Shown here piece by piece: positions 1 to 64,000 of a stretch of 64,000 nucleotides of DNA. Each line of letters starts with the position of its first letter. The stretch's first letter is position 1. A program made the translations under genes and the position numbers. The stretch spans positions 1-64,000 of the forward strand of contig CAUJIO010000004.1 of the NCBI GenBank assembly GCA_963205315.1, written 5' to 3'. A model generated the notes under the pieces. It ran no database searches. It had not been told where the DNA came from and was given only the letters and a program-made list of their open reading frames with translations. Origin of the DNA: Pseudomonadota bacterium (GTDB taxonomy: Bacteria; Pseudomonadota; Alphaproteobacteria; Rhizobiales; Aestuariivirgaceae).

Positions 1-114
1 GATGGGGTGGATGGCAGGCCTGCGGGTTCCGGCTAACGTGGCTGGAATTCCCGGGGGCGGGCGGAGAATCCCGGGGACATTACGATCCCCGCGCCGCATG
101 GCAGTTAGGCAGCC

Positions 115-292
115 CACAAGGCGTGGCCGAAGTGTTCTCCGCCTCGCGAAGAAGTCCTGCCGGATCGCGGGCGCTGTCCAGCGCCACTCGCCAGCCCTCA
201 AAAGCTGGCACACTCGCGCCGGGCAGCGCCCGCGCCTCCCACACCTAAGAGGGATCAAATGCCACCCTCGCAAAGGCGGAGCCGCGCCTGTG
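115..292 (+). ncRNA. Candidate structured non-coding RNA, 6S-like fold
   Basis: This stretch lacks a convincing reading frame but folds into a long rod. The outer stem pairs 115-126 with 282-292 (one bulged A, one G-U). A second stem pairs 137-143 (CTCCGCC) with 275-281 (GGCGGAG). A large open bubble follows, and the tip is a perfect 11-bp stem, 166-176 with 224-234, carrying an inner CCAGC/GCTGG hairpin (191-195/204-208). Length near 180 nt, a bulged closing stem, a large central bubble and a long terminal hairpin match the architecture of bacterial 6S RNA, which binds the housekeeping RNA polymerase. Strand is inferred from the fold only; both strands can form it. The identification is an inference; another structured RNA is possible. 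The rest of 1-446 holds nothing else I can recognise. Confidence 0.45.
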
Positions 293-446
293 CTCCCGCT
301 GATTGAACAGATTGCATCCAAGATATATCGGTAACCAAGTCGATTACTATTGAAATCCGCCCCAGAACCTCCGATATGAGCGGCACCGGAGCGGATTGCT
401 CCCCAACCCGAATACCGCCACGAACTGGCGTGCTGGATCCAACCCC

Positions 447-1367
447 ATGCAACTCAAAGGCTTTCACCACCTGACCGCGGTCACCGCCGATGCGCCGGGC
501 AATCACAAATTTTACACCCAGACGCTAGGCCTGCGCCTCGTCAAGAAGACGGTCAACCAGGACGATACTTCGGCCTATCACCTGTTCTATGCCGATGGCA
601 TCGGCTCGCCCGGCACCGACATCACCTTCTTCGACTGGCCGGTGGGACGGGAAAAGCGCGGCACGCATTCTGTCACACGCACTGGCTTCCGCGTCGCCAA
701 TGAGGAATCGCTCAAGTGGTGGGAGCATCGCCTCACGATGCAGGGCGTGAAGCACGACAAGATCACCGAGCAGGCCGGCTGGCAGACGCTCGCCTTCGAG
801 GACGCGGAAGGCCAACGCCTGGCTCTTGTCGCTGACAACGAGGGCGAGGCGCACGGCTGGTCCGAGAGCCCGGTTCCGGCCGAGCACCAGATCCGCGGCC
901 TTGGCCCCATCACCATGAGCGTGCCCGACATCCGCCACACCGACATGGTGCTGACCAATCTGATGAACATGGTGCCAATGGGCCAGATCAACGGCACCCA
1001 TGTCTACAAGATGGGAACGGCGGGGGCCGTCGGCGAATTGCACGTGACGGTCGATCCGTCGCTGCCGCCGGCCATGCAGGGTGCGGGCTCGGTGCACCAC
1101 GTCGCCTTTAATATTCCGTATGCGGAGTATGAGGCCTGGGCCGAGCGGCTGAAAAAGATGCGGGTGCCGAATTCCGGTCCGGTGGACCGCTTCTGGTTCA
1201 AGAGCCTGTATTTCCGCGAGCCCAACGGCGTGCTGTTCGAACTCGCCACCGATGCACCGGGTTTCGCAACCGATGAAGCCATGGACAAGCTCGGCACGAC
1301 CCTATCGCTGCCGCCCTTCCTCGAAGGCCGCCGCGAGCAGATCGAGGCGGGGCTGAAAAAGCTTTGA
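447..1367 (+). CDS. Ring-cleaving dioxygenase / VOC (glyoxalase-fold) family protein
   Basis: A 306-residue protein with two vicinal-oxygen-chelate halves, as in the MhqO/PcpA-like ring-cleaving dioxygenase group that opens (hydro)quinones. Candidate Fe(II) ligands are the histidine in GFHHLTAV near the N-terminus, the histidine in VHHVAF in the second half, and the glutamate in LFELATD. I chose the ATG at 447 (MQLKGF...), where the domain begins; an upstream in-frame ATG at 396 would add 17 residues unlike the family. GGATCC at 435 gives only a weak ribosome site. The gene stands alone and ends just before a strong hairpin. The substrate cannot be read from the sequence. Confidence 0.85.
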   Translation: MQLKGFHHLTAVTADAPGNHKFYTQTLGLRLVKKTVNQDDTSAYHLFYADGIGSPGTDITFFDWPVGREKRGTHSVTRTGFRVANEESLKWWEHRLTMQGVKHDKITEQAGWQTLAFEDAEGQRLALVADNEGEAHGWSESPVPAEHQIRGLGPITMSVPDIRHTDMVLTNLMNMVPMGQINGTHVYKMGTAGAVGELHVTVDPSLPPAMQGAGSVHHVAFNIPYAEYEAWAERLKKMRVPNSGPVDRFWFKSLYFREPNGVLFELATDAPGFATDEAMDKLGTTLSLPPFLEGRREQIEAGLKKL

Positions 1368-1373
1368 CGAAGC

Positions 1374-1401
1374 GCCCTCATCCGCACCGCCGGGTGAGGG
1401 C
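1374..1401. terminator. Hairpin terminator between convergent genes
   Basis: GCCCTCATCC (1374-1383) pairs with GGGTGAGGGC (1392-1401), ten pairs with one G-U, between the dioxygenase gene on the plus strand and the sugar kinase on the minus strand. There is no clear T-run, so it may act on both genes weakly or serve as a 3' stabilising stem. Confidence 0.5.
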
Positions 1402-1408
1402 CTTTCCG

Positions 1409-2896
1409 CTATCGCACCTCTTTCAACGCCCCATAGAGCTTGGCGTAGCGTGGCAGCATTTCCTGCTCATAGAACCGTGTATTCGCAAGGTTCGGCTCGA
1501 TCACCGACTTCGAGCGCACCATGGCCGCGCAGCCTTCCTCGATGGTCTTGAACCTGCCCGCCCCATGCGCCGCCAGAATGGCGCAACCCAATGCGGGCGC
1601 ATCGGCCACCTCGGTCAGTTCGATGGGCGCGCCGATGGTATCGGCATGAATTTGCAGCCACAGCGGCGAATTGCTGGCACCACCCGCCAATACGATGCGC
1701 TTTGGCGTGAAGGCTTCGCCAAAGCTGTCGGTAATCAGCCGCGTGCCAAGACAAATCCCCTCGATGATGGCGCGGAAGACATGCGCGGGCGTGTGCTTCA
1801 GCGTCAGCCCGGTGATGGCGCCGCGCGACAAGGCATCTGTATAGGGCGTGCGGTTGCCCTGGAAGTGATCAAGCACCAGAAGCCCCTCTGCCCCCGGCGG
1901 AACTTGCCGTGCGCCATCGTTCAGCGCGTCGAAACTCGTGTGCTCGGCGAAGTGCCGCTTGAACCAGGCGATGACCGATCCGGTCGAGGTCTGCCCGCCC
2001 TCGATGATCGGCTTGCCCGGATAGATGCCATCCATATAGGTGCCCCAGACACCAGCTTTATGAACAACGCGATCCGCCACGCCGATATGAAGATGCGACG
2101 AGCCGGTGATCAGTGCCATTTCACCGGGCTGGGTGACGCCCAGTCCGATAACGCCAATGAAGGCATCGGATCCGCCCTGCACCACCAGAAGTCCGGCATC
2201 GAGTCCCAGATGTTCGGCGGCCTCCCTCGTCAGCGGGCCGATCGGAGTTCCGGGCGCCACGATCGGGTTCGGCCATTTTTCTTCGAGTTCGGAGAGGCCC
2301 ACCGCCGCCAGCAGCGAGCGCGGCACGCCACCATGCTGGGTCTGATAATGCCAGCGGATACAGGCATTTCCCAGCGAGCCCACCCATTGGCCGGTCAGCC
2401 GGAAGTTGATGTAGTCCTGATATTCACCCACCCTGGCGGCGCGCGCGAACATTTCCGGCTGATGGCGCTTCATCCACAGCGACTTGGGGATCATCCACTC
2501 CGCCGAGACAGGGCCCGCACCACCGCCATTGACGCGCAAATAGGCGTCCTTCGTTGCCGCAATCTCGTCCGCCTCTTGCGAGGACCGCACATCCATCCAG
2601 ATCATGCAGGGGCGCAGCGGAACGCCTTGCTTGTCGAGCGCAACCACCGAGCAGCAGGTCGTGTCGACGCTGAGGCCGATGATGTCTGTGGTCTTCACGC
2701 CGGCCTTGGCAACCGCACCTTTCACCGACTGGCCCATCGCCGCCCACCAGTCTTCCGGGTTCTGTTCGGCCCACGACGGATTGGGGAAGTCTGTCTTATA
2801 GGGCGTTGCCACCGAGGCGAGAGGGCGTCCGTCGAGATCGAAGACAAAGGCCCGGATCGACTCGGTCCCGCCATCCACGCCGATTACATAGCTCAT
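1409..2896 (-). CDS. FGGY-family carbohydrate kinase (ribulokinase-like)
   Basis: A 495-residue sugar kinase that would phosphorylate a ketopentose, pentitol or similar sugar with ATP in the cytoplasm. It starts with the phosphate-binding GVDGGTESIRAFVFD motif, has the ribulokinase-like middle around WMDVRSSQEAD, a second phosphate loop at LITGSSHLHIG and the C-terminal GGASNSPLWLQ and [15 protein letters not shown] motifs that bind adenosine. The start codon lies inside the last codons of the carbonic anhydrase gene (ATGA overlap), so the two are probably co-translated. Substrate is not determinable; D-ribulose or a related sugar is an inference from the subfamily. Confidence 0.88.
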   Translation of the reverse strand: MSYVIGVDGGTESIRAFVFDLDGRPLASVATPYKTDFPNPSWAEQNPEDWWAAMGQSVKGAVAKAGVKTTDIIGLSVDTTCCSVVALDKQGVPLRPCMIWMDVRSSQEADEIAATKDAYLRVNGGGAGPVSAEWMIPKSLWMKRHQPEMFARAARVGEYQDYINFRLTGQWVGSLGNACIRWHYQTQHGGVPRSLLAAVGLSELEEKWPNPIVAPGTPIGPLTREAAEHLGLDAGLLVVQGGSDAFIGVIGLGVTQPGEMALITGSSHLHIGVADRVVHKAGVWGTYMDGIYPGKPIIEGGQTSTGSVIAWFKRHFAEHTSFDALNDGARQVPPGAEGLLVLDHFQGNRTPYTDALSRGAITGLTLKHTPAHVFRAIIEGICLGTRLITDSFGEAFTPKRIVLAGGASNSPLWLQIHADTIGAPIELTEVADAPALGCAILAAHGAGRFKTIEEGCAAMVRSKSVIEPNLANTRFYEQEMLPRYAKLYGALKEVR

Positions 2897-3537
2897 GCAG
2901 CTCCCTCACCAATGGCGGTCCATTGAGCCTCGTCCTCATCGTAAGCATGGAGTTCGCCCATCGAGATATCAAACCAAACGCCATGGAGTGACAACTCTCT
3001 TTTGTTTTCCTTCATGCGGATCCATGGGAAGGTGCGGAGGTTCGCCAGCGAATGTTCGATCGAAGCGCGTTCGATGTGGCGCTCATGGATATGCTCTTCC
3101 ACGCCTGGTGCGCGCGGAACGATACGTGCCACGTCCTTGATGGGGCGCATCCACGAGCCGATGAAATCGGTATTGGTCAAGGGGCTTGCATCCTGCACCA
3201 CGGCACGGATGCCGCCACAGCGTCCATGGCCCATGACGACGACATGCTTCACACCAAGCGATAGAACTGCAAACTCAAGGGCGGCGCTTGTCGAATGATG
3301 ACTGCCGTCGGGCGTGTAGGGCGGCACCAGGTTCGCGACGTTGCGGACGACAAAAATCTCGCCCGGGCCGGCATCGAAGATGGTCTCCGGTGCGGCGCGC
3401 GAGTCGCAGCAGGCAATGATCATGACCCTCGGTTTCTGCGCACCCTCGCCAAGTTTCTTGTAACGCTCAGATTCAGATGTATAGCGGCCGGCGCGGAAGT
3501 TGGAATAACCGTCGAGCAGCGTGGTTGGCAGCGGCAT
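2893..3537 (-). CDS. Beta-class carbonic anhydrase
   Basis: A 214-residue beta-carbonic anhydrase interconverting CO2 and bicarbonate. The zinc site is complete: CDSR at residues 44-47 and H104/C107 in GHGRCGG. I start at the ATG at 3537 (MPLPTTLLDGY...), which has AGGGAG about 8 nt upstream and matches family length; a longer frame begins 20 codons earlier. The stop overlaps the start of the FGGY kinase by four bases. Pairing a carbonic anhydrase with a sugar kinase is unusual; bicarbonate supply for a carboxylation elsewhere is only a guess. Confidence 0.93.
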   Translation of the reverse strand: MPLPTTLLDGYSNFRAGRYTSESERYKKLGEGAQKPRVMIIACCDSRAAPETIFDAGPGEIFVVRNVANLVPPYTPDGSHHSTSAALEFAVLSLGVKHVVVMGHGRCGGIRAVVQDASPLTNTDFIGSWMRPIKDVARIVPRAPGVEEHIHERHIERASIEHSLANLRTFPWIRMKENKRELSLHGVWFDISMGELHAYDEDEAQWTAIGEGAA

Positions 3538-3567
3538 GTCGTGGCTCCCTCTATTTGCAGTGGCTCT

Positions 3568-3597
3568 CAAAAAAATGGCCGGGTAATGCCCGGCCAT
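3568..3597 (-). terminator. Rho-independent terminator of ilvD
   Basis: On the minus strand a nine-pair stem (3589-3597 with 3575-3583, ATGGCCGGG/CCCGGCCAT, loop TAATG) is followed directly by seven T residues (3574-3568). It lies 31 bases past the ilvD stop, before the carbonic anhydrase start. Confidence 0.85.
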
Positions 3598-3627
3598 CTT
3601 GACACAGAACCGAGCAGCGCTTTCGCC

Positions 3628-5469
3628 CTACTCCACCACGCGAACCGCACCCTTGGCGGCTGACGTGGTGAGCGCAGCATAGGCCTTGAGCGCGGTCGTA
3701 ATTTTACGCTTACGCACTTCCTTCGGCTTCCAGGCCTTGTCGCCCCTGGCGAGCATGATGGACCTGCGGCGGACCAGCTCATCATCCGGCACAGCCAGAT
3801 TGATGGTACGATTGGGGATGTCGATTTCGATCGTATCACCCTCCTGCACAAGTGCGATCAAACCGCCTTCGGCAGCCTCCGGCGAGACGTGTCCGATCGA
3901 GAGGCCGGATGTGCCTCCGGAGAAGCGACCATCCGTGATAAGCGCGCAGGCCTTGCCCAGCCCCTTCGACTTGAGATAGCTCGTCGGGTACAGCATTTCC
4001 TGCATGCCTGGGCCACCGCGCGGCCCCTCGTAGCGGATGACCACCACGTCGCCTGCCTCGACGCCGCGATTCAAGATGCCATGAACAGCCGAGTCCTGGC
4101 TTTCGAACACCTTGGCCTTGCCGGTGAATTTGAGGATGCTGTCATCGACACCGGCGGTTTTGACGATGCAACCCTCAAGCGCCAGGTTGCCATAGAGCAC
4201 GGCCAGACCGCCATCCTTCGAGAATGGCGTTTCAACACTCCGGATAACGCCGGTCTTGCGGTCGAGGTCGAGATCGTCCCAGCGGCTTGACTGGCTGAAG
4301 GCCACCTGCGTCGGGACCCCGCCCGGCGCTGCGCGGAAAAACTCGCGCACCGCTTCAGAGTTCGTACGCGCGATATCCCAGCGGTTCAGGGCATCGCCCA
4401 ATGTGCGCGAATGGACGGTGGGCAGATCGCGGTTGATCAGGCCGCCCTTGTCGAGTTCGCCGAGGATCGCCATTATTCCACCGGCGCGGTGAACGTCTTC
4501 CATATGGACATCCGACTTGGCGGGGGCGACCTTGGACAGCACCGGCACACGGCGCGACAGGCGGTCGATGTCCTTCATGGTGAATTCCATCTCTGCTTCG
4601 TGCGCCGCAGCCAGAATATGCAGGACAGTATTGGTGGATCCGCCCATGGCGATGTCGAGCGTCATGGCGTTCTCGAATGCACCAAAGCTCGCAATGTTAC
4701 GCGGCAGGACCGTTTCGTCGTCCTGTTCGTAATATCGGCGTGCAAGATCGACAATAAGGTGGCCAGCTTCGACAAACAGGCGCTTCCGGTCCGAATGCGT
4801 GGCGAGCGTAGAGCCATTGCCCGGAAGTGACAGGCCAAGGGCCTCGGTTAGACAGTTCATGGAATTGGCCGTGAACATTCCGGAACACGAGCCGCATGTG
4901 GGGCACGCGGCACGCTCAATTGCCTGAACCTCTACGTCCGATACTTTTTCGTCGGCCGCCGCGACCATGGCGTCGATCAGATCCAGCGTCTTGGTGATGC
5001 CCGAGACCACGACCTTGCCGGCTTCCATCGGGCCGCCGGACACGAACACGACCGGAATATTCAACCGCAGGGCCGCCATGAGCATGCCAGGGGTGATCTT
5101 GTCGCAGTTCGAGATACAGACCATCGCATCGGCGCAATGGGCGTTGACCATGTATTCTACGGAATCCGCAATGATTTCACGCGACGGCAGCGAGTAAAGC
5201 ATACCGTCATGACCCATCGCGATGCCGTCATCCACGGCGATGGTGTTGAACTCCTTGGCCACGCCACCGGCCTTTTCAACCTCGCGCGCGACCAGTTGAC
5301 CCAGGTCCTTCAGGTGCACGTGGCCGGGCACAAATTGGGTGAATGAATTGACGATCGCAACAATCGGCTTGCCGAAATCCTCGTCCGTCATACCAGTTGC
5401 GCGCCAAAGACCGCGGGCGCCAGCCATGTTGCGGCCATGTGTGGACGTTCGTGAACGAAGTGCGGGCAT
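3628..5469 (-). CDS. ilvD: Dihydroxy-acid dehydratase
   Basis: A 613-residue IlvD, the Fe-S enzyme that dehydrates 2,3-dihydroxyisovalerate and 2,3-dihydroxy-3-methylvalerate in valine and isoleucine synthesis. It carries [18 protein letters not shown] at the N-terminus, [12 protein letters not shown] and [19 protein letters not shown] with the cluster cysteines, and [20 protein letters not shown] near the C-terminus. I chose the ATG at 5469 ([10 protein letters not shown]), preceded by AGGTGG at a 5-6 nt gap and giving the usual 612-613 residues; ATGs at 5496 and 5568 would add atypical leaders. It is divergent from the malyl-CoA lyase gene. Confidence 0.97.
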
Positions 5470-5620
5470 GGGTACCACCTGTAGCTTGATTGCCATGGGA
5501 TTGCCCCAAGGCGGGGCCGGAATCAAGTCAATGGTTCGAGGGCCGCCATTGGGCCAATTGCATGGCAAAGGAGGTCAGGCGTATGGAGAAGCAAACCGCC
5601 ACCCAGGAAGGATAGATCCG
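5470..5620. promoter_or_regulatory. Divergent control region between ilvD and malyl-CoA lyase
   Basis: These 151 bases must hold the promoters of both flanking genes. I see AGGAAGG (5605-5611), the ribosome site of the lyase gene, but no convincing operator or leader-peptide attenuator for ilvD. Confidence 0.4.
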
Positions 5621-6598
5621 ATGAGTTTCCATGTTGTCGAACAGGCCACCGCACGCCTCAACCGCAGCGAACTGGCGGTTCCCGGAAGCCAGTCTAAACT
5701 GTTCGAAAAGGCAGCGAAATCTGCGGCTGACGTGGTGTTCCTCGATCTCGAGGACGCGGTTGCCCCTGATGACAAAGAGCAAGCCCGCAAGAATATCATC
5801 CAAGCAATTGGCGACATCGACTGGGGCAACAAGCAGCTGTCAGTGCGAATAAACGGGCTGGATACGCATTACATGTACCGGGACGTGGTGGATGTGGTGG
5901 AAAACTGTTCGGATCGGCTGGATCTCATCATGATCCCGAAGGTCGGGACGGCAGCTGACGTCTATGCCCTGGACATGCTGGTGACACAGATCGAAACAGC
6001 CAAGGCACGCAAGAAACGCCTTGGGTTTGAGCTCATTATCGAGACGGCGCTGGGAATGCAGAACATTCACGAGATTGCCAGTGCCTCGAAGCGTAATGAA
6101 TCCCTGCATTTCGGTGTCGCTGACTATGCCGCCTCGACCAAGGCACGGACCACTTCGATCGGCGGTGCCAACCCGGACTATGCAGTGCTGACCGATGCCT
6201 TGGGTGACGGAAGCCGCGCTACGCACTGGGGCGACATGTGGCACTATGCCATTTCACGCATGGTCGTTGCGGCCCGCGCAAATGGCCTGCGGCCGGTGGA
6301 CGGCCCTTACGGAAACTTCTCGGATGCCGAAGGCTTCAGGGCCCAGGCCTTGCGGGCGGCTGTTTTGGGCTGTGAAGGCAAATGGGCAATCCACCCCTCG
6401 CAGATTGCGTTGGCCAACGAGGTGATGAGCCCGTCCCCGGCCGACGTCGCACGCGCCGTCCGTATCATCGCCGCCATGAAGGAAGCAGAAGCCCAAGGAC
6501 GGGGAGCAGTCTCCCTTGATGGCCGCCTCATTGATTATGCGTCAATCCGGCAGGCCGAAGTGCTGGTCAAGAAGGCGGAAATGATCGCAGCGCATTGA
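5621..6598 (+). CDS. Malyl-CoA lyase (HpcH/HpaI-type CoA ester lyase)
   Basis: A 325-residue TIM-barrel lyase that cleaves malyl-CoA to glyoxylate and acetyl-CoA, or runs the reverse condensation. It is close to the serine-cycle/ethylmalonyl-CoA type: RSELAVPGS, DLEDAVAPDDKEQARKNI with metal ligands, VRINGLDTHYMYRDVVD with the CoA/oxalate arginine, LIETALGMQNIHEIA with the metal glutamate, and FGVADYAAS with the metal aspartate. The ATG at 5621 has AGGAAGG nine bases upstream; the longer open frame overlaps ilvD and is not needed. Malate synthase G lies 1.1 kb downstream on the same strand. Beta-methylmalyl-CoA or citramalyl-CoA are alternative substrates. Confidence 0.88.
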   Translation: MSFHVVEQATARLNRSELAVPGSQSKLFEKAAKSAADVVFLDLEDAVAPDDKEQARKNIIQAIGDIDWGNKQLSVRINGLDTHYMYRDVVDVVENCSDRLDLIMIPKVGTAADVYALDMLVTQIETAKARKKRLGFELIIETALGMQNIHEIASASKRNESLHFGVADYAASTKARTTSIGGANPDYAVLTDALGDGSRATHWGDMWHYAISRMVVAARANGLRPVDGPYGNFSDAEGFRAQALRAAVLGCEGKWAIHPSQIALANEVMSPSPADVARAVRIIAAMKEAEAQGRGAVSLDGRLIDYASIRQAEVLVKKAEMIAAH

Positions 6599-6698
6599 AA
6601 CGAAAGTGGTGAAATGAGCTAACCTTGCGATGTTTTGCGCTCTTCCGGACTGATCCGCCTATCCGATAGATGTGATCCTGGACTGGAGAGAATGACGC

Positions 6699-7613
6699 AT
6701 GGCGGGCGACAGAATTCGCGAAATCGAATGGCCGACAATCGGGTTGATTGCTATTACCTACCTTGTCGTGATGGCGCTCGTTTGGTTCCATGCCAGCCTG
6801 CCTTGGTGGTTGATCCTGCCAGTCGGCGCCTATTTCGCAGCGCTTCACACGTCGCTTCAGCATGAAGTGTTACATGGACACCCGACCGGCAATCGACTGC
6901 TCAATGACGCAATGGTGTATCCGACCCTGACACTCTGGCTGCCCTATCATCGCTATCGCCAGACGCACCTTATGCATCACAACGACTCGAACCTCACCGA
7001 TCCGCGGCTGGATCCGGAGTCCTATTACATGCTGCCGGAACACTGGGCGGAAGTTACAGGGCTCCGCCGTGTACTATATGAATTCAACCACACGCTGGCC
7101 GGGCGGATGCTCATCGGACCCGCGATCAGCATCATTCGCTTCTGGACGTCGGAATTCCGCAATATTGCCAATGGCGATAGCGAAACACTCAAGGCGTGGG
7201 CGTGGTTCGTGCCGTCTGTCGCACTCACGCTGTGGTTCGTCGTCGTCATCGCCGGAATGCCTGCCTGGCTGTATATTTTGCTGATTGCCTATCCCGGCAT
7301 CTCGCTGGCACTTGTGCGGTCGTTCTGCGAACATCAGGCGGCCGAGAAGATCGAGCACCGGACGATCATCGTCGAAGCCTCTTCATTCTGGTCACTGCTG
7401 TTTCTGAACAACAACCTGCACGTGGCTCACCATGCCCGCCCAGGGCTGGCCTGGTACAAGATTCCGGCTTTCTACCGGGCCGAACGCGAACGATTGATTG
7501 CTCAGAACAACGGCTACCACATGCGTGGCTATGGCGAGATCTTCCGCCGCTTCTTTCTCAGGGCAAAAGAACCGATTGCCTACCCCAATCCAGGGTGGCT
7601 GAAGAAGCTCTAG
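6699..7613 (+). CDS. Membrane fatty acid desaturase family protein
   Basis: A 304-residue integral membrane di-iron enzyme with all three histidine boxes: H55-x3-H59 (HEVLH), H90-x2-HH (HLMHH) and a C-terminal HVAHH. Hydrophobic segments lie near residues 14-30, 35-50, 175-192 and 197-215. Members desaturate or hydroxylate acyl chains or other lipids; substrate and position cannot be told. GGAGAG precedes the start by about 11 bases; an ATG seven bases upstream (6692) is out of frame. It lies between the malyl-CoA lyase and malate synthase genes on the same strand. Confidence 0.85.
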   Translation: MAGDRIREIEWPTIGLIAITYLVVMALVWFHASLPWWLILPVGAYFAALHTSLQHEVLHGHPTGNRLLNDAMVYPTLTLWLPYHRYRQTHLMHHNDSNLTDPRLDPESYYMLPEHWAEVTGLRRVLYEFNHTLAGRMLIGPAISIIRFWTSEFRNIANGDSETLKAWAWFVPSVALTLWFVVVIAGMPAWLYILLIAYPGISLALVRSFCEHQAAEKIEHRTIIVEASSFWSLLFLNNNLHVAHHARPGLAWYKIPAFYRAERERLIAQNNGYHMRGYGEIFRRFFLRAKEPIAYPNPGWLKKL

Positions 7614-7687
7614 CACTGTCATTCCGAGTGGCGAAGGCTGGACTCCTGGGCTAAAAGGACCAGCTTTTTTTGCTGGGAGTAGGGTCA

Positions 7688-9841
7688 TTGACGAACCGTG
7701 TTGAAGTTGCGGGCTTGCGCGTTGCAGGTGAACTCTTTGCATTCGTCGCCGAGGAGGCACTGGCTGGCAGTGGGCTCGATGAAGTCGACTTCTGGCATCG
7801 GTTTGCCGCAATAATACACGACCTTGCCCCGAAAAACCGTGCGTTGCTTGCCAGGCGGGACCAACTGCAGAGCGAACTCGACAGTTGGTACAAGGCCAAC
7901 GGCGCGCCGGCGGATATGGGTGCGTATAAGGCCTTCCTCACGCAAATCGGCTATTTGCTCCCAGAGGGTCCCGACTTCGCGGTAACGACGCAGAATGTCG
8001 ATCCTGAAATTGCTGAGGTTGCCGGAGCGCAATTGGTCGTTCCGGTCATGAATGCGAGATACGCATTGAACGCCGCCAATGCGCGCTGGGGCTCACTCTA
8101 TGATGCACTCTATGGAACCGACGCCATTCCCGAGAGCGAGGGCGCCATACGCGGCACAGACTACAATCCCAAGCGCGGTGACAAGGTCATTGCCTGGGTC
8201 CGGGACTTCCTTGACACAGCCGTGCCGCTTGCCTCCGGCTCGTGGTCCGCGATCAGCCATGTTCAAGTAAAAGATGGTTCGCTGATCACCAGTCTGGGCG
8301 GGCTCAAGATTCCGGCGCAATTCTGCGGATACAAGGGTGCCGAAGATCGGCCCGACGCAGTGGTTCTTGTCAACAATGGACTTCACATCGAGATCCGCTT
8401 CGACCGCGCCCACGGGATCGGCAAACAGGATCTGGCCGGCATCGCCGACGTCGTGATCGAGTCAGCGTTGACAACCATCATGGATTGCGAGGATTCGGTG
8501 GCGGCTGTGGATGCCGCTGACAAAGTGATTGTCTATCGCAATCTATTGGGGTTGATGAATGGCCGCCTCACGGAAGAAGTCCTGAAAGGGGACAAGACGG
8601 TCCTGCGGAGCCTCAACGTCGACCGCGTCTACAAGAGCCCCAAAAGCGGAACATTCACGTTGCATGGCCGGGCCCTCATGCTGGTGCGCAATGTCGGTCA
8701 CCTGATGACCAGCCCGGCAATACTCGACAGCCAGGGCCACGAGATACCCGAAGGCATCATGGACGCGATGATGACGGGGCTAATCGCGCTCAACGATATC
8801 GGACCGAACGGCCGCCGTGGCAATTCGCGTGCTGGATCGCTTTATATTGTGAAGCCCAAGATGCACGGCCCGGAGGAAGTGGCCTTCGCTATCGAGATAT
8901 TTGCACGCGTTGAGGCTGCCCTCGGCATGGCTCCGAATACCATCAAAATCGGCATCATGGATGAGGAACGGCGCACGACCGTCAACCTCAAGGAATGTAT
9001 TCGCACTGCAAAGGACCGCATCGTCTTCATCAACACCGGTTTTCTCGACCGGACTGGTGATGAAATCCACAGCGCCATGGAAGCCGGACCGATGATCCGC
9101 AAGGGCGACATGAAACAGGCCGCGTGGATCAATGCCTACGAGAACTGGAATGTCGACGTGGGCTTGGCCTGCGGGCTTCCCGGTCATGCACAGATCGGCA
9201 AGGGCATGTGGGCCATTCCCGACCGCATGGCGGCGATGCTGGAACAGAAGATTGCGCATCCCAGAGCCGGGGCCAATACTGCCTGGGTTCCCTCGCCCAC
9301 CGCAGCGACGCTTCATTCCACACATTATCACCGCGTGAACGTGAAAGACGTGCAGGCACAGATCAGATCGCGACCGCGCGCGAAGCTTGACGACATCCTT
9401 TCGGTGCCTGTCGCCGTCCGGCCGAACTGGTCGGCGGACGACGTCCAGAAGGAGCTCGACAACAATGCACAGGGACTGTTGGGCTATGTGGTGCGCTGGG
9501 TCGATCAGGGAGTAGGCTGTTCCAAGGTGCCCGATATCGACAATGTCGGATTGATGGAGGACCGCGCCACGCTACGGATTTCCTCGCAGCACATCGCCAA
9601 TTGGCTGAAGCATGGTGTGTGCTCAGCGGACCAGGTCATGGCGACCTTGAAGCGGATGGCGAAAATCGTGGACAGGCAGAACGCAGGAGATCCCGCCTAT
9701 CATCCGATGGCGGATGATTTTGACCGGTCCATCGCGTTTGAGGCCGCCTGCGATCTGGTATTCAAGGGAGCATTGCAGCCAAACGGTTATACCGAGCCAC
9801 TGCTGCATGCCCACCGTCAACGAGCCAAGGCGGAGGCCTGA
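7688..9841 (+). CDS. glcB: Malate synthase G
   Basis: A 717-residue malate synthase G condensing glyoxylate with acetyl-CoA to malate. The family sequence is clear throughout: [15 protein letters not shown], the [18 protein letters not shown] block, [17 protein letters not shown] with the catalytic arginine region, [34 protein letters not shown] and a C-terminal WLKHGV segment. No ATG fits. I take the TTG at 7688 ([10 protein letters not shown]), eight bases after GGAGT; an alternative TTG at 7670 would add six residues. With the upstream malyl-CoA lyase it suggests glyoxylate handling, from glycolate, C2 or C1 assimilation. Confidence 0.95.
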
Positions 9842-9880
9842 AGGTCCAATTGCCTGAGCGACATAGGCCGGCTTGTGTCA

Positions 9881-12277
9881 TCACTCGCCGTAAGGCACCC
9901 AGATGTTCTTAACCTGAACGGCACGGCGAAGATATTCATGCCCCTGACCTTGCGCACGGTTGAGCCAATCACGGCGCTTGCCATTGGACACCCACGTTGG
10001 CTTGAGATTGCCGGCCGCTGCACGCTCGACTGCAGCTGATCCTTGCTTGCTGCCACAGTACCAGAGGGCTTCGACTTCGTCATGATCGGCCAAGGTCCTG
10101 GCCAGTTCATCACGGTCGCCGGTCACAATGTTGATCGTGCCGGCTGGAACATCCGATGTGTCGAACACCTGATAGAAATCAGTCGCCGATAGTGGTTGAC
10201 GCGGCGATGGCACAGCCACGACGCGGTTACCCATGGCAATGGCCGGCATGACCAATGATACGAAGCCCAGGAGCGGCATCTCGTCCGGGCAGAGGATACC
10301 CAAAACGCCATAGGGCTCGTTCATTGCCAGTGTCACGTGGCGGGACTTGGTCGCATGAATGCGGCCATCGAACTTATCGGCCTGCGCCGCGTAGAAGAAA
10401 ATTCTGCGCAATGAGGCTTCAACCTCGACTTCCGCTGCCTTCCTTTTCTGGCCCATCGATATCAGGCGTGTTGCAAATTCCGCCGCACGGGCAGACAGGT
10501 TCTCAGCGATATAATAGAGAACCTGCGCACGATTGTGAGCTGATGCCGAGGACCATCCGGAAGCTTTCGACGCTGCCTCGACTGCATTGCGGATATCCTT
10601 GCGATTACCCAGGCCTGCCTGACCGATAGCCGTACCGCCAACCCCGCGGATCGTGTATGAATATCCCGAGTCAGGCCTTGCCTGCTTGCCACCGATGTAG
10701 AGTTTCGCGGTTCGGTCAATCGACGACTGTCCCGCAATATCGATCACCTGCGGCGGAACCGCACTCAGCGGGGCCAGATTGTCATCAACGCTGGACTTCA
10801 AGCCAGCCTCCCACGCAGGCACGAGATACTCATACATGCCTTCGCGGCCACCTTCGCGCCCGAAGCCCGATTCACGATAGCCACCGAAACCAGCAGCCGC
10901 GTCAAAGAGATTGGTCGAGTTGATCCAGACCACACCTGCTTTCATGCGGGCGGCCGTATCAAGCGCCAGATTGATGTTCTCGGACCAGATGGTGGCAGCC
11001 AGGCCATAGCGCGTGTGATTGGCGATGGTGGCAGCCTCATCAGGCGTGCGAAACGTCATCACGGCAGCAACGGGGCCGAATATCTCGACCTCCATGACAG
11101 TCGAAGCCGCCTCAACATCGGTGAACAGCGACGGCGCAAAGAAACTGCCTTTCACAGGAAGCTCGCAGGAAGACTGAATCAGCGTGCCGCCCTCTGCCTT
11201 TCCCTTTGCGACGAGTTCGTTGATGCGGTTCAATTGGATGGGATCGACGATGGCGCCCATGTCAACGGACTTGTCGAGCGGATTGCCGACTCGCAATGTC
11301 TCCATACGTCGCTTCAGCTTGGCGAGAAATTTCCCCGCAATTCCTTCCTGTACCAGCAGCCGCGATCCTGCGCAGCACACCTGACCCTGATTGAACCAAA
11401 TCGCATCGACGACACCCTCTACAGCGGCGTCGAGGTCAGCGTCCTCATGCACGATGAAGGGCGACTTTCCGCCCAGCTCCAAAGAGAGCTTCTTGCCGGA
11501 ACCAGCCGTCGCCTTGCGGATAAGCCGGCCAACGTCGGTTGAGCCGGTGAAGGCGATCTTGTCGACATCAGGGTGTTCGACGAGGGCAGCACCAGTCCTG
11601 CCATCACCAGTCACGATATTGACAACGCCTGGCGGCAGGCCGGCCTCACGGCAAATTTCAGCAAAGGCCAGAGCCGTCAGTGGTGTGAACTCCGCAGGCT
11701 TCAAAACAACGGTGTTGCCGGCGGCAAGTGCAGGGGCGATCTTCCACGCCAGCATGAGCAGCGGGAAGTTCCATGGAATGATCTGGCCGCAGACGCCAAC
11801 AGGCAGATATCCGGGGAACTCATCCTCCACCATCTCGGCCCAACCGGCGTGATGATAAAAATGGCGGGCGACAAGTGGAATATCGATATCGCGCGACTCG
11901 CGGATGGGCTTGCCATTGTCCATCGTTTCCAGCACCGACAGGAAACGTTCACGTTTCTGGATCAGGCGGGCGATGGCATAAAGATGCCTGGCGCGAATAT
12001 GGCCGGGAGACTTTGACCACGAGCCGAAGGCCTCTCGCGCGGCCTTCACCGCAGCATCAACATCGGCGGCAGAACCTTGCGCGGCGCTGGCCATTCTATC
12101 GCCGTTAGCGGGATTCATGACATCAAAGCGTCCGCTCTCCAGAGGAGCAACGAAATTGCCGTTGATGAAGTGGCCAAATCCCTGGTCATTCGGCTTGAGC
12201 CATTCCGTGATGTGCGCATTCGCTTCCGGTGCAGGGCCATAATCCATAGTGTCGAGAATCTCTTTGACGCTGGGCAT
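9881..12277 (-). CDS. Two-domain aldehyde dehydrogenase family protein
   Basis: A 798-residue fusion of two aldehyde dehydrogenase modules. The first (about 30-500) is complete: PWNFP (N170), FTGSTDVG, ELGGKSPF (E267) and GQVCCAGSR with catalytic C301. The second (about 520-798) resembles the N-terminal cofactor half only and shows no ELGGK or GQxC motif, so it is probably structural. It would oxidise an aldehyde to the acid with NAD(P)+. The gene lies 12 bases after deoC, so acetaldehyde from deoxyribose-5-phosphate cleavage is a natural substrate, though the upstream acid-sugar genes could supply another aldehyde. Confidence 0.88.
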   Translation of the reverse strand: MPSVKEILDTMDYGPAPEANAHITEWLKPNDQGFGHFINGNFVAPLESGRFDVMNPANGDRMASAAQGSAADVDAAVKAAREAFGSWSKSPGHIRARHLYAIARLIQKRERFLSVLETMDNGKPIRESRDIDIPLVARHFYHHAGWAEMVEDEFPGYLPVGVCGQIIPWNFPLLMLAWKIAPALAAGNTVVLKPAEFTPLTALAFAEICREAGLPPGVVNIVTGDGRTGAALVEHPDVDKIAFTGSTDVGRLIRKATAGSGKKLSLELGGKSPFIVHEDADLDAAVEGVVDAIWFNQGQVCCAGSRLLVQEGIAGKFLAKLKRRMETLRVGNPLDKSVDMGAIVDPIQLNRINELVAKGKAEGGTLIQSSCELPVKGSFFAPSLFTDVEAASTVMEVEIFGPVAAVMTFRTPDEAATIANHTRYGLAATIWSENINLALDTAARMKAGVVWINSTNLFDAAAGFGGYRESGFGREGGREGMYEYLVPAWEAGLKSSVDDNLAPLSAVPPQVIDIAGQSSIDRTAKLYIGGKQARPDSGYSYTIRGVGGTAIGQAGLGNRKDIRNAVEAASKASGWSSASAHNRAQVLYYIAENLSARAAEFATRLISMGQKRKAAEVEVEASLRRIFFYAAQADKFDGRIHATKSRHVTLAMNEPYGVLGILCPDEMPLLGFVSLVMPAIAMGNRVVAVPSPRQPLSATDFYQVFDTSDVPAGTINIVTGDRDELARTLADHDEVEALWYCGSKQGSAAVERAAAGNLKPTWVSNGKRRDWLNRAQGQGHEYLRRAVQVKNIWVPYGE

Positions 12278-12289
12278 TGCAGGACTTTC

Positions 12290-13285
12290 TCAGGAGAGGG
12301 CTTGATGAGTGAGTGCGGCATAACGGCCGGTAACGTGATGCTCAAGCTGACGCTCTATGTCGGCCAGCATCGAGGAGGCGCCAATGCGGAACAGGTCAGG
12401 TTCAAGGAAGCGGCGGCCGAGTTCTTCATTCATGAGGATGAGCCAGTTGATGGCGTCTTTTGACGTTTTCAAACCGCCCGCGGGCTTGAAGCCAATCTGG
12501 AAGCCAGTGCGTTCGCCGTAATCCCTCAGTGCACGGACCATCGTCAGGCTGACGGGCAGCGTGGCGTTGACATCCTCCTTCCCGGTCGACGTCTTGATGA
12601 AGTCAGCGCCGGCCTGCATTGCAACCATCGATGCCTTGTAGACATTGCGCAGCGTCTTCAGATCACCCGTTGCGAGAATGGCCTTCATGTGAGCTTCGCC
12701 GCAGGCCTCGCGCATGGCGGAGATCTCATCGTAGAGAGCCTGCCAATCCTGCGTCAGCACCTGGGCGCGATGAATGACAATGTCGATCTCATGGGCGCCT
12801 TCACTCACCGCATAGCGGATCTCAGCAAGGCGTTGCGGCAGCGGCGTCAGTCCTGCGGGGAATCCGGTCGCAACTGACGCCACTGGAATGCCGGAGCCCG
12901 CGAGCGCCTTGACGGCCGACGTCACCATCGCCGGGTAGACGCAAACCGCCCCCACGGTTGGCGGTGCCTCCGCGAGGCCAAGCGCTTCGACGATATCGTC
13001 GCGCAATGGACGCTTTGCCTTGGCGCAGAGCCGATTGACGCGGCCAGGCGTATCGTCGCCTGCCAAGGTCGTCAGATCGATGCACTGGATGGCTTTCACG
13101 AGCCATGCTGCCTGATAGTTTTTCTTGACCGTGCGACGCGTGCCAAGTGTGGCGGCGCGACGCTCGGACGCCGAGAGGTTCACCTGAATATCTTCGAACC
13201 AGTCGAGGCACAGCTTTGTTCCGGAATTGCGCGCAACCGGCGCGAACCGTGCTGGAATGGCTCCGATGTGGCGCACTTCGTTCAT
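12290..13285 (-). CDS. deoC: Deoxyribose-phosphate aldolase
   Basis: A 331-residue DeoC of the long type, a class I aldolase cleaving 2-deoxy-D-ribose 5-phosphate to acetaldehyde and glyceraldehyde 3-phosphate. Catalytic lysines are in DFIKTSTGKED (Schiff-base region) and FKPAGGLKTS. The roughly 60-residue N-terminal extension before IDLTTLAGDDT is typical of this subfamily. GAGGAG lies eight bases before the ATG. It is followed by the aldehyde dehydrogenase and preceded by the acid-sugar kinase 81 bases upstream, probably in one minus-strand unit. Confidence 0.93.
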   Translation of the reverse strand: MNEVRHIGAIPARFAPVARNSGTKLCLDWFEDIQVNLSASERRAATLGTRRTVKKNYQAAWLVKAIQCIDLTTLAGDDTPGRVNRLCAKAKRPLRDDIVEALGLAEAPPTVGAVCVYPAMVTSAVKALAGSGIPVASVATGFPAGLTPLPQRLAEIRYAVSEGAHEIDIVIHRAQVLTQDWQALYDEISAMREACGEAHMKAILATGDLKTLRNVYKASMVAMQAGADFIKTSTGKEDVNATLPVSLTMVRALRDYGERTGFQIGFKPAGGLKTSKDAINWLILMNEELGRRFLEPDLFRIGASSMLADIERQLEHHVTGRYAALTHQALS

Positions 13286-13366
13286 GGACTTACTCCTCGC
13301 GGCGCGTTGCCGTGAATGTCTCAGAGGGTTTTACCGGACATTTTCGTCCGCGGAAAGCGGAGAGGC

Positions 13367-14656
13367 CTAGACCTGTCCGCGCAACATGGTGAAGTAATCG
13401 TCGCGCCCGACCTGGCCGCCTTTCATAGCGATCTCGATGGCATCGAGTGAAGAAACAGCGCTGTGGGCGAGACAGAGCGGGGAACCGGGCGAGTCGGCCA
13501 AAGGGAAGCGCGTGGTCAGTGCGAAGATGTCAAGCTGCCCCAATGCGTGACTCGATGTATCACCGCCGGCCAGTATGACCCGCTTCAGACCGCAGTGTTC
13601 AATACATTGCCGCGTAATACGGCCAAGCGCCTCGCCAACACGATGACGGCCAAGTGGTATGCTGTCGAGCACCTTACCCTTGTCTGATTCCGGATCAATT
13701 GCCGTGTAGACCAGGACGCTGTTGCCTTGGTTGAGCAGGTCAACGGCCTTTCCTGCAATCCGTTTGACTTCGATGTCGCCGTTTGGACCGGCGAGGAGCA
13801 CCGGGTCAGCCGGCAGCCCGGTGAACCCATTGGCAAGCGCGTGACGGATCTGCCGTGACGTCGTTGGTGAACAGCTCCCCGAGACTGCTATGATGCGGTC
13901 CACGGGATCAAGCGGCGCGAAGGCCGAAGCGCCATCAAGGCTACCTTCGGCGATCAAGGCTTTGACAATGGCATAGTTCACGCCTGACGATCCAACAACA
14001 AAGGGGCCGAGCGCGAGGAGTTGCCGTCCTGTTTCAAGCTGGGTCGCGGCGTCCCAGACGTCGAACAGCAGAATGCCGTCGCTCACGGTAACTGGTGAAG
14101 AGAGTGAGTTGGCGGGGACAAGTACGACAGGCACATCGGTCTGTTTGGCGAGGTGAAGCCTGAGATCGGACTCTGTCATTGGTGTCACGGGATGCCGGCT
14201 CATCACCGGATGGCGATCAATACGATAGGTCTGACCTTGGTATCCAGCGAAGAGATGTCCGAATGCCGTGTAGCGCTTGAGCTGCGGCGCACCAACGACC
14301 AGAGGAATGATCCTTTGACGGAATATTCTGGCGCCAATTTCGATGGCGCGGCCGATGTTGCCTATGTTTGGCGACGAGTCGAAGGTGGAACAGACCTTGT
14401 AGTGACAGAAGCGCGCATCGAGCGCCTTCAGCCAGCGAAAGCAGTCTGGCAGATAGTGATCCATCCAGACTGGCGTTTCGCTGCGGCTGGTGCCGGCAAT
14501 GCCCACTGCACGGTAGTCCACGAAGCGATTGCGCTGCTCAGCCGTCGGGATACGCGTGAACAGCACGGTTTTCACCCCATGCAGGCTCAAAGATTCCATA
14601 ACATCGGTCGAACCGGTGAAATCATCACCGTAGTAGGATAACAGAAGCTGTTGCAT
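13367..14656 (-). CDS. Four-carbon acid sugar kinase family protein (DUF1537, OtnK/OiaK-like)
   Basis: A 429-residue DUF1537 kinase. This family phosphorylates acid sugars such as 3-oxo-tetronate, D-threonate or 3-oxo-isoapionate. The N-terminal YYGDDFTGSTDVMES motif binds substrate and the C-terminal ILAGGDTSSHALGQLDI motif binds ATP. I set the start at 14656, where TGATG joins it to the stop of the RuBisCO-like gene; the longer open frame lies inside that gene. The coupling to a RuBisCO-like protein matches the kinase/decarboxylase pair of D-apiose catabolism (3-oxo-isoapionate kinase plus OiaX-type enzyme). The exact substrate is inferred, not shown. Confidence 0.88.
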   Translation of the reverse strand: MQQLLLSYYGDDFTGSTDVMESLSLHGVKTVLFTRIPTAEQRNRFVDYRAVGIAGTSRSETPVWMDHYLPDCFRWLKALDARFCHYKVCSTFDSSPNIGNIGRAIEIGARIFRQRIIPLVVGAPQLKRYTAFGHLFAGYQGQTYRIDRHPVMSRHPVTPMTESDLRLHLAKQTDVPVVLVPANSLSSPVTVSDGILLFDVWDAATQLETGRQLLALGPFVVGSSGVNYAIVKALIAEGSLDGASAFAPLDPVDRIIAVSGSCSPTTSRQIRHALANGFTGLPADPVLLAGPNGDIEVKRIAGKAVDLLNQGNSVLVYTAIDPESDKGKVLDSIPLGRHRVGEALGRITRQCIEHCGLKRVILAGGDTSSHALGQLDIFALTTRFPLADSPGSPLCLAHSAVSSLDAIEIAMKGGQVGRDDYFTMLRGQV

Positions 14657-15927
14657 CAGGAGGCCTGGCCGTTGCCGAAGTAGGCAAGAGAGTGAGCGAG
14701 TTCTATGTGCTGCTTTGCGTAGACGTCGAGCGGTATGCCTTGAACCGCCGCGTCCCAGGCCTGGCGTACAGCGCGAACACCCGCTGCGGGTCCATCCGGA
14801 TGGCTGACGATTCCGCCGCCGCAGAGGTAGAGCAGATCCTGCGTCCGACCTGTTCGCTCGTAGGTTTCGGGCGCCTGGCCACCCCACTGTCCCGACCCTG
14901 CCACGGGAAGCGGGCAATCTGCCTCTGAAAAAATCGGTGTCTTCAATGCATGGAAGGAGTCGACGAAGCTATCATCTGATTCCCAGTACTTCACTTTGAT
15001 GCCGTTGATCTGAAACTGGTCAACGCCGAGAAGGCGCCAGAATTGCTGATATACAGAAAAATCGAAACCCAGTCCCGGGTGCCGGGTAAGGATATCCCAG
15101 CCATTGCGATGAGCGTGAAGCACGAGGCCAGACCTCTTGCGGAGAAAACTCATTCCTCCGAAGCCGATAGAGTTGATGTTTATGACAGCGCAATTGCCGC
15201 CGGCGTTTAGAACGATGTCATGGTTCCTCATCATCTGATCCGGATCGGCATGGCTGATCCCAAAAGCATACATGAGCTTGCGGCCTGTCTTCTGTTCCCG
15301 ATCGAGTATCAGTGGCATTATGTTCTTCACGCGCTCCTCAAGCGGCGAATAGGCGGGACTCATCAACTTCTCATCGTCCTTGATGAAATCGACATCAGCC
15401 TCGATCAGTTCCTTCACCAACACTGCCGTCTCATGCGGACGGAGACCGAGGGCGGGCTTGACAATCGTGCCGATGATCGGACGGCCTGTCACCCTTGTCA
15501 GCCTGCGGCTGCCGGGGATTCCAAATTGCGGACCGGGATGGGCGCTGCGGAATTCCTGAGGAAGCTGGAGTCCGATGATCCTGATGCCGGTGAAGCCGCG
15601 TATGGACCAGACCCCACCGATTGCTATGGTCATCAGGGCGCTCAAATCGGTGCCGATCGCATCCAGTGGAAAATCGATATCAGCCGCCACGCGGTTGAAG
15701 GGGCCGGAGTGGGTAGTCGGAAAGGACGATCGCGATGTGGGTTCCAGGTCCCTTATAGCCGTGACACGCGCAGCGACCCTGGCTTTCAGTTCTGGTGTCT
15801 CGCCGGGCACCGGAACGAAGGTACCAGTCGACTGATCAGAGGCAATCTTTTCAGCCAGACGTCGAGGATCATCCGCTGTTTCAATTAGATAGGTAAGGCG
15901 GACAGAGGATTGCGATGGATTGCGCAT
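14656..15927 (-). CDS. RuBisCO-like protein (form IV), probable acid-sugar phosphate decarboxylase/hydrolase
   Basis: A 423-residue RuBisCO large-subunit homologue. The carbamate and metal site is kept as K183-D184-D185-E186 (FIKDDEKL). K157 (IVKPALGL) matches RuBisCO K175, but the next active-site lysine (K177) is A159. HAHR (271-274) matches the phosphate/substrate region, and K313 (VKYWE) aligns with the loop-6 lysine. Loss of a catalytic lysine and the catabolic neighbours rule out CO2 fixation. Known relatives act on 3-oxo-isoapionate 4-phosphate next to a DUF1537 kinase, as here. It is first in a minus-strand unit and divergent from a FadR-type regulator. The ribosome site is weak. Confidence 0.88.
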   Translation of the reverse strand: MRNPSQSSVRLTYLIETADDPRRLAEKIASDQSTGTFVPVPGETPELKARVAARVTAIRDLEPTSRSSFPTTHSGPFNRVAADIDFPLDAIGTDLSALMTIAIGGVWSIRGFTGIRIIGLQLPQEFRSAHPGPQFGIPGSRRLTRVTGRPIIGTIVKPALGLRPHETAVLVKELIEADVDFIKDDEKLMSPAYSPLEERVKNIMPLILDREQKTGRKLMYAFGISHADPDQMMRNHDIVLNAGGNCAVININSIGFGGMSFLRKRSGLVLHAHRNGWDILTRHPGLGFDFSVYQQFWRLLGVDQFQINGIKVKYWESDDSFVDSFHALKTPIFSEADCPLPVAGSGQWGGQAPETYERTGRTQDLLYLCGGGIVSHPDGPAAGVRAVRQAWDAAVQGIPLDVYAKQHIELAHSLAYFGNGQAS

Positions 15928-15947
15928 TGCTGGTTTACTGGTATGAT

Positions 15948-15969
15948 TAGTTGACCTGATGACAAACTA
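15948..15969. promoter_or_regulatory. Possible operator between the RuBisCO-like gene and the FadR-type regulator
   Basis: The 60-base divergent gap holds TAGTT (15948-15952) and AACTA (15965-15969), an inverted repeat with a 12-base spacer. It is a candidate autoregulatory site for the adjacent regulator, but the repeat is short and I see no second copy. Confidence 0.25.
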
Positions 15970-15987
15970 GCAGTCCACACAGCCCTC

Positions 15988-16692
15988 ATGCAAACAGATC
16001 GCATTGTCCGCCGAAAACTCTCCGACGAAGTTCTAGAACGTCTGTTGCGACTGATTTCTGAGGGAAATCTCAAAGCCGGCGATCCCATGCCTTCGGAGCG
16101 TGAGCTCATGGCGCGTTTCGGAGTGGGACGGCCGGCAATCCGTGAGGCGATGCAGGCACTCAGCAACATTGGCCTGGTCTCCATCAGCCATGGCGAGCGC
16201 GCCAAGGTACAGGAACTGACTGCTCAATCGATTATCAAGCAGGTCGATGCCTCAGCACATTTGATGCTGTCACGGTCCACTGACTCACTCGAGCACCTCA
16301 AAAATGCGCGGTTGTTCTTTGAGCGCGGCATGGTGCGGGAAGCAGCAGAAAAGGCAACGAGTGAGGACGTGACGCGACTTCGCGCGACGGTCGACGAGCA
16401 GCGCCGGATGCTGGGCAATGCTGAAGGTTTCATGGCAGCAGATATGAAATTTCATATGCAGATCGCCGCTATTTCCGGCAATCCGATTTTTGTTTCAGTC
16501 AGCGAGGCCATGCTCGGATGGCTCAAGGCCTATCACGTCGACCTGCTGATCTGGAGCGGCAAGGAGACATTCACGCTCGCCGAGCATGGCGAAATCATCG
16601 ACGCGATTGAACGGCGCGATGCTGAAGCCGCTGAAGCCGCGCTCGTCCGTCATCTGCAGCGGTCACGCAGCCTCTATGGACGAAACGGATAG
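15988..16692 (+). CDS. FadR/GntR-family transcriptional regulator (FCD domain)
   Basis: A 234-residue regulator with an N-terminal winged helix (residues 8-75, with LKAGDPMPSERELMARFGVGRPAIREAMQAL) and a C-terminal all-helical FCD ligand domain (about 90-225) whose DMKFHMQIA and EHGEIIDAIERRDAEAAEAAL motifs include likely metal-binding histidines. FCD proteins usually sense small organic acids or sugar acids. It is divergent from the RuBisCO-like/kinase unit and probably represses it until the acid sugar is present. No strong ribosome site is visible. Confidence 0.9.
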   Translation: MQTDRIVRRKLSDEVLERLLRLISEGNLKAGDPMPSERELMARFGVGRPAIREAMQALSNIGLVSISHGERAKVQELTAQSIIKQVDASAHLMLSRSTDSLEHLKNARLFFERGMVREAAEKATSEDVTRLRATVDEQRRMLGNAEGFMAADMKFHMQIAAISGNPIFVSVSEAMLGWLKAYHVDLLIWSGKETFTLAEHGEIIDAIERRDAEAAEAALVRHLQRSRSLYGRNG

Positions 16693-16729
16693 GCCTGCAA
16701 ACCAACCGGCATGGATATTGTCCACCACT

Positions 16730-18382
16730 TCAAGCTTCGGCATATGCTGGCCGATCATTGCGTTCCCATTCCATGACGGCAGCTGGCAAGAGCGGCCGTC
16801 CACGCACCAGATCGGATGCCTTTTCGCCGATCATGATTGTCGGTGCATTGGTGTTGGAGGAATTCAGCAGCGGCATGATGGAACTGTCGCACACTCGCAA
16901 CCCTTCGATCCCGTGCACCTTCAGGTCGGTTCCGACAACTGCCATCCCATCATGCCCCATGCGGCAGGTGCCGACAGGGTGATGGTCGGTTTTCGCCATC
17001 TGGCATGCATAGTCGAATATAGCCTTGCGATCAGTAACATGCGAGCCGGGCAGAGCTTCGCGCGCGACGAACGGTTTCAGCGCCGGTTGCGCCATGATTT
17101 CCCGGGCCATGGCAAAGCCGCGCAACGAGATCTCGAGATCATAGGGGTCGGACCAGAAATTCGGATCAATCAACGGCGCGTCATTCCAACTGGCGCTGGC
17201 AAGCCGCACGCTGCCGCGCGAGCGCGGGCGCATGAAGGCAGAATTCAACGTGACACCGCCGTGATTCAGCTTGGCAATCCCCTTCTCGATGCCCGAGCCC
17301 TGTCCGAGATGAAACTGGATATCGGGCGAGCGAGCCTTCGGATCGGCGTACCAGAAGCCACCGGTCTCGAAGAGCGATGACGTGACGGGTCCAGAATTGA
17401 ACAGGAGGTACTGCAGTCCGGCCAGCACCATGCGATGCGGCTTCTGCACACTGTCATAGGTATGGTCGCCAGTACACTCGCAGATGACGCAAATATCGAC
17501 ATGGTCCTGAAGATTTGCTCCCACACCTGGGAGGTCATGCACCACCTGCACGCCAACTGACCTCAGGTGATCGGCAGCGCCGATCCCGGACAACATGAGG
17601 AGCCGCGGTGAACCGATGGCGCCAGATGTCACCAACACCTCGCGCGAGGCGCGGAAGGATCGCGGTGAGCCATTGACCAGAGCATCGATCCCGGTGGCCC
17701 TTCCGTTCTCCACCACGATGCGCGTTGACTGGGCATTCGGCATGACGGTGAGGTTGCGGCGCGAGCGGGCCGGATCAAGAAACGCTGTCGCCGCCGACGA
17801 CCGGTGAACGCCCTTCTGAGTGAGTTGATAGTATCCGATGCCGCGCTGATAGCGGCCGTTGAAATCCGGGTTGTACGGAATGCCGGCCTGCTGGCCAGCG
17901 CGTATGAAGGCGTCACAGATGGGAAGTGCCCCTCTTGGCATCTGCACGCTGATCGGTCCATCCGCGCCATGAAAGTCATCATCGAAGCGCTCGTTGCCTT
18001 CGGCACGTTTGAAGTAAGGGAGGACATCGCGATAGCCCCATCCTTCACAGCCTGCCTCATCTCGCCAGGCATCATAATCCAGCGCATTGCCACGCGTATA
18101 AATCTGGGCATTGATCGTGGACCCGCCGCCGACCACCTTGGCCTGCGTGTACCACAGCACTCGGTCCTGCATGAATTTCTGCGGTACCGTGGACCAGCCC
18201 CAAGAGGCAATGCCCTTGGTCATCTTGGCAAAGCCGGCAGGCCAGTGAAACAGATAACTGGAATCTGGTCCGCCTGCTTCGAGAAGCAGCACCTTCACAT
18301 CCGCCTCTTCCGTGAGGCGCGCGGCAAGAACACAACCGGCAGGACCCGCACCGGAGATAATGTAATCAAAATCTGACGTCAT
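16730..18382 (-). CDS. GMC-family FAD-dependent oxidoreductase
   Basis: A 550-residue glucose-methanol-choline oxidoreductase. FAD is bound at IISGAGPAGCVLAARL near the N-terminus with LLLEAGGPD after it; the GMC signatures GGGSTINAQIYTRG and ATSGAIGSPRLLMLSGIG-like block are present, and the catalytic His/Asn are in DHHPVGTCRMG and the NTNAPTIMIGEKASD end. I start at 18382 (MTSDFDYII), with GGAAA seven bases upstream; a longer frame begins at 18409. Such enzymes oxidise alcohols or sugars. It is convergent with the FadR-type gene and divergent from the aldo/keto reductase operon, so a sugar or polyol substrate is plausible. Confidence 0.9.
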   Translation of the reverse strand: MTSDFDYIISGAGPAGCVLAARLTEEADVKVLLLEAGGPDSSYLFHWPAGFAKMTKGIASWGWSTVPQKFMQDRVLWYTQAKVVGGGSTINAQIYTRGNALDYDAWRDEAGCEGWGYRDVLPYFKRAEGNERFDDDFHGADGPISVQMPRGALPICDAFIRAGQQAGIPYNPDFNGRYQRGIGYYQLTQKGVHRSSAATAFLDPARSRRNLTVMPNAQSTRIVVENGRATGIDALVNGSPRSFRASREVLVTSGAIGSPRLLMLSGIGAADHLRSVGVQVVHDLPGVGANLQDHVDICVICECTGDHTYDSVQKPHRMVLAGLQYLLFNSGPVTSSLFETGGFWYADPKARSPDIQFHLGQGSGIEKGIAKLNHGGVTLNSAFMRPRSRGSVRLASASWNDAPLIDPNFWSDPYDLEISLRGFAMAREIMAQPALKPFVAREALPGSHVTDRKAIFDYACQMAKTDHHPVGTCRMGHDGMAVVGTDLKVHGIEGLRVCDSSIMPLLNSSNTNAPTIMIGEKASDLVRGRPLLPAAVMEWERNDRPAYAEA

Positions 18383-18460
18383 TCGTACGTTTCCAGCGGT
18401 GTCCTGCATTCAAAGTATGCGTGTCTCCACCAGCCGACCAGATGCAGAGACTTGCCATTT

Positions 18461-18476
18461 GTAACCACTTGGTTAT
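18461..18476. promoter_or_regulatory. Candidate operator palindrome between GMC and aldo/keto reductase genes
   Basis: GTAACC-ACTT-GGTTAT is an almost perfect inverted repeat (5 of 6 pairs) in the divergent 149-base gap. It is a plausible site for the TetR-type protein encoded two genes downstream in the same direction. Confidence 0.4.
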
Positions 18477-18495
18477 CATGCAGGCCTCACAACAA

Positions 18496-18506
18496 TGTCA
18501 AGTGGG
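18496..18506 (+). promoter_or_regulatory. Copy 1 of shared TGTCAAGTGGG motif
   Basis: The 11-mer TGTCAAGTGGG lies 25 bases before the aldo/keto reductase start. The identical 11-mer is at 28474-28484 beside the paralogous TetR gene, and its first eight bases recur at 31739-31746 before ltnD. Confidence 0.4.
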
Positions 18507-18531
18507 AGTATTGGGGATGCGAGGAATTCAG

Positions 18532-19536
18532 ATGCGTAGATTCGGCCGGGTCGACCTCACGGTAACTGACATGGGGTTTGGTGCTGCCCCGATCGGCAAC
18601 TTCCTCCGGCCAATCACCGAGGACGTGTCCGATGCCATGGTGCAGCGCGCCTGGGACCACGGCATGCGCTATTTCGATACTGCGCCCTATTACGGCCATG
18701 GCCTGTCCGAGGCGAGGCTGGGGCATTCACTGCGCTGGATGCCGCGCGAGGATTTCGTCATCTCGAGCAAGGTCGGCCGGGTGCTCAAACCCGCGGCACG
18801 CGGCTCCATCAACTTCGCGCCCTGGGTCAATGCACTGCCGAACATATGTCATTTCGATTATTCCTATGACGGCACGATGCGGAGTTTCGAAGATTCCCTG
18901 CAGCGCCTCGGGCTCGAGCGTATCGACATTCTCTACATCCACGATGCGGATGTGTTCACCCACGGACCCGAGAAGGCGAAGGTCTATTTCAAGCAGGCAA
19001 TCGAGGGCTGCTATCCCGCTCTCGCGAAACTAAAAGAGCAGGGATTGGTCAAGGCGATCGGCGTTGGCGTCAACAACTGGGAGATCATGCTGGATTTTAT
19101 GAAGGCCGGTGACTTCGACTGCCTGCTGATGGCCGGGCGCTACACATTGCTGGAGCAGGAACCGCTCGATGAACTGTTGCCGCTGTGCGAGAAACGTGGC
19201 GCCGCCGTGGTCATTGGCGGCGGCCTCAACAGCGGTATTCTAGCCACCGGTGCAGTTCCAGGCGCCAAATACAACTATGCGCCCGCACCAGAGCATATCA
19301 TAGACAAGGTTCGCAAGATCGAGCGGGTCTGCGAGGCACATCACGTGCCGTTGCCGGCTGCAGCCCTGCAATTCCTGCTGGCCCATCCAGCCGTCGCCTC
19401 GCACGTGCCGGGCACGCGAACGGTCGAACAGATGGATCAGAATGTTGCGTGGATCAGCCACCCGATCCCAAAGGATTTCTGGGCAGAGTTGAAACACACG
19501 GGGCTGCTTCGGCAGGACGCGCCCACTCCAGCATGA
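18532..19536 (+). CDS. Aldo/keto reductase (aldose 1-dehydrogenase-like)
   Basis: A 334-residue aldo/keto reductase of the type that includes L-fucose/D-threo-aldose 1-dehydrogenases and pyridoxal 4-dehydrogenase. DTAPYYGHGLSEARLG carries the catalytic D and Y, ISSKVGRVLKP the lysine, and IDILYIHDAD the fourth position, where H is kept. I chose the ATG at 18532 with GAGG seven bases upstream; earlier ATG/GTG choices lack family sequence. It heads an operon with a TetR regulator, SDR, DUF993 protein and TIM-barrel isomerase. A first-step NAD(P)+ oxidation of an aldose to a lactone is the likely role; the sugar is unknown. Confidence 0.85.
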   Translation: MRRFGRVDLTVTDMGFGAAPIGNFLRPITEDVSDAMVQRAWDHGMRYFDTAPYYGHGLSEARLGHSLRWMPREDFVISSKVGRVLKPAARGSINFAPWVNALPNICHFDYSYDGTMRSFEDSLQRLGLERIDILYIHDADVFTHGPEKAKVYFKQAIEGCYPALAKLKEQGLVKAIGVGVNNWEIMLDFMKAGDFDCLLMAGRYTLLEQEPLDELLPLCEKRGAAVVIGGGLNSGILATGAVPGAKYNYAPAPEHIIDKVRKIERVCEAHHVPLPAAALQFLLAHPAVASHVPGTRTVEQMDQNVAWISHPIPKDFWAELKHTGLLRQDAPTPA

Positions 19537-20204
19537 AGAAACCGCCGGTCACACCCCGCAGCCGGGACCCTGACGCAACACGCGCGCGCATTCTTGCCGC
19601 AGCCAAGTCAGAATTCGCACGCCGGGGACTGGGTGGCGCGCGCGTTGATGACATTGCAGCCAAGGCCAAGATCAACAAGCGTATGCTGTACCACTACTTC
19701 GGCAACAAGGAAGAGTTGTTCACGCGCATACTTGAGGATGCTTACGGCGACTTCCGCGCGGCCGAAGCCGCCTTGAAGATCGAACAGGATGACCCGATTA
19801 CCGCCTTAAAACGGCTCGTCACGTTCACCTGGGAATATTATCTGGCCAATCCGGAGTTCATCACGCTGGTGAACTCAGAAAACCTGCACAAGGCGCGACA
19901 TATCAAGAAGTCGGAACGCATGGACGATATCAACAAGCCGTTCATCGCGCGGATGCAGACGCTTCTGGAGCGTGGCGTGGCGGATGGGCTGTTCCGCCCA
20001 AATCTTGATCCCGTTCAAATTCTTATCGTGCTGGCGGGTGTGGGGTTTCATTATCTCACCAACCGGCACACAGGCGCCATCGTATACGGCCGGGAGCTGA
20101 TGTCCGAGACTGCCAAGGCAGCCCGGCTCGCCTTCAACATCGACTCGGTGCTGCGAATTGTCTGCAAGCCCGAAGTTCTCATCAAACTGGAGATGCAAGC
20201 ATGA
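19533..20204 (+). CDS. TetR/AcrR-family regulator (copy 1)
   Basis: A 223-residue TetR protein with helix-turn-helix at residues about 15-60 (RARILAAAKSEFARRGLGGARV, then NKRMLYHYFGNKEELF) and a C-terminal ligand domain with FTWEYYLANPEFITLVNSENLHKARH. It is clearly paralogous to the TetR protein at 28549, sharing the same rare NPEF-LVNSENLH block. It overlaps the reductase gene before it (ATGA) and the SDR gene after it (ATGA), so all are translationally coupled. It probably controls this sugar operon, and maybe the ABC importer. Confidence 0.9.
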   Translation: MKKPPVTPRSRDPDATRARILAAAKSEFARRGLGGARVDDIAAKAKINKRMLYHYFGNKEELFTRILEDAYGDFRAAEAALKIEQDDPITALKRLVTFTWEYYLANPEFITLVNSENLHKARHIKKSERMDDINKPFIARMQTLLERGVADGLFRPNLDPVQILIVLAGVGFHYLTNRHTGAIVYGRELMSETAKAARLAFNIDSVLRIVCKPEVLIKLEMQA

Positions 20205-20962
20205 GCGGAGCGGCACTGGTCACAGGAGCACGGCGCGGGATCGGCAAAGCCATCGCAGTCGCCTTGGCGGAGTCCGGTTTCAACGTTGCGGCCTGCGACA
20301 TTGCCATGTCGGACGAGTTGAAGTCCGTCGCGGAGGAAATCAGCGCAAAAGGCCGCCGGTCCGTTGCTCTGGCGGGCGACATATCGAAGATTGATGGCCA
20401 TGCCCAGCTTCTGAATGACGCCGAAGCTGCGATTGGGCCACTGACGACGCTCGTCAATAACGCCGGTGTCTCAGTGATGGTTCGTGGCGATCTTCTCGAT
20501 GCCACTCCCGAGAGCTATGATCGCTGTCTTAATGTCAACACGCGCGGAACTTTCTTTCTGACGCAAGCCTTCGCCAGACGCGTGCTGCATGTCAAAAGCG
20601 CTCAGCACCGCTCCATCGTTACCGTTTCCTCTACCAATGCCGTGGCCCCCTCGATTGCGCGCGGGGAATATTGCGTGTCGAAGGCCGGCGTCTCGATGAC
20701 CTCGAAGCTGTTTGCCTCACGGCTTTCCAACGACGGCATTGGTGTCTATGAGATCCAACCTGGTTTCATTGAAACAGATATGACGGCGCCGTCGAAGTCC
20801 AGATACGACTCGCTCATCGAAGGTGGCCTGACCATCATCAGGCGTTGGGGAAAGCCGGAGGAAGTGGCTCGCATCGCCGTCACGCTCGCCACCGGGCTTC
20901 TTCCCTACACATCCGGACAGATCATTCAGGCCGATGCCGGCCTTCTCACCGTGAGATACTGA
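20201..20962 (+). CDS. Short-chain dehydrogenase/reductase (3-ketoacyl-ACP reductase-like)
   Basis: A 253-residue classical SDR: TGARRGIGKA cofactor loop, NNAGVS, the catalytic serine in VTVSSTNA and the YCVSK pair (Tyr/Lys). It is annotated FabG-like by family, but its place between a TetR gene and sugar genes argues for oxidation of a sugar or sugar acid, for example the 2-keto-3-deoxy acid step of an oxidative pathway. Start overlaps the regulator stop by four bases. Confidence 0.88.
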   Translation: MSGAALVTGARRGIGKAIAVALAESGFNVAACDIAMSDELKSVAEEISAKGRRSVALAGDISKIDGHAQLLNDAEAAIGPLTTLVNNAGVSVMVRGDLLDATPESYDRCLNVNTRGTFFLTQAFARRVLHVKSAQHRSIVTVSSTNAVAPSIARGEYCVSKAGVSMTSKLFASRLSNDGIGVYEIQPGFIETDMTAPSKSRYDSLIEGGLTIIRRWGKPEEVARIAVTLATGLLPYTSGQIIQADAGLLTVRY

Positions 20963-20963
20963 C

Positions 20964-22118
20964 GTGAAAATCAAGTTTCCGCAGGCAAGTGGTGCATCTG
21001 AAATGTACCTGGTCCAGGGCGAGCCCCTGGCAATTGGCAAGCCACGAGGTGAGTTCAATCGTGTGACGTTTGCAGCAGCGCATGTCGTTGCCGATGCCTT
21101 CACCGGGAGCGATCCTTCCGGGTCCCCGGCGATCGATTGGGACAAGACACTGGCTTACCGCACCTATTTGCTTGATCTCGGCTTCGGCATTGCCGAGGCG
21201 ATGGACACATCACAGCGCGGCATGGGACTGGACTGGGCAAAAGCCTTCGAGTTGATTGGCCATTCCCTCAAATCCGCTGGCAAGCGCTCAAGCCAAATCT
21301 ACTCGGGCTGTGGCACGGATCAGTTGCCGGCGTCAGAGGCGCGCTCCCTGGATGATGTGATCCGCGCTTATCTCGAGCAGCTGCACGCCATCCAGAAGCT
21401 CGACGGCCGGATCATCCTCATGGCCAGCCGGGCGTTGGTGAAAGTTGCCAGATCACCGGATGACTATTTGAAAGTTTACGCCCGGGTCCTCGCCGAAGCC
21501 GATCATCCCGTGATCCTGCATTGGCTGGGAGAGATGTTCGATCCTTCACTCAAGGGCTATTGGGGAAGCGGCGCATTCGAGCCGGCGATGGAGACCTGTC
21601 TCGCCGCCATCGATGCAAGTGTTTCCAAGGTTGACGGCATCAAGGTCTCGCTGCTCGACGACCAGAAGGAGATTGCCATGCGGAGGCGCCTGCCCGTCGG
21701 CATCAAGATGTATACGGGTGACGATTTCAACTATCCGGACCTCATCGCAGGAGACGATCAGGGCTACTCACATGCACTGCTCGGAATTTTCGACGCGATT
21801 GCGCCCGCAGCTTCAGGCGCGCTCTCGGCGCTCGCCAAAGGCAATATGAAGAAATACACCAAGCTGATGGCGCCAACCGTACCATTGTCGCGGCTCATCT
21901 TCCGGGCGCCAACGCAATATTACAAGACCGGCATCGTCTTTCTCGCCTGGCTCAACGGACATCAGAACCATTTTGTCATGATCAGTGGCGCGCAAGCGAT
22001 GCGTCCACTCCCCTATTTCATAGATATCTTCAAACTGGCTGACCAAGCCGGTCTTCTCGCCGATCCCGATCTTGCCGTGAAGCGCATGAAAAAGCTGCTA
22101 ACCCTCTACGGAGCATGA
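20964..22118 (+). CDS. DUF993 / dihydrodipicolinate synthase-like protein
   Basis: A 384-residue (beta/alpha)8 protein of the DUF993 group, distant from DapA-type aldolases. K227 in VDGIKVSLLD sits where the Schiff-base lysine is expected, and RIILMASRALVKVA and HPVILHWLGEMFD are typical of the group. It starts with GTG one base after the SDR stop. Members occur beside sugar ABC importers and TIM-barrel isomerases in rhizobia; a retro-aldol step on a keto acid is a reasonable inference, not established. Confidence 0.8.
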   Translation: MKIKFPQASGASEMYLVQGEPLAIGKPRGEFNRVTFAAAHVVADAFTGSDPSGSPAIDWDKTLAYRTYLLDLGFGIAEAMDTSQRGMGLDWAKAFELIGHSLKSAGKRSSQIYSGCGTDQLPASEARSLDDVIRAYLEQLHAIQKLDGRIILMASRALVKVARSPDDYLKVYARVLAEADHPVILHWLGEMFDPSLKGYWGSGAFEPAMETCLAAIDASVSKVDGIKVSLLDDQKEIAMRRRLPVGIKMYTGDDFNYPDLIAGDDQGYSHALLGIFDAIAPAASGALSALAKGNMKKYTKLMAPTVPLSRLIFRAPTQYYKTGIVFLAWLNGHQNHFVMISGAQAMRPLPYFIDIFKLADQAGLLADPDLAVKRMKKLLTLYGA

Positions 22119-22119
22119 C

Positions 22120-22974
22120 ATGCGGGATCTTGCGGCAAATCCGCAACTATGCTCCGTCAATACAGCAACGCTCGGATTTCAGGCTCCAATCAGAGACGTG
22201 ATCGACGCTGTGGCGCGTGCCGGCTTCGGCGGTATTGCCCCATGGCGCCGCGAAGTCGAGGGCGGCCACGTCAAAGCGATTGCGAGGCATATTCGCGATG
22301 CCGGCCTAAGCGTCTCCGGCTATTGCCGCAGCACCTATATCCCAGCCACAACCACGGCAGAATTTGATGCAAATGTGAGCGCCAACAAGCGTGCGATCGC
22401 AGATGCTGCCACATTGGGTGCTGCGTGCTTCGTCATGGTGGTGGGCGGACTGCCGAAAGGATCAAAGGATATTGAAGCTGCACGCGCGCAGGTCGCCGAG
22501 GCGAGCGCGCTGCTGGTGGAACATGGCAGGTCCTTGGGTGTGAGGATCGGACTAGAGCCGTTGCATCCAGTCTATGCCGCTGACCGCTCTTGTCTCACGC
22601 TCTTGTCTGAAGCCTTGACGATCTGCGAGGCCATTGAGGGCAAAGTGGATGACCCGTGGCTTGGCACTGTCATCGACGTCTATCACCTGTGGTGGGACCC
22701 AAACCTGCGTCTGGACATCGAGTGGGCGGGCAAGACCAAGCGGATTTTCGGATTCCACGTCTGCGATTGGCTGGTTCCAACCAATGACGTCCTCAATGAC
22801 CGCGGCATGATGGGTGATGGCGTCATCGACGTTCCGATGATCCGAGGTCTTGTCGAATCTGGGGGCTATTCGGGGCCAGTCGAAGTCGAGATCTTCTCGG
22901 CGGAGAATTGGTGGAAAAAGCCAATGAGCGAAACACTTCAAGTGTGCCGTGAACGCCTCGCATCAGCGACCTGA
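22120..22974 (+). CDS. Sugar phosphate isomerase/epimerase family (TIM barrel)
   Basis: A 284-residue AP-endonuclease-2-fold protein. Probable metal ligands are in IGLEPLHPVY (E), TVIDVYHLWWDP (D, H), FHVCDWL (H) and VEVEIFS (E). Such proteins isomerise or epimerise sugars and keto-sugars. It starts just after the DUF993 stop and is the last gene of the operon; its stop abuts the stop of the convergent aldo/keto reductase with no base between them. Confidence 0.85.
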   Translation: MRDLAANPQLCSVNTATLGFQAPIRDVIDAVARAGFGGIAPWRREVEGGHVKAIARHIRDAGLSVSGYCRSTYIPATTTAEFDANVSANKRAIADAATLGAACFVMVVGGLPKGSKDIEAARAQVAEASALLVEHGRSLGVRIGLEPLHPVYAADRSCLTLLSEALTICEAIEGKVDDPWLGTVIDVYHLWWDPNLRLDIEWAGKTKRIFGFHVCDWLVPTNDVLNDRGMMGDGVIDVPMIRGLVESGGYSGPVEVEIFSAENWWKKPMSETLQVCRERLASAT

Positions 22975-23796
22975 TCAGTCCCAACGGCCGGCCATCCAAG
23001 ACGGATTGATCGTTCGGCCATCGCGTGTGCCAAGAGCCGATATCGCTGCCATGTCTTCCGGCGACAGTTCAAAGTTCAACGCAGCCACATTCGATAGCGC
23101 ATTCTCCCGCTTCGTCGTCATCGGAATGGCAATCACGCCCTGCTGGATAATCCAGCGTAAAACGATTTCCGATGCTGGACGGCCAAGACGGATCGCAATG
23201 TCCTGAATGACATTGGGCTGCAAAGCTTTGCCGCGCGCCAGTGGGCTATAGGCCGCCAATGCCACTCCGGTCTCGCGAGCTGCAGCCAGGAGCTTTGACT
23301 GGTCAAGCAGGGGATGAAACTCCACCTGATTGCAAATGAGACTTCCCCCCGCCACCATCTGCGCCCGGCGCAGCATGGATGGACTGAAATTGCTAACGCC
23401 GATGGCGTTCGCCATTCCCCTCGCCCTTTCCGTGATCAGCCGATCCACGGTCGCTTCAAAGTCATCGTCCGAAGGTGGCCAATGAATCAACAACAGGTCG
23501 GCGGGCCCACCGAGGTCATCCATCGACCTGGCGACGCTTGAGGCAAAATGCGCCTTGCCAAGATTGGAAGGATCAACCTTGGTTACCACATAAATTTCAC
23601 TCCGCGCCAAACCAGACCTGCGCAATGCCGTTCCGACATCGGCCTCGTTGCCATACATTTGCGCCGTATCGATGTGACGAAGCCCGATTTCGAGCGCCAT
23701 TGATACGGCGCCGATGACATCTTCTCCTCGCAGAGGATAAGTTCCCAGCCCCAACTGGGGAATGCCCTTGAGCTTCGGCATGGCGATGGAGGTCAT
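22975..23796 (-). CDS. Aldo/keto reductase (AKR5-like)
   Basis: A 273-residue reductase of the 2,5-diketo-gluconate reductase type: HIDTAQMYGNE (D, Y), VTKV (K), LLIHWP (H), ending with the NPSWMAGRWD cofactor tail. It is the last gene of the ABC importer unit, ten bases after the second permease, so it probably reduces or oxidises the imported sugar. GGA before the ATG gives a modest ribosome site. Confidence 0.88.
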   Translation of the reverse strand: MTSIAMPKLKGIPQLGLGTYPLRGEDVIGAVSMALEIGLRHIDTAQMYGNEADVGTALRRSGLARSEIYVVTKVDPSNLGKAHFASSVARSMDDLGGPADLLLIHWPPSDDDFEATVDRLITERARGMANAIGVSNFSPSMLRRAQMVAGGSLICNQVEFHPLLDQSKLLAAARETGVALAAYSPLARGKALQPNVIQDIAIRLGRPASEIVLRWIIQQGVIAIPMTTKRENALSNVAALNFELSPEDMAAISALGTRDGRTINPSWMAGRWD

Positions 23797-23805
23797 GGAG
23801 AATTC

Positions 23806-24756
23806 CTACTTGATGACGAGCACCTTGGCCCGATCCATTGTGACCGCGACGGCGGCGACGAGAATGAAACCGAAGACGATCTGTTGGGCGAAGACCGACA
23901 CGCCGATGAAGGTCATTCCGATGCGGACGACCTGGACAATCAGTGCGCCGACAAAGGTTCGCCAGATCGATCCGACGCCACCAGTGATCGCGGTCCCGCC
24001 TACGACAATGCAGGCGATTGCAGGCAACAGGAATTCATTCGCCAATGTGGGCGATCCTGAGCCCAGACGGGCGGCCATGACGATCCCGGCAACTCCTGCC
24101 ATCGTTCCAGATAACGTGTAGGCCGCGATCTTGATGCGATCCACATCGATGCCGGATGCCATAACGGCACGCTCCTGTGCGCCAATTCCTCGCACCAGGC
24201 GGCCGAACGGTGTCAAGCCGAGTACGGCACTGAGGACAAGCAGGAACGCCACACCGACCCATATCTCGTTGGGCACACCCAGAAAATCCCCCACGGCCCA
24301 GGTCAGATAGGTTTGGCTCAATTCACCAGGAATGACGACCGATTTGGTCTCCGAAAACCAGTTGCCAGCACTGAGGACCACACCGCTGACCGCAAGCGTG
24401 GCAATGAAGGACGGTATGCGCAGCCGGGTCGACACATAACCACCCGCGAAACCTGCAATGACGCCACCAATTACCGCCAATGGGATCGCGAAGATGCCGA
24501 AGCGTGGCAAGTAGACGGCCAGGATGCAACTGGTCATGGAGGCCACGGCCTGTACAGACAGATCAATTCCGCCGATCATGATGACCAGCGTAACGCCAGA
24601 GGCCATGAGGAACAGCGTCATGGTGTCGGCGGTGACTTCCAACATGTTTCCAGCCGAGAAGAACGTGCGATCGTAAAGTCCTACGAGCAGGACGAGAACG
24701 ACCAGCACGATCAACGGCAGCCAGGTTTGCAATCGGGTGCGGGATTCCATCTTCAT
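23806..24756 (-). CDS. Sugar ABC transporter permease (second copy)
   Basis: A 316-residue RbsC-type inner membrane permease with about eight hydrophobic segments and the family block GGIDLSVQAVASMTS early and IVVGGTAITGGVGSIWRT late, the contact loop for the ATPase. It starts one base after the ATPase gene ends. With the first permease it would form a heterodimeric channel. Confidence 0.93.
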   Translation of the reverse strand: MKMESRTRLQTWLPLIVLVVLVLLVGLYDRTFFSAGNMLEVTADTMTLFLMASGVTLVIMIGGIDLSVQAVASMTSCILAVYLPRFGIFAIPLAVIGGVIAGFAGGYVSTRLRIPSFIATLAVSGVVLSAGNWFSETKSVVIPGELSQTYLTWAVGDFLGVPNEIWVGVAFLLVLSAVLGLTPFGRLVRGIGAQERAVMASGIDVDRIKIAAYTLSGTMAGVAGIVMAARLGSGSPTLANEFLLPAIACIVVGGTAITGGVGSIWRTFVGALIVQVVRIGMTFIGVSVFAQQIVFGFILVAAVAVTMDRAKVLVIK

Positions 24757-24757
24757 G

Positions 24758-26272
24758 TCACACCATGTGGCTTACAAGATCAACCTGCGCCGGCTTGTTG
24801 CCCGGTGCAGCTTCAAAGGTCGCCGTGACTTCACCATCACGCATCACGAGGACGCGGTTTGACAGTCCGATCACCTCCTCCAACGTATCGCCGAGGAGGA
24901 TGACAGCGAGTCCTTCCGCCGTCATGTCGCGAATGAGCTCGTAAACGTCTTCCTTGGCCCCAACGTCAATTCCACGCGTCGGGTGATCGAGAATGAGAAT
25001 GTTGACCCCGGCAATGCGCCATTTGGCGAGCACAACTTTCTGCTGGTTGCCGCCGGACAGGCTGCCAACCATTGTGGCGGTAGATGGTGTCTTGATACTG
25101 AGCCGTTCAATCCACTGTCTGGCGACCGCATTCTCATCGGCAAACCGGATGCGGAAACCCGAGACGAATTTTGGCAGCGCCGCCAATGTCATGTTCTCTG
25201 CGACAGTGAAAGGCGCGACGAGACCTTCCACCTTTCGCTCGGCCGGAACGAGGCCCACGCCTTTGGCCGTCGCATCATAGGCTGCGGAAAAATGTACCTG
25301 CTCGCCTTTGACCTTCAAAGAACCGCTGTCAAACGGCGTGTGTCCGGCCAGGCAGCGCGCGAGGTCTTCACGTCCAGAGCCGATTACACCGGCGATGCCC
25401 AGTACTTCGCCTTCATGCAATGCAAAACTGATGTTGGAAAATGAACCTGACTTGGTCAAGCTCTGGACTTCGAGCACCGTGGTAGCTGATGGCACCGCTT
25501 GCCGCGCCTCACGGTAGTACTCATGGTGCAATTGACGGCCGACCATAAGCTGATGCAAGTCCTTGACTGTCGCATCCCTGGACTCGAGTTCCTTCACGCT
25601 CTTGCCATCGCGCAGAACGTAGACGCGGTCCGAGATTTCCAAAACCTCCTCAAGCCGATGCGAGATAAAGACGAATGAGGCACGCGACTTCAGATCGCGG
25701 ACGATGGAAAACAGCAGATCGGCCTCTCGTTTTTCAAGAACCGACGTTGGCTCATCCAGCAGAATTGTAACGTGGCCTTTGATACGCGTGTCAAGCGACA
25801 AGGCCTTGGCGATCTCTACCATCTGGCGGTCGGCAAACGAAAGATCGCCGCAACGCATGGCGGGATTGACCGACAGATGCACCTTTGCCAATTCCTTCGT
25901 GGCGGCGGCGTTCATGCGCTTCTTCGAAAGCAGACCAAATCTGAGAAATTCCTCTTCCCGTCCAAGGAAGATATTTTCGGCAACAGTGAGAGTCGGAAGC
26001 ACCGACTGCTCCTGAAACACCATTGCGATGCCCGAATCAAATGCGTGCCGGGGTGAGGTGATGGTGACAGGATGTCCGTCGACGAAGATCGAACCCTGAT
26101 CCGGCTGGTAGATGCCGTTGAGGACTTTCAACAACGTGGATTTACCGGCGCCGTTCTCGCCAATGAGACCGACAACCTCGCCCTTGTTGATGGCAAAACT
26201 CACATCATCAAGCGCCTTCACACCTGGAAAGCTCTTCGACACATTGCGGATTTCGAGGACTGGAGTTGTCAT
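24758..26272 (-). CDS. Sugar ABC transporter ATP-binding protein (RbsA/MglA type)
   Basis: A 504-residue ATPase with two nucleotide-binding halves. The first has GENGAGKST (Walker A), DLSFADRQMVEIAKAL (signature region) and LLDEPTSVL (Walker B). The second has a degenerate Walker A (GVIGSGREDL), LSGGNQQKVVLAKW and LILDHPTRGID, where the usual DEPT is DHPT, as in other RbsA-type proteins with one weak site. It overlaps the first permease by four bases. Confidence 0.95.
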   Translation of the reverse strand: MTTPVLEIRNVSKSFPGVKALDDVSFAINKGEVVGLIGENGAGKSTLLKVLNGIYQPDQGSIFVDGHPVTITSPRHAFDSGIAMVFQEQSVLPTLTVAENIFLGREEEFLRFGLLSKKRMNAAATKELAKVHLSVNPAMRCGDLSFADRQMVEIAKALSLDTRIKGHVTILLDEPTSVLEKREADLLFSIVRDLKSRASFVFISHRLEEVLEISDRVYVLRDGKSVKELESRDATVKDLHQLMVGRQLHHEYYREARQAVPSATTVLEVQSLTKSGSFSNISFALHEGEVLGIAGVIGSGREDLARCLAGHTPFDSGSLKVKGEQVHFSAAYDATAKGVGLVPAERKVEGLVAPFTVAENMTLAALPKFVSGFRIRFADENAVARQWIERLSIKTPSTATMVGSLSGGNQQKVVLAKWRIAGVNILILDHPTRGIDVGAKEDVYELIRDMTAEGLAVILLGDTLEEVIGLSNRVLVMRDGEVTATFEAAPGNKPAQVDLVSHMV

Positions 26273-27249
26273 TTCACCACATCCAGCCGCGAACGGTCGA
26301 GTGCGAGGGCTACAGCGGCGATGATCAGCAGTCCCTGCACACCCTTCTGCACATAGGGTTCGATGCCCATCAGCACCATGCCGTTCGTCAACACGATGAC
26401 GATGAAGACGCCGATGACCGAATTCAAAACCGATCCGACGCCGCCGGAGAGCGCCGTGCCGCCGACCACGATAGCCGTGATGGCGGTGAAAAGCCTGTCC
26501 TGGCTGATCAGAGCATGGCCGCGGCCGATCTGTGCGGCGGATAGCGCCCCTGCCAGACCATAAAAGGCGCCAGCAATGCCGAAGACGATGATGCGGGTGC
26601 GGTCGACCGGGATGCCGGCGTTGCGCGCCGTCGCTTCATCGGTGCCGATGGCGTAGACCCAGCGGCCAATGCGTGTACGCTCCTGAATGACATAGGCGAC
26701 TATGACAGCCACGCCTGCGATATAGACAGCGGCTGGTATGTCGAAGACACGGCCAAGCGAGAGGTAGTCACGAAAGCTGGAATCCGAAATTCGCACCATG
26801 ACGCCACCCAGAATGGCGGTGGCCAAGCCAATCCCGGCAAATCCCATCCCCAGCGTCGTCATGAAGGACGGAATGCGGAACTTGACGTGGATGAAGCCGT
26901 TGAGAAGACCGACAAGGCTGCCGATGAGAATCGCGGCCGGTACCGAGAAGAGGCCAATTGCAATTCCGGTGAAATCATTCGCGACCAGCATGGAGGCCGC
27001 TACGGCGCAGATGGCAATCACGCCCTCGGCAGAGAGGTCGATTGACCCCATCAGGATGACGAAAGTCACCCCCATGCAAATGACCAGCGGAATCGCCGCA
27101 GTGTTCAGCATGCGGACAAAATTCGCCCCGCCAAAGAAATTCGGGTTGAACAGGCCGATGATTATGCACAGACCGACGAGAACGGCCACCGGCGCCCAGC
27201 GCCGCCATTGCTTCGACCATGCTCCGCCGGCTAACGCTGCTGCTTTCAC
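26269..27249 (-). CDS. Sugar ABC transporter permease (first copy)
   Basis: A 326-residue RbsC-type permease with MGSIDLSAEGVIAICA and IVVGGTALSGGVGSVLNS blocks and about eight membrane segments. I prefer the GTG at 27249, with GGCGGAG eight bases upstream, over ATGs at 27282 and 27273, which have no ribosome site and abut a hairpin. It follows the binding-protein gene and overlaps the ATPase start. Confidence 0.9.
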   Translation of the reverse strand: MKAAALAGGAWSKQWRRWAPVAVLVGLCIIIGLFNPNFFGGANFVRMLNTAAIPLVICMGVTFVILMGSIDLSAEGVIAICAVAASMLVANDFTGIAIGLFSVPAAILIGSLVGLLNGFIHVKFRIPSFMTTLGMGFAGIGLATAILGGVMVRISDSSFRDYLSLGRVFDIPAAVYIAGVAVIVAYVIQERTRIGRWVYAIGTDEATARNAGIPVDRTRIIVFGIAGAFYGLAGALSAAQIGRGHALISQDRLFTAITAIVVGGTALSGGVGSVLNSVIGVFIVIVLTNGMVLMGIEPYVQKGVQGLLIIAAVALALDRSRLDVVK

Positions 27250-27283
27250 GCGCAAAGCTCCGCCTAGAAACATTTGATACATA

Positions 27284-27310
27284 ACGGCCGGATGCCTGAC
27301 ATCCGGCCGT
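27284..27310 (-). repeat. Stem-loop after the binding-protein gene
   Basis: A perfect 11-bp inverted repeat, ACGGCCGGATG/CATCCGGCCGT with a 5-base loop, lies between the binding-protein stop and the permease start. It has no T-run. Such stems commonly protect the binding-protein message or partly end transcription so that the binding protein is made in excess. Confidence 0.7.
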
Positions 27311-27330
27311 CAATACAGGTACCTGACGTC

Positions 27331-28413
27331 TTATCCGCGATACTGGATCTGGCCGGTCGCCTTACCCCAAAGATCGTTGAAGTCTACCTTCGGCGGGTTG
27401 TTCTTGAAGGCGCCGACCGTCTCTTTGGTAACGATAATACCGGTGCCATAGAATTCGCGGTGTTCGTGACCTTCCTTGGTAATGTCGATCTTGCCGGTCG
27501 CGTGAGCGTAGGGAATGGCAAGTCCCATGCCACCGGTCCACAGCGGATCCCAAGCGACGGTGCCAGCGAATTCTCCTGCCTCGATAGCTGCAACAGCGGC
27601 ATCGATACCGTCGATGCCGACAACCGGTACCTTGCCTGCAAGTCCGTTCTGGCGCAGCGCCTCAAGAGCGCCCATGCCCATGCCGTCGTTGGCTGCGAAG
27701 ACACCCTTGACCTTATCACCGAAGCGGGTGAGCCATGCTTGCGTAATCTCAAAGGCCTTCTGTTCGTTCCAGTCCGCGGGCTGGAAATCAAGCAACTCTA
27801 CCTTTCCATTGGTCTTGGCAATGGCGTTGTCGAGACCGAGCTTGCGCTCGATGGCCGGTACGTTGGAGAGAATGCCGCCAAGTGCTACGATGCCGCCTTC
27901 GCCACCAAAGGCCTTGAACAATTCATTGGCGATGGCTTCGGCAGTCGGAACACCATCGAACGACATGTGTGCGACGTAGTTGGGATCGAAATCCCAGGGA
28001 TGCAGGTCAGCGGGCTTGTTCCACTGGGTCACGACGAAGCCGCCGGCTTTCTTCACTTCCTCGACGATGACGCGGGCATCCGGCGAGTCGTTCGGATCAA
28101 CGTTGAGAATGAGTTTTCCACCAGTGCGCTGCAGCAGTGCCTTGATATCCGCAATGCCTTTTTCCGAGTTACCTTCGGTGACCAGCACCTCATACTTCGC
28201 ACCAATCGACTTGGCGAAGTCTTCTCCGCCCTTGGCGAACGTCGCATGGTAAGGATTGGCCACGGAGCGTAGCGAATTGGCCAGCGTCCAGGTGGTCTCC
28301 TCGGCAATGGCTGGCATCGGGAACGATGATCCCATCGCTCCGACGGCAGCAGCGCCTGCCGCACCTTTCAACACCGAACGGCGGTTCAACGTGTTCTTGA
28401 GTATCGCAGCCAT
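27331..28413 (-). CDS. Sugar ABC transporter substrate-binding protein
   Basis: A 360-residue periplasmic binding protein of the ribose type (type I fold): LNVDPNDSPDARVIVEEVKKAGG-like hinge and FAANDGMGMGALEALRQ. The N-terminus has a twin-arginine-like signal (NRRSVLKGAAGAAAVGAMG... with AIAEE cleavage), so export by Tat is likely. Start at 28413 has GGGAGG five bases upstream; the longer frame has none. It heads the importer unit and is divergent from the second TetR gene. The sugar cannot be told. Confidence 0.93.
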   Translation of the reverse strand: MAAILKNTLNRRSVLKGAAGAAAVGAMGSSFPMPAIAEETTWTLANSLRSVANPYHATFAKGGEDFAKSIGAKYEVLVTEGNSEKGIADIKALLQRTGGKLILNVDPNDSPDARVIVEEVKKAGGFVVTQWNKPADLHPWDFDPNYVAHMSFDGVPTAEAIANELFKAFGGEGGIVALGGILSNVPAIERKLGLDNAIAKTNGKVELLDFQPADWNEQKAFEITQAWLTRFGDKVKGVFAANDGMGMGALEALRQNGLAGKVPVVGIDGIDAAVAAIEAGEFAGTVAWDPLWTGGMGLAIPYAHATGKIDITKEGHEHREFYGTGIIVTKETVGAFKNNPPKVDFNDLWGKATGQIQYRG

Positions 28414-28465
28414 TTCATCCTCCCGTGATTTTTGGCCTTTACTGCACCATCTAGTTACTTCATTG

Positions 28466-28489
28466 TGCGAACCTGTCAAGTGGGTCGCA
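28466..28489. promoter_or_regulatory. Candidate operator: inverted repeat around TGTCAAGT
   Basis: TGCGAACC (28466-28473) and GGGTCGCA (28482-28489) form an inverted repeat, seven of eight pairs, around the spacer TGTCAAGT. Further TTGCGA copies follow at about 28496 and 28522. The site lies midway between the importer and the TetR gene and is the best candidate operator for that regulator. Confidence 0.5.
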
Positions 28490-28548
28490 AAGCAGTTGCG
28501 AAATTGTGTATTGAGCTCCCTTTGCGACGAGATACTTGAGGATTGACG

Positions 28549-29211
28549 ATGGGAATTGCAGTGGAACCAGAGATTGCCACGCCGAAAGGACGTCCGCGTG
28601 ACGCGGAGCAGACCAGAAAGCGAATTCTCGATGCGGCAGTCGTGGAGTTTGCCCGCAAAGGCCTGGGCGGCGCACGGGTGGATGCCATCGCGCTACGGTC
28701 AAAATCCAACAAGCGGATGATCTATCACTATTTCGGCAGCAAGGAGCAGTTGTTCAAGGAAGTGATCGAGACTGTCTATGTCGGTATCCGCACAGCCGAA
28801 CAAAAACTGCATCTCGATGAACTGGACCCCGAAGAAGCAATTGCCACGTTGGTGCGGTTCACATGGAACTATTACCTACAACATCCGGAATTCCTGACGC
28901 TGGTCAACAGCGAGAATCTGCATCGCGCCAAGCATCTGAAGTCCTCCGAGGTCATCCGTGCGGTATCAGGCAAATTCGTTCAGATGGTGACCGCGATCCT
29001 GGAACGCGGCGTCGAGAAGGGCGTGTTCCGCAGCGGCATCGATCCGGTCCAGCTCAACATCACCATTGCAGCGATCGGCTACTACTACCTGACCAATCGC
29101 TTCACCGGCTCAATCGTCTTCGAGCGTGACCTCATGTCACCCGCCAATCTCGATGCCAGACTTGCCTTCAATCTCGACACCATTTTGCGACTTGTGAAGA
29201 GAGACCCATGA
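28549..29211 (+). CDS. TetR/AcrR-family regulator (copy 2)
   Basis: A 220-residue TetR protein with helix-turn-helix in residues about 18-65 (RKRILDAAVVEFARKGLGGARV, NKRMIYHYFGSKEQLF) and a ligand domain containing FTWNYYLQHPEFLTLVNSENLHRAKH, near-identical to the TetR copy at 19533. The ATG at 28549 has GAGGA six bases upstream; a TTG two codons earlier is less likely. It overlaps the acyl-CoA dehydrogenase gene by four bases and is divergent from the sugar importer. Confidence 0.9.
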   Translation: MGIAVEPEIATPKGRPRDAEQTRKRILDAAVVEFARKGLGGARVDAIALRSKSNKRMIYHYFGSKEQLFKEVIETVYVGIRTAEQKLHLDELDPEEAIATLVRFTWNYYLQHPEFLTLVNSENLHRAKHLKSSEVIRAVSGKFVQMVTAILERGVEKGVFRSGIDPVQLNITIAAIGYYYLTNRFTGSIVFERDLMSPANLDARLAFNLDTILRLVKRDP

Positions 29212-30374
29212 CACAGCAACCGTTCTTCATCCCGACTCCCAGGCTTTCGGCGGATATCTATGAACAGATCCGGGAGACTGCGCGGCGCTTTGCCGAGTCG
29301 CGTGTCAGGCCGGCGGCGGCGGGACTGGACGAGAGCGAAACCTTTCCGGCCGACATCTACGCTGAAATGGCCGGGCTTGGACTGTTCGGCATTACCGTGC
29401 CGGATACTTATGGGGGCGCTGGCCTTGATGCGCTCTCCTATGCGCTGGTGATGGAGGAACTCTCGCGCGGATACGCATCGGTCGCCGACCAGTGTGGCCT
29501 GGTGGAACTGATCGGGACGCTTTTGTCCGTACACGGAACCGATGTGCAAAGAAGCCAGTGGCTGGGTGGCGTTCTGGCAGCCAAGACCCGCGTAGCCTAT
29601 TGCATCACCGAGGCTGAAGCCGGAACCGATGTCTCCGGTGTCAAGACCACGGCTGTGCCAGACGGAAAAGGCTGGAGGCTCTCCGGATCGAAGATATGGA
29701 TTCACAATGCACCCGTGGCAGATGTCGGCTTCGTGCTGGCACGCACCGATCCATCGGCCGGGAATCGCGGCATGTCGATCTTTATTGTTGATCTGCACTC
29801 AGCAGGTGTTTCGCGTGGCCCCAAGGAACACAAGATGGGACAGCGAGCCTCACAGGTCGGAGCCCTGCATTTCGAGGACGTTGCGTTGGGGCCAGATGCC
29901 CTGCTCGGCCCGATGAACCGCGGCTTCCACATCATGATGAGCGTTCTGGACAAGGGCCGCATCGGCATCGGCGCACTCGCTGTGGGAATCGCGCAAGCTG
30001 GCCTCGAAGCAGCCGTTGACTATGCGAAGACCCGCAAGCAGTTCGGCAAGACGATTGCCGAAAACCAGGGCCTGCAATGGCTGATGGCCGACATGCAGAA
30101 GGATATCACGGCAGCCCGCGCCCTGGTTCACCGGGCGGCGATGACGATGGACCACAATCTTTCCGCCACGATGGACTGCTCGATGGCCAAGTGCTTTGCG
30201 GGCGATGCCGCCGTACAGCACACTGCAAACGCCGTACAGATTTTCGGGGGATCAGGTTACATTCGCGGTTTCGAAGTCGAGCGGCTTTACCGGGACGCCA
30301 AGATCACGCAGATCTATGAAGGGACCAACCAAATTCAGCGGACCATCATTGCTCGCGAATTGTTGAAGGGGTGA
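29208..30374 (+). CDS. Acyl-CoA dehydrogenase
   Basis: A 388-residue FAD enzyme of the acyl-CoA dehydrogenase family: YCITEAEAGTDVSGVKT and KIWIHNA flavin/substrate motifs, and EGTNQIQRTIIARELL with the catalytic glutamate at the usual late position. It oxidises an acyl-CoA to the enoyl-CoA. The MaoC-like hydratase follows one base later, so the pair can carry out two successive beta-oxidation-type steps. Substrate chain is unknown. Confidence 0.93.
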   Translation: MTQQPFFIPTPRLSADIYEQIRETARRFAESRVRPAAAGLDESETFPADIYAEMAGLGLFGITVPDTYGGAGLDALSYALVMEELSRGYASVADQCGLVELIGTLLSVHGTDVQRSQWLGGVLAAKTRVAYCITEAEAGTDVSGVKTTAVPDGKGWRLSGSKIWIHNAPVADVGFVLARTDPSAGNRGMSIFIVDLHSAGVSRGPKEHKMGQRASQVGALHFEDVALGPDALLGPMNRGFHIMMSVLDKGRIGIGALAVGIAQAGLEAAVDYAKTRKQFGKTIAENQGLQWLMADMQKDITAARALVHRAAMTMDHNLSATMDCSMAKCFAGDAAVQHTANAVQIFGGSGYIRGFEVERLYRDAKITQIYEGTNQIQRTIIARELLKG

Positions 30375-30375
30375 G

Positions 30376-30819
30376 ATGACAATCGACCTGTTTGCAGACA
30401 CCGTCGGCAAGACCGTCTCCTGCGCCAAGACCGTGGGCGAGAGCGACGTCTATCTGTTCGCCGGCATCACAGGTGACTTGTCTCCAAACCATGTCGATGA
30501 AGCCGCAATGTCGAAGACGAAGTACGGACACCGTATTGCCCATGGGGCGTTGCTGGTCGGCTACATGTCGCGGGCTTCGACGATGATCTGCGATCAGTGC
30601 GGGCCGCTCATGGCCACGCACTTTCCGGTTTCGCTCGGTTATGATCGCGTACGGTTTCTCGACGCGGTGCTGATCGGCGACACGATCAGCATCACCTATA
30701 CGATCACCAATGCTGACGCCGGGAAATTCCGTACTATGGCAACGGTCGAAGTGCGCAACCAGAAGGGAATACTTTGTGCGGTTGCGACCCATATCATGCG
30801 GTGGATCGGGCGCGACTGA
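30376..30819 (+). CDS. MaoC-family (R)-enoyl-CoA hydratase-like protein
   Basis: A 147-residue hot-dog-fold protein with the hydratase motif YLFAGITGDLSPNHVDEAAM, whose D and H match the catalytic pair of (R)-specific enoyl-CoA hydratases, followed by GHRIAHGALLVGYMS. It is the last gene of the TetR-acyl-CoA dehydrogenase-MaoC operon and would hydrate the dehydrogenase product. Confidence 0.9.
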   Translation: MTIDLFADTVGKTVSCAKTVGESDVYLFAGITGDLSPNHVDEAAMSKTKYGHRIAHGALLVGYMSRASTMICDQCGPLMATHFPVSLGYDRVRFLDAVLIGDTISITYTITNADAGKFRTMATVEVRNQKGILCAVATHIMRWIGRD

Positions 30820-30827
30820 GTAGCGTG

Positions 30828-31685
30828 CTACTTCGAGAGCCCTTCCTTGAGGAAGTCTTCGAAAGCTGACTTATAGTCGGGATGCCAACGCGACAGCGGT
30901 GGACGATTTTCGATGATGTCATCCATGGCCCAGCGCATGCGCAGTTCGTCAATCTCCCGGGGAACGGCGTTGTCCGGGCAGAGAATATAAAAATCGCCGC
31001 GCGCCATGGATTCCAACATGAAATCTACGACCTGTTCGGGCATCCACGCTGCATCGGGCTTCGATTGGGTGTGGACGCGCGTGAGGCCAGTGAAGGTGAA
31101 GCCCGGAATCAGGAGATGCGCCGTAATGCGGCATCCGCCAATGTTGCGGAGTTCATGCGCCAGCGCCTCGGTGGTGACCTTGATGCCCGCCTTCGACACA
31201 TTGTAGGCCGTGTCACCGGGTGGGCAAGTGATCCCCTGCTTCGACCCCGTATTGATGATGGCGCAAGAATTGCCCTGCTTGATCATCTCGGGCACAAAGG
31301 TCTGAACGCCGTTGATGACACCCCATAGGTTGACGCCTAGGATACGTTGCCAGCGGGCGTGATCGCCGAACAGTTGTCCGCCGCCTTCAGTGCCGGCATT
31401 GTTCATCAGAACGGCGACGTCGCCGAATGCCGAAAACGCCCTGTCTTTCAATACTTGTACGTCCTCGATGCGGCTGACGTCCGCCGCTACGGCTATGACA
31501 TCGCTATCGTGGCGCGCGTGGCTGGCAATTGTGGTAGCCGCCGATTCAAGGGCTAAGGCATCGATGTCAGCGATGCAGACCTTCATGCCAAGACCCGCCA
31601 GCTTCACCGCGGCGGCAAGGCCAATGCCGCTTGCGCCACCCGTGATGACGGCGGCGCGGCCACTTGAAACTGCAGGATGAGTCAT
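30828..31685 (-). CDS. Short-chain dehydrogenase/reductase
   Basis: A 285-residue classical SDR: ITGGASGIGLA, NNAGTEGG, INTGSKQG with the catalytic serine replaced by a TGSK context, and YNVSKAG (Tyr/Lys). I use the ATG at 31685 because the upstream extension relies on a TTG; AGGG lies about ten bases before it. It is convergent with the MaoC-like gene and divergent from ltnD. Substrate unknown. Confidence 0.85.
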   Translation of the reverse strand: MTHPAVSSGRAAVITGGASGIGLAAAVKLAGLGMKVCIADIDALALESAATTIASHARHDSDVIAVAADVSRIEDVQVLKDRAFSAFGDVAVLMNNAGTEGGGQLFGDHARWQRILGVNLWGVINGVQTFVPEMIKQGNSCAIINTGSKQGITCPPGDTAYNVSKAGIKVTTEALAHELRNIGGCRITAHLLIPGFTFTGLTRVHTQSKPDAAWMPEQVVDFMLESMARGDFYILCPDNAVPREIDELRMRWAMDDIIENRPPLSRWHPDYKSAFEDFLKEGLSK

Positions 31686-31738
31686 GACATTGCCCTTTTT
31701 CAACAATGACCCAGCGGTGTGACGAGGAGGATGGCCGC

Positions 31739-31746
31739 TGTCAAGT
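31739..31746 (+). promoter_or_regulatory. Copy 3 of TGTCAAGT motif upstream of ltnD
   Basis: The octamer TGTCAAGT, the core shared with 18496 and 28474, occurs in the 187-base divergent region between the SDR and ltnD genes. A partial copy (GTGTCAATC) follows about 20 bases later. Confidence 0.3.
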
Positions 31747-31872
31747 CATCGCCGTACCGTGTCAATCCGCCTGCCGCGACTGGCAGCCATGCAGATGAAC
31801 CTCAGCGCGGCGCCACGGACCTCGACTACGTTCAGCAAGCGGCGCTAATGTCGCTCAGGGAGGCACCGACGC

Positions 31873-32790
31873 ATGACATCCGCTCACGCTCCACGCAGCG
31901 CAGTCATTGGACTAGGCTCGATGGGGCTCGGCATGGCCCTGACGATGGCGCGGAAGGGGCTGTCCGTGACCGGCTTCGATATCAATCCTGACGCGGTTGC
32001 GAAACTGACGCAAGGCGGCGGAACGGGTTGCAACAACATTACCGAAGCCGCAACTGGATGCGACATCGTAGTGGCGGTCGTAGTCAATGCCGCCCAGACC
32101 GATGCCGTACTGTTTGGCGAGGGTGGAGCTGCGATGGCGATGGCCCGCGGCGGCGTCATCATTTCGTCGGCGACGATGGCGCCTGAGGATGCCCGCAGGT
32201 TTGCCGAGAAGGCCAAAGGGCTTGGGCTTCACTATCTCGATGCACCAATCAGTGGTGGCGCGGCCAAGGCGGCATCAGGTGAATTGACCATCATGGCCTC
32301 CGGCACAGCAGAGGCGTTTGCCGGTGCGCGGCCAGTTCTCGATGTCATTGCGGGAACCGTCTACGAACTCGGCTGCGCGGCCGGCATCGGCGCATCCTTC
32401 AAGATGGTGAACCAGCTGCTGGCTGGCGTCCACATCGCTGCGGCTTGCGAGGCCATGGCTTTCGCCAAGCGATTGGGCCTCGATCTCGATCAGGTCTACA
32501 AGGTCATCACGGCCTCGGCCGGAAATTCGTGGATGTTCGAGAACCGCGTGCCGCATATTCTCGAGGGAGACTATTCGCCGCGCAGTGCGGTAAATATCTT
32601 CACCAAGGACCTGGGGATTGTTGGCGATATGGGCCGGCGCGAGACATTCCCCTTGCCGCTGTCGGCCGCAGCACTGCAGATGTTCATGATGACAGCAGCT
32701 GCAGGCATGGGCCGAGACGACGATGCATCTGTCGCCCGCATGTTCGCCATGATCGCCGGACTGGATTTGCCTGAACGCAGGAAGGAATAG
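31873..32790 (+). CDS. ltnD: L-threonate dehydrogenase
   Basis: A 305-residue beta-hydroxyacid dehydrogenase. The cofactor loop is IGLGSMGLGMA; VVNAAQTDAVLFGE, YLDAPISGGAAKAASGEL, the catalytic lysine in FKMVNQLLAGVHIAAACEAMA and AGNSWMFENR are typical of LtnD, which oxidises L-threonate (or D-erythronate) at C2 with NAD+ to 2-oxo-tetronate. The next gene encodes the matching isomerase, which strengthens the call. The start has AGGGAGG some ten bases upstream. Confidence 0.9.
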   Translation: MTSAHAPRSAVIGLGSMGLGMALTMARKGLSVTGFDINPDAVAKLTQGGGTGCNNITEAATGCDIVVAVVVNAAQTDAVLFGEGGAAMAMARGGVIISSATMAPEDARRFAEKAKGLGLHYLDAPISGGAAKAASGELTIMASGTAEAFAGARPVLDVIAGTVYELGCAAGIGASFKMVNQLLAGVHIAAACEAMAFAKRLGLDLDQVYKVITASAGNSWMFENRVPHILEGDYSPRSAVNIFTKDLGIVGDMGRRETFPLPLSAAALQMFMMTAAAGMGRDDDASVARMFAMIAGLDLPERRKE

Positions 32791-32795
32791 AAACC

Positions 32796-33557
32796 GTGCC
32801 GAAATTTGCAGCCAATCTCTCCATGATGTTCAACGAATGGGAGTTCCTTGACCGGTTCGAAGTTGCGGCCAGCGCTGGTTTCACGGCAGTGGAGTTCCTG
32901 TTTCCCTATGCGTTTCCGCCAGACGCCATTGCCGAGCGCCTGCAGCGCCACGGTTTGACGCAGGCGCTCTTCAACCTCCCGCCCGGGGATTGGGACAAGG
33001 GCGAGCGCGGTTTGGCCGCCCTGCCCTATCGGATGGACGATTTCCGCGCCTCGGTTTTGAAGGCTCTGCCCTATGCAGCTGCAACAGGTGCCAAACGCCT
33101 GCACATGATGAGCGGCCTCGCCAATCGCGCCGATGCAGCGGCCGTGGCTGCCTACACGTCTGCGATTCGCTTTGCCTGCGAGAAGTTGGCTCCACTCGGC
33201 ATCGGCCTTGTCATCGAGCCGATCAACGGGCGCGACATGCCCGGCTATTTCCTGAATGACTTTGGTTTCGCGGCGGAACTGATCACATCGCTGGGCGTCT
33301 CCAATCTCAAGCTCCAGTATGACATCTATCATCGCCAGATTCTGCATGGCGACGTGATGAAGAGTCTCGAGTCACTGATGCCGATGATTGGCCACGTGCA
33401 GATTGCGGCCGTGCCGAAGCGTCACGAGCCAGGTACCGGCGAACTCGACGATGCGCGGATATTCCGGCATCTCGACGCTCTCGGCTATGACGGCTACGTT
33501 GGCTGCGAATACCGGCCCGAGAAAGGCACTCTTGAAGGCCTTGGCTGGATGCGATGA
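32796..33557 (+). CDS. otnI: 2-oxo-tetronate isomerase
   Basis: A 253-residue TIM-barrel protein of the hydroxypyruvate isomerase family, opening with FAANLSMMFNEWEFLDRF and AVEFLFPY, as in OtnI. Conserved acidic and histidine residues are in LVIEPINGRDMPGYFLND, LQYDIYH, HVQIAAVPKRHEPGTGELD and GCEYRPEKGT. It isomerises 2-oxo-tetronate to 3-oxo-tetronate. It starts with GTG, with an AGGAAGG site, five bases after ltnD. The usual OtnC decarboxylase is not in the window. Confidence 0.9.
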   Translation: MPKFAANLSMMFNEWEFLDRFEVAASAGFTAVEFLFPYAFPPDAIAERLQRHGLTQALFNLPPGDWDKGERGLAALPYRMDDFRASVLKALPYAAATGAKRLHMMSGLANRADAAAVAAYTSAIRFACEKLAPLGIGLVIEPINGRDMPGYFLNDFGFAAELITSLGVSNLKLQYDIYHRQILHGDVMKSLESLMPMIGHVQIAAVPKRHEPGTGELDDARIFRHLDALGYDGYVGCEYRPEKGTLEGLGWMR

Positions 33558-33564
33558 ATAAGGT

Positions 33565-33993
33565 TCAGATCATGCGGGTGGCGATGGCCGCCTGTTGCAC
33601 CAGTTCATCAAGCAGCGCCATGGTGGCGTGACCCGAACAGCTGAACGGATTGAGGACGGGCCGTTCGCTGTATTTCAGCAGGATGCTGGGATTGATCTTC
33701 GCCAGGTCGACGTGGCCCATCGTCCAGTTGCAGAATTTCCGTTCACGGATTTCCTCGAAGGCGAGCAGCCGCACCTGGGTGTGACGGTCGTCGCGGACGA
33801 TGGCATTGTAAAGCTCGCAGACCTCGTCGCGTCCACCTTCCAGAACCTGAATGAAAATGTCACCGCTGTAGCACAGGATCCCGGTAATGCCGCTCGATGG
33901 ATTCTTGGTGCGTGACTTATCGAGAATGTCTTCAATCATCGACAGTGTGAGAGCGGTCCTGGCACGGCTGGCATAGAGGCAACGGACGATCAT
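33565..33993 (-). CDS. BLUF-domain blue-light sensor
   Basis: A 142-residue single-domain BLUF protein that binds FAD and senses blue light. All key residues are present at a constant offset from AppA: Y7 (Y21), N31 (N45), Q49 (Q63), W90 (W104) and M92 (M106). After the domain (about 1-95) there is only a short helical tail, so it must signal through a partner. It is six bases downstream of folE and presumably co-transcribed. Confidence 0.93.
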   Translation of the reverse strand: MIVRCLYASRARTALTLSMIEDILDKSRTKNPSSGITGILCYSGDIFIQVLEGGRDEVCELYNAIVRDDRHTQVRLLAFEEIRERKFCNWTMGHVDLAKINPSILLKYSERPVLNPFSCSGHATMALLDELVQQAAIATRMI

Positions 33994-33999
33994 GGATGA

Positions 34000-34713
34000 C
34001 TATTCCTTGAGATTCACAAGCGCCAGAAATTCGCGGCGCAGAGACGGGTTCTTGAGAAAGGAGCCGCGCATGACACTATTGATCATCTTGGCGCCCGTAT
34101 CCTTTACACCGCGCCAGTGCATGCAGAAATGATCGGCCTCCATGACGACAGCAAGGCCGTCGGGCGCCACTTTGCTCATCAGCAAATCGGCCACCTGGGC
34201 AATCGCCTCCTCCTGGATTTGCGGGCGGCTCATGATCCATTCTGCGAGGCGCGCGAATTTTGACAGGCCGATGAGGTTGGAATGTTCGTTGGGCAGGACT
34301 CCCACCCACATTCGCCCCATGATGGGGCAGAAATGATGACTGCAGGCACTGCGCACGGTTATTGGCCCGACGATCATCAGTTCGTTGAGGTATTCCGCAT
34401 TGGGGAACTCTGTAACACTCGGCGGCGTAACGTAGCGGCCGCGGAAAACCTCGTTCAGGTACATCTTGGCCACCCGGCGGGCGGTATCGCGGGTGTTATG
34501 GTCGTTTCTGGTGTCGATGACGAGGCTTTCCAGAACGCCCTCCATCTTGCCTGCGACCTCGTCAAGCAGAGCTTCCATATCACCCGGTTCGATGAATGCC
34601 GCGATATTGTCATTGGCATAATAGCGCTTGTGCGCCTGCTCGATCCGCGACCGGATGCGCGCAGAAGCCTTAAGTGCCTTGCCGTCAGGCGTGTGGGGCG
34701 GTGATTTGTCCAT
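34000..34713 (-). CDS. folE: GTP cyclohydrolase I
   Basis: A 237-residue FolE, which converts GTP to 7,8-dihydroneopterin triphosphate, the first step of folate synthesis. Zinc ligands C124, H127 (CSHHF) and C197 (HFCMHW) are present, as is the MGRMWVGVLPNEHSNLIGLSKFARL block. The N-terminal 35 residues are a variable tail. GGTAAG lies before the ATG. The BLUF sensor gene follows in the same direction. Confidence 0.96.
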   Translation of the reverse strand: MDKSPPHTPDGKALKASARIRSRIEQAHKRYYANDNIAAFIEPGDMEALLDEVAGKMEGVLESLVIDTRNDHNTRDTARRVAKMYLNEVFRGRYVTPPSVTEFPNAEYLNELMIVGPITVRSACSHHFCPIMGRMWVGVLPNEHSNLIGLSKFARLAEWIMSRPQIQEEAIAQVADLLMSKVAPDGLAVVMEADHFCMHWRGVKDTGAKMINSVMRGSFLKNPSLRREFLALVNLKE

Positions 34714-34803
34714 GAAAGCTTACCCATTGACCGAAGAATGAAACTAGCACGGACCCGCGGCTTTCACCACGGGCACCGCCCACAGCATATACGGGGAAAG
34801 TGT

Positions 34804-34844
34804 CTGCCTGGACCAGGCAGTTGCCAAGCGGGCCCGGCCTTGGC
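34804..34844. promoter_or_regulatory. Two tandem palindromes upstream of the enolase-superfamily gene
   Basis: CTGCCTGG-A-CCAGGCAG (34804-34820) is a perfect 17-base palindrome. GCCAAG/CTTGGC (34823-34828/34839-34844) is a second inverted repeat directly after it. They lie between folE (minus) and the enolase-superfamily gene (plus), and could be operators or a 5' leader structure. Confidence 0.4.
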
Positions 34845-34881
34845 ATCAAGACGCGGCAATTCATATATACGGGTGTTTGGC

Positions 34882-36057
34882 ATGCGCATCGAGGCCATCG
34901 ACTTTTACTATCTTTCCATGCCCACGGTAGAGGACATTGGGGATGGCAGCCAGGATGCCCTCGTCGTGCGCGTGGCGGCGGGTGGCCTTGAAGGCTGGGG
35001 CGAATGCGAAGCTTCGCCGTTGACGTCGATAGCGGCCTACGTCGCACCGATGTCGCATGGGGCCTGCAAGCCCCTGCGCGACGTGATTCTGGGGCAGCCG
35101 ATCACTGGGGTCGCCGACATCACCCGGCTGGCTGCGGAGGTGGAAATGCAGTGCATGGACCTGTTGCAGGCCGCACATACGTTTTCCGGCATTGAAATCG
35201 CCCTGTGGGATCTTCTTGGACAGGCTTCGGGCCAGCCCGTCTACCAGTTGCTCGGATACCGGCAGGCTTATCCAAAACTGCCCTATGCCTCACAGCTTTT
35301 CGGTGACACACCGGAACAGACTTTGACGGGTTGCAGGGTGGCTCGCGAGCGCGGATTTCGGGCCGTGAAGTGTGGATGGGGACCGTTCGGCAAGGGGTCA
35401 GTTCAATTGGACCGCGATCATCTTCATGCGGCGCGGGAAGGACTGGGCAAGGACGGCATTCTGCTCATCGATGCCGGACAGATCTTCCGTGAGGACGTCG
35501 AGGCCGCCGCCGCCCGGATACCATTCCTGGCGGAGGTACAGGCCGGCTGGCTCGAGGAACCGTTTCTCGGTGGGGCCTATGGAGCCTATGCCGGACTGGC
35601 CGCGCGGAGCGACGGCGTCAAACTTGCGGGCGGTGAGGCGTCGCATAATTTCCACATGGCACAGCAGCTCATCGATTACGGAAAAGTGGAATTCATCCAG
35701 ATCGACTGCGGACGGATCGGGGGCATCGGACCGGCGAAAAGGGCCGCCGACTACGCCGCGTCGCGTGGGGTCACCTATGTCAATCACACCTTCACATCGC
35801 ATCTGGCGCTCTCAGCCTCGCTGCAGCCCTATGCGGGCCTGAAGGACCACGTGATCTGTGAATTCCCCTTCGCACCCAAGGCGGTCGCCCTCGACATGAC
35901 GACGACCCATCTCTTGCCAGACAGCAACGGCGAAATCCTGATCCCGGACACGCCGGGTCTTGGTATCACGATGAACATCGAGGGCATGCGGCCCTATCTC
36001 GTCGACACAGAGTTAGCCGTGAATGGCAAGGTCATCTATCGCACACCAAATCTCTAG
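34882..36057 (+). CDS. Mandelate racemase/muconate lactonizing enzyme family protein (acid-sugar dehydratase candidate)
   Basis: A 391-residue enolase-superfamily enzyme. The capping domain covers about 1-120. Barrel motifs are AVKCGWGPF (catalytic-lysine strand), LLIDAGQ (D), LEEPF (E), AGGEASHNF (E), IQIDCGRIGG (D) and NHTFTSHLALSAS (H). This D-E-E/His pattern fits dehydration of an acid sugar, though cycloisomerase or racemase activity cannot be excluded. I start at 34882, where the family sequence begins and GGGTG precedes the ATG; the open frame extends upstream through the palindromes. It stands alone, next to the acid-sugar genes ltnD/otnI 1.3 kb away. Confidence 0.85.
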   Translation: MRIEAIDFYYLSMPTVEDIGDGSQDALVVRVAAGGLEGWGECEASPLTSIAAYVAPMSHGACKPLRDVILGQPITGVADITRLAAEVEMQCMDLLQAAHTFSGIEIALWDLLGQASGQPVYQLLGYRQAYPKLPYASQLFGDTPEQTLTGCRVARERGFRAVKCGWGPFGKGSVQLDRDHLHAAREGLGKDGILLIDAGQIFREDVEAAAARIPFLAEVQAGWLEEPFLGGAYGAYAGLAARSDGVKLAGGEASHNFHMAQQLIDYGKVEFIQIDCGRIGGIGPAKRAADYAASRGVTYVNHTFTSHLALSASLQPYAGLKDHVICEFPFAPKAVALDMTTTHLLPDSNGEILIPDTPGLGITMNIEGMRPYLVDTELAVNGKVIYRTPNL

Positions 36058-36137
36058 TCAGTGGCTTTCGAGTTAGATGATGTTGCTGGCATTGGTCTGG
36101 CCGGCGGACGGCATTCGCACCTCGTTTTTGTGACTGG

Positions 36138-37193
36138 TCATTGATAGCCGGTCATCTCGACGTACCCCTCGCCTTGATGCGATCCCTCTATGGTGACTGG
36201 CCCTTCCCAATAGGGCACTTGCGTGTTCATCCAGGCGTTGGGATTGAGGGCCTTGGTTGTGACATTGATACCCTTCCCCGGCAATTCGATGCGCCAGCGC
36301 ACGGGAATGTCGTGGTCCGCCACGCGCGCGGTTTCAAGCGGAGTCACTCTCAAAGCGCCAGGCGCTTGCGGTTCGGCCCGTCCGTCTCCAGCGATCCAGG
36401 TCGCCACGGAAAATCCAGCGCCACTGTCTCGCAGACGGTAGCCCATGAGCTTCGTACCATCATCAAAATGCAACGAAAACCAGTCCCAGCCAGACTGGTT
36501 GGCACTGAGCGGCTGTGATGACCATTCGCGGTCGAGCCACGCCTGTCCGGTAACTGCCACCGGGCCGCCGGGCAGGGTAATCTGTCCTGAGACCTTGTAG
36601 GCAGGTTGCGAATAATAGTGGCTCGCCTGACCTTCGGGGGATTTCACCGAGTAGCCGCTTTGGCCATGAAGCACAATCGGACCTTTGGCCGAAAGCGTCA
36701 GGTCATAGGCGAAGTCGGTCCCCGCAGCCGAAACCTCGAGATCTGCGATTTCATCTGCACCTGGAGCGGATTTCGATGCCATTTTCCAGTCATCGATGAA
36801 GGCCACAAACGGAGTAAACGTCACGCCGGCCTGGCCGATCCCGCCCCGGGCGAGCCGCTCAGCCACGTGATGAGAGTCCTTTGAGGTCAGTGCCGCGTGG
36901 CCCATCCAGGCTTGCGGGCTCTGCCAACCCTCGCCTTCTCCCGGCGACAACGCTGCCCGGAACAATGTCCATTGCGCACCGTAGGACTGTCCGTCAGCAC
37001 CGTGAAGATTGGCGGTGACATACCACCACTCGATGCGAAACTGCGGATGTGGACCATGATCCTGAGGAAAGTTCAGCACCGTGCCTTCTTGCGGCAGCGC
37101 GAAACCCCCGGAGTCGCTACCGAGGCCCGCGAAACCCTGCGCCATCGCAGGACCGGCAAGACAGAGATAAAACAAGCAGGCTTTAGCGTTCAT
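36138..37193 (-). CDS. Secreted lipocalin-like protein (AttH/CrtC-like)
   Basis: A 351-residue exported protein with a signal peptide (MNAKACLFYLCLAGPAMAQG, cut near AMA-Q). The body has IEWWYVTANLHG and GYSVKSPEGQASHYYSQPAY and AWLDREWSSQPLSANQ, marking the paired lipocalin-like halves of AttH and carotenoid 1,2-hydratase-like proteins. It overlaps the permease gene by 11 bases and completes an ATPase-permease-AttH unit. AttEFGH systems have no firmly known substrate; lipid or hydrophobic cargo is a guess. Confidence 0.88.
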   Translation of the reverse strand: MNAKACLFYLCLAGPAMAQGFAGLGSDSGGFALPQEGTVLNFPQDHGPHPQFRIEWWYVTANLHGADGQSYGAQWTLFRAALSPGEGEGWQSPQAWMGHAALTSKDSHHVAERLARGGIGQAGVTFTPFVAFIDDWKMASKSAPGADEIADLEVSAAGTDFAYDLTLSAKGPIVLHGQSGYSVKSPEGQASHYYSQPAYKVSGQITLPGGPVAVTGQAWLDREWSSQPLSANQSGWDWFSLHFDDGTKLMGYRLRDSGAGFSVATWIAGDGRAEPQAPGALRVTPLETARVADHDIPVRWRIELPGKGINVTTKALNPNAWMNTQVPYWEGPVTIEGSHQGEGYVEMTGYQ

Positions 37194-39597
37194 CTGCAAA
37201 TATCCTGAGCAGATCGGCCGGAGCAAGCCGCATGAGGCGGATGGCCGGCAGAAGAACCGACAGGCCCGCCACAAGAAGTGCCAGCAGCCCAAGCTTCAGC
37301 CACTCAAACGGGAAAATGTACAGCGGCAGCCGCCAGCCGAAAGCTTCAACATTGACAACCGCCAACAGCACCCATGCGAGACCAAGCCCCAATGGAATCG
37401 CTGCCAGCACCGTCACTGCAGCAAGTGCGAGACTGCGAAGAAGTTCCAGACCGGCAATATGCGGCCGCGTAAGGCCCATGGCCCAGAGCGGGGCCAGTTG
37501 CGCCACTCTCATGCCAGAGAGTGTCACGAAGCTGGCAAGCATGGCCAAGGCTGCCACGCCGAGGGTCAGCACATTCAATGCCGCAGTAACGGCGAACGTC
37601 CGCTCAAAAATCTTCAATGACGTGGCCTTGATGGAAGCCTGATCGATCACGGCCTCCTCCGGCAGGTTCAGGGCGGAACGTAGTGCGTCGGCGAGATCCG
37701 CAGCCTTGGCGGGTGCAACCCTCACCGCGTATCGTAGCCGGCTGGCTTCGGGATAAAAGCGGACGAGCAGATCGTTGGCAATGATGACCTGGCCTTTGGG
37801 ATTGCCGTAATCGGAGAAAATCCCTGCGACCGGCAGAGCATGACCGCCCGGCAGGCGAACTGAGTCCCCGAGCTTCAGGTGATTGCGGCGGGCAAGCTGT
37901 TCGTTGGCGAGAAGTGCCTTTCCGGCCGCAACCTCGTCCCAAACATTGGGCATAGCCTCCAGCATCGGCCACTTGGCACGATAGGTGGCGTGGTCCACGA
38001 TGCCATATATCAGGACTGGCTGGCCCATGACCTCGCCTTCGGTGTTCCAGATTGGCAGCACGGCATCGCTTCGCGGAACTAGCCAATCATGCATCGTCTC
38101 GGCCTCCGCCGTATTGCGGCCAGCGACATAGAGTTCAGACGCCAGGCGCTGGTCAAGCCAGCCGAGGAAGGTCAACCGGAAGCTCGACACCATGGAGCCG
38201 ACACCAATATTGGCGGCCAACGCCAGGAGGAGTGCCATCAGGGCCAAGGAGAGACCGGGGAGCTGCTGGCGCGTATCAGACCAGAACCACTGCAAAACAG
38301 CGCCTCGTGACACCCAGGTTCCGGCTTTCAACGCCAGCATGAGCAGCAGCGGCAATACCAACGCGCCAGACAGTAACAATGTTGCGAGCAGGGCAAAGCC
38401 CGCGATCAGACCCGTCCCGAACATTAGCAGCCCGCCAGCCATAACGAGAAGCAAGGTTGCAACAATGGCCTGCACCAGGATCTGCTGCTCCGAGGCCAAC
38501 GCCCAGGCACGCGGCCGCGCTGGCGCCAGAAGGGGCATGCGAGCCGCCTGCCAGAGACCTTGCAGGCCCGAGGCAAATGTTCCCAGAATGGCGATGATGA
38601 GCCCCGCGCCCCAGACCGAAGGACGCAATGACAGGGTGCCCTCAAGTTCGGCACCGTAAAGACCACGAAGGCTCGTGGCAACATCGGGCAATAGCATCGC
38701 GGCGACGAGATAGCCCATCGCCACACCTACACAACCTGCCACCACTGCAAAGGTCAAAAGCTCCAGCGCCAGAAGCAGAACCAGGCTGCGGGATGGCAAT
38801 CCCAAGGCCCTCAGTGTACGGAACATCGAACGTCTCTGCTCGAAGGCGAGGCCAACGGCAGAATGAACGATGAACAATCCGACGGCAAAGGCGAGAAAAC
38901 CAAAAGCCGTGAGATTGAGATGGAAGCTGTCGGTGAGACGCGACATGGCGCTTTCTGCCGGCGGTTCCTTGCGAACAAGGCCGGGTGCTGCCGCGGCGAG
39001 AGGCACCTGAACAAGTGGCTGTTGCGGCGACAGTATCATTCGCGACAACTTGCCAGGCGCGCCCAGCAGAACCTGCGCTTGGCCGATATCGGTGATGGCA
39101 ACTCCGGGCGGTACACTCTTGACGATACGCAGAGGTGGAGTCTGCTCGTCCATCAGGGCGCTCGCCGTCTCAGCCGACACGTAAAACAGCCCAGGCTGTG
39201 CAATGAACTCCCGCAAACTGCCACCACCCCCGGCAACGACATCAACCTGACGGGCTTCGGCCGGCAGCGTCAGCGGGTCGATGCCGATGATGCGCAGACG
39301 GACGTCGCCATAGCGCTTTGTGCCTTCCAGGACCGGCGACACGGACCATCCACTGCGGCGCAGGCTGACATAGACAGCCTGATTGATGTATGTTCCATCG
39401 GCCGCAAAGAGACTGGGCAAGCGATCCTGGCCAACCATTGCAGCGGCGCGCGCATAGCTGGCCCGTGCCTCATCATTGATGGCCTGTACGGCGGACCAGA
39501 TCGCCGTTGCCAATGACAGGCCAAGCAACAGCATTGCAAGCTGCAATGGCTTGCGCCACCAGTGCGAGAGCAATGCCACAAGTGAGTTGGTGTACAT
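37183..39597 (-). CDS. FtsX-like ABC permease (AttFG-like, fused)
   Basis: An 804-residue membrane protein with an N-terminal membrane helix, a periplasmic domain (about 45-220), a first FtsX core (about 230-420), a second periplasmic domain (about 470-660) and a final FtsX core (about 670-790). It therefore looks like two FtsX-type permeases in one chain. Such permeases use MacB-like mechanotransmission and do not import. The ATG at 39597 forms TGATG with the ATPase stop. Confidence 0.9.
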   Translation of the reverse strand: MYTNSLVALLSHWWRKPLQLAMLLLGLSLATAIWSAVQAINDEARASYARAAAMVGQDRLPSLFAADGTYINQAVYVSLRRSGWSVSPVLEGTKRYGDVRLRIIGIDPLTLPAEARQVDVVAGGGGSLREFIAQPGLFYVSAETASALMDEQTPPLRIVKSVPPGVAITDIGQAQVLLGAPGKLSRMILSPQQPLVQVPLAAAAPGLVRKEPPAESAMSRLTDSFHLNLTAFGFLAFAVGLFIVHSAVGLAFEQRRSMFRTLRALGLPSRSLVLLLALELLTFAVVAGCVGVAMGYLVAAMLLPDVATSLRGLYGAELEGTLSLRPSVWGAGLIIAILGTFASGLQGLWQAARMPLLAPARPRAWALASEQQILVQAIVATLLLVMAGGLLMFGTGLIAGFALLATLLLSGALVLPLLLMLALKAGTWVSRGAVLQWFWSDTRQQLPGLSLALMALLLALAANIGVGSMVSSFRLTFLGWLDQRLASELYVAGRNTAEAETMHDWLVPRSDAVLPIWNTEGEVMGQPVLIYGIVDHATYRAKWPMLEAMPNVWDEVAAGKALLANEQLARRNHLKLGDSVRLPGGHALPVAGIFSDYGNPKGQVIIANDLLVRFYPEASRLRYAVRVAPAKAADLADALRSALNLPEEAVIDQASIKATSLKIFERTFAVTAALNVLTLGVAALAMLASFVTLSGMRVAQLAPLWAMGLTRPHIAGLELLRSLALAAVTVLAAIPLGLGLAWVLLAVVNVEAFGWRLPLYIFPFEWLKLGLLALLVAGLSVLLPAIRLMRLAPADLLRIFADER

Positions 39598-40253
39598 CAC
39601 ACCAACTGACCAGCTCGAAGATGAATGCGGCTGCCCAGCCTTGCGGCCAGCCGCTCCGAATGGGTGACCATCAACAGCGCCGCACCCGTCTTCGCCACCA
39701 GTTGCAACATCAGGCCAAGAACGCTGTCGCCCGTCGCCTCATCGAGATTGCCAGTCGGTTCGTCGGCCAGAATGAGTTTCGGGCGTGCAGCCAGCGTGCG
39801 CCCGATCGCCACGCGTTGCTGCTGGCCGCCGGAAAGCTGTTCCGGATAGCGGTCGAGAAGGCCGGTGAGGCCCAGTCTTTCGGTCAGCATCGCTCTCAAG
39901 TCGGCATCATCGCGGCCTGCCAGCCGCGAATGGAACGCCAGATTGGCCGCAACGTCGAGGGACGGAATGAGATTGTACTGCTGGAAGACGAGGCCGACGC
40001 TTTGGCGGCGGAGCGCTGCAAGCTGAGCATCGCCAAGCCCGACGATATTCTTGCCCTCGATGACGATTTCGCCTGCATCCGGGCTGTCAAGACCAGCAAC
40101 CAGATGCAGAAGCGTGCTCTTGCCGCTACCCGACTCACCTGTCAGGGCCAGACTGCCGCCCGCCTCCAGAGAAAAGCTCACGCCTTTCAACACCTGAAGC
40201 TTGCCTTCGCCGGTGGCATAGGACTTGGTGACATTCGAAACTGCGAGAAGCAT
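39597..40253 (-). CDS. ABC transporter ATP-binding protein (LolD/MacB-like, AttE-like)
   Basis: A 218-residue ATPase with GESGSGKST (Walker A), the LVFQQYNLIPSLDVAANL Q-loop, LSGGQQQRVAIGRTLA signature and LILADEPTGNLD (Walker B), closest to LolD/MacB partners of FtsX-like permeases. First gene of the exporter unit; the glutamine-amidotransferase-like gene ends 81 bases upstream. Confidence 0.93.
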   Translation of the reverse strand: MLLAVSNVTKSYATGEGKLQVLKGVSFSLEAGGSLALTGESGSGKSTLLHLVAGLDSPDAGEIVIEGKNIVGLGDAQLAALRRQSVGLVFQQYNLIPSLDVAANLAFHSRLAGRDDADLRAMLTERLGLTGLLDRYPEQLSGGQQQRVAIGRTLAARPKLILADEPTGNLDEATGDSVLGLMLQLVAKTGAALLMVTHSERLAARLGSRIHLRAGQLV

Positions 40254-40334
40254 GAAGTGGCGGCACCTGAACTCGATTGCGGCTCCCTATACGCTGGCAA
40301 TCGCCGCGCGGCATCACTCCAGAGGCGATCCGCG

Positions 40335-41102
40335 TCAGTCTGTCCCTGTCATCCAGTCCAGCATCTGCAGCCACAGACGGCGGTATCCGGCCCAGGCACA
40401 GAATTCCGGTGACAGCCAATGCGGACCAATGTCAGAAGTCCACGCGACAGCACGGCCCTTTCCAAAGGTTCCGGCAGCGAGCAGCGGATGGGCACCCTGG
40501 TCCGCAGGTAGCGAAGCGATGAGTTCGGCGCCCGGCTTCAATTTCACTTCGTTGACACCGAGCACAAAGGGCCACGGCCCATCAATGCCTGAAACGATGG
40601 GATGCCGGGGAGTGTCAATCACCGCCACTGCACCTTCGGGGATCTCGACACGATCATCATAAGGAAGGCAGGTTACGGGCAACACCTCTTCGACCGCCGT
40701 GCCACGCCAGCGCGCGCGTCCATCTATGCCCTGATAGCTCATGTAGCCGCCGATCATTGCAAGGCTCCCACCCTGCCGCACCCACTCGCGGATCAGCTTC
40801 AGCCGATTTGGGAAGGTCTTGGATTTCAACCAGACGTCGGGGTGCATGAGAATTGAGTTGGCACCGATATCGGACAGCAGCACCGCATCATATTCGTCGA
40901 GTTCCTCATGCGTCGCCGGGAACTTATCGGGTGCGTCATGTCCGGTCATATATGTGAGGTCGTATCTGCTGTCCTTCAACGCGGCCACGAGCGGTTCTGC
41001 CCCCAGATGGAACGTGACGCTGCTGAAGTGATCGAATCCCTTGTAGTGGGTGGAGGCGGAAACCCAGCTTTCGCCCACCAACAGAACCTTCTTCCGTGCC
41101 AT
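40335..41102 (-). CDS. Glutamine amidotransferase-like protein (DUF1355)
   Basis: A 255-residue class I glutamine-amidotransferase-fold protein of the DUF1355 type: LLVGESWVSASTHYKGFD, LLSDIGANSILMHPD, GGSLAMIGGYMSYQGIDG and GRAVAWTSDIGPHWLSPEF. The position of the nucleophilic cysteine is not filled (IGGYMSYQG), so amidotransferase activity is doubtful. It may bind carbohydrate. It lies upstream of the AttEFGH-like genes on the same strand. Confidence 0.8.
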   Translation of the reverse strand: MARKKVLLVGESWVSASTHYKGFDHFSSVTFHLGAEPLVAALKDSRYDLTYMTGHDAPDKFPATHEELDEYDAVLLSDIGANSILMHPDVWLKSKTFPNRLKLIREWVRQGGSLAMIGGYMSYQGIDGRARWRGTAVEEVLPVTCLPYDDRVEIPEGAVAVIDTPRHPIVSGIDGPWPFVLGVNEVKLKPGAELIASLPADQGAHPLLAAGTFGKGRAVAWTSDIGPHWLSPEFCAWAGYRRLWLQMLDWMTGTD

Positions 41103-41263
41103 GAGTTTCTCCGAACAGATTTCAGAGAATGTATGCCGGGGAAACCGAAGAGCGCCAGCAGAATGTCAGCGTGTGGGGCCTGCGCGCGCAGCAAGTCCAG
41201 GCCACTTGGAAATCATCATTTTTCCTGAGACAGTAGCGAGTCTTCAAACCCGGAGTGAGACTC

Positions 41264-41788
41264 ATGCCCGCAGGCCACGACGACCATGCACGGATGCCCT
41301 TCCAGCTTGCGTTTCCAAAGGATGCATTGCCCGAGATTGTCGTTCCCGACGCGATACCAAATGATGAACGTCTGTGGGTGCCACAAGCAGAGAATGTGTG
41401 GTTCCGGCCACTGTGCCTTAATCGCAGCCAGGGATACTGGATGAACCTGCTGAAAGTGCGAAAGTCCGGAGTTGTGTCGCGACATCGCCACCCACAGGCT
41501 GTGCACGGCCTGGTCTTGAAGGGGCGTTGGCATTATCTCGAGCACGATTGGGTGGCAACCGAGGGCGCCTACGTGTTCGAACCTCCAGGAGAAACGCACA
41601 CTCTGGTGGTGCCTGACGACGTTGAGGAAATGATCACCTACTTCCAGGTCAATGGCATCATGTATTACGTCGACCCGTGGGGCAAGAATCTCGGCTTCGA
41701 GGATGTGTTTACCAAGATCGACATGTGCCGCGCTCATTTCGAGGCGGTAGGACTGGGCTCTGATTACGTCGGCCGTTTCATCCGTTGA
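41264..41788 (+). CDS. Cupin, 2,4'-dihydroxyacetophenone dioxygenase family
   Basis: A 174-residue cupin. Metal ligands are probably the histidines of SRHRHPQAVHG, a glutamate in HYLEHDW and the histidine of GETHTLVV. The family includes C-C cleaving dioxygenases for aromatic or 1,3-dicarbonyl compounds. ATG at 41264 has GGAG eight bases upstream; a GTG three codons earlier is possible. An SDR follows 11 bases later, so the two may act in sequence on one compound. Confidence 0.8.
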   Translation: MPAGHDDHARMPFQLAFPKDALPEIVVPDAIPNDERLWVPQAENVWFRPLCLNRSQGYWMNLLKVRKSGVVSRHRHPQAVHGLVLKGRWHYLEHDWVATEGAYVFEPPGETHTLVVPDDVEEMITYFQVNGIMYYVDPWGKNLGFEDVFTKIDMCRAHFEAVGLGSDYVGRFIR

Positions 41789-41799
41789 CGGAGTTTTCG

Positions 41800-42531
41800 A
41801 TGGGGATCTGGCCGAGCGGCTGCTTTTCTGAACGTCATGTTCTGGTGACGGGTGGAACATCGGGAATCGGCGCGGCAATCGCTGCCGGATTTTCCTCCGA
41901 GGGCGCACATGTGATCGTCACCGGCGCCACCCAAACTGAAGTCAGTGCGGCACGCCAGACGTCCCGCATCGAAGCTCACGTCCTGGACGTGCGCGATAAC
42001 GGGGCCGTCACAGACCTGATTGCCGGCCTGAAGCGGTTGGACCACGTGGTGAACTGCGCGGGGGTGATCCGGCGCGGCGCCGAACACGATCCTCTCGTTT
42101 TCGCCGATGTTGTCGACATCAATCTCACCGGCACGATGCGGGTTTGTGTGGCAGCGCGGGAAAAACTCAAGGCGGGGCACGGCACCATCGTCAACACCGC
42201 TTCGATGCTGAGTTTCTTCGGCGGCGGATTGGTTCCCGGCTACGCCGCCTCCAAAGGCGGCATTGCGCAACTGACAAAATCCTTGGCAATTGCCTATGCC
42301 ACGGATGGCATTCGCGTGAACGCAATCGCCCCCGGATGGATCGCGACACCGCTGACCGCGGAACTGCAAGCCAACGCTGAAAGGAACGCGGCTATCATGG
42401 CACGAACCCCGCTGCAACGCTGGGGCAAGCCTGAAGACCTGGCGGGTGCCGCGCTATTTCTCAGTTCGCCGATCGCGGCCTTCATCACCGGTACCGTCTT
42501 GCCCGTCGACGGCGGATACCTTATCGCCTGA
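41800..42531 (+). CDS. Short-chain dehydrogenase/reductase
   Basis: A 243-residue classical SDR: VTGGTSGIGAAIA, NCAGVI, NTASMLS with catalytic serine, and YAASKGG. I start at the ATG at 41800, about six bases after GGAG. It is paired with the cupin dioxygenase-like gene; substrate unknown. Confidence 0.87.
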   Translation: MGIWPSGCFSERHVLVTGGTSGIGAAIAAGFSSEGAHVIVTGATQTEVSAARQTSRIEAHVLDVRDNGAVTDLIAGLKRLDHVVNCAGVIRRGAEHDPLVFADVVDINLTGTMRVCVAAREKLKAGHGTIVNTASMLSFFGGGLVPGYAASKGGIAQLTKSLAIAYATDGIRVNAIAPGWIATPLTAELQANAERNAAIMARTPLQRWGKPEDLAGAALFLSSPIAAFITGTVLPVDGGYLIA

Positions 42532-42623
42532 CGCAAGTCGCCTGGGACGCAAAGTCGCTTCGGATATCAAGTTTCGAAGTGCACGCCTGTGGCGTCCATC
42601 CTGCCAAAATCGCCGCCCGGGCC

Positions 42624-43505
42624 TCAGGAGCCAGGCCGATCCGGAGAATCGGGGAGTTCGGCAGTGGTAATCTCCCGCGCCCCGCCAGCGAGGTGGGGCG
42701 TCACCCCGATCACTGCCTTGACCGGCAGATGATCGGATGCGGCGCGGGCCTGCGGCGTATCGACCGCGGTCATTTCATAGACCGTCACGTGGCGGTTTGT
42801 GAGGACACGGTCCAGTGGCCACAGGGGAAAGCGCGATGGATAACTCGCAATCGCAATGTCGACATCCGAAAGATGCGGGTCAAACATCCGCACAGCCGAT
42901 CGCTCGGGGCTGCGCCAGTCATTGGTATCGCCGAGCAGGATAACGGCACGATCATCAACCGGATGGGCAGCACGAAGAATTGCGTCGACCTGGCGTGCCC
43001 TCGAGGAATGTAACAGTCCGAAATGTGCGCCAATCACGCGAATGGACAGCCCACCATAATCAAGATCTGCAATGACGGCGCCGCGCGGTTCGAGACCCGG
43101 GAGTGCCAGTTTCTCGACAGACGTCAAATTGCCCGTACGGTGCAGGATCACATTTCCATGCCAGCCGTGGCTGAGGGCACGCGACCCCTCCTCCAGCACC
43201 GAAACATACCCGCCCCGATTGTTCAATGCCTTCAAATCAAGCAGGCCTTTGCGGCTGCCAAACCGCTGATCGGCCTCCTGCAAGGCAATAATGTCCGCAT
43301 CAAGGGTCAACAGGACATCGAGGACCCGGGCCGGATCGAAATTTCCATCGGTTCCGATGCACTTGTGGACATTGTAGGACGCCACCGAAATGCGGAGCGA
43401 GGATTCCTGCGCTTGATGATGAGGCCGCTTCTGCCCGACAACCGGCCGTTCCTCCCGCTGTGTGCGCGAAAGGTTGCGCCGCAGTGCCGGAACGATGTGT
43501 CTCAT
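42624..43505 (-). CDS. Endonuclease/exonuclease/phosphatase family protein
   Basis: A 293-residue protein with a variable N-terminal 35 residues and a DNase I-like fold: SYNVHKC (N), ALQEAD (metal E), GDTNDW (D, N) and ASDHLPV (D, H), a complete catalytic set for metal-dependent phosphodiesterase or phosphomonoesterase action on nucleic acid or lipid headgroups. It stands alone. The 234 bases upstream (43506-43739) hold no gene or structure I can recognise. Confidence 0.85.
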   Translation of the reverse strand: MRHIVPALRRNLSRTQREERPVVGQKRPHHQAQESSLRISVASYNVHKCIGTDGNFDPARVLDVLLTLDADIIALQEADQRFGSRKGLLDLKALNNRGGYVSVLEEGSRALSHGWHGNVILHRTGNLTSVEKLALPGLEPRGAVIADLDYGGLSIRVIGAHFGLLHSSRARQVDAILRAAHPVDDRAVILLGDTNDWRSPERSAVRMFDPHLSDVDIAIASYPSRFPLWPLDRVLTNRHVTVYEMTAVDTPQARAASDHLPVKAVIGVTPHLAGGAREITTAELPDSPDRPGS

Positions 43506-43739
43506 AAGCGTCGATACTCCAAGTGGACCCGAACTTCGGGAAGAATAGCAGATATGAAAGTGCCCTCACCGTCAGTGTGGTTCAAGTGCATATATGCTCA
43601 ACGCCTGACGCACAGCTGACGACCACCACGTCGCAAATTAGAGCCAGACGAACCACATCGCAACAGTGTCCGTCTACCGATTGTGAAAGCATGGAGGCCC
43701 ACACTCCGCATCACGGCGATCTCCTGTCCGCGCCAGAGA

Positions 43740-44465
43740 CTAAGCGGTGTTGCCCGCGTCCACGGTCAGGACAGTTCCGGTGATATTGCGGCCCCCGTCT
43801 CCCAACAGGAACTCTACCGCACGGGCAACATCGTCCGCGGCTGCGAGCCTTTGAAGCGCACTGCGTCTTGCGATCTGTTGCCGCTTTTCTTCCGTGAGGC
43901 CCTCCGTCATCGCGGTTTGGATGAAGCCCGGAGCCACCGCATTGACGGTGATGCCGGCCCGGCCCACTTCGCGGGCCAACGACTTGGTGAAACCCGTCAT
44001 CGAGGCCTTCGTTGCAGCGTAGACGGAGAGCGCCGAATATCCGGTCGACGCGATGATCGAAGACATGTTGACGATGCGGCCATGGCCTTCCGCAAACATC
44101 GAGCGGATCACCTGGCGTGTGAGCGCGATGGGAGAAAGCGTGTTGATGCGAATCAATTGTTCGATCTGTTCGAGAGGCATGACGGCCAGAAGGCCTTCCG
44201 TGCCGATCCCGGCATTGTTGACAAGCCCATATATAGGACCATGTTGCTGACGCAGGGACCTTACGAACTCCGGCATCGCATCAATATCGCCGAGATCGAA
44301 CGGAGCGAAGAGAATGCCGCCTTGCGAAGCGGCAAGCATAGCGGCTTTGAGTTCTGGCGTTTCACTGCGTGCAACGGCAATTGCGCGATATCCTGCAAGA
44401 GCAAGCCGCTCACAGATGGCAAGACCAAGGCCACGGCTGCCGCCGGTAACGATCACATTACGCAT
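43740..44465 (-). CDS. FabG-like 3-oxoacyl-[carrier protein] reductase
   Basis: A 241-residue SDR: VTGGSRGLGLAI, NNAGIG, NMSSIIAS with serine, YAATKAS (Tyr/Lys), and FIQTAMTE as in FabG. Its start overlaps the acyl-AMP ligase stop by eight bases and the unit begins with a carrier protein, so a carrier-bound 3-oxo substrate is likely, although other oxo-acids remain possible. Confidence 0.88.
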   Translation of the reverse strand: MRNVIVTGGSRGLGLAICERLALAGYRAIAVARSETPELKAAMLAASQGGILFAPFDLGDIDAMPEFVRSLRQQHGPIYGLVNNAGIGTEGLLAVMPLEQIEQLIRINTLSPIALTRQVIRSMFAEGHGRIVNMSSIIASTGYSALSVYAATKASMTGFTKSLAREVGRAGITVNAVAPGFIQTAMTEGLTEEKRQQIARRSALQRLAAADDVARAVEFLLGDGGRNITGTVLTVDAGNTA

Positions 44466-45840
44466 GTTGACGGGACACCTTGCCCCCAGCGGTCATCTCG
44501 ATACTGGTCACGACATTCAAAAGCGCTGGAATCTTGTGGTTGGGAAGATATGCACGGCAGAGCGCCAGAATGTCCTGCTTGATTGCATCAGCATCATCGT
44601 CAGATCGACTCAAGACAATGTCGGCCACGACGATGGCGCCAAGGATAGGGCTCTTGCGTGGCTTCACACGCGACTGACGCACGGCATCGTGGCGATTGAT
44701 GACGGATTCGATCTCCTCGGGGTGAACCTTCAACCCACCCACGTTGATGATGCCGCCCCGGCGTCCAACAAAGAAGCAGCGCCCCTGGCGTATTTCCACC
44801 ATATCGCCAGTATCAACAAAGCCATCGTCTCCAATGAGATCGAGATCGGGCCGGCCTGCATAGGCAGAGGCCATGCGGCCCGATCGAAGGCGAAGCGCAC
44901 CATCGACCAGCCGTATCTCGACGCCGTTGCGAGGCGCATCGAGATAGGACGCAGGAAAGCCTTCGAGACCATCATCGACATCGAAGCCAACGCCGGCTTC
45001 CGTCGAAGCATAGGCGTGGCCGATCGATGCTCCCGGATGAGCCGCTCGCAAGGCGTCAAGCACACCCTGATCAACGATTTCGCCCGACAAGCGCACATAG
45101 GATGGGTGGAAGTGGTTGGAAGCCGCACTCATCAGCGTGCGCCGCCAGTGGGTCGGTGTACCGGAGACATGGGTCACTTTGGCAGCCTCAAGCCGGGCAA
45201 GATGATCGGCCAACGCCTCGCCGGGCCGCGACAGGATGAGACTCGCCCCGCCGAACATGGCACGAAGGAAAATCTGCAAGCCGCCATAGCGGCGAATGTC
45301 ATAGAAGGTGGCCCACACTGGCCGTGGCGTCGTATGTTGATATTGAGGAATGGCGCCGCTCAAACCCGCCAACGTATGGACCGCGATCTTGGGATCGCCT
45401 GTCGTTCCCGAGGTCAGCATCAACCACTCGGTCCGGCAACGTCCATCCAACGGAACATTTGGATCGCATTTTACATGACACCGGAACAGTGATGGCACGC
45501 CCAGGTGCTGGTAGGACTGAGGATCGGTGCAGACGATCGCATCAACTTCTGCATCGCGGATGATCGCGCTCAGCGCTTCGGTTCTTACATCGGGCGGCAC
45601 GAGCACCAGACGGCGGGCATGGCCATCAAGATCGATGAGGCAAAGCGCAGCCTCGATCTGTGTGAAGACCGCGATCAGGACAGATTTGCCTGCAAGATTG
45701 CGGCGCCCGGGCCCAAGCGGACTGCCTCTGTAGACCTCGCTCAAAGAAATCTCGAGGTTGCCGTCGCTCAGTACACTTGACGCCGGCACATCAGCCCTCG
45801 CCAGCGCCTGGCGAAGTGTCTCAGGCTGCGCGCCTGGCAT
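44458..45840 (-). CDS. Acyl/amino acid-AMP ligase (ANL superfamily)
   Basis: A 460-residue adenylate-forming enzyme: LTSGTTGDPKIAVHT (P-loop), YASTEAG (A5), FVDTGDMVEI (A7), RGGIINVGGLKVHPEE (A8) and a late lysine in GGKVSRQ (A10). At 460 residues it is short for an acyl-CoA synthetase, the N-terminal subdomain being reduced. It overlaps the upstream carrier-protein gene by 20 bases, so it probably charges that carrier with an acid of unknown identity. Confidence 0.87.
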   Translation of the reverse strand: MPGAQPETLRQALARADVPASSVLSDGNLEISLSEVYRGSPLGPGRRNLAGKSVLIAVFTQIEAALCLIDLDGHARRLVLVPPDVRTEALSAIIRDAEVDAIVCTDPQSYQHLGVPSLFRCHVKCDPNVPLDGRCRTEWLMLTSGTTGDPKIAVHTLAGLSGAIPQYQHTTPRPVWATFYDIRRYGGLQIFLRAMFGGASLILSRPGEALADHLARLEAAKVTHVSGTPTHWRRTLMSAASNHFHPSYVRLSGEIVDQGVLDALRAAHPGASIGHAYASTEAGVGFDVDDGLEGFPASYLDAPRNGVEIRLVDGALRLRSGRMASAYAGRPDLDLIGDDGFVDTGDMVEIRQGRCFFVGRRGGIINVGGLKVHPEEIESVINRHDAVRQSRVKPRKSPILGAIVVADIVLSRSDDDADAIKQDILALCRAYLPNHKIPALLNVVTSIEMTAGGKVSRQHA

Positions 45841-46072
45841 TTTCGTAAACTGCGAAGAATTCACCCAGCGTGACCGGAAATTCGATGTCGTCCGAGGCCG
45901 TAAACGGATCGTAACCAAGTTTGTCCTCGAGGCGCGCAACGAGGATGGCAAAGCACAGGCTGTCGAGCCCGGAGTCGAGCAGTTCCATGTCATCCGTCAG
46001 TGGACGGAGTACCTTGTTCTGCTCTTTGGCAACCTGCTCGATGGCAGAGATTATCATTAACCGTGCGGACAT
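45821..46072 (-). CDS. Acyl carrier protein
   Basis: An 83-residue carrier protein with S38 in LLDSGLDSLCFAILV as the phosphopantetheine site. GGAG lies eight bases before the ATG at 46072; the longer frame has no better site. It is first in the carrier-ligase-reductase unit and divergent from the GNAT-like/ThDP pair. It is distinct from the second carrier protein at 55485. Confidence 0.9.
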   Translation of the reverse strand: MSARLMIISAIEQVAKEQNKVLRPLTDDMELLDSGLDSLCFAILVARLEDKLGYDPFTASDDIEFPVTLGEFFAVYENARRAA

Positions 46073-46100
46073 TGATGTTGCTCCTTGAGACCGACAGTTT

Positions 46101-46108
46101 GTTATAAC
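46101..46108. promoter_or_regulatory. Palindrome GTTATAAC in divergent gap
   Basis: The 83-base gap between the carrier-protein gene and the GNAT-like gene contains a perfect GTTATAAC palindrome in a TTTG...CAAA setting. It may be a shared operator or a -10 element (TATAAC). Confidence 0.25.
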
Positions 46109-46155
46109 CAAAGCGTTGAATTCGGTGAAAATTGCTTGGAGTTAGGGTTAAGTCC

Positions 46156-47031
46156 ATGACACCCGCCGCCACCAGGGAGCGCGTACGTTGCCGCCTGATT
46201 TCCGAAGGTGATCTCGCCGCGGTCGCAGACCTTCTCTGCGAGGGCTTCAAGGGACGTCCGCGCGCCGTCTGGGAGGCTGGGCTTGAACGTCTGAGACTGC
46301 GGGACGCGCCCGTTGGCGCTCCCCGGTTTGGATATTGCCTGGAGGCTGGCGAACGCCTCGTGGGCGTGATCCTCATCATTGCATCGCGCCGTGAAATCAA
46401 TGGCGTCCAAGCCGACTATTCGAATGTTGCCAGCTGGTACGTCAAGACAGACTATCGGGCCTATGCGCAATTGCTGGTCTCGATTGCGCTGCGCAAGAAG
46501 GAAACAACCTATACCAACATCTCCCCTGCACCGCACACGTGGTCCATCGTCGAAAGCCAGGGCTACACACGCTATTGCAGCGGGCTGTTCTTTGCATTTG
46601 GCTTACTGTCGCGGCCTGTCAAAGGCGTACGGATCTCCGCCTTCGACGTGAATTCGCATCAAGGCATTGCCGAATTTGAGCTGCTGCGCCGCCATAACGA
46701 CATGGGTTGCAATGTTGTGGTTGCTGAAGACGGCGGAACAGGCACAGGCTTCGTGTTCCGCCGCTATTGCGTCCGTGGGGGACGACTTCCGATGCCGGGC
46801 ATGATCGCGCTGCACGTTCCCAATCAGACTGCCCTTGTCCGCTATGCCGGCAATCTGTCACGGCACTTCCTGTCCCTCGCGGCGCCCATTCTCGTCATGG
46901 ACGCCGATGAACCGGTGCGCGGGCTCCGCGGTGTCTATACACAGGCACGCGGGCGCAAGTACTTCAAGGGGCCACATAACCCCGGTCTGTGCCGTCTTGC
47001 TGACAGCGAATACGCAATCTTTGGAGTTTGA
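46156..47031 (+). CDS. GNAT-like acyltransferase
   Basis: A 291-residue protein whose first 160 residues read as a GNAT fold (RLISEGDLAAVADLLCEGF..., LVGVILIIASR, SYxN-like YSNVASWYV, YTNISPAPHTWSIVESQGYTRY). The C-terminal half (about 165-291) has no motif I recognise. It may acylate an amine using acyl-CoA or acyl-carrier protein. I start at ATG 46156; the longer frame uses a TTG. The ThDP enzyme follows five bases later. Confidence 0.65.
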   Translation: MTPAATRERVRCRLISEGDLAAVADLLCEGFKGRPRAVWEAGLERLRLRDAPVGAPRFGYCLEAGERLVGVILIIASRREINGVQADYSNVASWYVKTDYRAYAQLLVSIALRKKETTYTNISPAPHTWSIVESQGYTRYCSGLFFAFGLLSRPVKGVRISAFDVNSHQGIAEFELLRRHNDMGCNVVVAEDGGTGTGFVFRRYCVRGGRLPMPGMIALHVPNQTALVRYAGNLSRHFLSLAAPILVMDADEPVRGLRGVYTQARGRKYFKGPHNPGLCRLADSEYAIFGV

Positions 47032-47036
47032 GTCCC

Positions 47037-48716
47037 ATGGCAAAGCTTCGCACGGCGGCGCAGGTCCTGGTCGACCAGTTGGTCATCAACGGCATCGAAC
47101 ATGTGTTCTGTGTCCCGGGCGAGAGCTTTCTGCCCGTTCTGGATGCGCTGCATGATTCCCCCATTACGGTAACGGTTTGCCGCCAGGAAGGCGGAGCGGC
47201 AATGATGGCCGAGGCCATGGGCAAGGCAACCGGCAAGCCTGGGATCGTTTTCGTGACGCGAGGCCCAGGCGCCACCAACGCCTCTCCGGGCATCCACATC
47301 GCGCAACAGGATTCGACACCGCTCATCATGTTCGTGGGGCAAGTCGACCGCGGCATGAAAGAGCGAGGCGCTTTCCAGGAGATCGACTACCGCGCGGTCT
47401 TCGGCAGCATGACCAAATGGACGGCAGAGATCGACGACGGATCGCGCATGGCGGAATTTGTTTCCCGCGCATTCCATCAGGCCTCAGCAGGCAGACCAGG
47501 ACCGGTCGTTCTTGCGCTACCGGAGGACATGCTGAGTGACCAGGTCGAGATCCCCGACGCGCCCGCCTTCTCCGCGATCGAACCCGCGCCGTCACCTGAA
47601 GACCTTCAATCGTTTTCCGCCCTTCTCGCAGCAGCCGAACAACCACTCCTCATCCTTGGCGGGACCCGGTGGACGCCTGAGGCCTGCTCCAACATCCGGC
47701 AATTCGCAGAAACGCACCAATTGCCCGTCATCACCAGCTATCGCAGACTGCCGTTGTTCGATCCACTGCATCCGCAATATGCAGGCGATTTGGGAATCGG
47801 CCCCAATCCCAAGCTGATGAACCGGCTGAAGACTTCCGACCTCATTATTCTTGCCGGTGGCCGCATGGGCGAGATTCCGTCGCAGGGCTATACCCTGTTC
47901 GATAGCCCTGGTCCCGCGACCAAGCTCATTCATCTTTATCCCGACGCAATGGAAATTGGCCGGGTCTATGTACCGCATCTGGCTATCCAGGCTTCTCCGC
48001 TGCGCTTTGCCTCCGCCCTCGCCCAATTGCCGCCTCCAGTTCATCGCCCATGGGATGGCACGGGGGCTGTGGCACATGCGGACTATCTTGCATGGACGAA
48101 TGTGGCGACACCTCAACCCGGCGATGTGAATCTCGGAGAGGTGATGATTTGGCTGCGCGACAACCTGTCGAACGAGACCATCATCTGCAACGGCGCCGGA
48201 AACTACGCGTCGTGGATTCATCGCTTCTACCGCTTCCGCAATTTTGCCACCCACATCGCACCAACATCCGCTTCGATGGGATATGGCATGCCCTCCGCCG
48301 TGGCCATGCAGCGGCTGCATCCGGACCGGCAGGTCATCTCCATTAATGGAGATGGCGACTTCCTGATGAACGGTCAGGAGTTTGCCATTGCCGTGCAATA
48401 TGGATTGCCGATCATCGTGATCATCTGCGACAACGGCATCTATGGCACCATTCGCATGCATCAGGAGCGGGAGTATCCTGGCCGCCGGATTGCAACCGAC
48501 CTGCGCAATCCCGATTTTGCCGGCTATGCACGGGTGTTTGGCGGCTTTGGCGTGACGGTTGAAAAAACGGCCGACTTCGCAGCGGCATTCAGCGCGGCCA
48601 AAGCGTCGGGACAACCCTCCATCATACACCTCAAGATCTCGCCCGATGCCATTCTGCCCGGGACGACGCTGACGCGCATCCACGATCAGGCCAAACAACG
48701 CCTGGCCAGCCAGTAG
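47037..48716 (+). CDS. Thiamine diphosphate-dependent enzyme (acetolactate synthase-like)
   Basis: A 559-residue ThDP enzyme with the catalytic glutamate in VCRQEGGAAMMAEA, the middle domain LLILGGTRWTPEA, and the cofactor motif INGDGDFLMNGQEFAIAV followed by ICDNGIYG. It would decarboxylate a 2-oxo acid and make an acyloin, acid or aldehyde. It is not the housekeeping IlvB by context: no small subunit follows, and the partners are a GNAT-like protein and a class IV aminotransferase. Confidence 0.88.
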   Translation: MAKLRTAAQVLVDQLVINGIEHVFCVPGESFLPVLDALHDSPITVTVCRQEGGAAMMAEAMGKATGKPGIVFVTRGPGATNASPGIHIAQQDSTPLIMFVGQVDRGMKERGAFQEIDYRAVFGSMTKWTAEIDDGSRMAEFVSRAFHQASAGRPGPVVLALPEDMLSDQVEIPDAPAFSAIEPAPSPEDLQSFSALLAAAEQPLLILGGTRWTPEACSNIRQFAETHQLPVITSYRRLPLFDPLHPQYAGDLGIGPNPKLMNRLKTSDLIILAGGRMGEIPSQGYTLFDSPGPATKLIHLYPDAMEIGRVYVPHLAIQASPLRFASALAQLPPPVHRPWDGTGAVAHADYLAWTNVATPQPGDVNLGEVMIWLRDNLSNETIICNGAGNYASWIHRFYRFRNFATHIAPTSASMGYGMPSAVAMQRLHPDRQVISINGDGDFLMNGQEFAIAVQYGLPIIVIICDNGIYGTIRMHQEREYPGRRIATDLRNPDFAGYARVFGGFGVTVEKTADFAAAFSAAKASGQPSIIHLKISPDAILPGTTLTRIHDQAKQRLASQ

Positions 48717-48725
48717 CTATCCAGG

Positions 48726-49607
48726 TCAAACGCCGGCGTGAGCGAAATCCCAATATAGCTGGCGTGCCTTGCGATACACTGGACCTGGCTGAAGCCCCCT
48801 GTCGTCGATGCGCGTTACCGGCATGACTTTCGAGAAATTTCCCGACGAGAAGATTTCGTCAGCAGACTGAAAATCGGCGTAGGTCAGGGTCGCCTCGCTT
48901 ACTGTCAGGCCGGCACCACGCAGCAATGCGATGACGCGGCGGCGCGTAATGCCATTGAGAAAAGTGCCGTTGGGTGCGGGTGTAAACACGATGCCATCCT
49001 TCACCATGAAGATATTGGCATTGGCAAGTTCGCTGATATTTCCCAGCATGTCGGGCATGAGGCAATTTCCGAAGCCACGGGCACCTGCCTCGGCAAGAGC
49101 GCGGGCATTGTTGGGATAGAGGCAACCGGCTTTGGCGTCGACCGGGGCGGTTTCCCTGTTGGGGCGCCGGAACGGCGAGAGCGTCACGCTGAGATTTCCC
49201 GGTTCCGGCATCGGCGCCTCATAGATGCACATACACCAGTTGGTGCTTTCCGGATCATGTTTGACACCACCGCCGGACGCGCCGTTCTCAGCCCAATACA
49301 TCGGACGGATATAGAGTGCGTTGCCCGATGCAAACCTGGCGATCCCCTCACGTGCCAGATCAAGCCACTCGTCATCGCTGACCAGCAGCAATAGCCCGAA
49401 GGACCTCGCAGAGGCATTGATGCGCTGCATGTGCAGATCGAGATCCGGACTCACACCTTCAAAGGTGCGGGCGCCGTCAAAGATTGTGGATCCCAACCAC
49501 GAACCATGAGTGCGCGCGCCCATGATGGCCACATTGCCCTCTTGCCACTTTCCATCGAAAAATGTCCAGGTGGCAGAGAAGTTTGGCCGCTTGATATCCC
49601 GTGGCAT
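48726..49607 (-). CDS. Class IV PLP aminotransferase (branched-chain aminotransferase-like)
   Basis: A 293-residue fold-type IV aminotransferase with the PLP lysine in DAKAGCLYPNNARAL, NISELANANIFMV and GTFLNGITRRRVIALL. It interconverts amino acids and 2-oxo acids. It is convergent with the ThDP gene, ten bases apart, and followed upstream by a cupin gene in its own unit. It may supply or use a 2-oxo acid for the ThDP enzyme. Confidence 0.9.
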   Translation of the reverse strand: MPRDIKRPNFSATWTFFDGKWQEGNVAIMGARTHGSWLGSTIFDGARTFEGVSPDLDLHMQRINASARSFGLLLLVSDDEWLDLAREGIARFASGNALYIRPMYWAENGASGGGVKHDPESTNWCMCIYEAPMPEPGNLSVTLSPFRRPNRETAPVDAKAGCLYPNNARALAEAGARGFGNCLMPDMLGNISELANANIFMVKDGIVFTPAPNGTFLNGITRRRVIALLRGAGLTVSEATLTYADFQSADEIFSSGNFSKVMPVTRIDDRGLQPGPVYRKARQLYWDFAHAGV

Positions 49608-49624
49608 AGCTGTTTTCCTCGCGA

Positions 49625-50083
49625 TCAGTTGGCACCCATGAGCGAGCCTTCGCCCTTTGGCGGCGAGATCTTGTGCTTCACCGCGCGCAGCACCTTTATC
49701 AACGTTCCGACCGGTGCGGGTAGAATCTTGCGGCAGAAGGCGACCTTGCGAATGTAGGAGTCGACCGTCCAGACAGCATGTGAGCCAGCCGGGAAGAAGA
49801 TGACGTCACCCGCGCCCAATGTGCGGGCAGGACTGTGTCCGTCTTCGATGGTGACGCTGCCTTCAATGAAATGCACAGTCTCATCGAAATCATAGTACCA
49901 GTTGAACTTGCCTTTGCTGCAGTCCCACACGATGGTGCAGGCGGTCTGGTCTTCACTTCGCGACAGGATGGTGTTGCGGGCGACCGGACGCCCCTCGATG
50001 ATCCAGGCAGGATTGATCGGCGATGGCTTCAACTCGACATCGGGGCTCGAAAAAACAACGGGCTTGGTGGCAATGGCTGTCAT
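49625..50083 (-). CDS. Cupin-domain protein (ureidoglycine aminohydrolase-like fold)
   Basis: A 152-residue single cupin: TIVWDCSKGKFNWYYDFDETVHFIEGSVTIED and GAGDVIFFPAGSHAVW. Family members of this DUF861-type fold bind small acids; function here is unknown. Start at 50083 has GGGAG eight bases upstream; the longer frame does not fit. Probably first gene of the unit with the aminotransferase. Confidence 0.8.
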   Translation of the reverse strand: MTAIATKPVVFSSPDVELKPSPINPAWIIEGRPVARNTILSRSEDQTACTIVWDCSKGKFNWYYDFDETVHFIEGSVTIEDGHSPARTLGAGDVIFFPAGSHAVWTVDSYIRKVAFCRKILPAPVGTLIKVLRAVKHKISPPKGEGSLMGAN

Positions 50084-50190
50084 CTGGTTCTCTCCCTCGG
50101 GAACTATCTCGTCTGGTGCAGAACATGCATATCGCATACCAGCAGATGGCCGCTGTGGAGGCGTGCCGAAGTATATGAGAGTTGTGGTGA

Positions 50191-51105
50191 ATGGTTCTTG
50201 ATGCTCGTGCGAAACGATTGCTCGACATGCTGTCACTGTCCCGCAGTGGTCAGTTTGGCACATTAACCATCGATGCACGGCGGGCGGGCTTTGAAGGCCT
50301 CATGCGAATGGGTGCCCGGCCAGCCGTGGTGACAGAGGTCCGTGACCTGCTCGCCGGCGGCTGTCTGCCAATGCGAGTCTATCGCGACACAGTGAGTGCC
50401 GATCCTGCCGCACTGGTGTTCTTTCATGGAGGTGGATTGGTCGCCGGTAGCATCGAGACCCATGACGGGATCTGCCGTTCACTCGCCAAGAGTTCGGGTG
50501 CCAGTGTGTTCTCAGTCGGATATCGCCTGGCTCCCGAGAACAAATTCCCCGCCGCTCTTGAAGATGCAGCCTTTGCCGTGGGCTGGATTGCAGAACACGC
50601 GGACGATCTGGGCATTGATGCAGCGCGAATAGCAATTGGCGGCGATTCTGCCGGCGCGCTGCTGGCGGCCTTGATCTGCAATGGCCATCAGCCGGTCACT
50701 GCCGATATAAAGGCGCAGCTTCTGTTATGCCCGGTGCTCGACCTGATGGCGGATTTGCCTTCTCGGCGCGACTTCGGCTCTGGCTATCTCATCGATGCGA
50801 CGACCATTGCGCAGGATATCCGGCATTGCCTGGTCGACACGCAGTCAATAGATGCTTTGCCGTCTGCATTGATTGGCGCCGTCCAACACCTGCCCCCGCC
50901 GACCGTCATTGTGGCGGCTGAATTTGACCCGTTCCGGGACGAGGCGGCAATTTACCATAGCCAGATGCAGGCGGCGGGCGTGCCGGTCCGCTACAGCTGC
51001 CATCCCGGGATGGTTCACTCGTTTTACGGGCTTCCGGCACTGTTACGACAAGCGGAACCTGCACTGGCCGAGGCTGGCCGGAGCTTGTCAGAGTTCCTCC
51101 GCTAG
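50191..51105 (+). CDS. Alpha/beta hydrolase (hormone-sensitive lipase family)
   Basis: A 304-residue esterase-type hydrolase. FFHGGGLVAGS forms the oxyanion hole, IGGDSAGALLAA holds the nucleophilic serine, EFDPFRDEA gives the acid and GMVHSFY the histidine. In this setting it could release a product from a thioester or ester. Its stop overlaps that of the convergent acyl ligase by four bases. Confidence 0.9.
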   Translation: MVLDARAKRLLDMLSLSRSGQFGTLTIDARRAGFEGLMRMGARPAVVTEVRDLLAGGCLPMRVYRDTVSADPAALVFFHGGGLVAGSIETHDGICRSLAKSSGASVFSVGYRLAPENKFPAALEDAAFAVGWIAEHADDLGIDAARIAIGGDSAGALLAALICNGHQPVTADIKAQLLLCPVLDLMADLPSRRDFGSGYLIDATTIAQDIRHCLVDTQSIDALPSALIGAVQHLPPPTVIVAAEFDPFRDEAAIYHSQMQAAGVPVRYSCHPGMVHSFYGLPALLRQAEPALAEAGRSLSEFLR

Positions 51106-52868
51106 AAGTGAATGTGCCCGCTGATGATCTTGCGATGCAGTTCACCATCAAGCGCAACGTAACTACCGCGCTCACCAAGCCAGACAAAGATCTGGTCGCT
51201 TGTCGCGGCGGGATCAAAGCCATCACCGATCAGCGCCTGCTTCATGTGCTTGAAGGTCTCGGTGGTGGAGATATCCTTGCCGATGCGCAAGAACAGCGGA
51301 ACGGCGAAGGCGGGAAGCTGTGATGCGGTGTGGAGCCGGAATGCAGCGAGGTCAAAATCACTATCGACCTTCAGCATTGCCATGCCAGCCTTGCCGTCCA
51401 CGCCGGGCACGTCAATGCCATAGATTACTGCATCCCGGACGCCCGGCGCCGTTGCGGCGACATTGGCAACCTCGAGCGTCGAGACGTTCTCGCCCTTCCA
51501 ACGGAAGGTGTCACCGATCCGGTCGACGAAATAGTAGAAGCCGGCAGTATCAAAGCGCATCAGGTCGCCGGTGCGGAACCAGGCGTCACCAGCTGCGAAC
51601 ACACCGCGCAGCACCTTTCGTTCCGACTCGATCTGATCCGTATAGCCCTCGAAGCGGCCAGCGCCGTCACCGGCGCTGATGCGGCCTAGCGCTTCGCCAG
51701 CCTCACCGGCTTCCACTCGTACGCAGAAGCCATCAGCACCACGGACTGGCTGCCCGGTCCCGGGATCGAATTTGACGATAGCCGTTGGGAAACGATGCCG
51801 CAGGTAAGCAGGAACGCGCCCGATCGCACCCGGCTTACCCTCGACATTGAACAATGAGAAACTGCCCTCGGTCGCGGCATAGAACTCGATGATCTGTGGA
51901 ATGGCAAAGCGCTGCTGAAATCCGGTCCAGATGTCGGCACGCAATCCATTGCCGCAGGCCAGTCGCAATCGGTGATTTGGAACCGAGGCGGTGTCCGGCG
52001 ATGTCAGCAAATAGCGGCAAAGTTCGCCGATGTATTGAAACTGGGTGCAGTCCCAGCGGCAGATATCGTCCCAGAACTGGCGGGCAGAGAACTTCGGAGC
52101 AATGACAGTTGAGCCGCCGGCCACAAGTGTTGCGGCGACGGCGACGACACCGCCAACACTGTGATAGAGCGGCAGGCAATCATACATACGGTCGGCGGCC
52201 GTATTGCCAAGCAGGCCCTTGAACCACAGGGCCCAGTTCAGCAGACGGCGATGGCTTACGCGCGCCGCCTTGGGAAGACCCGTCGTTCCGGATGTGTAGA
52301 TCAGTAGAGCCGTATCATCGATCGTGATTGCTGTCTTCGGCGATGACAAGGCGCTGTCCCGCAGATCGAGACCGTCGTGATCCCAGACCCTCACGTCAGA
52401 TCCGGTGCCGAGAGCAGCCTCGCATGTCGTGACGAATGGTTGCTCGGCAATCACGTGCCGGGGAGCAGCAAGCTTCAGACAGTGCTCAAGCGACCGGCCA
52501 TTGAGGCTAGTATTGATCAAGGCGCAAACCATGCCGATTTTTGAAAGACCCAGCCACAGCGCCACATAGGCGGGCCGGTTTGACATCATGATGGCGACAC
52601 GGTCACCATGTTTCAGCCCCCGAGCTCCAGCCCAGACCGCATACTGGTCCATTCGCCTTGCGAGTTCGGCAAAGCTGAAGGACTCGGTATCAGATAGAAG
52701 TGCTGGCGCGTGGCAGTTGGTCACGGCCAGTTGCTCGATGAGATGCGGCAATAACCGGTCCGGGTTCTGGCTGATCGAGGCAGTGGCGGCCAGTGCATCA
52801 CCCCAGGCCAGCGACGCTGGGCGCACCTTCGGCAAGTCGGCTGTCATTTTTTCTGCTGGTGCATTCAT
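51102..52868 (-). CDS. FATP-like acyl-CoA synthetase / AMP-dependent ligase
   Basis: A 588-residue ANL enzyme of the long or very-long-chain acyl-CoA synthetase (FadD6/FATP-like) type: LIYTSGTTGLPKAARVSH, FYAATEGSFSLFN, WFRTGDLMRFD, DRIGDTFRWKGENVST and a late TTETFKHMK with the adenylation lysine. I start at 52868 (MNAPAEK...), where the protein becomes family-like; the ribosome site is weak. It may activate a fatty or other acid for the cluster. Confidence 0.87.
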   Translation of the reverse strand: MNAPAEKMTADLPKVRPASLAWGDALAATASISQNPDRLLPHLIEQLAVTNCHAPALLSDTESFSFAELARRMDQYAVWAGARGLKHGDRVAIMMSNRPAYVALWLGLSKIGMVCALINTSLNGRSLEHCLKLAAPRHVIAEQPFVTTCEAALGTGSDVRVWDHDGLDLRDSALSSPKTAITIDDTALLIYTSGTTGLPKAARVSHRRLLNWALWFKGLLGNTAADRMYDCLPLYHSVGGVVAVAATLVAGGSTVIAPKFSARQFWDDICRWDCTQFQYIGELCRYLLTSPDTASVPNHRLRLACGNGLRADIWTGFQQRFAIPQIIEFYAATEGSFSLFNVEGKPGAIGRVPAYLRHRFPTAIVKFDPGTGQPVRGADGFCVRVEAGEAGEALGRISAGDGAGRFEGYTDQIESERKVLRGVFAAGDAWFRTGDLMRFDTAGFYYFVDRIGDTFRWKGENVSTLEVANVAATAPGVRDAVIYGIDVPGVDGKAGMAMLKVDSDFDLAAFRLHTASQLPAFAVPLFLRIGKDISTTETFKHMKQALIGDGFDPAATSDQIFVWLGERGSYVALDGELHRKIISGHIHF

Positions 52869-53103
52869 GTTGTAGGCAGCTCCGACTGTCTCATTTCCGG
52901 ACGGTCCATATCCGTGTGTCGTTTCCGAACATGGGCCGCGAACAACGCAAATGTCGTGCAAGGTCCATGACAAAGCGAGTCCTGGCAGATATGCCCTCGC
53001 ATTAAGGTTTCCAAGCGAATGAACCTGCGCGGACAGCTGCAATTTTATATGATTTCGACATGTTGGGGAGTTCGCCCCGCCGAATGCGGAACACCGAGGT
53101 GAT
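52869..53103. other. Intergenic region before metY homologue
   Basis: 235 bases between divergent genes. Only a small hairpin, GGGG/CCCC (53065-53068/53075-53078), and the GGTGAT ribosome site before 53104 stand out. I looked for a SAM-II riboswitch, common before rhizobial met genes, and did not find its conserved elements. Confidence 0.4.
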
Positions 53104-54411
53104 ATGATGCGCGCTGAAACCCTGGCTATTCATGCTGGATATGAGCCGGAAGAGACCACGAAGGCGGTGGCGGTTCCAATCTATCAAACCGTTGCTTATA
53201 CGTTCGACAGCGCAGACCACGGCGCTGCCCTGTTCAATCTCGAAGCCGACGGATATCGCTACAGCCGCATCGCCAACCCCACCGTCGATGTGCTCGAGAA
53301 GCGTCTAGCGGCCCTTGAAGGCGGCGTCGCCGCCATCGCATTGGCCAGCGGCCAGGCCGCATTGCACTATGCCATGTCAAATGTCGCGGACTGTGGCGGC
53401 AACATCGTCAGTGTACCGCAACTCTATGGCACGACCCACACGTTGTTCACCCACATCCTCAGCAAGCAGGGGATAACAGTTCGCTTCGCGGCTTCCGACC
53501 AGGCCAGCGATATTGAAGCGCTGATCGATTCCGAAACACGCGCCGTATTCTGCGAGAGCATCGGGAACCCCGCCGGAAATATCTGCGATATCGAAGCGCT
53601 CGCTGAGTCCGCGCATCGCCACGGCGTGCCGCTCATCGTCGACAACACCGTTGCAACACCAATCCTGCTGCAGCCTATCGCCCATGGCGCCGACATCGTC
53701 ATTCATTCTCTGACGAAGTTCCTGGGAGGCCACGGCACGACAATGGGGGGCGCCATCATCGACAGCGGGCGTTTCCCGTGGAAGGACAACGCCAAGCGCT
53801 TTCCGCAATTCAACGAACCAGATGCCTCCTATCACGGCATGGTCTATGCGGACCGCTTTGGACCGCGCGCCTATATCGAACGTTGCCGCAGCGTCTATCA
53901 ACGCAACACCGGGGCAATCCTCCCGGCAATGAGCGCCTTCATGCTGATGCAAGGCATCGAGACAGTAGCCCTGCGCATGGAGCGGCACGTCGACAATGCG
54001 CTCAAGGTGGCACAGTATCTCGAAAGCGATCCGCGCGTTGCGTGGGTCAATCACGCGGGGCTACCCTCGTCGCCCTATCATGAACTGGCCCGCAAATATC
54101 TGAACGGCCGCGCGTCATCGCTCTTCACGTTCGGCGTGGTGGGCGGAGTCGAGACTGGCAAACAGTTTTATGACGCACTCAACCTCATCACGCGTCTCGT
54201 CAACATTGGCGATGCCAAGTCGCTAGCCTGCCATCCCGCTTCGACGACCCATCGGCAGATGTCGGCCGAAAATCAGGCACGTGCCGGCGTGAAGCCGGAA
54301 ATGATCCGCCTCAGCATCGGTATCGAACATATCGATGACATCATTGCCGATCTTGACCAGGCCCTCACGGCAGCGGCTGGTCAACATCGCCTGCCGATTG
54401 CCGCGGAGTGA
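53104..54411 (+). CDS. O-acetylhomoserine/O-succinylhomoserine sulfhydrylase family protein (MetY-like)
   Basis: A 435-residue cystathionine-gamma-synthase family PLP enzyme. YRYSRIANPTVDVLEKRLA, the PLP lysine in HSLTKFLGGHGTTMGG and the long insert (KDNAKRFPQFNEPDASYHGM) are typical of MetY. It replaces the acyl group of an activated homoserine by sulfide or another nucleophile. The activating enzyme (MetA) is 20 bases downstream. It may make methionine precursors or, given the cluster, an unusual homoserine-derived amino acid. Two adjacent in-frame ATGs are possible starts. Confidence 0.92.
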   Translation: MMRAETLAIHAGYEPEETTKAVAVPIYQTVAYTFDSADHGAALFNLEADGYRYSRIANPTVDVLEKRLAALEGGVAAIALASGQAALHYAMSNVADCGGNIVSVPQLYGTTHTLFTHILSKQGITVRFAASDQASDIEALIDSETRAVFCESIGNPAGNICDIEALAESAHRHGVPLIVDNTVATPILLQPIAHGADIVIHSLTKFLGGHGTTMGGAIIDSGRFPWKDNAKRFPQFNEPDASYHGMVYADRFGPRAYIERCRSVYQRNTGAILPAMSAFMLMQGIETVALRMERHVDNALKVAQYLESDPRVAWVNHAGLPSSPYHELARKYLNGRASSLFTFGVVGGVETGKQFYDALNLITRLVNIGDAKSLACHPASTTHRQMSAENQARAGVKPEMIRLSIGIEHIDDIIADLDQALTAAAGQHRLPIAAE

Positions 54412-54430
54412 TTTTTAAGGGAGACACGCC

Positions 54431-55420
54431 ATGAGCCTGTTCCTCGATTCGGCGACGCCGCGAAATGCCAATGGCACAAAACGCCCGGCTTTTCAGCCGC
54501 ATCGCCGCAAGATGAACGGTCCCGCCGTGAGACTGGCTCTTGTCAACAACATGCCGGACTCTGCGTTGGTGGCCACTGAACGCCAGTTCACAAGACTGGC
54601 CAGCGAGGCGCTGGAGGGCGCGCTGGACATTTCCTTGTTCCATATCCCAAGCCTGCCTCGCGGCCAGGACGCGAAGGCCATTCTTGCGCAGAACTATTCG
54701 CCCATCGATGAGATGCTCGATGCGGAGTTTGATGCGCTGATTGTGACCGGAAATGAACCGCGTGCAGCGAAGCTTGATGACGAACCCTATTGGCCTGATC
54801 TCGTCGAAATTGTCACATGGGCGCAGCAGAACACTGCGATCAGCCTGTGGTCCTGCCTCGCGGCGCATGGAGCTGTCCTGTATCTCGACGGCATCGAACG
54901 GCAGCGACTGCCCCGGAAGAAGTCAGGTGTGCTGAGCTGCAACGTGGCCGAGCCAGCACGTCACGGACTGCCGGCATCACTGACCGTCTGTCATTCGCGC
55001 ATGAATGAGGTGAGGACATCAGATCTCTTGGCGCGGGGCTACGAAATTGTATCCGAGGCTGCCGGTGGACATGTCGATGTCTTCGCCAAGACCAGCGGAA
55101 GCCGCTTCCTGTTTCTGCAGGGACATCCGGAATACGACGCAGATTCGCTGATGCGAGAATATCGCCGTGACGTCGGACGCTATCTGAATGGCAATCGCGA
55201 AACCTACCCCGATGTTCCTGAAAGCTATTTCGACTCGATGACGACTGTCCGCATGGAGAATTTCCGTGTCCTGGCCGAAAAGAGCCGCGACATGCGCCTT
55301 TTCGAGTCGTTCCCTCAAGCGACCCTGCGTTCGGGTTTGCAGCGAAAACTGGCGGACAGCGCCAGGGATATCTTCAGTGGCTGGATGGCTGACGTTGGCA
55401 GCCCGGCACCGGCCACCTGA
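54431..55420 (+). CDS. Homoserine O-succinyl/acetyltransferase family protein (MetA-like)
   Basis: A 329-residue MetA-family acyltransferase. The triad is present as C142 (LWSCLAAHGAV), H232 and E234 (GHPEYD). The N-terminus VRLALVNNMPDSALVATERQF and RMNEV are family-like, but about 30 extra residues at the front and the SCLAAHG context differ from E. coli MetA, so it is a divergent branch. GGGAG lies seven bases before the ATG. It ends before a strong hairpin. Acyl donor (acetyl- or succinyl-CoA) is not decided here. Confidence 0.88.
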   Translation: MSLFLDSATPRNANGTKRPAFQPHRRKMNGPAVRLALVNNMPDSALVATERQFTRLASEALEGALDISLFHIPSLPRGQDAKAILAQNYSPIDEMLDAEFDALIVTGNEPRAAKLDDEPYWPDLVEIVTWAQQNTAISLWSCLAAHGAVLYLDGIERQRLPRKKSGVLSCNVAEPARHGLPASLTVCHSRMNEVRTSDLLARGYEIVSEAAGGHVDVFAKTSGSRFLFLQGHPEYDADSLMREYRRDVGRYLNGNRETYPDVPESYFDSMTTVRMENFRVLAEKSRDMRLFESFPQATLRSGLQRKLADSARDIFSGWMADVGSPAPAT

Positions 55421-55430
55421 CGCTTGCATG

Positions 55431-55458
55431 AAAAAGGGGTGAATGTTCACCCCTTTTT
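55431..55458. terminator. Bidirectional rho-independent terminator
   Basis: A perfect 12-bp stem (AAAAAGGGGTGA/TCACCCCTTTTT, loop ATGT) sits between the MetA-like gene (plus) and the carrier-protein gene (minus). The A- and T-ends give a T-run on either strand. Confidence 0.92.
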
Positions 55459-55484
55459 GCGATCTGGTTATGCCTCAACGGGCC

Positions 55485-55799
55485 TTAGTCTGTCTTCGTC
55501 AGATTGGTCATCATCGCGGCGATGGCCGAACCGGAATTGAAGTTCTCCGGTGTAATGAAGTCTTGCGGAATCATCAGATCGAAAGCGGCTTCGATCCCAA
55601 GCATGACTTGCACCATCTCGACGGACGTAAAACCGGCATCGGTCAGGTTACTCGTCTCGTCGTATTCCCGCCCATTGGCTTGCAACGGCCTGATTTCCTG
55701 CAGGACTGTCATCACCGCGGAAAGCAAGCCGGATCGCGTTCCGGCCAAGTGTCCCGGAACATTTCGAATTGGATCGTCGGCCAGGTACATGCTGCTCAT
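55485..55799 (-). CDS. Carrier protein for amino acid:[carrier protein] ligase
   Basis: A 104-residue carrier protein with S59 in LTDAGFTSVEMVQVM as the phosphopantetheine site. Its long N-terminus (SSMYLADDPIRNVP...) and TPENFNSGSAIAAMM resemble the special carriers charged by seryl-tRNA-synthetase-like ligases, one of which is encoded at 57241. Start at 55799 has GGAGAT about nine bases upstream; a longer frame reaches 55877. It is divergent from the flavoprotein gene. Confidence 0.88.
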   Translation of the reverse strand: MSSMYLADDPIRNVPGHLAGTRSGLLSAVMTVLQEIRPLQANGREYDETSNLTDAGFTSVEMVQVMLGIEAAFDLMIPQDFITPENFNSGSAIAAMMTNLTKTD

Positions 55800-55998
55800 G
55801 GGAAGGGATCTCCTGAACTGTGAGAGCGCGTTATAAAACGTCGCTAAAATTTTCGGAGTAATTCGCCGATTCATCATGAATGTTAGCCGTTTGCGCTGCG
55901 CATCGGCAGATTATCGATCGCTTAACCTTGCGATGAGCCAGGATGCATCGAGGCATGGTGCTTGCATTTCCGATCTCCGACAACCCGGAGATTCCAGA

Positions 55999-57210
55999 AT
56001 GAACATCAGGACCGCGACCGACAGCACCCAATCCCTGAACGGCACCGCCGATATTCTTCGATTCAAGGCACGGACCGACGCGGTGTGTGCCGTAGCGCTT
56101 GCACATGCTGCGGATGTCGACACTTCGGCGCGTTTTCCGGCTGAGGCCATGGCCATGCTGAAAGAGCAGCACCTGATGGGAATATTCGTTCCAGCCGAAC
56201 TTGGAGGCGAGGGCGCCACAATGTCCGAGGCAGCCGAGATCTGTTATGCACTCGGCCGCGCGTGCGGTTCCGCAGGCATGATCTATGCCATGCATCTCGT
56301 GAAAGTTGCTTGCATTGTCAATCACGGCCTGGGCATTCAGTGGCAGGAGGACGTCCTCCGCCGTCTCCATACAGAACAGTTGCTGTTTGCATCGTCCACG
56401 ACTGAGGGAATGGGGGGCGGCAACGTGCGCTCAAGTGCGGCGGCAATTGTCGCTGACGGCAGCCGCATCACACTCGACCGCGATGCGTCGGTCATTTCAT
56501 ACGGAGCCTATGCCGATGGACTGGTGACCACGGCGCGGCGCGCCGGCGGATCAGATTCATCTGATCAAGTGCTTGTGGTGTTCATGAAGGAAGACTATGT
56601 GATGGAACTTACCGGCGGCTGGGATACGCTGGGAATGCGCGGCACCTGCTCCACCGGTTTCCGCCTCAAGGCCTCCGGCCTGCCTGAACAGGTTCTGCCT
56701 GTTCCCTATGATCGCATTCATGCCCAAACAATGACGCCTGCCGCCCATCTGCTATGGTCCAGCGTATGGGCCGGAATTGCTGCGGCTGCTGTGCAAAAAG
56801 CCGAACTCTTCGTGCGCAAGGCGATGCGCGGCAGCAACGGCCAGACACCGCCAGCGGCACCGCGGCTGGGCGAGGCCAAATCGAAGCTCCGACAACTCCG
56901 TGGACTGCTGGAGGTCTCCATCAATCGCTACGAAGCGGCGCATGATGACCAGCGTGCTTGGAGTTCGCTCGACTATCAGACCGCTCTGGCGATGACCAAA
57001 GTCGATGCCTCAGAACTGGCGGTCGACGCGGTGATGGCGAGTTATCGTGCCTGTGGACTGGCTGGATATCGCAACGACGGCGAGGTCAGCATCGGCCGCC
57101 ACCTGCGCGACATTCTCTCCTCTCCGATCATGATCAACAATGACCGGATCACCGCCAGCATGGCCGGCGCCGTTCTGATGAGCGGCGTTCCGCAGACCAT
57201 TCGTACCTAA
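55999..57210 (+). CDS. Acyl-CoA dehydrogenase-like flavoprotein
   Basis: A 403-residue acyl-CoA-dehydrogenase-fold flavoprotein with GIFVPAELGGEGATMSEAAEICYALGRACGS, SSTTEGMGGGNVRSS and a C-terminal GLAGYRNDGEVSIGRHLRDILSSPIMINNDRI. The usual catalytic glutamate context (EGT.Q) is not present, so its chemistry may differ; aminoacyl-carrier oxidation, as by prolyl-carrier dehydrogenases, is a possibility. ATG at 55999 has GGAG eight bases upstream. Known aa:CP ligase loci carry a similar gene. Confidence 0.85.
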   Translation: MNIRTATDSTQSLNGTADILRFKARTDAVCAVALAHAADVDTSARFPAEAMAMLKEQHLMGIFVPAELGGEGATMSEAAEICYALGRACGSAGMIYAMHLVKVACIVNHGLGIQWQEDVLRRLHTEQLLFASSTTEGMGGGNVRSSAAAIVADGSRITLDRDASVISYGAYADGLVTTARRAGGSDSSDQVLVVFMKEDYVMELTGGWDTLGMRGTCSTGFRLKASGLPEQVLPVPYDRIHAQTMTPAAHLLWSSVWAGIAAAAVQKAELFVRKAMRGSNGQTPPAAPRLGEAKSKLRQLRGLLEVSINRYEAAHDDQRAWSSLDYQTALAMTKVDASELAVDAVMASYRACGLAGYRNDGEVSIGRHLRDILSSPIMINNDRITASMAGAVLMSGVPQTIRT

Positions 57211-57240
57211 GCATATCAATACCGCTCCGGAGTTGCCGAC

Positions 57241-58179
57241 ATGAACATGCCCATCCAGCCTGCGCGCCAGACCACCGTTATCAAGACCGCGGAGATCGAT
57301 GCGATGGCAACGACACTGTTCCGCCCCATGGGTGCCGATGGTGTCTATGCCCGCACCGCAGACTATGAATTGGTGATCGAGAAGCTCAGCGCATTGATCT
57401 CGAGCTACCGCGATGCAGAGGCTGAAATCCTGCGCTTTCCGCCAGTCATGAGCCGCTTCCAGCTGGAGAAGTCGGGTTACCTGAAGAGCTTTCCCAATCT
57501 GCTTGGCTGCGTCTGCGCACTCCACGGCAGCGAATCGGAGATCAATCAAGCGGTCGGCCGTCATGACGCCGGCGGCGACTGGACAACATCTCTTTCCCCT
57601 GCCGACCTGGTATTGTCCCCCGCCGCCTGCTACCCGGTCTATCCGATCGCCGCGGCACGCGGCGTGGTTCCGGCAGAGGGATATGTGTTCGACATCGCGG
57701 CCGATGTGTTCCGTCACGAGCCCTCGCGCGAGATCGACCGGTTCCAATCTTTCCGCATGCGTGAGTATGTCTGCATCGGCGCCGCGCAACATGTATCGGA
57801 CTTTCGTGCGCGCTGGATGGACCGCGCACAGGAGATCGCCAGCAATCTTGCCCTTCCCTTCACGCTCGAAACGGCGAGCGATCCGTTCTTCGGACGAATG
57901 GGGCAGATGAAGGCGGTGGCGCAGCTTCAGGCGGCATTGAAATTCGAACTCCTCATTCCCGTCCGCAGTCATGAAAAGCAGACCGCCTGCATGAGCTTCA
58001 ACTATCACAAGGAACATTTCGGCACAGTGTGGGACATGAAGCTGCAAAGCGGAGAACCCGCACATTCGGGTTGCGTGGCCTTCGGCATGGACAGGCTGGC
58101 TGTGGCGATGTTCGCCATACATGGTCTTGACATGACGAAATGGCCCGCCGGCGTCCGCAAGACGCTGTCATTGTCGTGA
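57241..58179 (+). CDS. Amino acid:[carrier protein] ligase (class II aaRS homologue)
   Basis: A 312-residue catalytic core of an atypical seryl-tRNA synthetase. Motif 2 is VFRHEPSREIDRFQSFRMREYV and motif 3 is SGCVAFGMDRLA. C130, E175 and C278 match the zinc site described for the Bradyrhizobium japonicum enzyme. The N-terminal tRNA-binding coiled coil of SerRS is missing. Such ligases adenylate glycine or alanine (others possible) and load it on a dedicated carrier protein, here most likely that at 55485. It follows the flavoprotein gene by 30 bases and precedes a flippase gene. Confidence 0.93.
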   Translation: MNMPIQPARQTTVIKTAEIDAMATTLFRPMGADGVYARTADYELVIEKLSALISSYRDAEAEILRFPPVMSRFQLEKSGYLKSFPNLLGCVCALHGSESEINQAVGRHDAGGDWTTSLSPADLVLSPAACYPVYPIAAARGVVPAEGYVFDIAADVFRHEPSREIDRFQSFRMREYVCIGAAQHVSDFRARWMDRAQEIASNLALPFTLETASDPFFGRMGQMKAVAQLQAALKFELLIPVRSHEKQTACMSFNYHKEHFGTVWDMKLQSGEPAHSGCVAFGMDRLAVAMFAIHGLDMTKWPAGVRKTLSLS

Positions 58180-58209
58180 TTGCAGAGCTTCCCGGATCAA
58201 ACTGATTTC

Positions 58210-59535
58210 ATGTCCCTCTTTCGTACACTCAACGCCTTTGCTTCGCGCTCCTCGGTCATCATGCTGTCACGCCTTGCTGGCGCCGGCGTTGGCTTCCTGA
58301 CACAGTTCCTGCTCGTCAAGCTGATGGGAGCGCATCATCTCGGCCTGTTCTACGCCGCAAGCAGCCTTGCCGCCGTGCTTGGCGTCATCACAGCGCAAGG
58401 GTATCCGCAAGTGGCCGCTCGCTTTGTCGGGCGTTACCGCAACAAGCAGGATGAACTGCTTTTTTCCAGCTTTACAGGGCATGCGATGCGGGACGGAATT
58501 GTCTTCGCCGTGGCCGCGGCGCTGGGCGTGACAGCCTGGGCCTTTTACTGGCCCGGTCACGACATGGACGAAAGAATAGCCTATGCCGTTGCGGGTTGGA
58601 TGTTGCTGGCGATCGTTACGCTCAATATCCTGACCAATGTCGCCGGTGGCATGCGGCTTTTCAGTCTCTGCTACATGCCGGAAGGCATGTTGCGGCCGAT
58701 TGTTTTCTTTGCAGCTGTGGCACTGGCCGGGATCACCGGCTTCACGCTGTCGGCCGAAGCTGCGATCATCATTTTTGCCGCAATCACAGCACTGCTGGCG
58801 GCTGGTGTGGCTCTTATCCTTGGGCGCCAGATGCCAGTCCAGAAGCCTCAGCGGAACACACGTAAAGCATTGAAATGGCGCTGGCGCAGTGAAGCCTGGC
58901 ACCTCGTGCTCCTGGCCATATTCACCAACTTTTTCGCCGACGTCGGCATACTCGTGGCGGTTCCGTTTCTCAGCAATGCGCAAGTTGCAGTGTTCGGTCT
59001 GTGCCTCAAATTGGCACTGCTGGTCGGTTATTTCGTGCAGATCGGCCAGCAGATGGCCGTGCCCGACATGGCCGATGCAAGGCACGCCGGCGACGTGTCA
59101 CGGCTTCACAGGGCTGCATGGCGTTCGATCATCACCCCCGCTGCCATTACGGCCATCAGCATGGAGATCATCTATCTCGCCGGTGATCGGCTGCTCACCT
59201 TGTTTGGCCCTGAGTTCGCACAGGGGCGGGATGCACTTCTCATCCTGCTCGCGGCCCAGATGCTGCGGGCTCTTGCCGGCCCCAGCGCCCATCTGCTGAC
59301 CCTGAGCGGCATTCAGAGCATCAATCTTGGCATTGCTGTCTCGTCACTCGTCGTGCTCTTCATTGGCAGTGCGCTCCTGTCGCCACCGTTTGGAATTGAA
59401 GGTGCAGCATTGGCCGTGCTGCTGGCCTACGGCTACTGGATCGGCGTCAGTGCCATTGCCCTTCGCTGGTTGAAGGAACCATCAGTCGACGTGGTGTGGC
59501 TGGCTGTCTCGCGGCTGCAGACGAGGCCGGCATAG
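58210..59535 (+). CDS. Wzx/MATE-like flippase (polysaccharide biosynthesis membrane protein)
   Basis: A 441-residue membrane protein with about 12 hydrophobic helices; SRLAGAGVGFLTQFLLVKLMGAHHLG is the typical opening of Wzx/MurJ/MATE-type proteins. It would move a lipid-linked or small-molecule product across the inner membrane. I use ATG 58210; a TTG at 58180 would add ten residues, and neither has a good ribosome site. Last gene of the flavoprotein-ligase unit. Confidence 0.82.
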   Translation: MSLFRTLNAFASRSSVIMLSRLAGAGVGFLTQFLLVKLMGAHHLGLFYAASSLAAVLGVITAQGYPQVAARFVGRYRNKQDELLFSSFTGHAMRDGIVFAVAAALGVTAWAFYWPGHDMDERIAYAVAGWMLLAIVTLNILTNVAGGMRLFSLCYMPEGMLRPIVFFAAVALAGITGFTLSAEAAIIIFAAITALLAAGVALILGRQMPVQKPQRNTRKALKWRWRSEAWHLVLLAIFTNFFADVGILVAVPFLSNAQVAVFGLCLKLALLVGYFVQIGQQMAVPDMADARHAGDVSRLHRAAWRSIITPAAITAISMEIIYLAGDRLLTLFGPEFAQGRDALLILLAAQMLRALAGPSAHLLTLSGIQSINLGIAVSSLVVLFIGSALLSPPFGIEGAALAVLLAYGYWIGVSAIALRWLKEPSVDVVWLAVSRLQTRPA

Positions 59536-59548
59536 ATCGGACATCGCT

Positions 59549-60913
59549 CTATGAAATGGCCGGCGTTGCGAGGAGCCACAGACCGAAGGTGGTATAGAGC
59601 ACCATCAGCGCAGCCAGCGGAGCCTCGAGCTTCATCATGGTGACGCGGTCAAGCCCGGTGTCGGCGGCCATGGCATGCGCTACGACCGTCGCAACAACAT
59701 GTCCGAGCACGACAGAGACCGTCTGCACACTGAAAAGCACCAGCGCCCCAAATGCAGTGTTCTGGAACGATGCGGTGACGTGCATCCCGGCGAGACCGAG
59801 AAGATTTTCTCCTGATCCGAGCGGATCATTGAGTGCCAACACCGTGTATTGAAGGTTCAGAAGCGCATCACCCAGATAATGCGCCAGGTGATAGGCAATG
59901 GAAATGGGAATGAGCGAGAGAACCAGACGTCCGAGCAGATGACCAAGCGCTACAGGCTTTCCGGCCCAGGCCCAACCGGCGCACACCGCACTAACATAGA
60001 CAGCTGCCAGCAGGATGAAGGATCCGAGCAGTCCCAAGGTATTTGGCAACATCACAGCCGTGCGCCCCGGGTAATCCAGCGGGTTGATGCCGATCACTGC
60101 CAACCAAGCAAAAGTGTTGGCGAGGCCATCAAATGAGATAGAGCTCAATGTGAGCAAGACGAAAAGCATTCCTGCTGCCGGCAAAGGCGCAAGAGACAGC
60201 AGTCCGGCACCAGGGTATGTCCATCCCGCTCCTGTCCGAGGGGCAGTCGCACCCACCTGGGAAAGGAACACAGCGAAGGGATCGGCTTTGCCAAGCCACG
60301 TCTTGTGACCGAATGCCATGATTGCCAGCATGGTACCCGCAACATAGAGCATGACCACCAGCGCAAGGCGCGGCGGATTTTCCGGGCCGGGATAGACCAG
60401 CTGGAACCATGCGAAGGCCGCGTAAATCAAGAGAGCCGGCCAGTACGCAAGTTGCACAGGAAAAGCCAGCGGCGGCGGAAAAATGCGGGTAATCAGGCGC
60501 GCTGGTCCGCTGAAGGGATTCAATGTCTGCCAAATATCGCCAAAGAGCGGATGCAGCAGGACAATGATGACCCACCACAAAGTCCAGATCATTAGCGGCA
60601 GAAGATTCTCGGCTGGGTCATGCGGACCGGTAAAGCCGATCGAAACTGCCACACCAAGAATTATGGCGCTGATCACACTGGGGAGCACCGCATTGGAGTG
60701 CCGCTGCGCCGCGGGCCGAAGCCGAAGGCTGGACGATGAACTCTTCAGCGTTGAAACGACAATGAAAGACACGAGAACCACCAGTGCACCGCTGAAGATG
60801 ACATAGCCTGTCGGCAACAGGAGCACGAAGCCACGGGTGGAACTATGGGCCAACGCCGGAAGTGGGGCTGCGATGAGGAGGATTGCCGCAAGCACCCACC
60901 GCAGCACGCTCAT
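59549..60913 (-). CDS. Multi-pass membrane protein of unknown function
   Basis: A 454-residue protein with a possible signal peptide (to about residue 22, ALAHS) and some ten or more hydrophobic helices. Polar motifs include GFTGPHDPAENLLPLMIW, HPLFGDIWQTLNPF and a histidine-rich IAYHLAHYLGD. I recognise no transporter or enzyme motif. Its start overlaps the LivF stop by four bases, so it is made with the ABC importer and may assist it or act on the imported compound. Confidence 0.8.
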   Translation of the reverse strand: MSVLRWVLAAILLIAAPLPALAHSSTRGFVLLLPTGYVIFSGALVVLVSFIVVSTLKSSSSSLRLRPAAQRHSNAVLPSVISAIILGVAVSIGFTGPHDPAENLLPLMIWTLWWVIIVLLHPLFGDIWQTLNPFSGPARLITRIFPPPLAFPVQLAYWPALLIYAAFAWFQLVYPGPENPPRLALVVMLYVAGTMLAIMAFGHKTWLGKADPFAVFLSQVGATAPRTGAGWTYPGAGLLSLAPLPAAGMLFVLLTLSSISFDGLANTFAWLAVIGINPLDYPGRTAVMLPNTLGLLGSFILLAAVYVSAVCAGWAWAGKPVALGHLLGRLVLSLIPISIAYHLAHYLGDALLNLQYTVLALNDPLGSGENLLGLAGMHVTASFQNTAFGALVLFSVQTVSVVLGHVVATVVAHAMAADTGLDRVTMMKLEAPLAALMVLYTTFGLWLLATPAIS

Positions 60914-61611
60914 CCGCCGATTCCGACATATTTGTCGATTGCGTGGCGATTGCGGCCCAGCTCCTCGACACTCATGGTCGCTGTGACACGGCCGTTCTCG
61001 ACGAAGGCCACCCGTGTGGCGACAGGCAGTACAGCGTCCACACGCTGTTCCACGAGAATGACCGTCACCCCATGGTCTTTGAGATCGAGAACCGATTGAC
61101 GAATGCGCGCGATCATGGCGGGACTCAATCCCTCCGTCGGCTCGTCAAGCAGCAACAGCTTCGGATTGACGCACAGGGCGCGCGCCATCGCCAGCATCTG
61201 CTGCTCGCCGCCACTGAGAGTGCCGGACTGCTGCTTCAGGCGGTCCTTCAGGATCGGGAAAACCGTCAAGACATGGTCCAACACCTCGGGCCCTGCGTTG
61301 CGCGTCATCAGCCCGATCTTCAGGTTCTCCAGGACGGTGAGCTCTGAGAAAAGCCGGCGGCCCTGAGGAACATATCCAATGCCATGGCGGGGAACGTCAT
61401 GAGCGGCCAGCTTCGTGAGATCAACGCCATCTAGAACGATGTGGCCGGACCGCACCCGGACAAGCCCCATGATGGCTTTGAGCGCCGTGGTCTTGCCCGC
61501 GCCGTTGCGGCCGAGCAGGCAGAGAATCTCTCCGGCTTCAAGCCTCAACGACAGCGAACGCAAGACCTGTGCTGCACCATAAAAACAGTCGATGCTCTGG
61601 ACATCAAGCAT
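60910..61611 (-). CDS. livF: Branched-chain amino acid-type ABC transporter ATPase (LivF-like)
   Basis: A 233-residue ATPase: GRNGAGKTT (Walker A), GIGYVPQGRRLFSELTV, LSGGEQQMLAMARAL signature, LLLDEPTEGLSP (Walker B). I start at 61611, inside the last codons of LivG (8-base overlap); the longer frame has an unlikely arginine-rich leader. Substrate could be amino acids, amides, urea or similar. Confidence 0.93.
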   Translation of the reverse strand: MLDVQSIDCFYGAAQVLRSLSLRLEAGEILCLLGRNGAGKTTALKAIMGLVRVRSGHIVLDGVDLTKLAAHDVPRHGIGYVPQGRRLFSELTVLENLKIGLMTRNAGPEVLDHVLTVFPILKDRLKQQSGTLSGGEQQMLAMARALCVNPKLLLLDEPTEGLSPAMIARIRQSVLDLKDHGVTVILVEQRVDAVLPVATRVAFVENGRVTATMSVEELGRNRHAIDKYVGIGG

Positions 61612-62314
61612 CGGCAGTACCCAGGTAGGCGGCCTGCACTGCAGGATTGGCGCGGATCGCCTCCGGCGTGCCCTCAGCAAGGATCGAGCCCCGGTCCAGT
61701 ACCGTAATGCGATGGGCGAGGCTCATGACGACCGGCATGTTGTGTTCGATCAGCAACACAGTGGCGCGTTTCGAGAGTGTGCGGACGAGTTCGATGAAAT
61801 TGTCTATTTCGCCGTCCGATAAGCCTTGTGTTGGTTCATCGAGAATGAGCAACTTCGGACGCAGGGCAAGGCCCATGGCCACTTCCAGGAGGCGTTGATG
61901 GCCGTAGGCCAGGGTGCCTGCGACCTGAGAGGCGCGATCTCCCAGGCCAACCTGTTCAAGGCAGGATCGCGTGTCCGTGGTGCCACGTTGATGGGAGGCC
62001 AAGTCGACATTCTCCGCCACAGTCAGCTTGGCATAGATGCTGGTGATCTGGAACGTATAGGCGATGCCAAGCCTGACACGCCTGAATGCCGGAAGGTGCG
62101 AGATGTCAGCGCCTTCAAACAAGATGGTTCCGGCGCTTGGAGCCACGCGGCCCGATATGAGGCCAACGAAGGTGGTCTTGCCGGCACCATTGGGGCCGAT
62201 GACAGCGCGGATCTCGCCGGCCTCGAGCGTGAAGTCGACATCGGTCACGGCTTTCAATCCGCCGAAGTTGCGCGACAGGCCTCGTGTTTCAAGGATCGCC
62301 GTCACGGCAGCCAC
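61604..62314 (-). CDS. livG: Branched-chain amino acid-type ABC transporter ATPase (LivG-like)
   Basis: A 236-residue ATPase opening with GLSRNFGGLKAVTDVDF and GPNGAGKTT (Walker A), with LAYGHQRLLEVAMGL as the signature region (LSYG type) and LLILDEPTQGLS (Walker B). It overlaps LivM by 13 bases and LivF by 8. Confidence 0.93.
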   Translation of the reverse strand: MAAVTAILETRGLSRNFGGLKAVTDVDFTLEAGEIRAVIGPNGAGKTTFVGLISGRVAPSAGTILFEGADISHLPAFRRVRLGIAYTFQITSIYAKLTVAENVDLASHQRGTTDTRSCLEQVGLGDRASQVAGTLAYGHQRLLEVAMGLALRPKLLILDEPTQGLSDGEIDNFIELVRTLSKRATVLLIEHNMPVVMSLAHRITVLDRGSILAEGTPEAIRANPAVQAAYLGTADA

Positions 62315-63252
62315 TTCAGGTAGCGCTGGCGGATGCTGCCGAGAATGCCTTTCGGAAAAAACAGTACCAGAGCAATCAACACGGCGCCGGTTATCAGCAG
62401 GCTGACGTTGGTGAAGCCTGAGGCGAAATCAACAAGCAGGAACATCACACCGGTCCCCAGCATCGGTCCAAGTGTTGTCGATGCGCCGCCCAGCAATGTC
62501 CACAGCAGCGGATGGATCGAATACTGAATCGAGGCAAGCGTCGAGCCGGCATAGGCGAACATCAGGGCATATGTGGCCCCGGACACGGCGGAGAGCGTGC
62601 CTGAGATGACGAACGCAATGAATTTATAGCGCGCCACGTCATAGCCGAGCATCGCAGTACGGTCTTCATTCTCGCGGATCGCCACCAGCACATGCCCGAA
62701 CCGCGAGCGCACCAGAACAAGGATAAGCGCAACCAGAATCGCTAGCAGCGCAAGTGCCAGATTGTAGCGCAAGAGCGGATCCGTCAGATCGATTGTCCGG
62801 CCAAGAAACGAGAAAATCCGGATTGTGTCGAGTATGACGATCCCTTCATCGCCGCGCGTATAGTCACCAAAATACAGGACGGTGAGGAAGGCGGCCTGCG
62901 AAAACATCAGTGTCACGATCATGAAGCCAACTCCCCTGGCCCGAAGCACAATCACTCCCATGATGGACGAGACAACAACACCAATCAGAGTGGCAGCGAG
63001 GAAGGCCTCGGGCACAGAGAGACCGGCGCGCGTGGTACCAATGGCGGCGGCGTAGAGTCCGGTTGCAAAAAACATGGCATGACCAAGACTGAGAAGGCCG
63101 CTGTAGCCGAACAGCAGATTGTAGCCGGAGGCATAGACGGCAAGCACCATGATGCGGGTAAGCGTGAGTATCACATAATCGCTGGCGATGAATTGCAATG
63201 CGAAGAGCAAGAGCAGAACCGCCAGATGCAGCAAGACAATGCGGGCCGTCAT
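62302..63252 (-). CDS. livM: Branched-chain amino acid-type ABC permease (LivM-like)
   Basis: A 316-residue permease with about eight membrane helices and GYSGLLSLGHAMFFATGLYAAA near the front and VRSRFGHVLVAIRENEDRTAMLGYDVARYKFIAFV, the loop that touches the ATPase. Ends in a basic RQRYLKWLP tail. Confidence 0.94.
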   Translation of the reverse strand: MTARIVLLHLAVLLLLFALQFIASDYVILTLTRIMVLAVYASGYNLLFGYSGLLSLGHAMFFATGLYAAAIGTTRAGLSVPEAFLAATLIGVVVSSIMGVIVLRARGVGFMIVTLMFSQAAFLTVLYFGDYTRGDEGIVILDTIRIFSFLGRTIDLTDPLLRYNLALALLAILVALILVLVRSRFGHVLVAIRENEDRTAMLGYDVARYKFIAFVISGTLSAVSGATYALMFAYAGSTLASIQYSIHPLLWTLLGGASTTLGPMLGTGVMFLLVDFASGFTNVSLLITGAVLIALVLFFPKGILGSIRQRYLKWLP

Positions 63253-64000
63253 CGCGTCTCCGCACCGAAAAGTCCCTGTGGCCGCACAACGAGAACGAAC
63301 GCAACGGCAAGCGTTGAGATGATGGAGGCCAGCGTCGGCGAGAAAAACACCGAAATAACGCCATCGGTCATGCCGATCATGAAGGCAGCGATGACGCTGC
63401 CCTTGATCGACCCCAGGCCACCGATGATGACAACGATGAAACTCATCAGGAGCGGGTCAAGCCCCATGAGATAGTGCGCCTGCTGAATTGGCACGATCAG
63501 CACGGCGGCAACGGCAACAAGGGCCGCCCCGGCAACGAATACGACAGAATAGACAGTGTTGACCGGAATGCCGAAAGCAGTCGCCGTTTCGCGGTCGAAC
63601 TGCGTTACCCGCATGATGAGACCGAAACGGGTGCGGGACAGGACCCACCAGACGCCGAGCAGGACCGCACCTGAAGCCACAACGACAAAGAGCTTGTAAC
63701 CGGAATAGCCAAACCATGGAAAAACGATGCGATAGCTGAAGGGCGCGGCCACAGGTTTGGCATCGGCACCGAAAAATGTGAGGGCCATCTGCTGGATCAC
63801 AAAAAGCAGGCCGATCGTCGCCACGATGGTAGCTTCGGGATCATAGTTGATACGGCGGAGCAGGAGCCGCTCGGTCAGGAAGGCCAATGCGCCAACAGCA
63901 GCCGGGGCAACAATGAAGGCTGCAATGAAACCGGCGAATGGGCCACCCGGCATCATCTTTGCCGTCCACCAGGCCAGCATGGCTCCCAGCATGAAGAATT
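63249..64000 (-). CDS. livH: Branched-chain amino acid-type ABC permease (LivH-like), 5' end beyond window
   Basis: The final 250 codons of a LivH-type permease. The frame stays open to the window edge; the usual start (about 45 residues before FFMLGAMLA) is not present. SRTRFGLIMRVTQFDRETATAFGIPVN is the ATPase contact loop and FIVVIIGGLGSIKGSVIAAF is typical. It overlaps LivM by four bases. The substrate-binding protein of the system is not in the window. Confidence 0.93.
   Translation of the reverse strand, partial: FFMLGAMLAWWTAKMMPGGPFAGFIAAFIVAPAAVGALAFLTERLLLRRINYDPEATIVATIGLLFVIQQMALTFFGADAKPVAAPFSYRIVFPWFGYSGYKLFVVVASGAVLLGVWWVLSRTRFGLIMRVTQFDRETATAFGIPVNTVYSVVFVAGAALVAVAAVLIVPIQQAHYLMGLDPLLMSFIVVIIGGLGSIKGSVIAAFMIGMTDGVISVFFSPTLASIISTLAVAFVLVVRPQGLFGAETR

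What the first reader, a model, noticed from the sequence alone, without database searches (positions are those of the whole stretch)
55485..59535. Amino acid:[carrier protein] ligase locus with its own carrier, a flavoprotein and a flippase
The sequence shows a class II aaRS core without tRNA-binding domain, with C130, E175 and C278 in zinc-site positions; a 104-residue carrier with S59; an acyl-CoA-dehydrogenase-fold protein lacking the usual catalytic glutamate context; and a Wzx/MATE-like protein. Ligases of this kind are known to load Gly/Ala on carriers, but what happens next is not established. The flavoprotein could oxidise the carrier-bound amino acid, and the flippase could export the product.
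Basis: partly seen in the sequence, partly recalled or inferred. Interest (0 to 1): 0.8.

Follow-up and report, generated by a model that had tools for sequence, protein, structure and literature searches.

The report
Glycine-carrier enzyme cluster, probably glycan-linked
The four genes are real and three of them belong to a known but unsolved enzyme system that loads an amino acid (probably glycine) onto a small carrier protein; here they are one end of a 15-gene cluster, parts of which recur in many related bacteria, which gives new concrete leads to what the loaded amino acid is for.

Summary
Observation confirmed: carrier (55485-55799, minus strand, 104 aa, S59), acyl-CoA-dehydrogenase-fold protein, amino acid:[carrier protein] ligase (C130/E175/C278) and a weakly Wzx-like membrane protein. 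The ligase scores above the NF005479 cut-off; its closest solved relative is Bll0957. New here: (1) the ligase falls with 23 close relatives, the Bll0957 type, many of them in a larger, rearranged cluster, in the window 43740-59535: SDR, AMP ligase, second ACP, GNAT-like protein, ThDP enzyme, aminotransferase, cupin, esterase, FACL, and MetY and MetA paralogs. Apart from the second ACP (3, undercounted), these occur in 7-15 of 24 relatives and in 0 of 17 loci of less close ligases. (2) The flavoprotein family has no carboxylate at the two usual catalytic glutamate positions in 37 of 37 sequences. (3) Ten of 25 loci have a Wzx-like gene or Wzz-type genes, some with glycosyltransferases. Best reading: a glycyl-carrier pathway that makes a decoration for an exported glycan, as a 2010 note predicted for relatives; the flippase would then move glycan rather than a small product. 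Substrate, flavoprotein chemistry and product are unproven; 15 of 25 loci show no such glycan gene.

The parts
55485..55799 (-). CP1, aminoacyl carrier protein, 104 aa, phosphopantetheine serine S59 (ORF open from 55877)
   Evidence: AGGAGA before the ATG at 55799; closest solved relative is the Bll0957 carrier
55999..57210 (+). ACAD-fold flavoprotein, 403 aa (ORF open from 55876; GGAG before the ATG at 55999; start chosen by me)
57241..58179 (+). amino acid:[carrier protein] ligase, class II aaRS core, 312 aa, zinc-site positions C130, E175, C278
58210..59535 (+). Wzx/MOP-like membrane protein (ORF opens with TTG at 58180; 58210 is a later ATG, start uncertain)
   Evidence: in 4 of 24 relatives
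54431..55420 (+). MetA paralog (homoserine O-acyltransferase family)
   Evidence: PF04204 188 bits; a higher-scoring copy lies elsewhere in the genome (434.6 bits)
53104..54411 (+). MetY paralog (O-acylhomoserine sulfhydrylase family, PLP)
   Evidence: TIGR01326 606.9 over cut-off 495.1; 66-83% identical to 12 cluster copies, 48% to the best of 5 own-genome paralogs compared
51102..53042 (-). FACL, long-chain acyl-CoA synthetase type (PRK08279)
   Evidence: 705.3 over cut-off 625
50191..51105 (+). HSL-type alpha/beta hydrolase
   Evidence: PF07859 190.6 bits
49625..50083 (-). EutQ-like cupin (ORF open from 50278; start chosen by me)
   Evidence: PF05899 75.1 bits
48726..49607 (-). class IV aminotransferase (branched-chain type, PRK13356)
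   Evidence: 462.6 over cut-off 262
47028..48716 (+). ThDP-dependent acetolactate-synthase-like enzyme (PRK08199)
   Evidence: 854.6 over cut-off 539
46132..47031 (+). GNAT-like protein (possible acyltransferase)
   Evidence: weak Acetyltransf_9/_1 matches only; R109-A-Y-A-Q-L-L where acetyl-CoA GNATs have R/Q-x-x-G-x-G/A (motif recalled)
45821..46072 (-). ACP2, second carrier protein (GLDSL; ORF open from 46111; start chosen by me)
   Evidence: PF00550 23.7 bits over cut-off 20.8
44458..45840 (-). MenE-like AMP-forming ligase (ORF open from 45993; start chosen by me, would overlap the end of ACP2)
43740..44465 (-). SDR reductase, FabG-like

Best explanation
This is the right-hand end of a 15-gene biosynthetic cluster built round a Bll0957-type amino acid:[carrier protein] ligase. 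Most likely working: the ligase activates glycine and loads it on CP1 (by homology to a characterised family; not shown here). The ACAD-fold flavoprotein then acts on the glycyl thioester by a reaction other than ordinary alpha,beta-dehydrogenation, which glycine cannot undergo anyway: C-alpha-N oxidation or N-oxidation (inferred). A second module, AMP ligase, ACP2 and SDR, makes a second acyl-thioester; MetA and MetY make an O-acyl-homoserine-derived unit; the GNAT-like protein, in which the glycines of the usual CoA loop are missing, is the candidate transferase from a carrier to an amino acceptor (inferred). The product is most likely a decoration or building block of an exported glycan, which the Wzx-like protein flips in this lineage (inferred). 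Shown: gene content, recurrence, grouping of the ligases, active-site residues. Inferred: substrates, chemistry, product.
For: Ligase and carrier: NF005479 449 bits over 357, closest solved relatives Bll0957 and its carrier; loading of Gly, Ala or Ser by the family as tabulated in PMC9437257 (passages). 24 ligases including the window lie on one side of a branch (support 94/85). Partners in the stretches fetched for 24 close relatives: ACAD 24, CP1 21, SDR 15, AMPlig 15, GNAT 15, metY 12, metA 11, FACL 11, HSL 11, ThDP 11, cupin 9, AT4 7, FLIP 4, ACP2 3; in 17 loci of less close ligases ACAD 12, CP1 5 and 0 for every other one. Gene order differs between relatives; in G070 and G565 ACAD, LIG, metY and metA follow each other on one strand, and G070 has FACL, SDR, AMPlig, ACP2, GNAT and ThDP together on another contig. 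Paralogs distinct from other copies. Glycan link: Wzx-like protein in 5 of 25 loci, Wzz-type gene in 5 others, 4 of these 5 with a GINT1_N-type protein and 2 with Wzy- and GT4-type genes; 0 of 17 controls at 100 bits or more. A GNAT relative on a Shinella plasmid lies near a GINT-like gene, a glycosyltransferase, an LPS gene and GumC; a relative of the AMP ligase in Qingshengfaniella has an annotated ACP, SDR, acyltransferase and glycosyltransferase beside it. An earlier independent prediction for this ligase family: PMC2922099, note in proof (section read).
Against: No glycosyltransferase was found among the window's 15 genes, and 15 of 25 loci show neither flippase nor Wzz in the stretches fetched. 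The glycan queries were taken from members of the first set, which favours it, and one control locus (L054) has a weaker match to one of them (80 bits). The flippase is below curated cut-offs. GINT1_N genes lie elsewhere in 9 of the 13 genomes that have one, and none was found in the window's genome. MetA and MetY have no obvious place in glycan decoration. Bradyrhizobium-like members keep only CP1, ACAD, LIG and GNAT at the locus; the ThDP relative of one of them (G361) lies elsewhere without cluster partners. ThDP paralogs are common (own genome has a second at 59%). Nothing was measured. The GNAT model failed (pLDDT 51.8) and its profile found no solved relative at E up to 1.
Confidence: 0.42

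Rival explanations
1. The cluster makes a free small metabolite, for example a gamma-substituted 2-aminobutyrate from O-acylhomoserine as in rhizobitoxine or fusaric acid pathways, and the membrane protein exports it as a MATE-like pump.
For: MetA and MetY paralogs near the ligase; the C-terminal part of RtxA resembles an O-acetylhomoserine sulfhydrolase and is taken as dihydrorhizobitoxine synthase (PMC3222319, passage); FUB5 and FUB7 are a homoserine O-acetyltransferase and an O-acetylhomoserine (thiol-)lyase of the fusaric acid cluster (PMC6738028, passage); two carriers, ThDP enzyme and aminotransferase look like a natural-product pathway.
Against: The ligase is of the Bll0957 type, for which small amino acids (Gly, Ala, Ser) are reported (PMC9437257, passages); Wzz-type genes beside five relatives, with Wzy- and glycosyltransferase-type genes in two of them.
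Confidence: 0.3
2. CP1, ACAD, LIG and GNAT are the whole functional unit; the methionine-type genes and the rest are separate neighbours serving another pathway.
For: Bradyrhizobium-like genomes (5 of 5 examined widely) have of the cluster genes only these four at the locus; G634 has only CP1, ACAD and LIG.
Against: The other genes recur in rearranged order in several families, including one gammaproteobacterial MAG, and were not found near 17 less close ligases; MetA and MetY differ from other copies in the genome; in the tree the Bradyrhizobium-like rows nest next to G412, G526 and G492, which carry more cluster genes.
Confidence: 0.2
3. The flavoprotein is a two-component flavin monooxygenase (nitrososynthase/DszC-like) that N-hydroxylates carrier-bound glycine.
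For: Fold and profile hits include DszC, TdsC, KijD3, DnmZ and the nitrososynthase 3mxl among the dehydrogenases; no catalytic carboxylate at the usual dehydrogenase positions.
Against: The best hits in both searches are dehydrogenases; no flavin reductase was recognised among the 15 genes, although a general one could serve.
Confidence: 0.3

Closest known systems
Bll0957 amino acid:[carrier protein] ligase and its carrier, Bradyrhizobium (PDB 3mey, 4h2s)
   Same: Ligase aligned over residues 1-311 (478 bits), zinc-site residues at aligned positions, carrier-contact helix nearly the same, carrier similar; an acyl-CoA dehydrogenase gene bears the neighbouring tag bll0958 (PMC10888616 table)
   Different: The window has metA, metY, ThDP, ACP2 and other partners plus a flippase at the locus; Bradyrhizobium-like loci show CP1, ACAD, LIG, GNAT and, on the carrier side, mtnP and mtnA
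DUF1839-type aa:CP ligase loci (Rhizobium, Azospirillum, Mycetohabitans records; Atu2574 system of PMC2922099)
   Same: Carrier, ACAD and ligase in a row; 48 ACAD positions invariant over both groups
   Different: A DUF1839 protein follows the ligase (3 of 3 annotated records) and a glycoside hydrolase in 2 of 3; carrier co-directional; ligases 44-51% identical to the window's
Prolyl-ACP/PCP dehydrogenases (RedW model, 4irn)
   Same: ACAD fold, aminoacyl-carrier substrate (here inferred)
   Different: Weak similarity only (NF045652 29.7 bits of 650; 4irn 32.7 bits); no glutamate base at the usual positions here
Nitrososynthases and DszC-type monooxygenases
   Same: ACAD fold
   Different: 17-20% identity in the fold alignments; N-oxidation here untested
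Wzx-type flippases
   Same: Hydrophobic membrane protein with weak Polysacc_synt and WZX_like matches
   Different: Below curated cut-offs; no glycosyltransferases in the window cluster

Membership tests
Amino acid:[carrier protein] ligase | Class II SerRS-like core without tRNA-binding domain | tested here: met
   NF005479 449 bits over cut-off 357; 312 aa; Bll0957 match 478 bits over residues 1-311
Amino acid:[carrier protein] ligase | Cys-Glu-Cys zinc-site residues | tested here: met
   C130, E175, C278, identical at the aligned positions of Bll0957; role as zinc ligands recalled
Amino acid:[carrier protein] ligase | Adjacent carrier with phosphopantetheine serine | tested here: met
   CP1, S59 in GFTSVEM; here ACAD lies between carrier and ligase
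Amino acid:[carrier protein] ligase | Loads a small amino acid on the carrier | not testable with these tools
   Needs enzymology
Acyl-CoA dehydrogenase (enzyme, not fold) | ACAD fold | tested here: met
   PF02771, PF08028 and PF00441 over cut-off; Foldseek E 8e-16
Acyl-CoA dehydrogenase (enzyme, not fold) | Catalytic Glu at the MCAD/SCAD-type or IVD-type position | tested here: not met
   I/V at 379 (next to N/H/S/A at 380) and A/S/T/C at 249 in 37 of 37 sequences; the cyclohexenecarboxyl-CoA dehydrogenase Asp position is K 29, Q 5, N 2, E 1 (positions taken by me from alignments, base roles recalled)
DUF1839-type aa:CP ligase system | DUF1839 protein next to the ligase | tested here: not met
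   No DUF1839 match among the 15 cluster genes or the further neighbours scanned; none found in the whole genome, but there no control rang
Wzx flippase | Match to a curated flippase model | tested here: inconclusive
   25.8 bits of 28.2 (PF01943); 31.4 of 300 (NF041503)
Homoserine O-acyltransferase MetA | HTS family with Cys, His and Glu catalytic residues | tested here: met
   PF04204 188 bits; SC-L/R-AAH and GHPEY kept in 12 of 12 cluster copies aligned (roles recalled)
Homoserine O-acyltransferase MetA | Gly or Glu at the acyl-donor specificity position | tested here: not met
   Own canonical copy has E there; the window R; the 11 other cluster copies K 4, R 3, L 2, C 1, Q 1 (role recalled)
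O-acylhomoserine sulfhydrylase MetY | Match to the curated subfamily model | tested here: met
   TIGR01326 606.9 over 495.1; the equivalog models listed score below their own cut-offs, e.g. NF004757 670.9 of 790

The most novel reading that the evidence does not exclude
A previously undescribed carrier-protein pathway of alphaproteobacteria: glycine is loaded by an aaRS-derived ligase, modified on its carrier by a flavoenzyme family with a new active site lacking the usual ACAD bases, combined with a homoserine-derived unit from dedicated MetA and MetY and a second acyl-ACP, and put onto an exported glycan by a GNAT-like transferase that takes carrier-bound rather than CoA-bound donors.
Probability: 0.25. 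Interest if true: 0.82.

Novelty: new variant of a known kind. Interest (0 to 1): 0.6.

Why it matters
aaRS-derived amino acid:carrier ligases were described in 2010, and my searches found no paper that names their product. The recurrent partner set in the group of the crystallised Bll0957 enzyme names candidate enzymes of the pathway, separates it from the DUF1839 type, shows that the flavoenzyme is a distinct family common to both, and so makes the old question (what is the aminoacyl-carrier for?) directly testable, for example in the laboratory strain of Bradyrhizobium diazoefficiens.

Tried and rejected
NRPS role of the ligase: no condensation or NRPS domain among the 15 genes' Pfam matches. 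Plain methionine biosynthesis: a higher-scoring MetA lies elsewhere and the genome has 8 full-length Cys/Met PLP proteins, the cluster one included. DUF1839 in this genome: not found, but that search had no positive control. GNAT structure: low confidence, not used. Known cluster in print: the searches (open-access papers only; listings read) showed no paper on this gene set; of the 11 papers that cite the 2010 work I opened only PMC2922099 (passages and section 17) and PMC9437257 (passages). The 2010 PNAS paper is not held; what I say of its enzyme rests on PMC9437257 passages and recall. Genes EEP 42624-43505, SDR 41785-42531, cupin 41255-41788 and the membrane protein 59549-60913 were tested as partners and dropped (0 of 24). 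Papers opened for passages without use in the argument: PMC6594144, PMC12930378, PMC11941606.
Full report
What was checked. The four genes of the finding are present. The carrier is on the minus strand; with the start at 55799 it has 104 residues and S59, and the ligase has C130, E175 and C278. The ligase scores 449 bits against NCBIfam NF005479 (cut-off 357) and matches the solved Bll0957 protein over residues 1-311. The stretch in which entry 4h2w differs from native Bll0957 (its role in carrier contact is recalled) reads in the window nearly as in native Bll0957. The carrier is closest to the Bll0957 carrier, 4h2s chain C. So this part of the finding is a new member of a known family.

The flavoprotein. 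It has the acyl-CoA dehydrogenase fold (Pfam; AlphaFold model with mean pLDDT 79.0; Foldseek best E 8e-16). In the alignment with butyryl-CoA dehydrogenase the residue under the glutamate of YEGT, the usual base (recalled), is I379 in the numbering of the 403-residue protein; the isovaleryl-type position, placed by me from the same alignment and recall, is A249. I aligned 37 family members, the window and 36 relatives from both groups of ligase loci; 45 loci had a hit, several of them duplicates of one genome. Neither position holds a carboxylate in any of the 37; the Asp position of cyclohexenecarboxyl-CoA dehydrogenase (recalled; aligned) holds K in 29, Q in 5, N in 2 and E in 1. H99, H109, H250, W253, W257, M378, N381 and R383 are among 48 positions invariant in all 37. 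The family is thus coherent across both groups and unlikely to do ordinary acyl-CoA dehydrogenation; C-alpha-N oxidation or N-oxidation of glycyl-carrier fits better (inference). Solved relatives include dehydrogenases, which rank first, and the monooxygenases DszC, TdsC, KijD3 and DnmZ, so the reaction type is open.

A larger cluster. Comparing window proteins with 30 loci showed that metY, metA, FACL and HSL genes recur near the ligase; clustering of ORFs and wider fetching extended the set to 43740-59535, 15 genes. Families. In a presence table with score thresholds of my choosing, 24 genomes with a close ligase (58-72% identical) have: ACAD 24, CP1 21, SDR 15, AMPlig 15, GNAT 15, metY 12, metA 11, FACL 11, HSL 11, ThDP 11, cupin 9, AT4 7, FLIP 4, ACP2 3. 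In 17 loci of less close ligases (44-51%) ACAD is found in 12, CP1 in 5 and none of the others in any. The sequence examined was 15-76 kb a genome in the first set (overlapping pieces counted twice) and 17-20 kb in the second, so part of the contrast comes from length; but among the 15 of the first set examined over no more than 19.9 kb GNAT is still found in 9, AMPlig in 7, metY in 4 and metA in 3. The table undercounts ACP2: a motif scan found an ACP-like ORF just upstream of the AMP ligase in 10 of 14 loci scanned, and one of the four misses, G653, has a BLAST match. It also leaves out another contig of G070 that carries FACL, SDR, AMPlig, ACP2, GNAT and ThDP together. CP1 is divergent from ACAD in the 18 of 24 loci where the motif scan found it, and co-directional in the 4 of 12 control loci where it did. 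Five further genomes with a close ligase, all of the Bradyrhizobium-like genus, were found but only short loci of them were fetched (G684, G738, G751, G762, G786). That g5 is Bradyrhizobium-like is inferred from near identity of its ligase and carrier to those of Bll0957.

Sampling. Ligase matches: 16 of 385 genomes of the class at E up to 1e-20, 16 of 61 relatives at the same limit, 88 of 397 genomes of the order at E up to 1e-60; the contig scan returned 10 loci, of which L002 and L006 lie in genomes also reached as G386 and G140, as their equal contig lengths show. The tree has 41 rows chosen from the 57 loci with a ligase hit plus the window; duplicates, G449 and some distant rows were left out. 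The 24 close ligases, window included, lie on one side of a branch (94/85, just below the tool's star; 92% of bootstrap trees). The Bradyrhizobium-like rows nest with G412, G526 and G492 (100/99), which carry more cluster genes.

Paralogs. The genome has a second MetA that fits the family better (434.6 bits against 187.3 for the cluster copy). In 12 of 12 cluster copies aligned the Cys, His and Glu (catalytic, recalled) are kept, while the position that is E in the other copy is R in the window and K, R, L, C or Q in the 11 others. The cluster MetY is 66-83% identical to 12 cluster relatives but 48% to the best of 5 own-genome paralogs compared, of 7 further full-length ones. ThDP paralogs are less telling: 11 of 12 genomes searched have one at E up to 1e-60, and the own genome has a second at 59%. 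In Bradyrhizobium-like loci (5 of 5 examined) the carrier is followed by mtnP and mtnA, identified in one locus by NCBIfam and in the others by similarity; they are close relatives, so this counts as one observation. In B. diazoefficiens bll0957 and bll0958 are both in a table with values of 3.0 for the phaR mutant against wild type, as is metZ with 2.3 (PMC10888616, passages).

Glycan link. Five of 25 loci (window included) have the Wzx-like protein; five others have a Wzz-type gene, four of them with a GINT1_N-type protein, two with glycosyltransferase- and Wzy-type genes; 0 of 17 control loci match any of these queries at 100 bits or more, though L054 has an 80-bit match to one. The queries came from members of the first set, which favours it. 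GNAT relatives at about 35% identity lie among polysaccharide genes on a Shinella and a Methylocystis plasmid (two of 16 plasmid records with a match were examined), the Shinella one beside a GINT-like gene. GINT1_N matches occur in 13 of 23 genomes searched, by coordinates near the ligase in four of them, and not in the window's own genome. Of three annotated DUF1839-type records two have a glycoside hydrolase next in the row (a fourth record had no annotation). Aravind and colleagues predicted in 2010 that such systems join an amino acid to a cell-surface sugar and that a linked redox enzyme modifies it (PMC2922099, section read); they call that enzyme a Rossmann fold monooxygenase/dehydrogenase, which may or may not be the ACAD-fold protein seen here. 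Another paper places DUF1839 in glycan processing by context (PMC10318531, passages). This favours a glycan decoration over export of a small molecule, but no glycosyltransferase was found in the window's own cluster, and 15 of 25 loci show no such gene in the stretches fetched.

Conclusion. The finding is real, three of its four genes are of a known kind, and its interpretation is half right. The value lies in the extended cluster and in the flavoenzyme family: they turn an orphan carrier system into a pathway with candidate enzymes. Substrate, chemistry and product are unproven.

Noticed in passing
L044, L102, L103, L104, L105 (Bradyrhizobium-like): mtnP and mtnA (methylthioadenosine salvage) follow the carrier gene on its strand in 5 of 5 loci, a second methionine link beside metA/metY of the window.
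   Followed up: partly
L004:4776-6182: In the gammaproteobacterial MAG a PLP-dependent decarboxylase-family gene stands after metY where several others have metA.
   Followed up: partly
L009:8001-8931: The ligase is split over two frames in this MAG (frameshift or sequencing error); left as it is.
   Followed up: no
L022, L023, L028, L035-L043: Several genomes, nine of them of the window's own genus, carry distant homologs of the ligase in longer frames (about 400-525 aa), 30-35% identical; two of them form a separate branch in the tree.
   Followed up: no
window 59549-60913: 454-aa protein without any Pfam or NCBIfam match at E 0.01, convergent with the flippase; not found with the cluster elsewhere.
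   Followed up: partly
L108:13817-15388, L109:5336-6892, L112:4309-6114: Bacterial proteins matching GINT1_N (glucosamine inositolphosphorylceramide transferase, N-terminal) near Wzz-type genes.
   Followed up: partly
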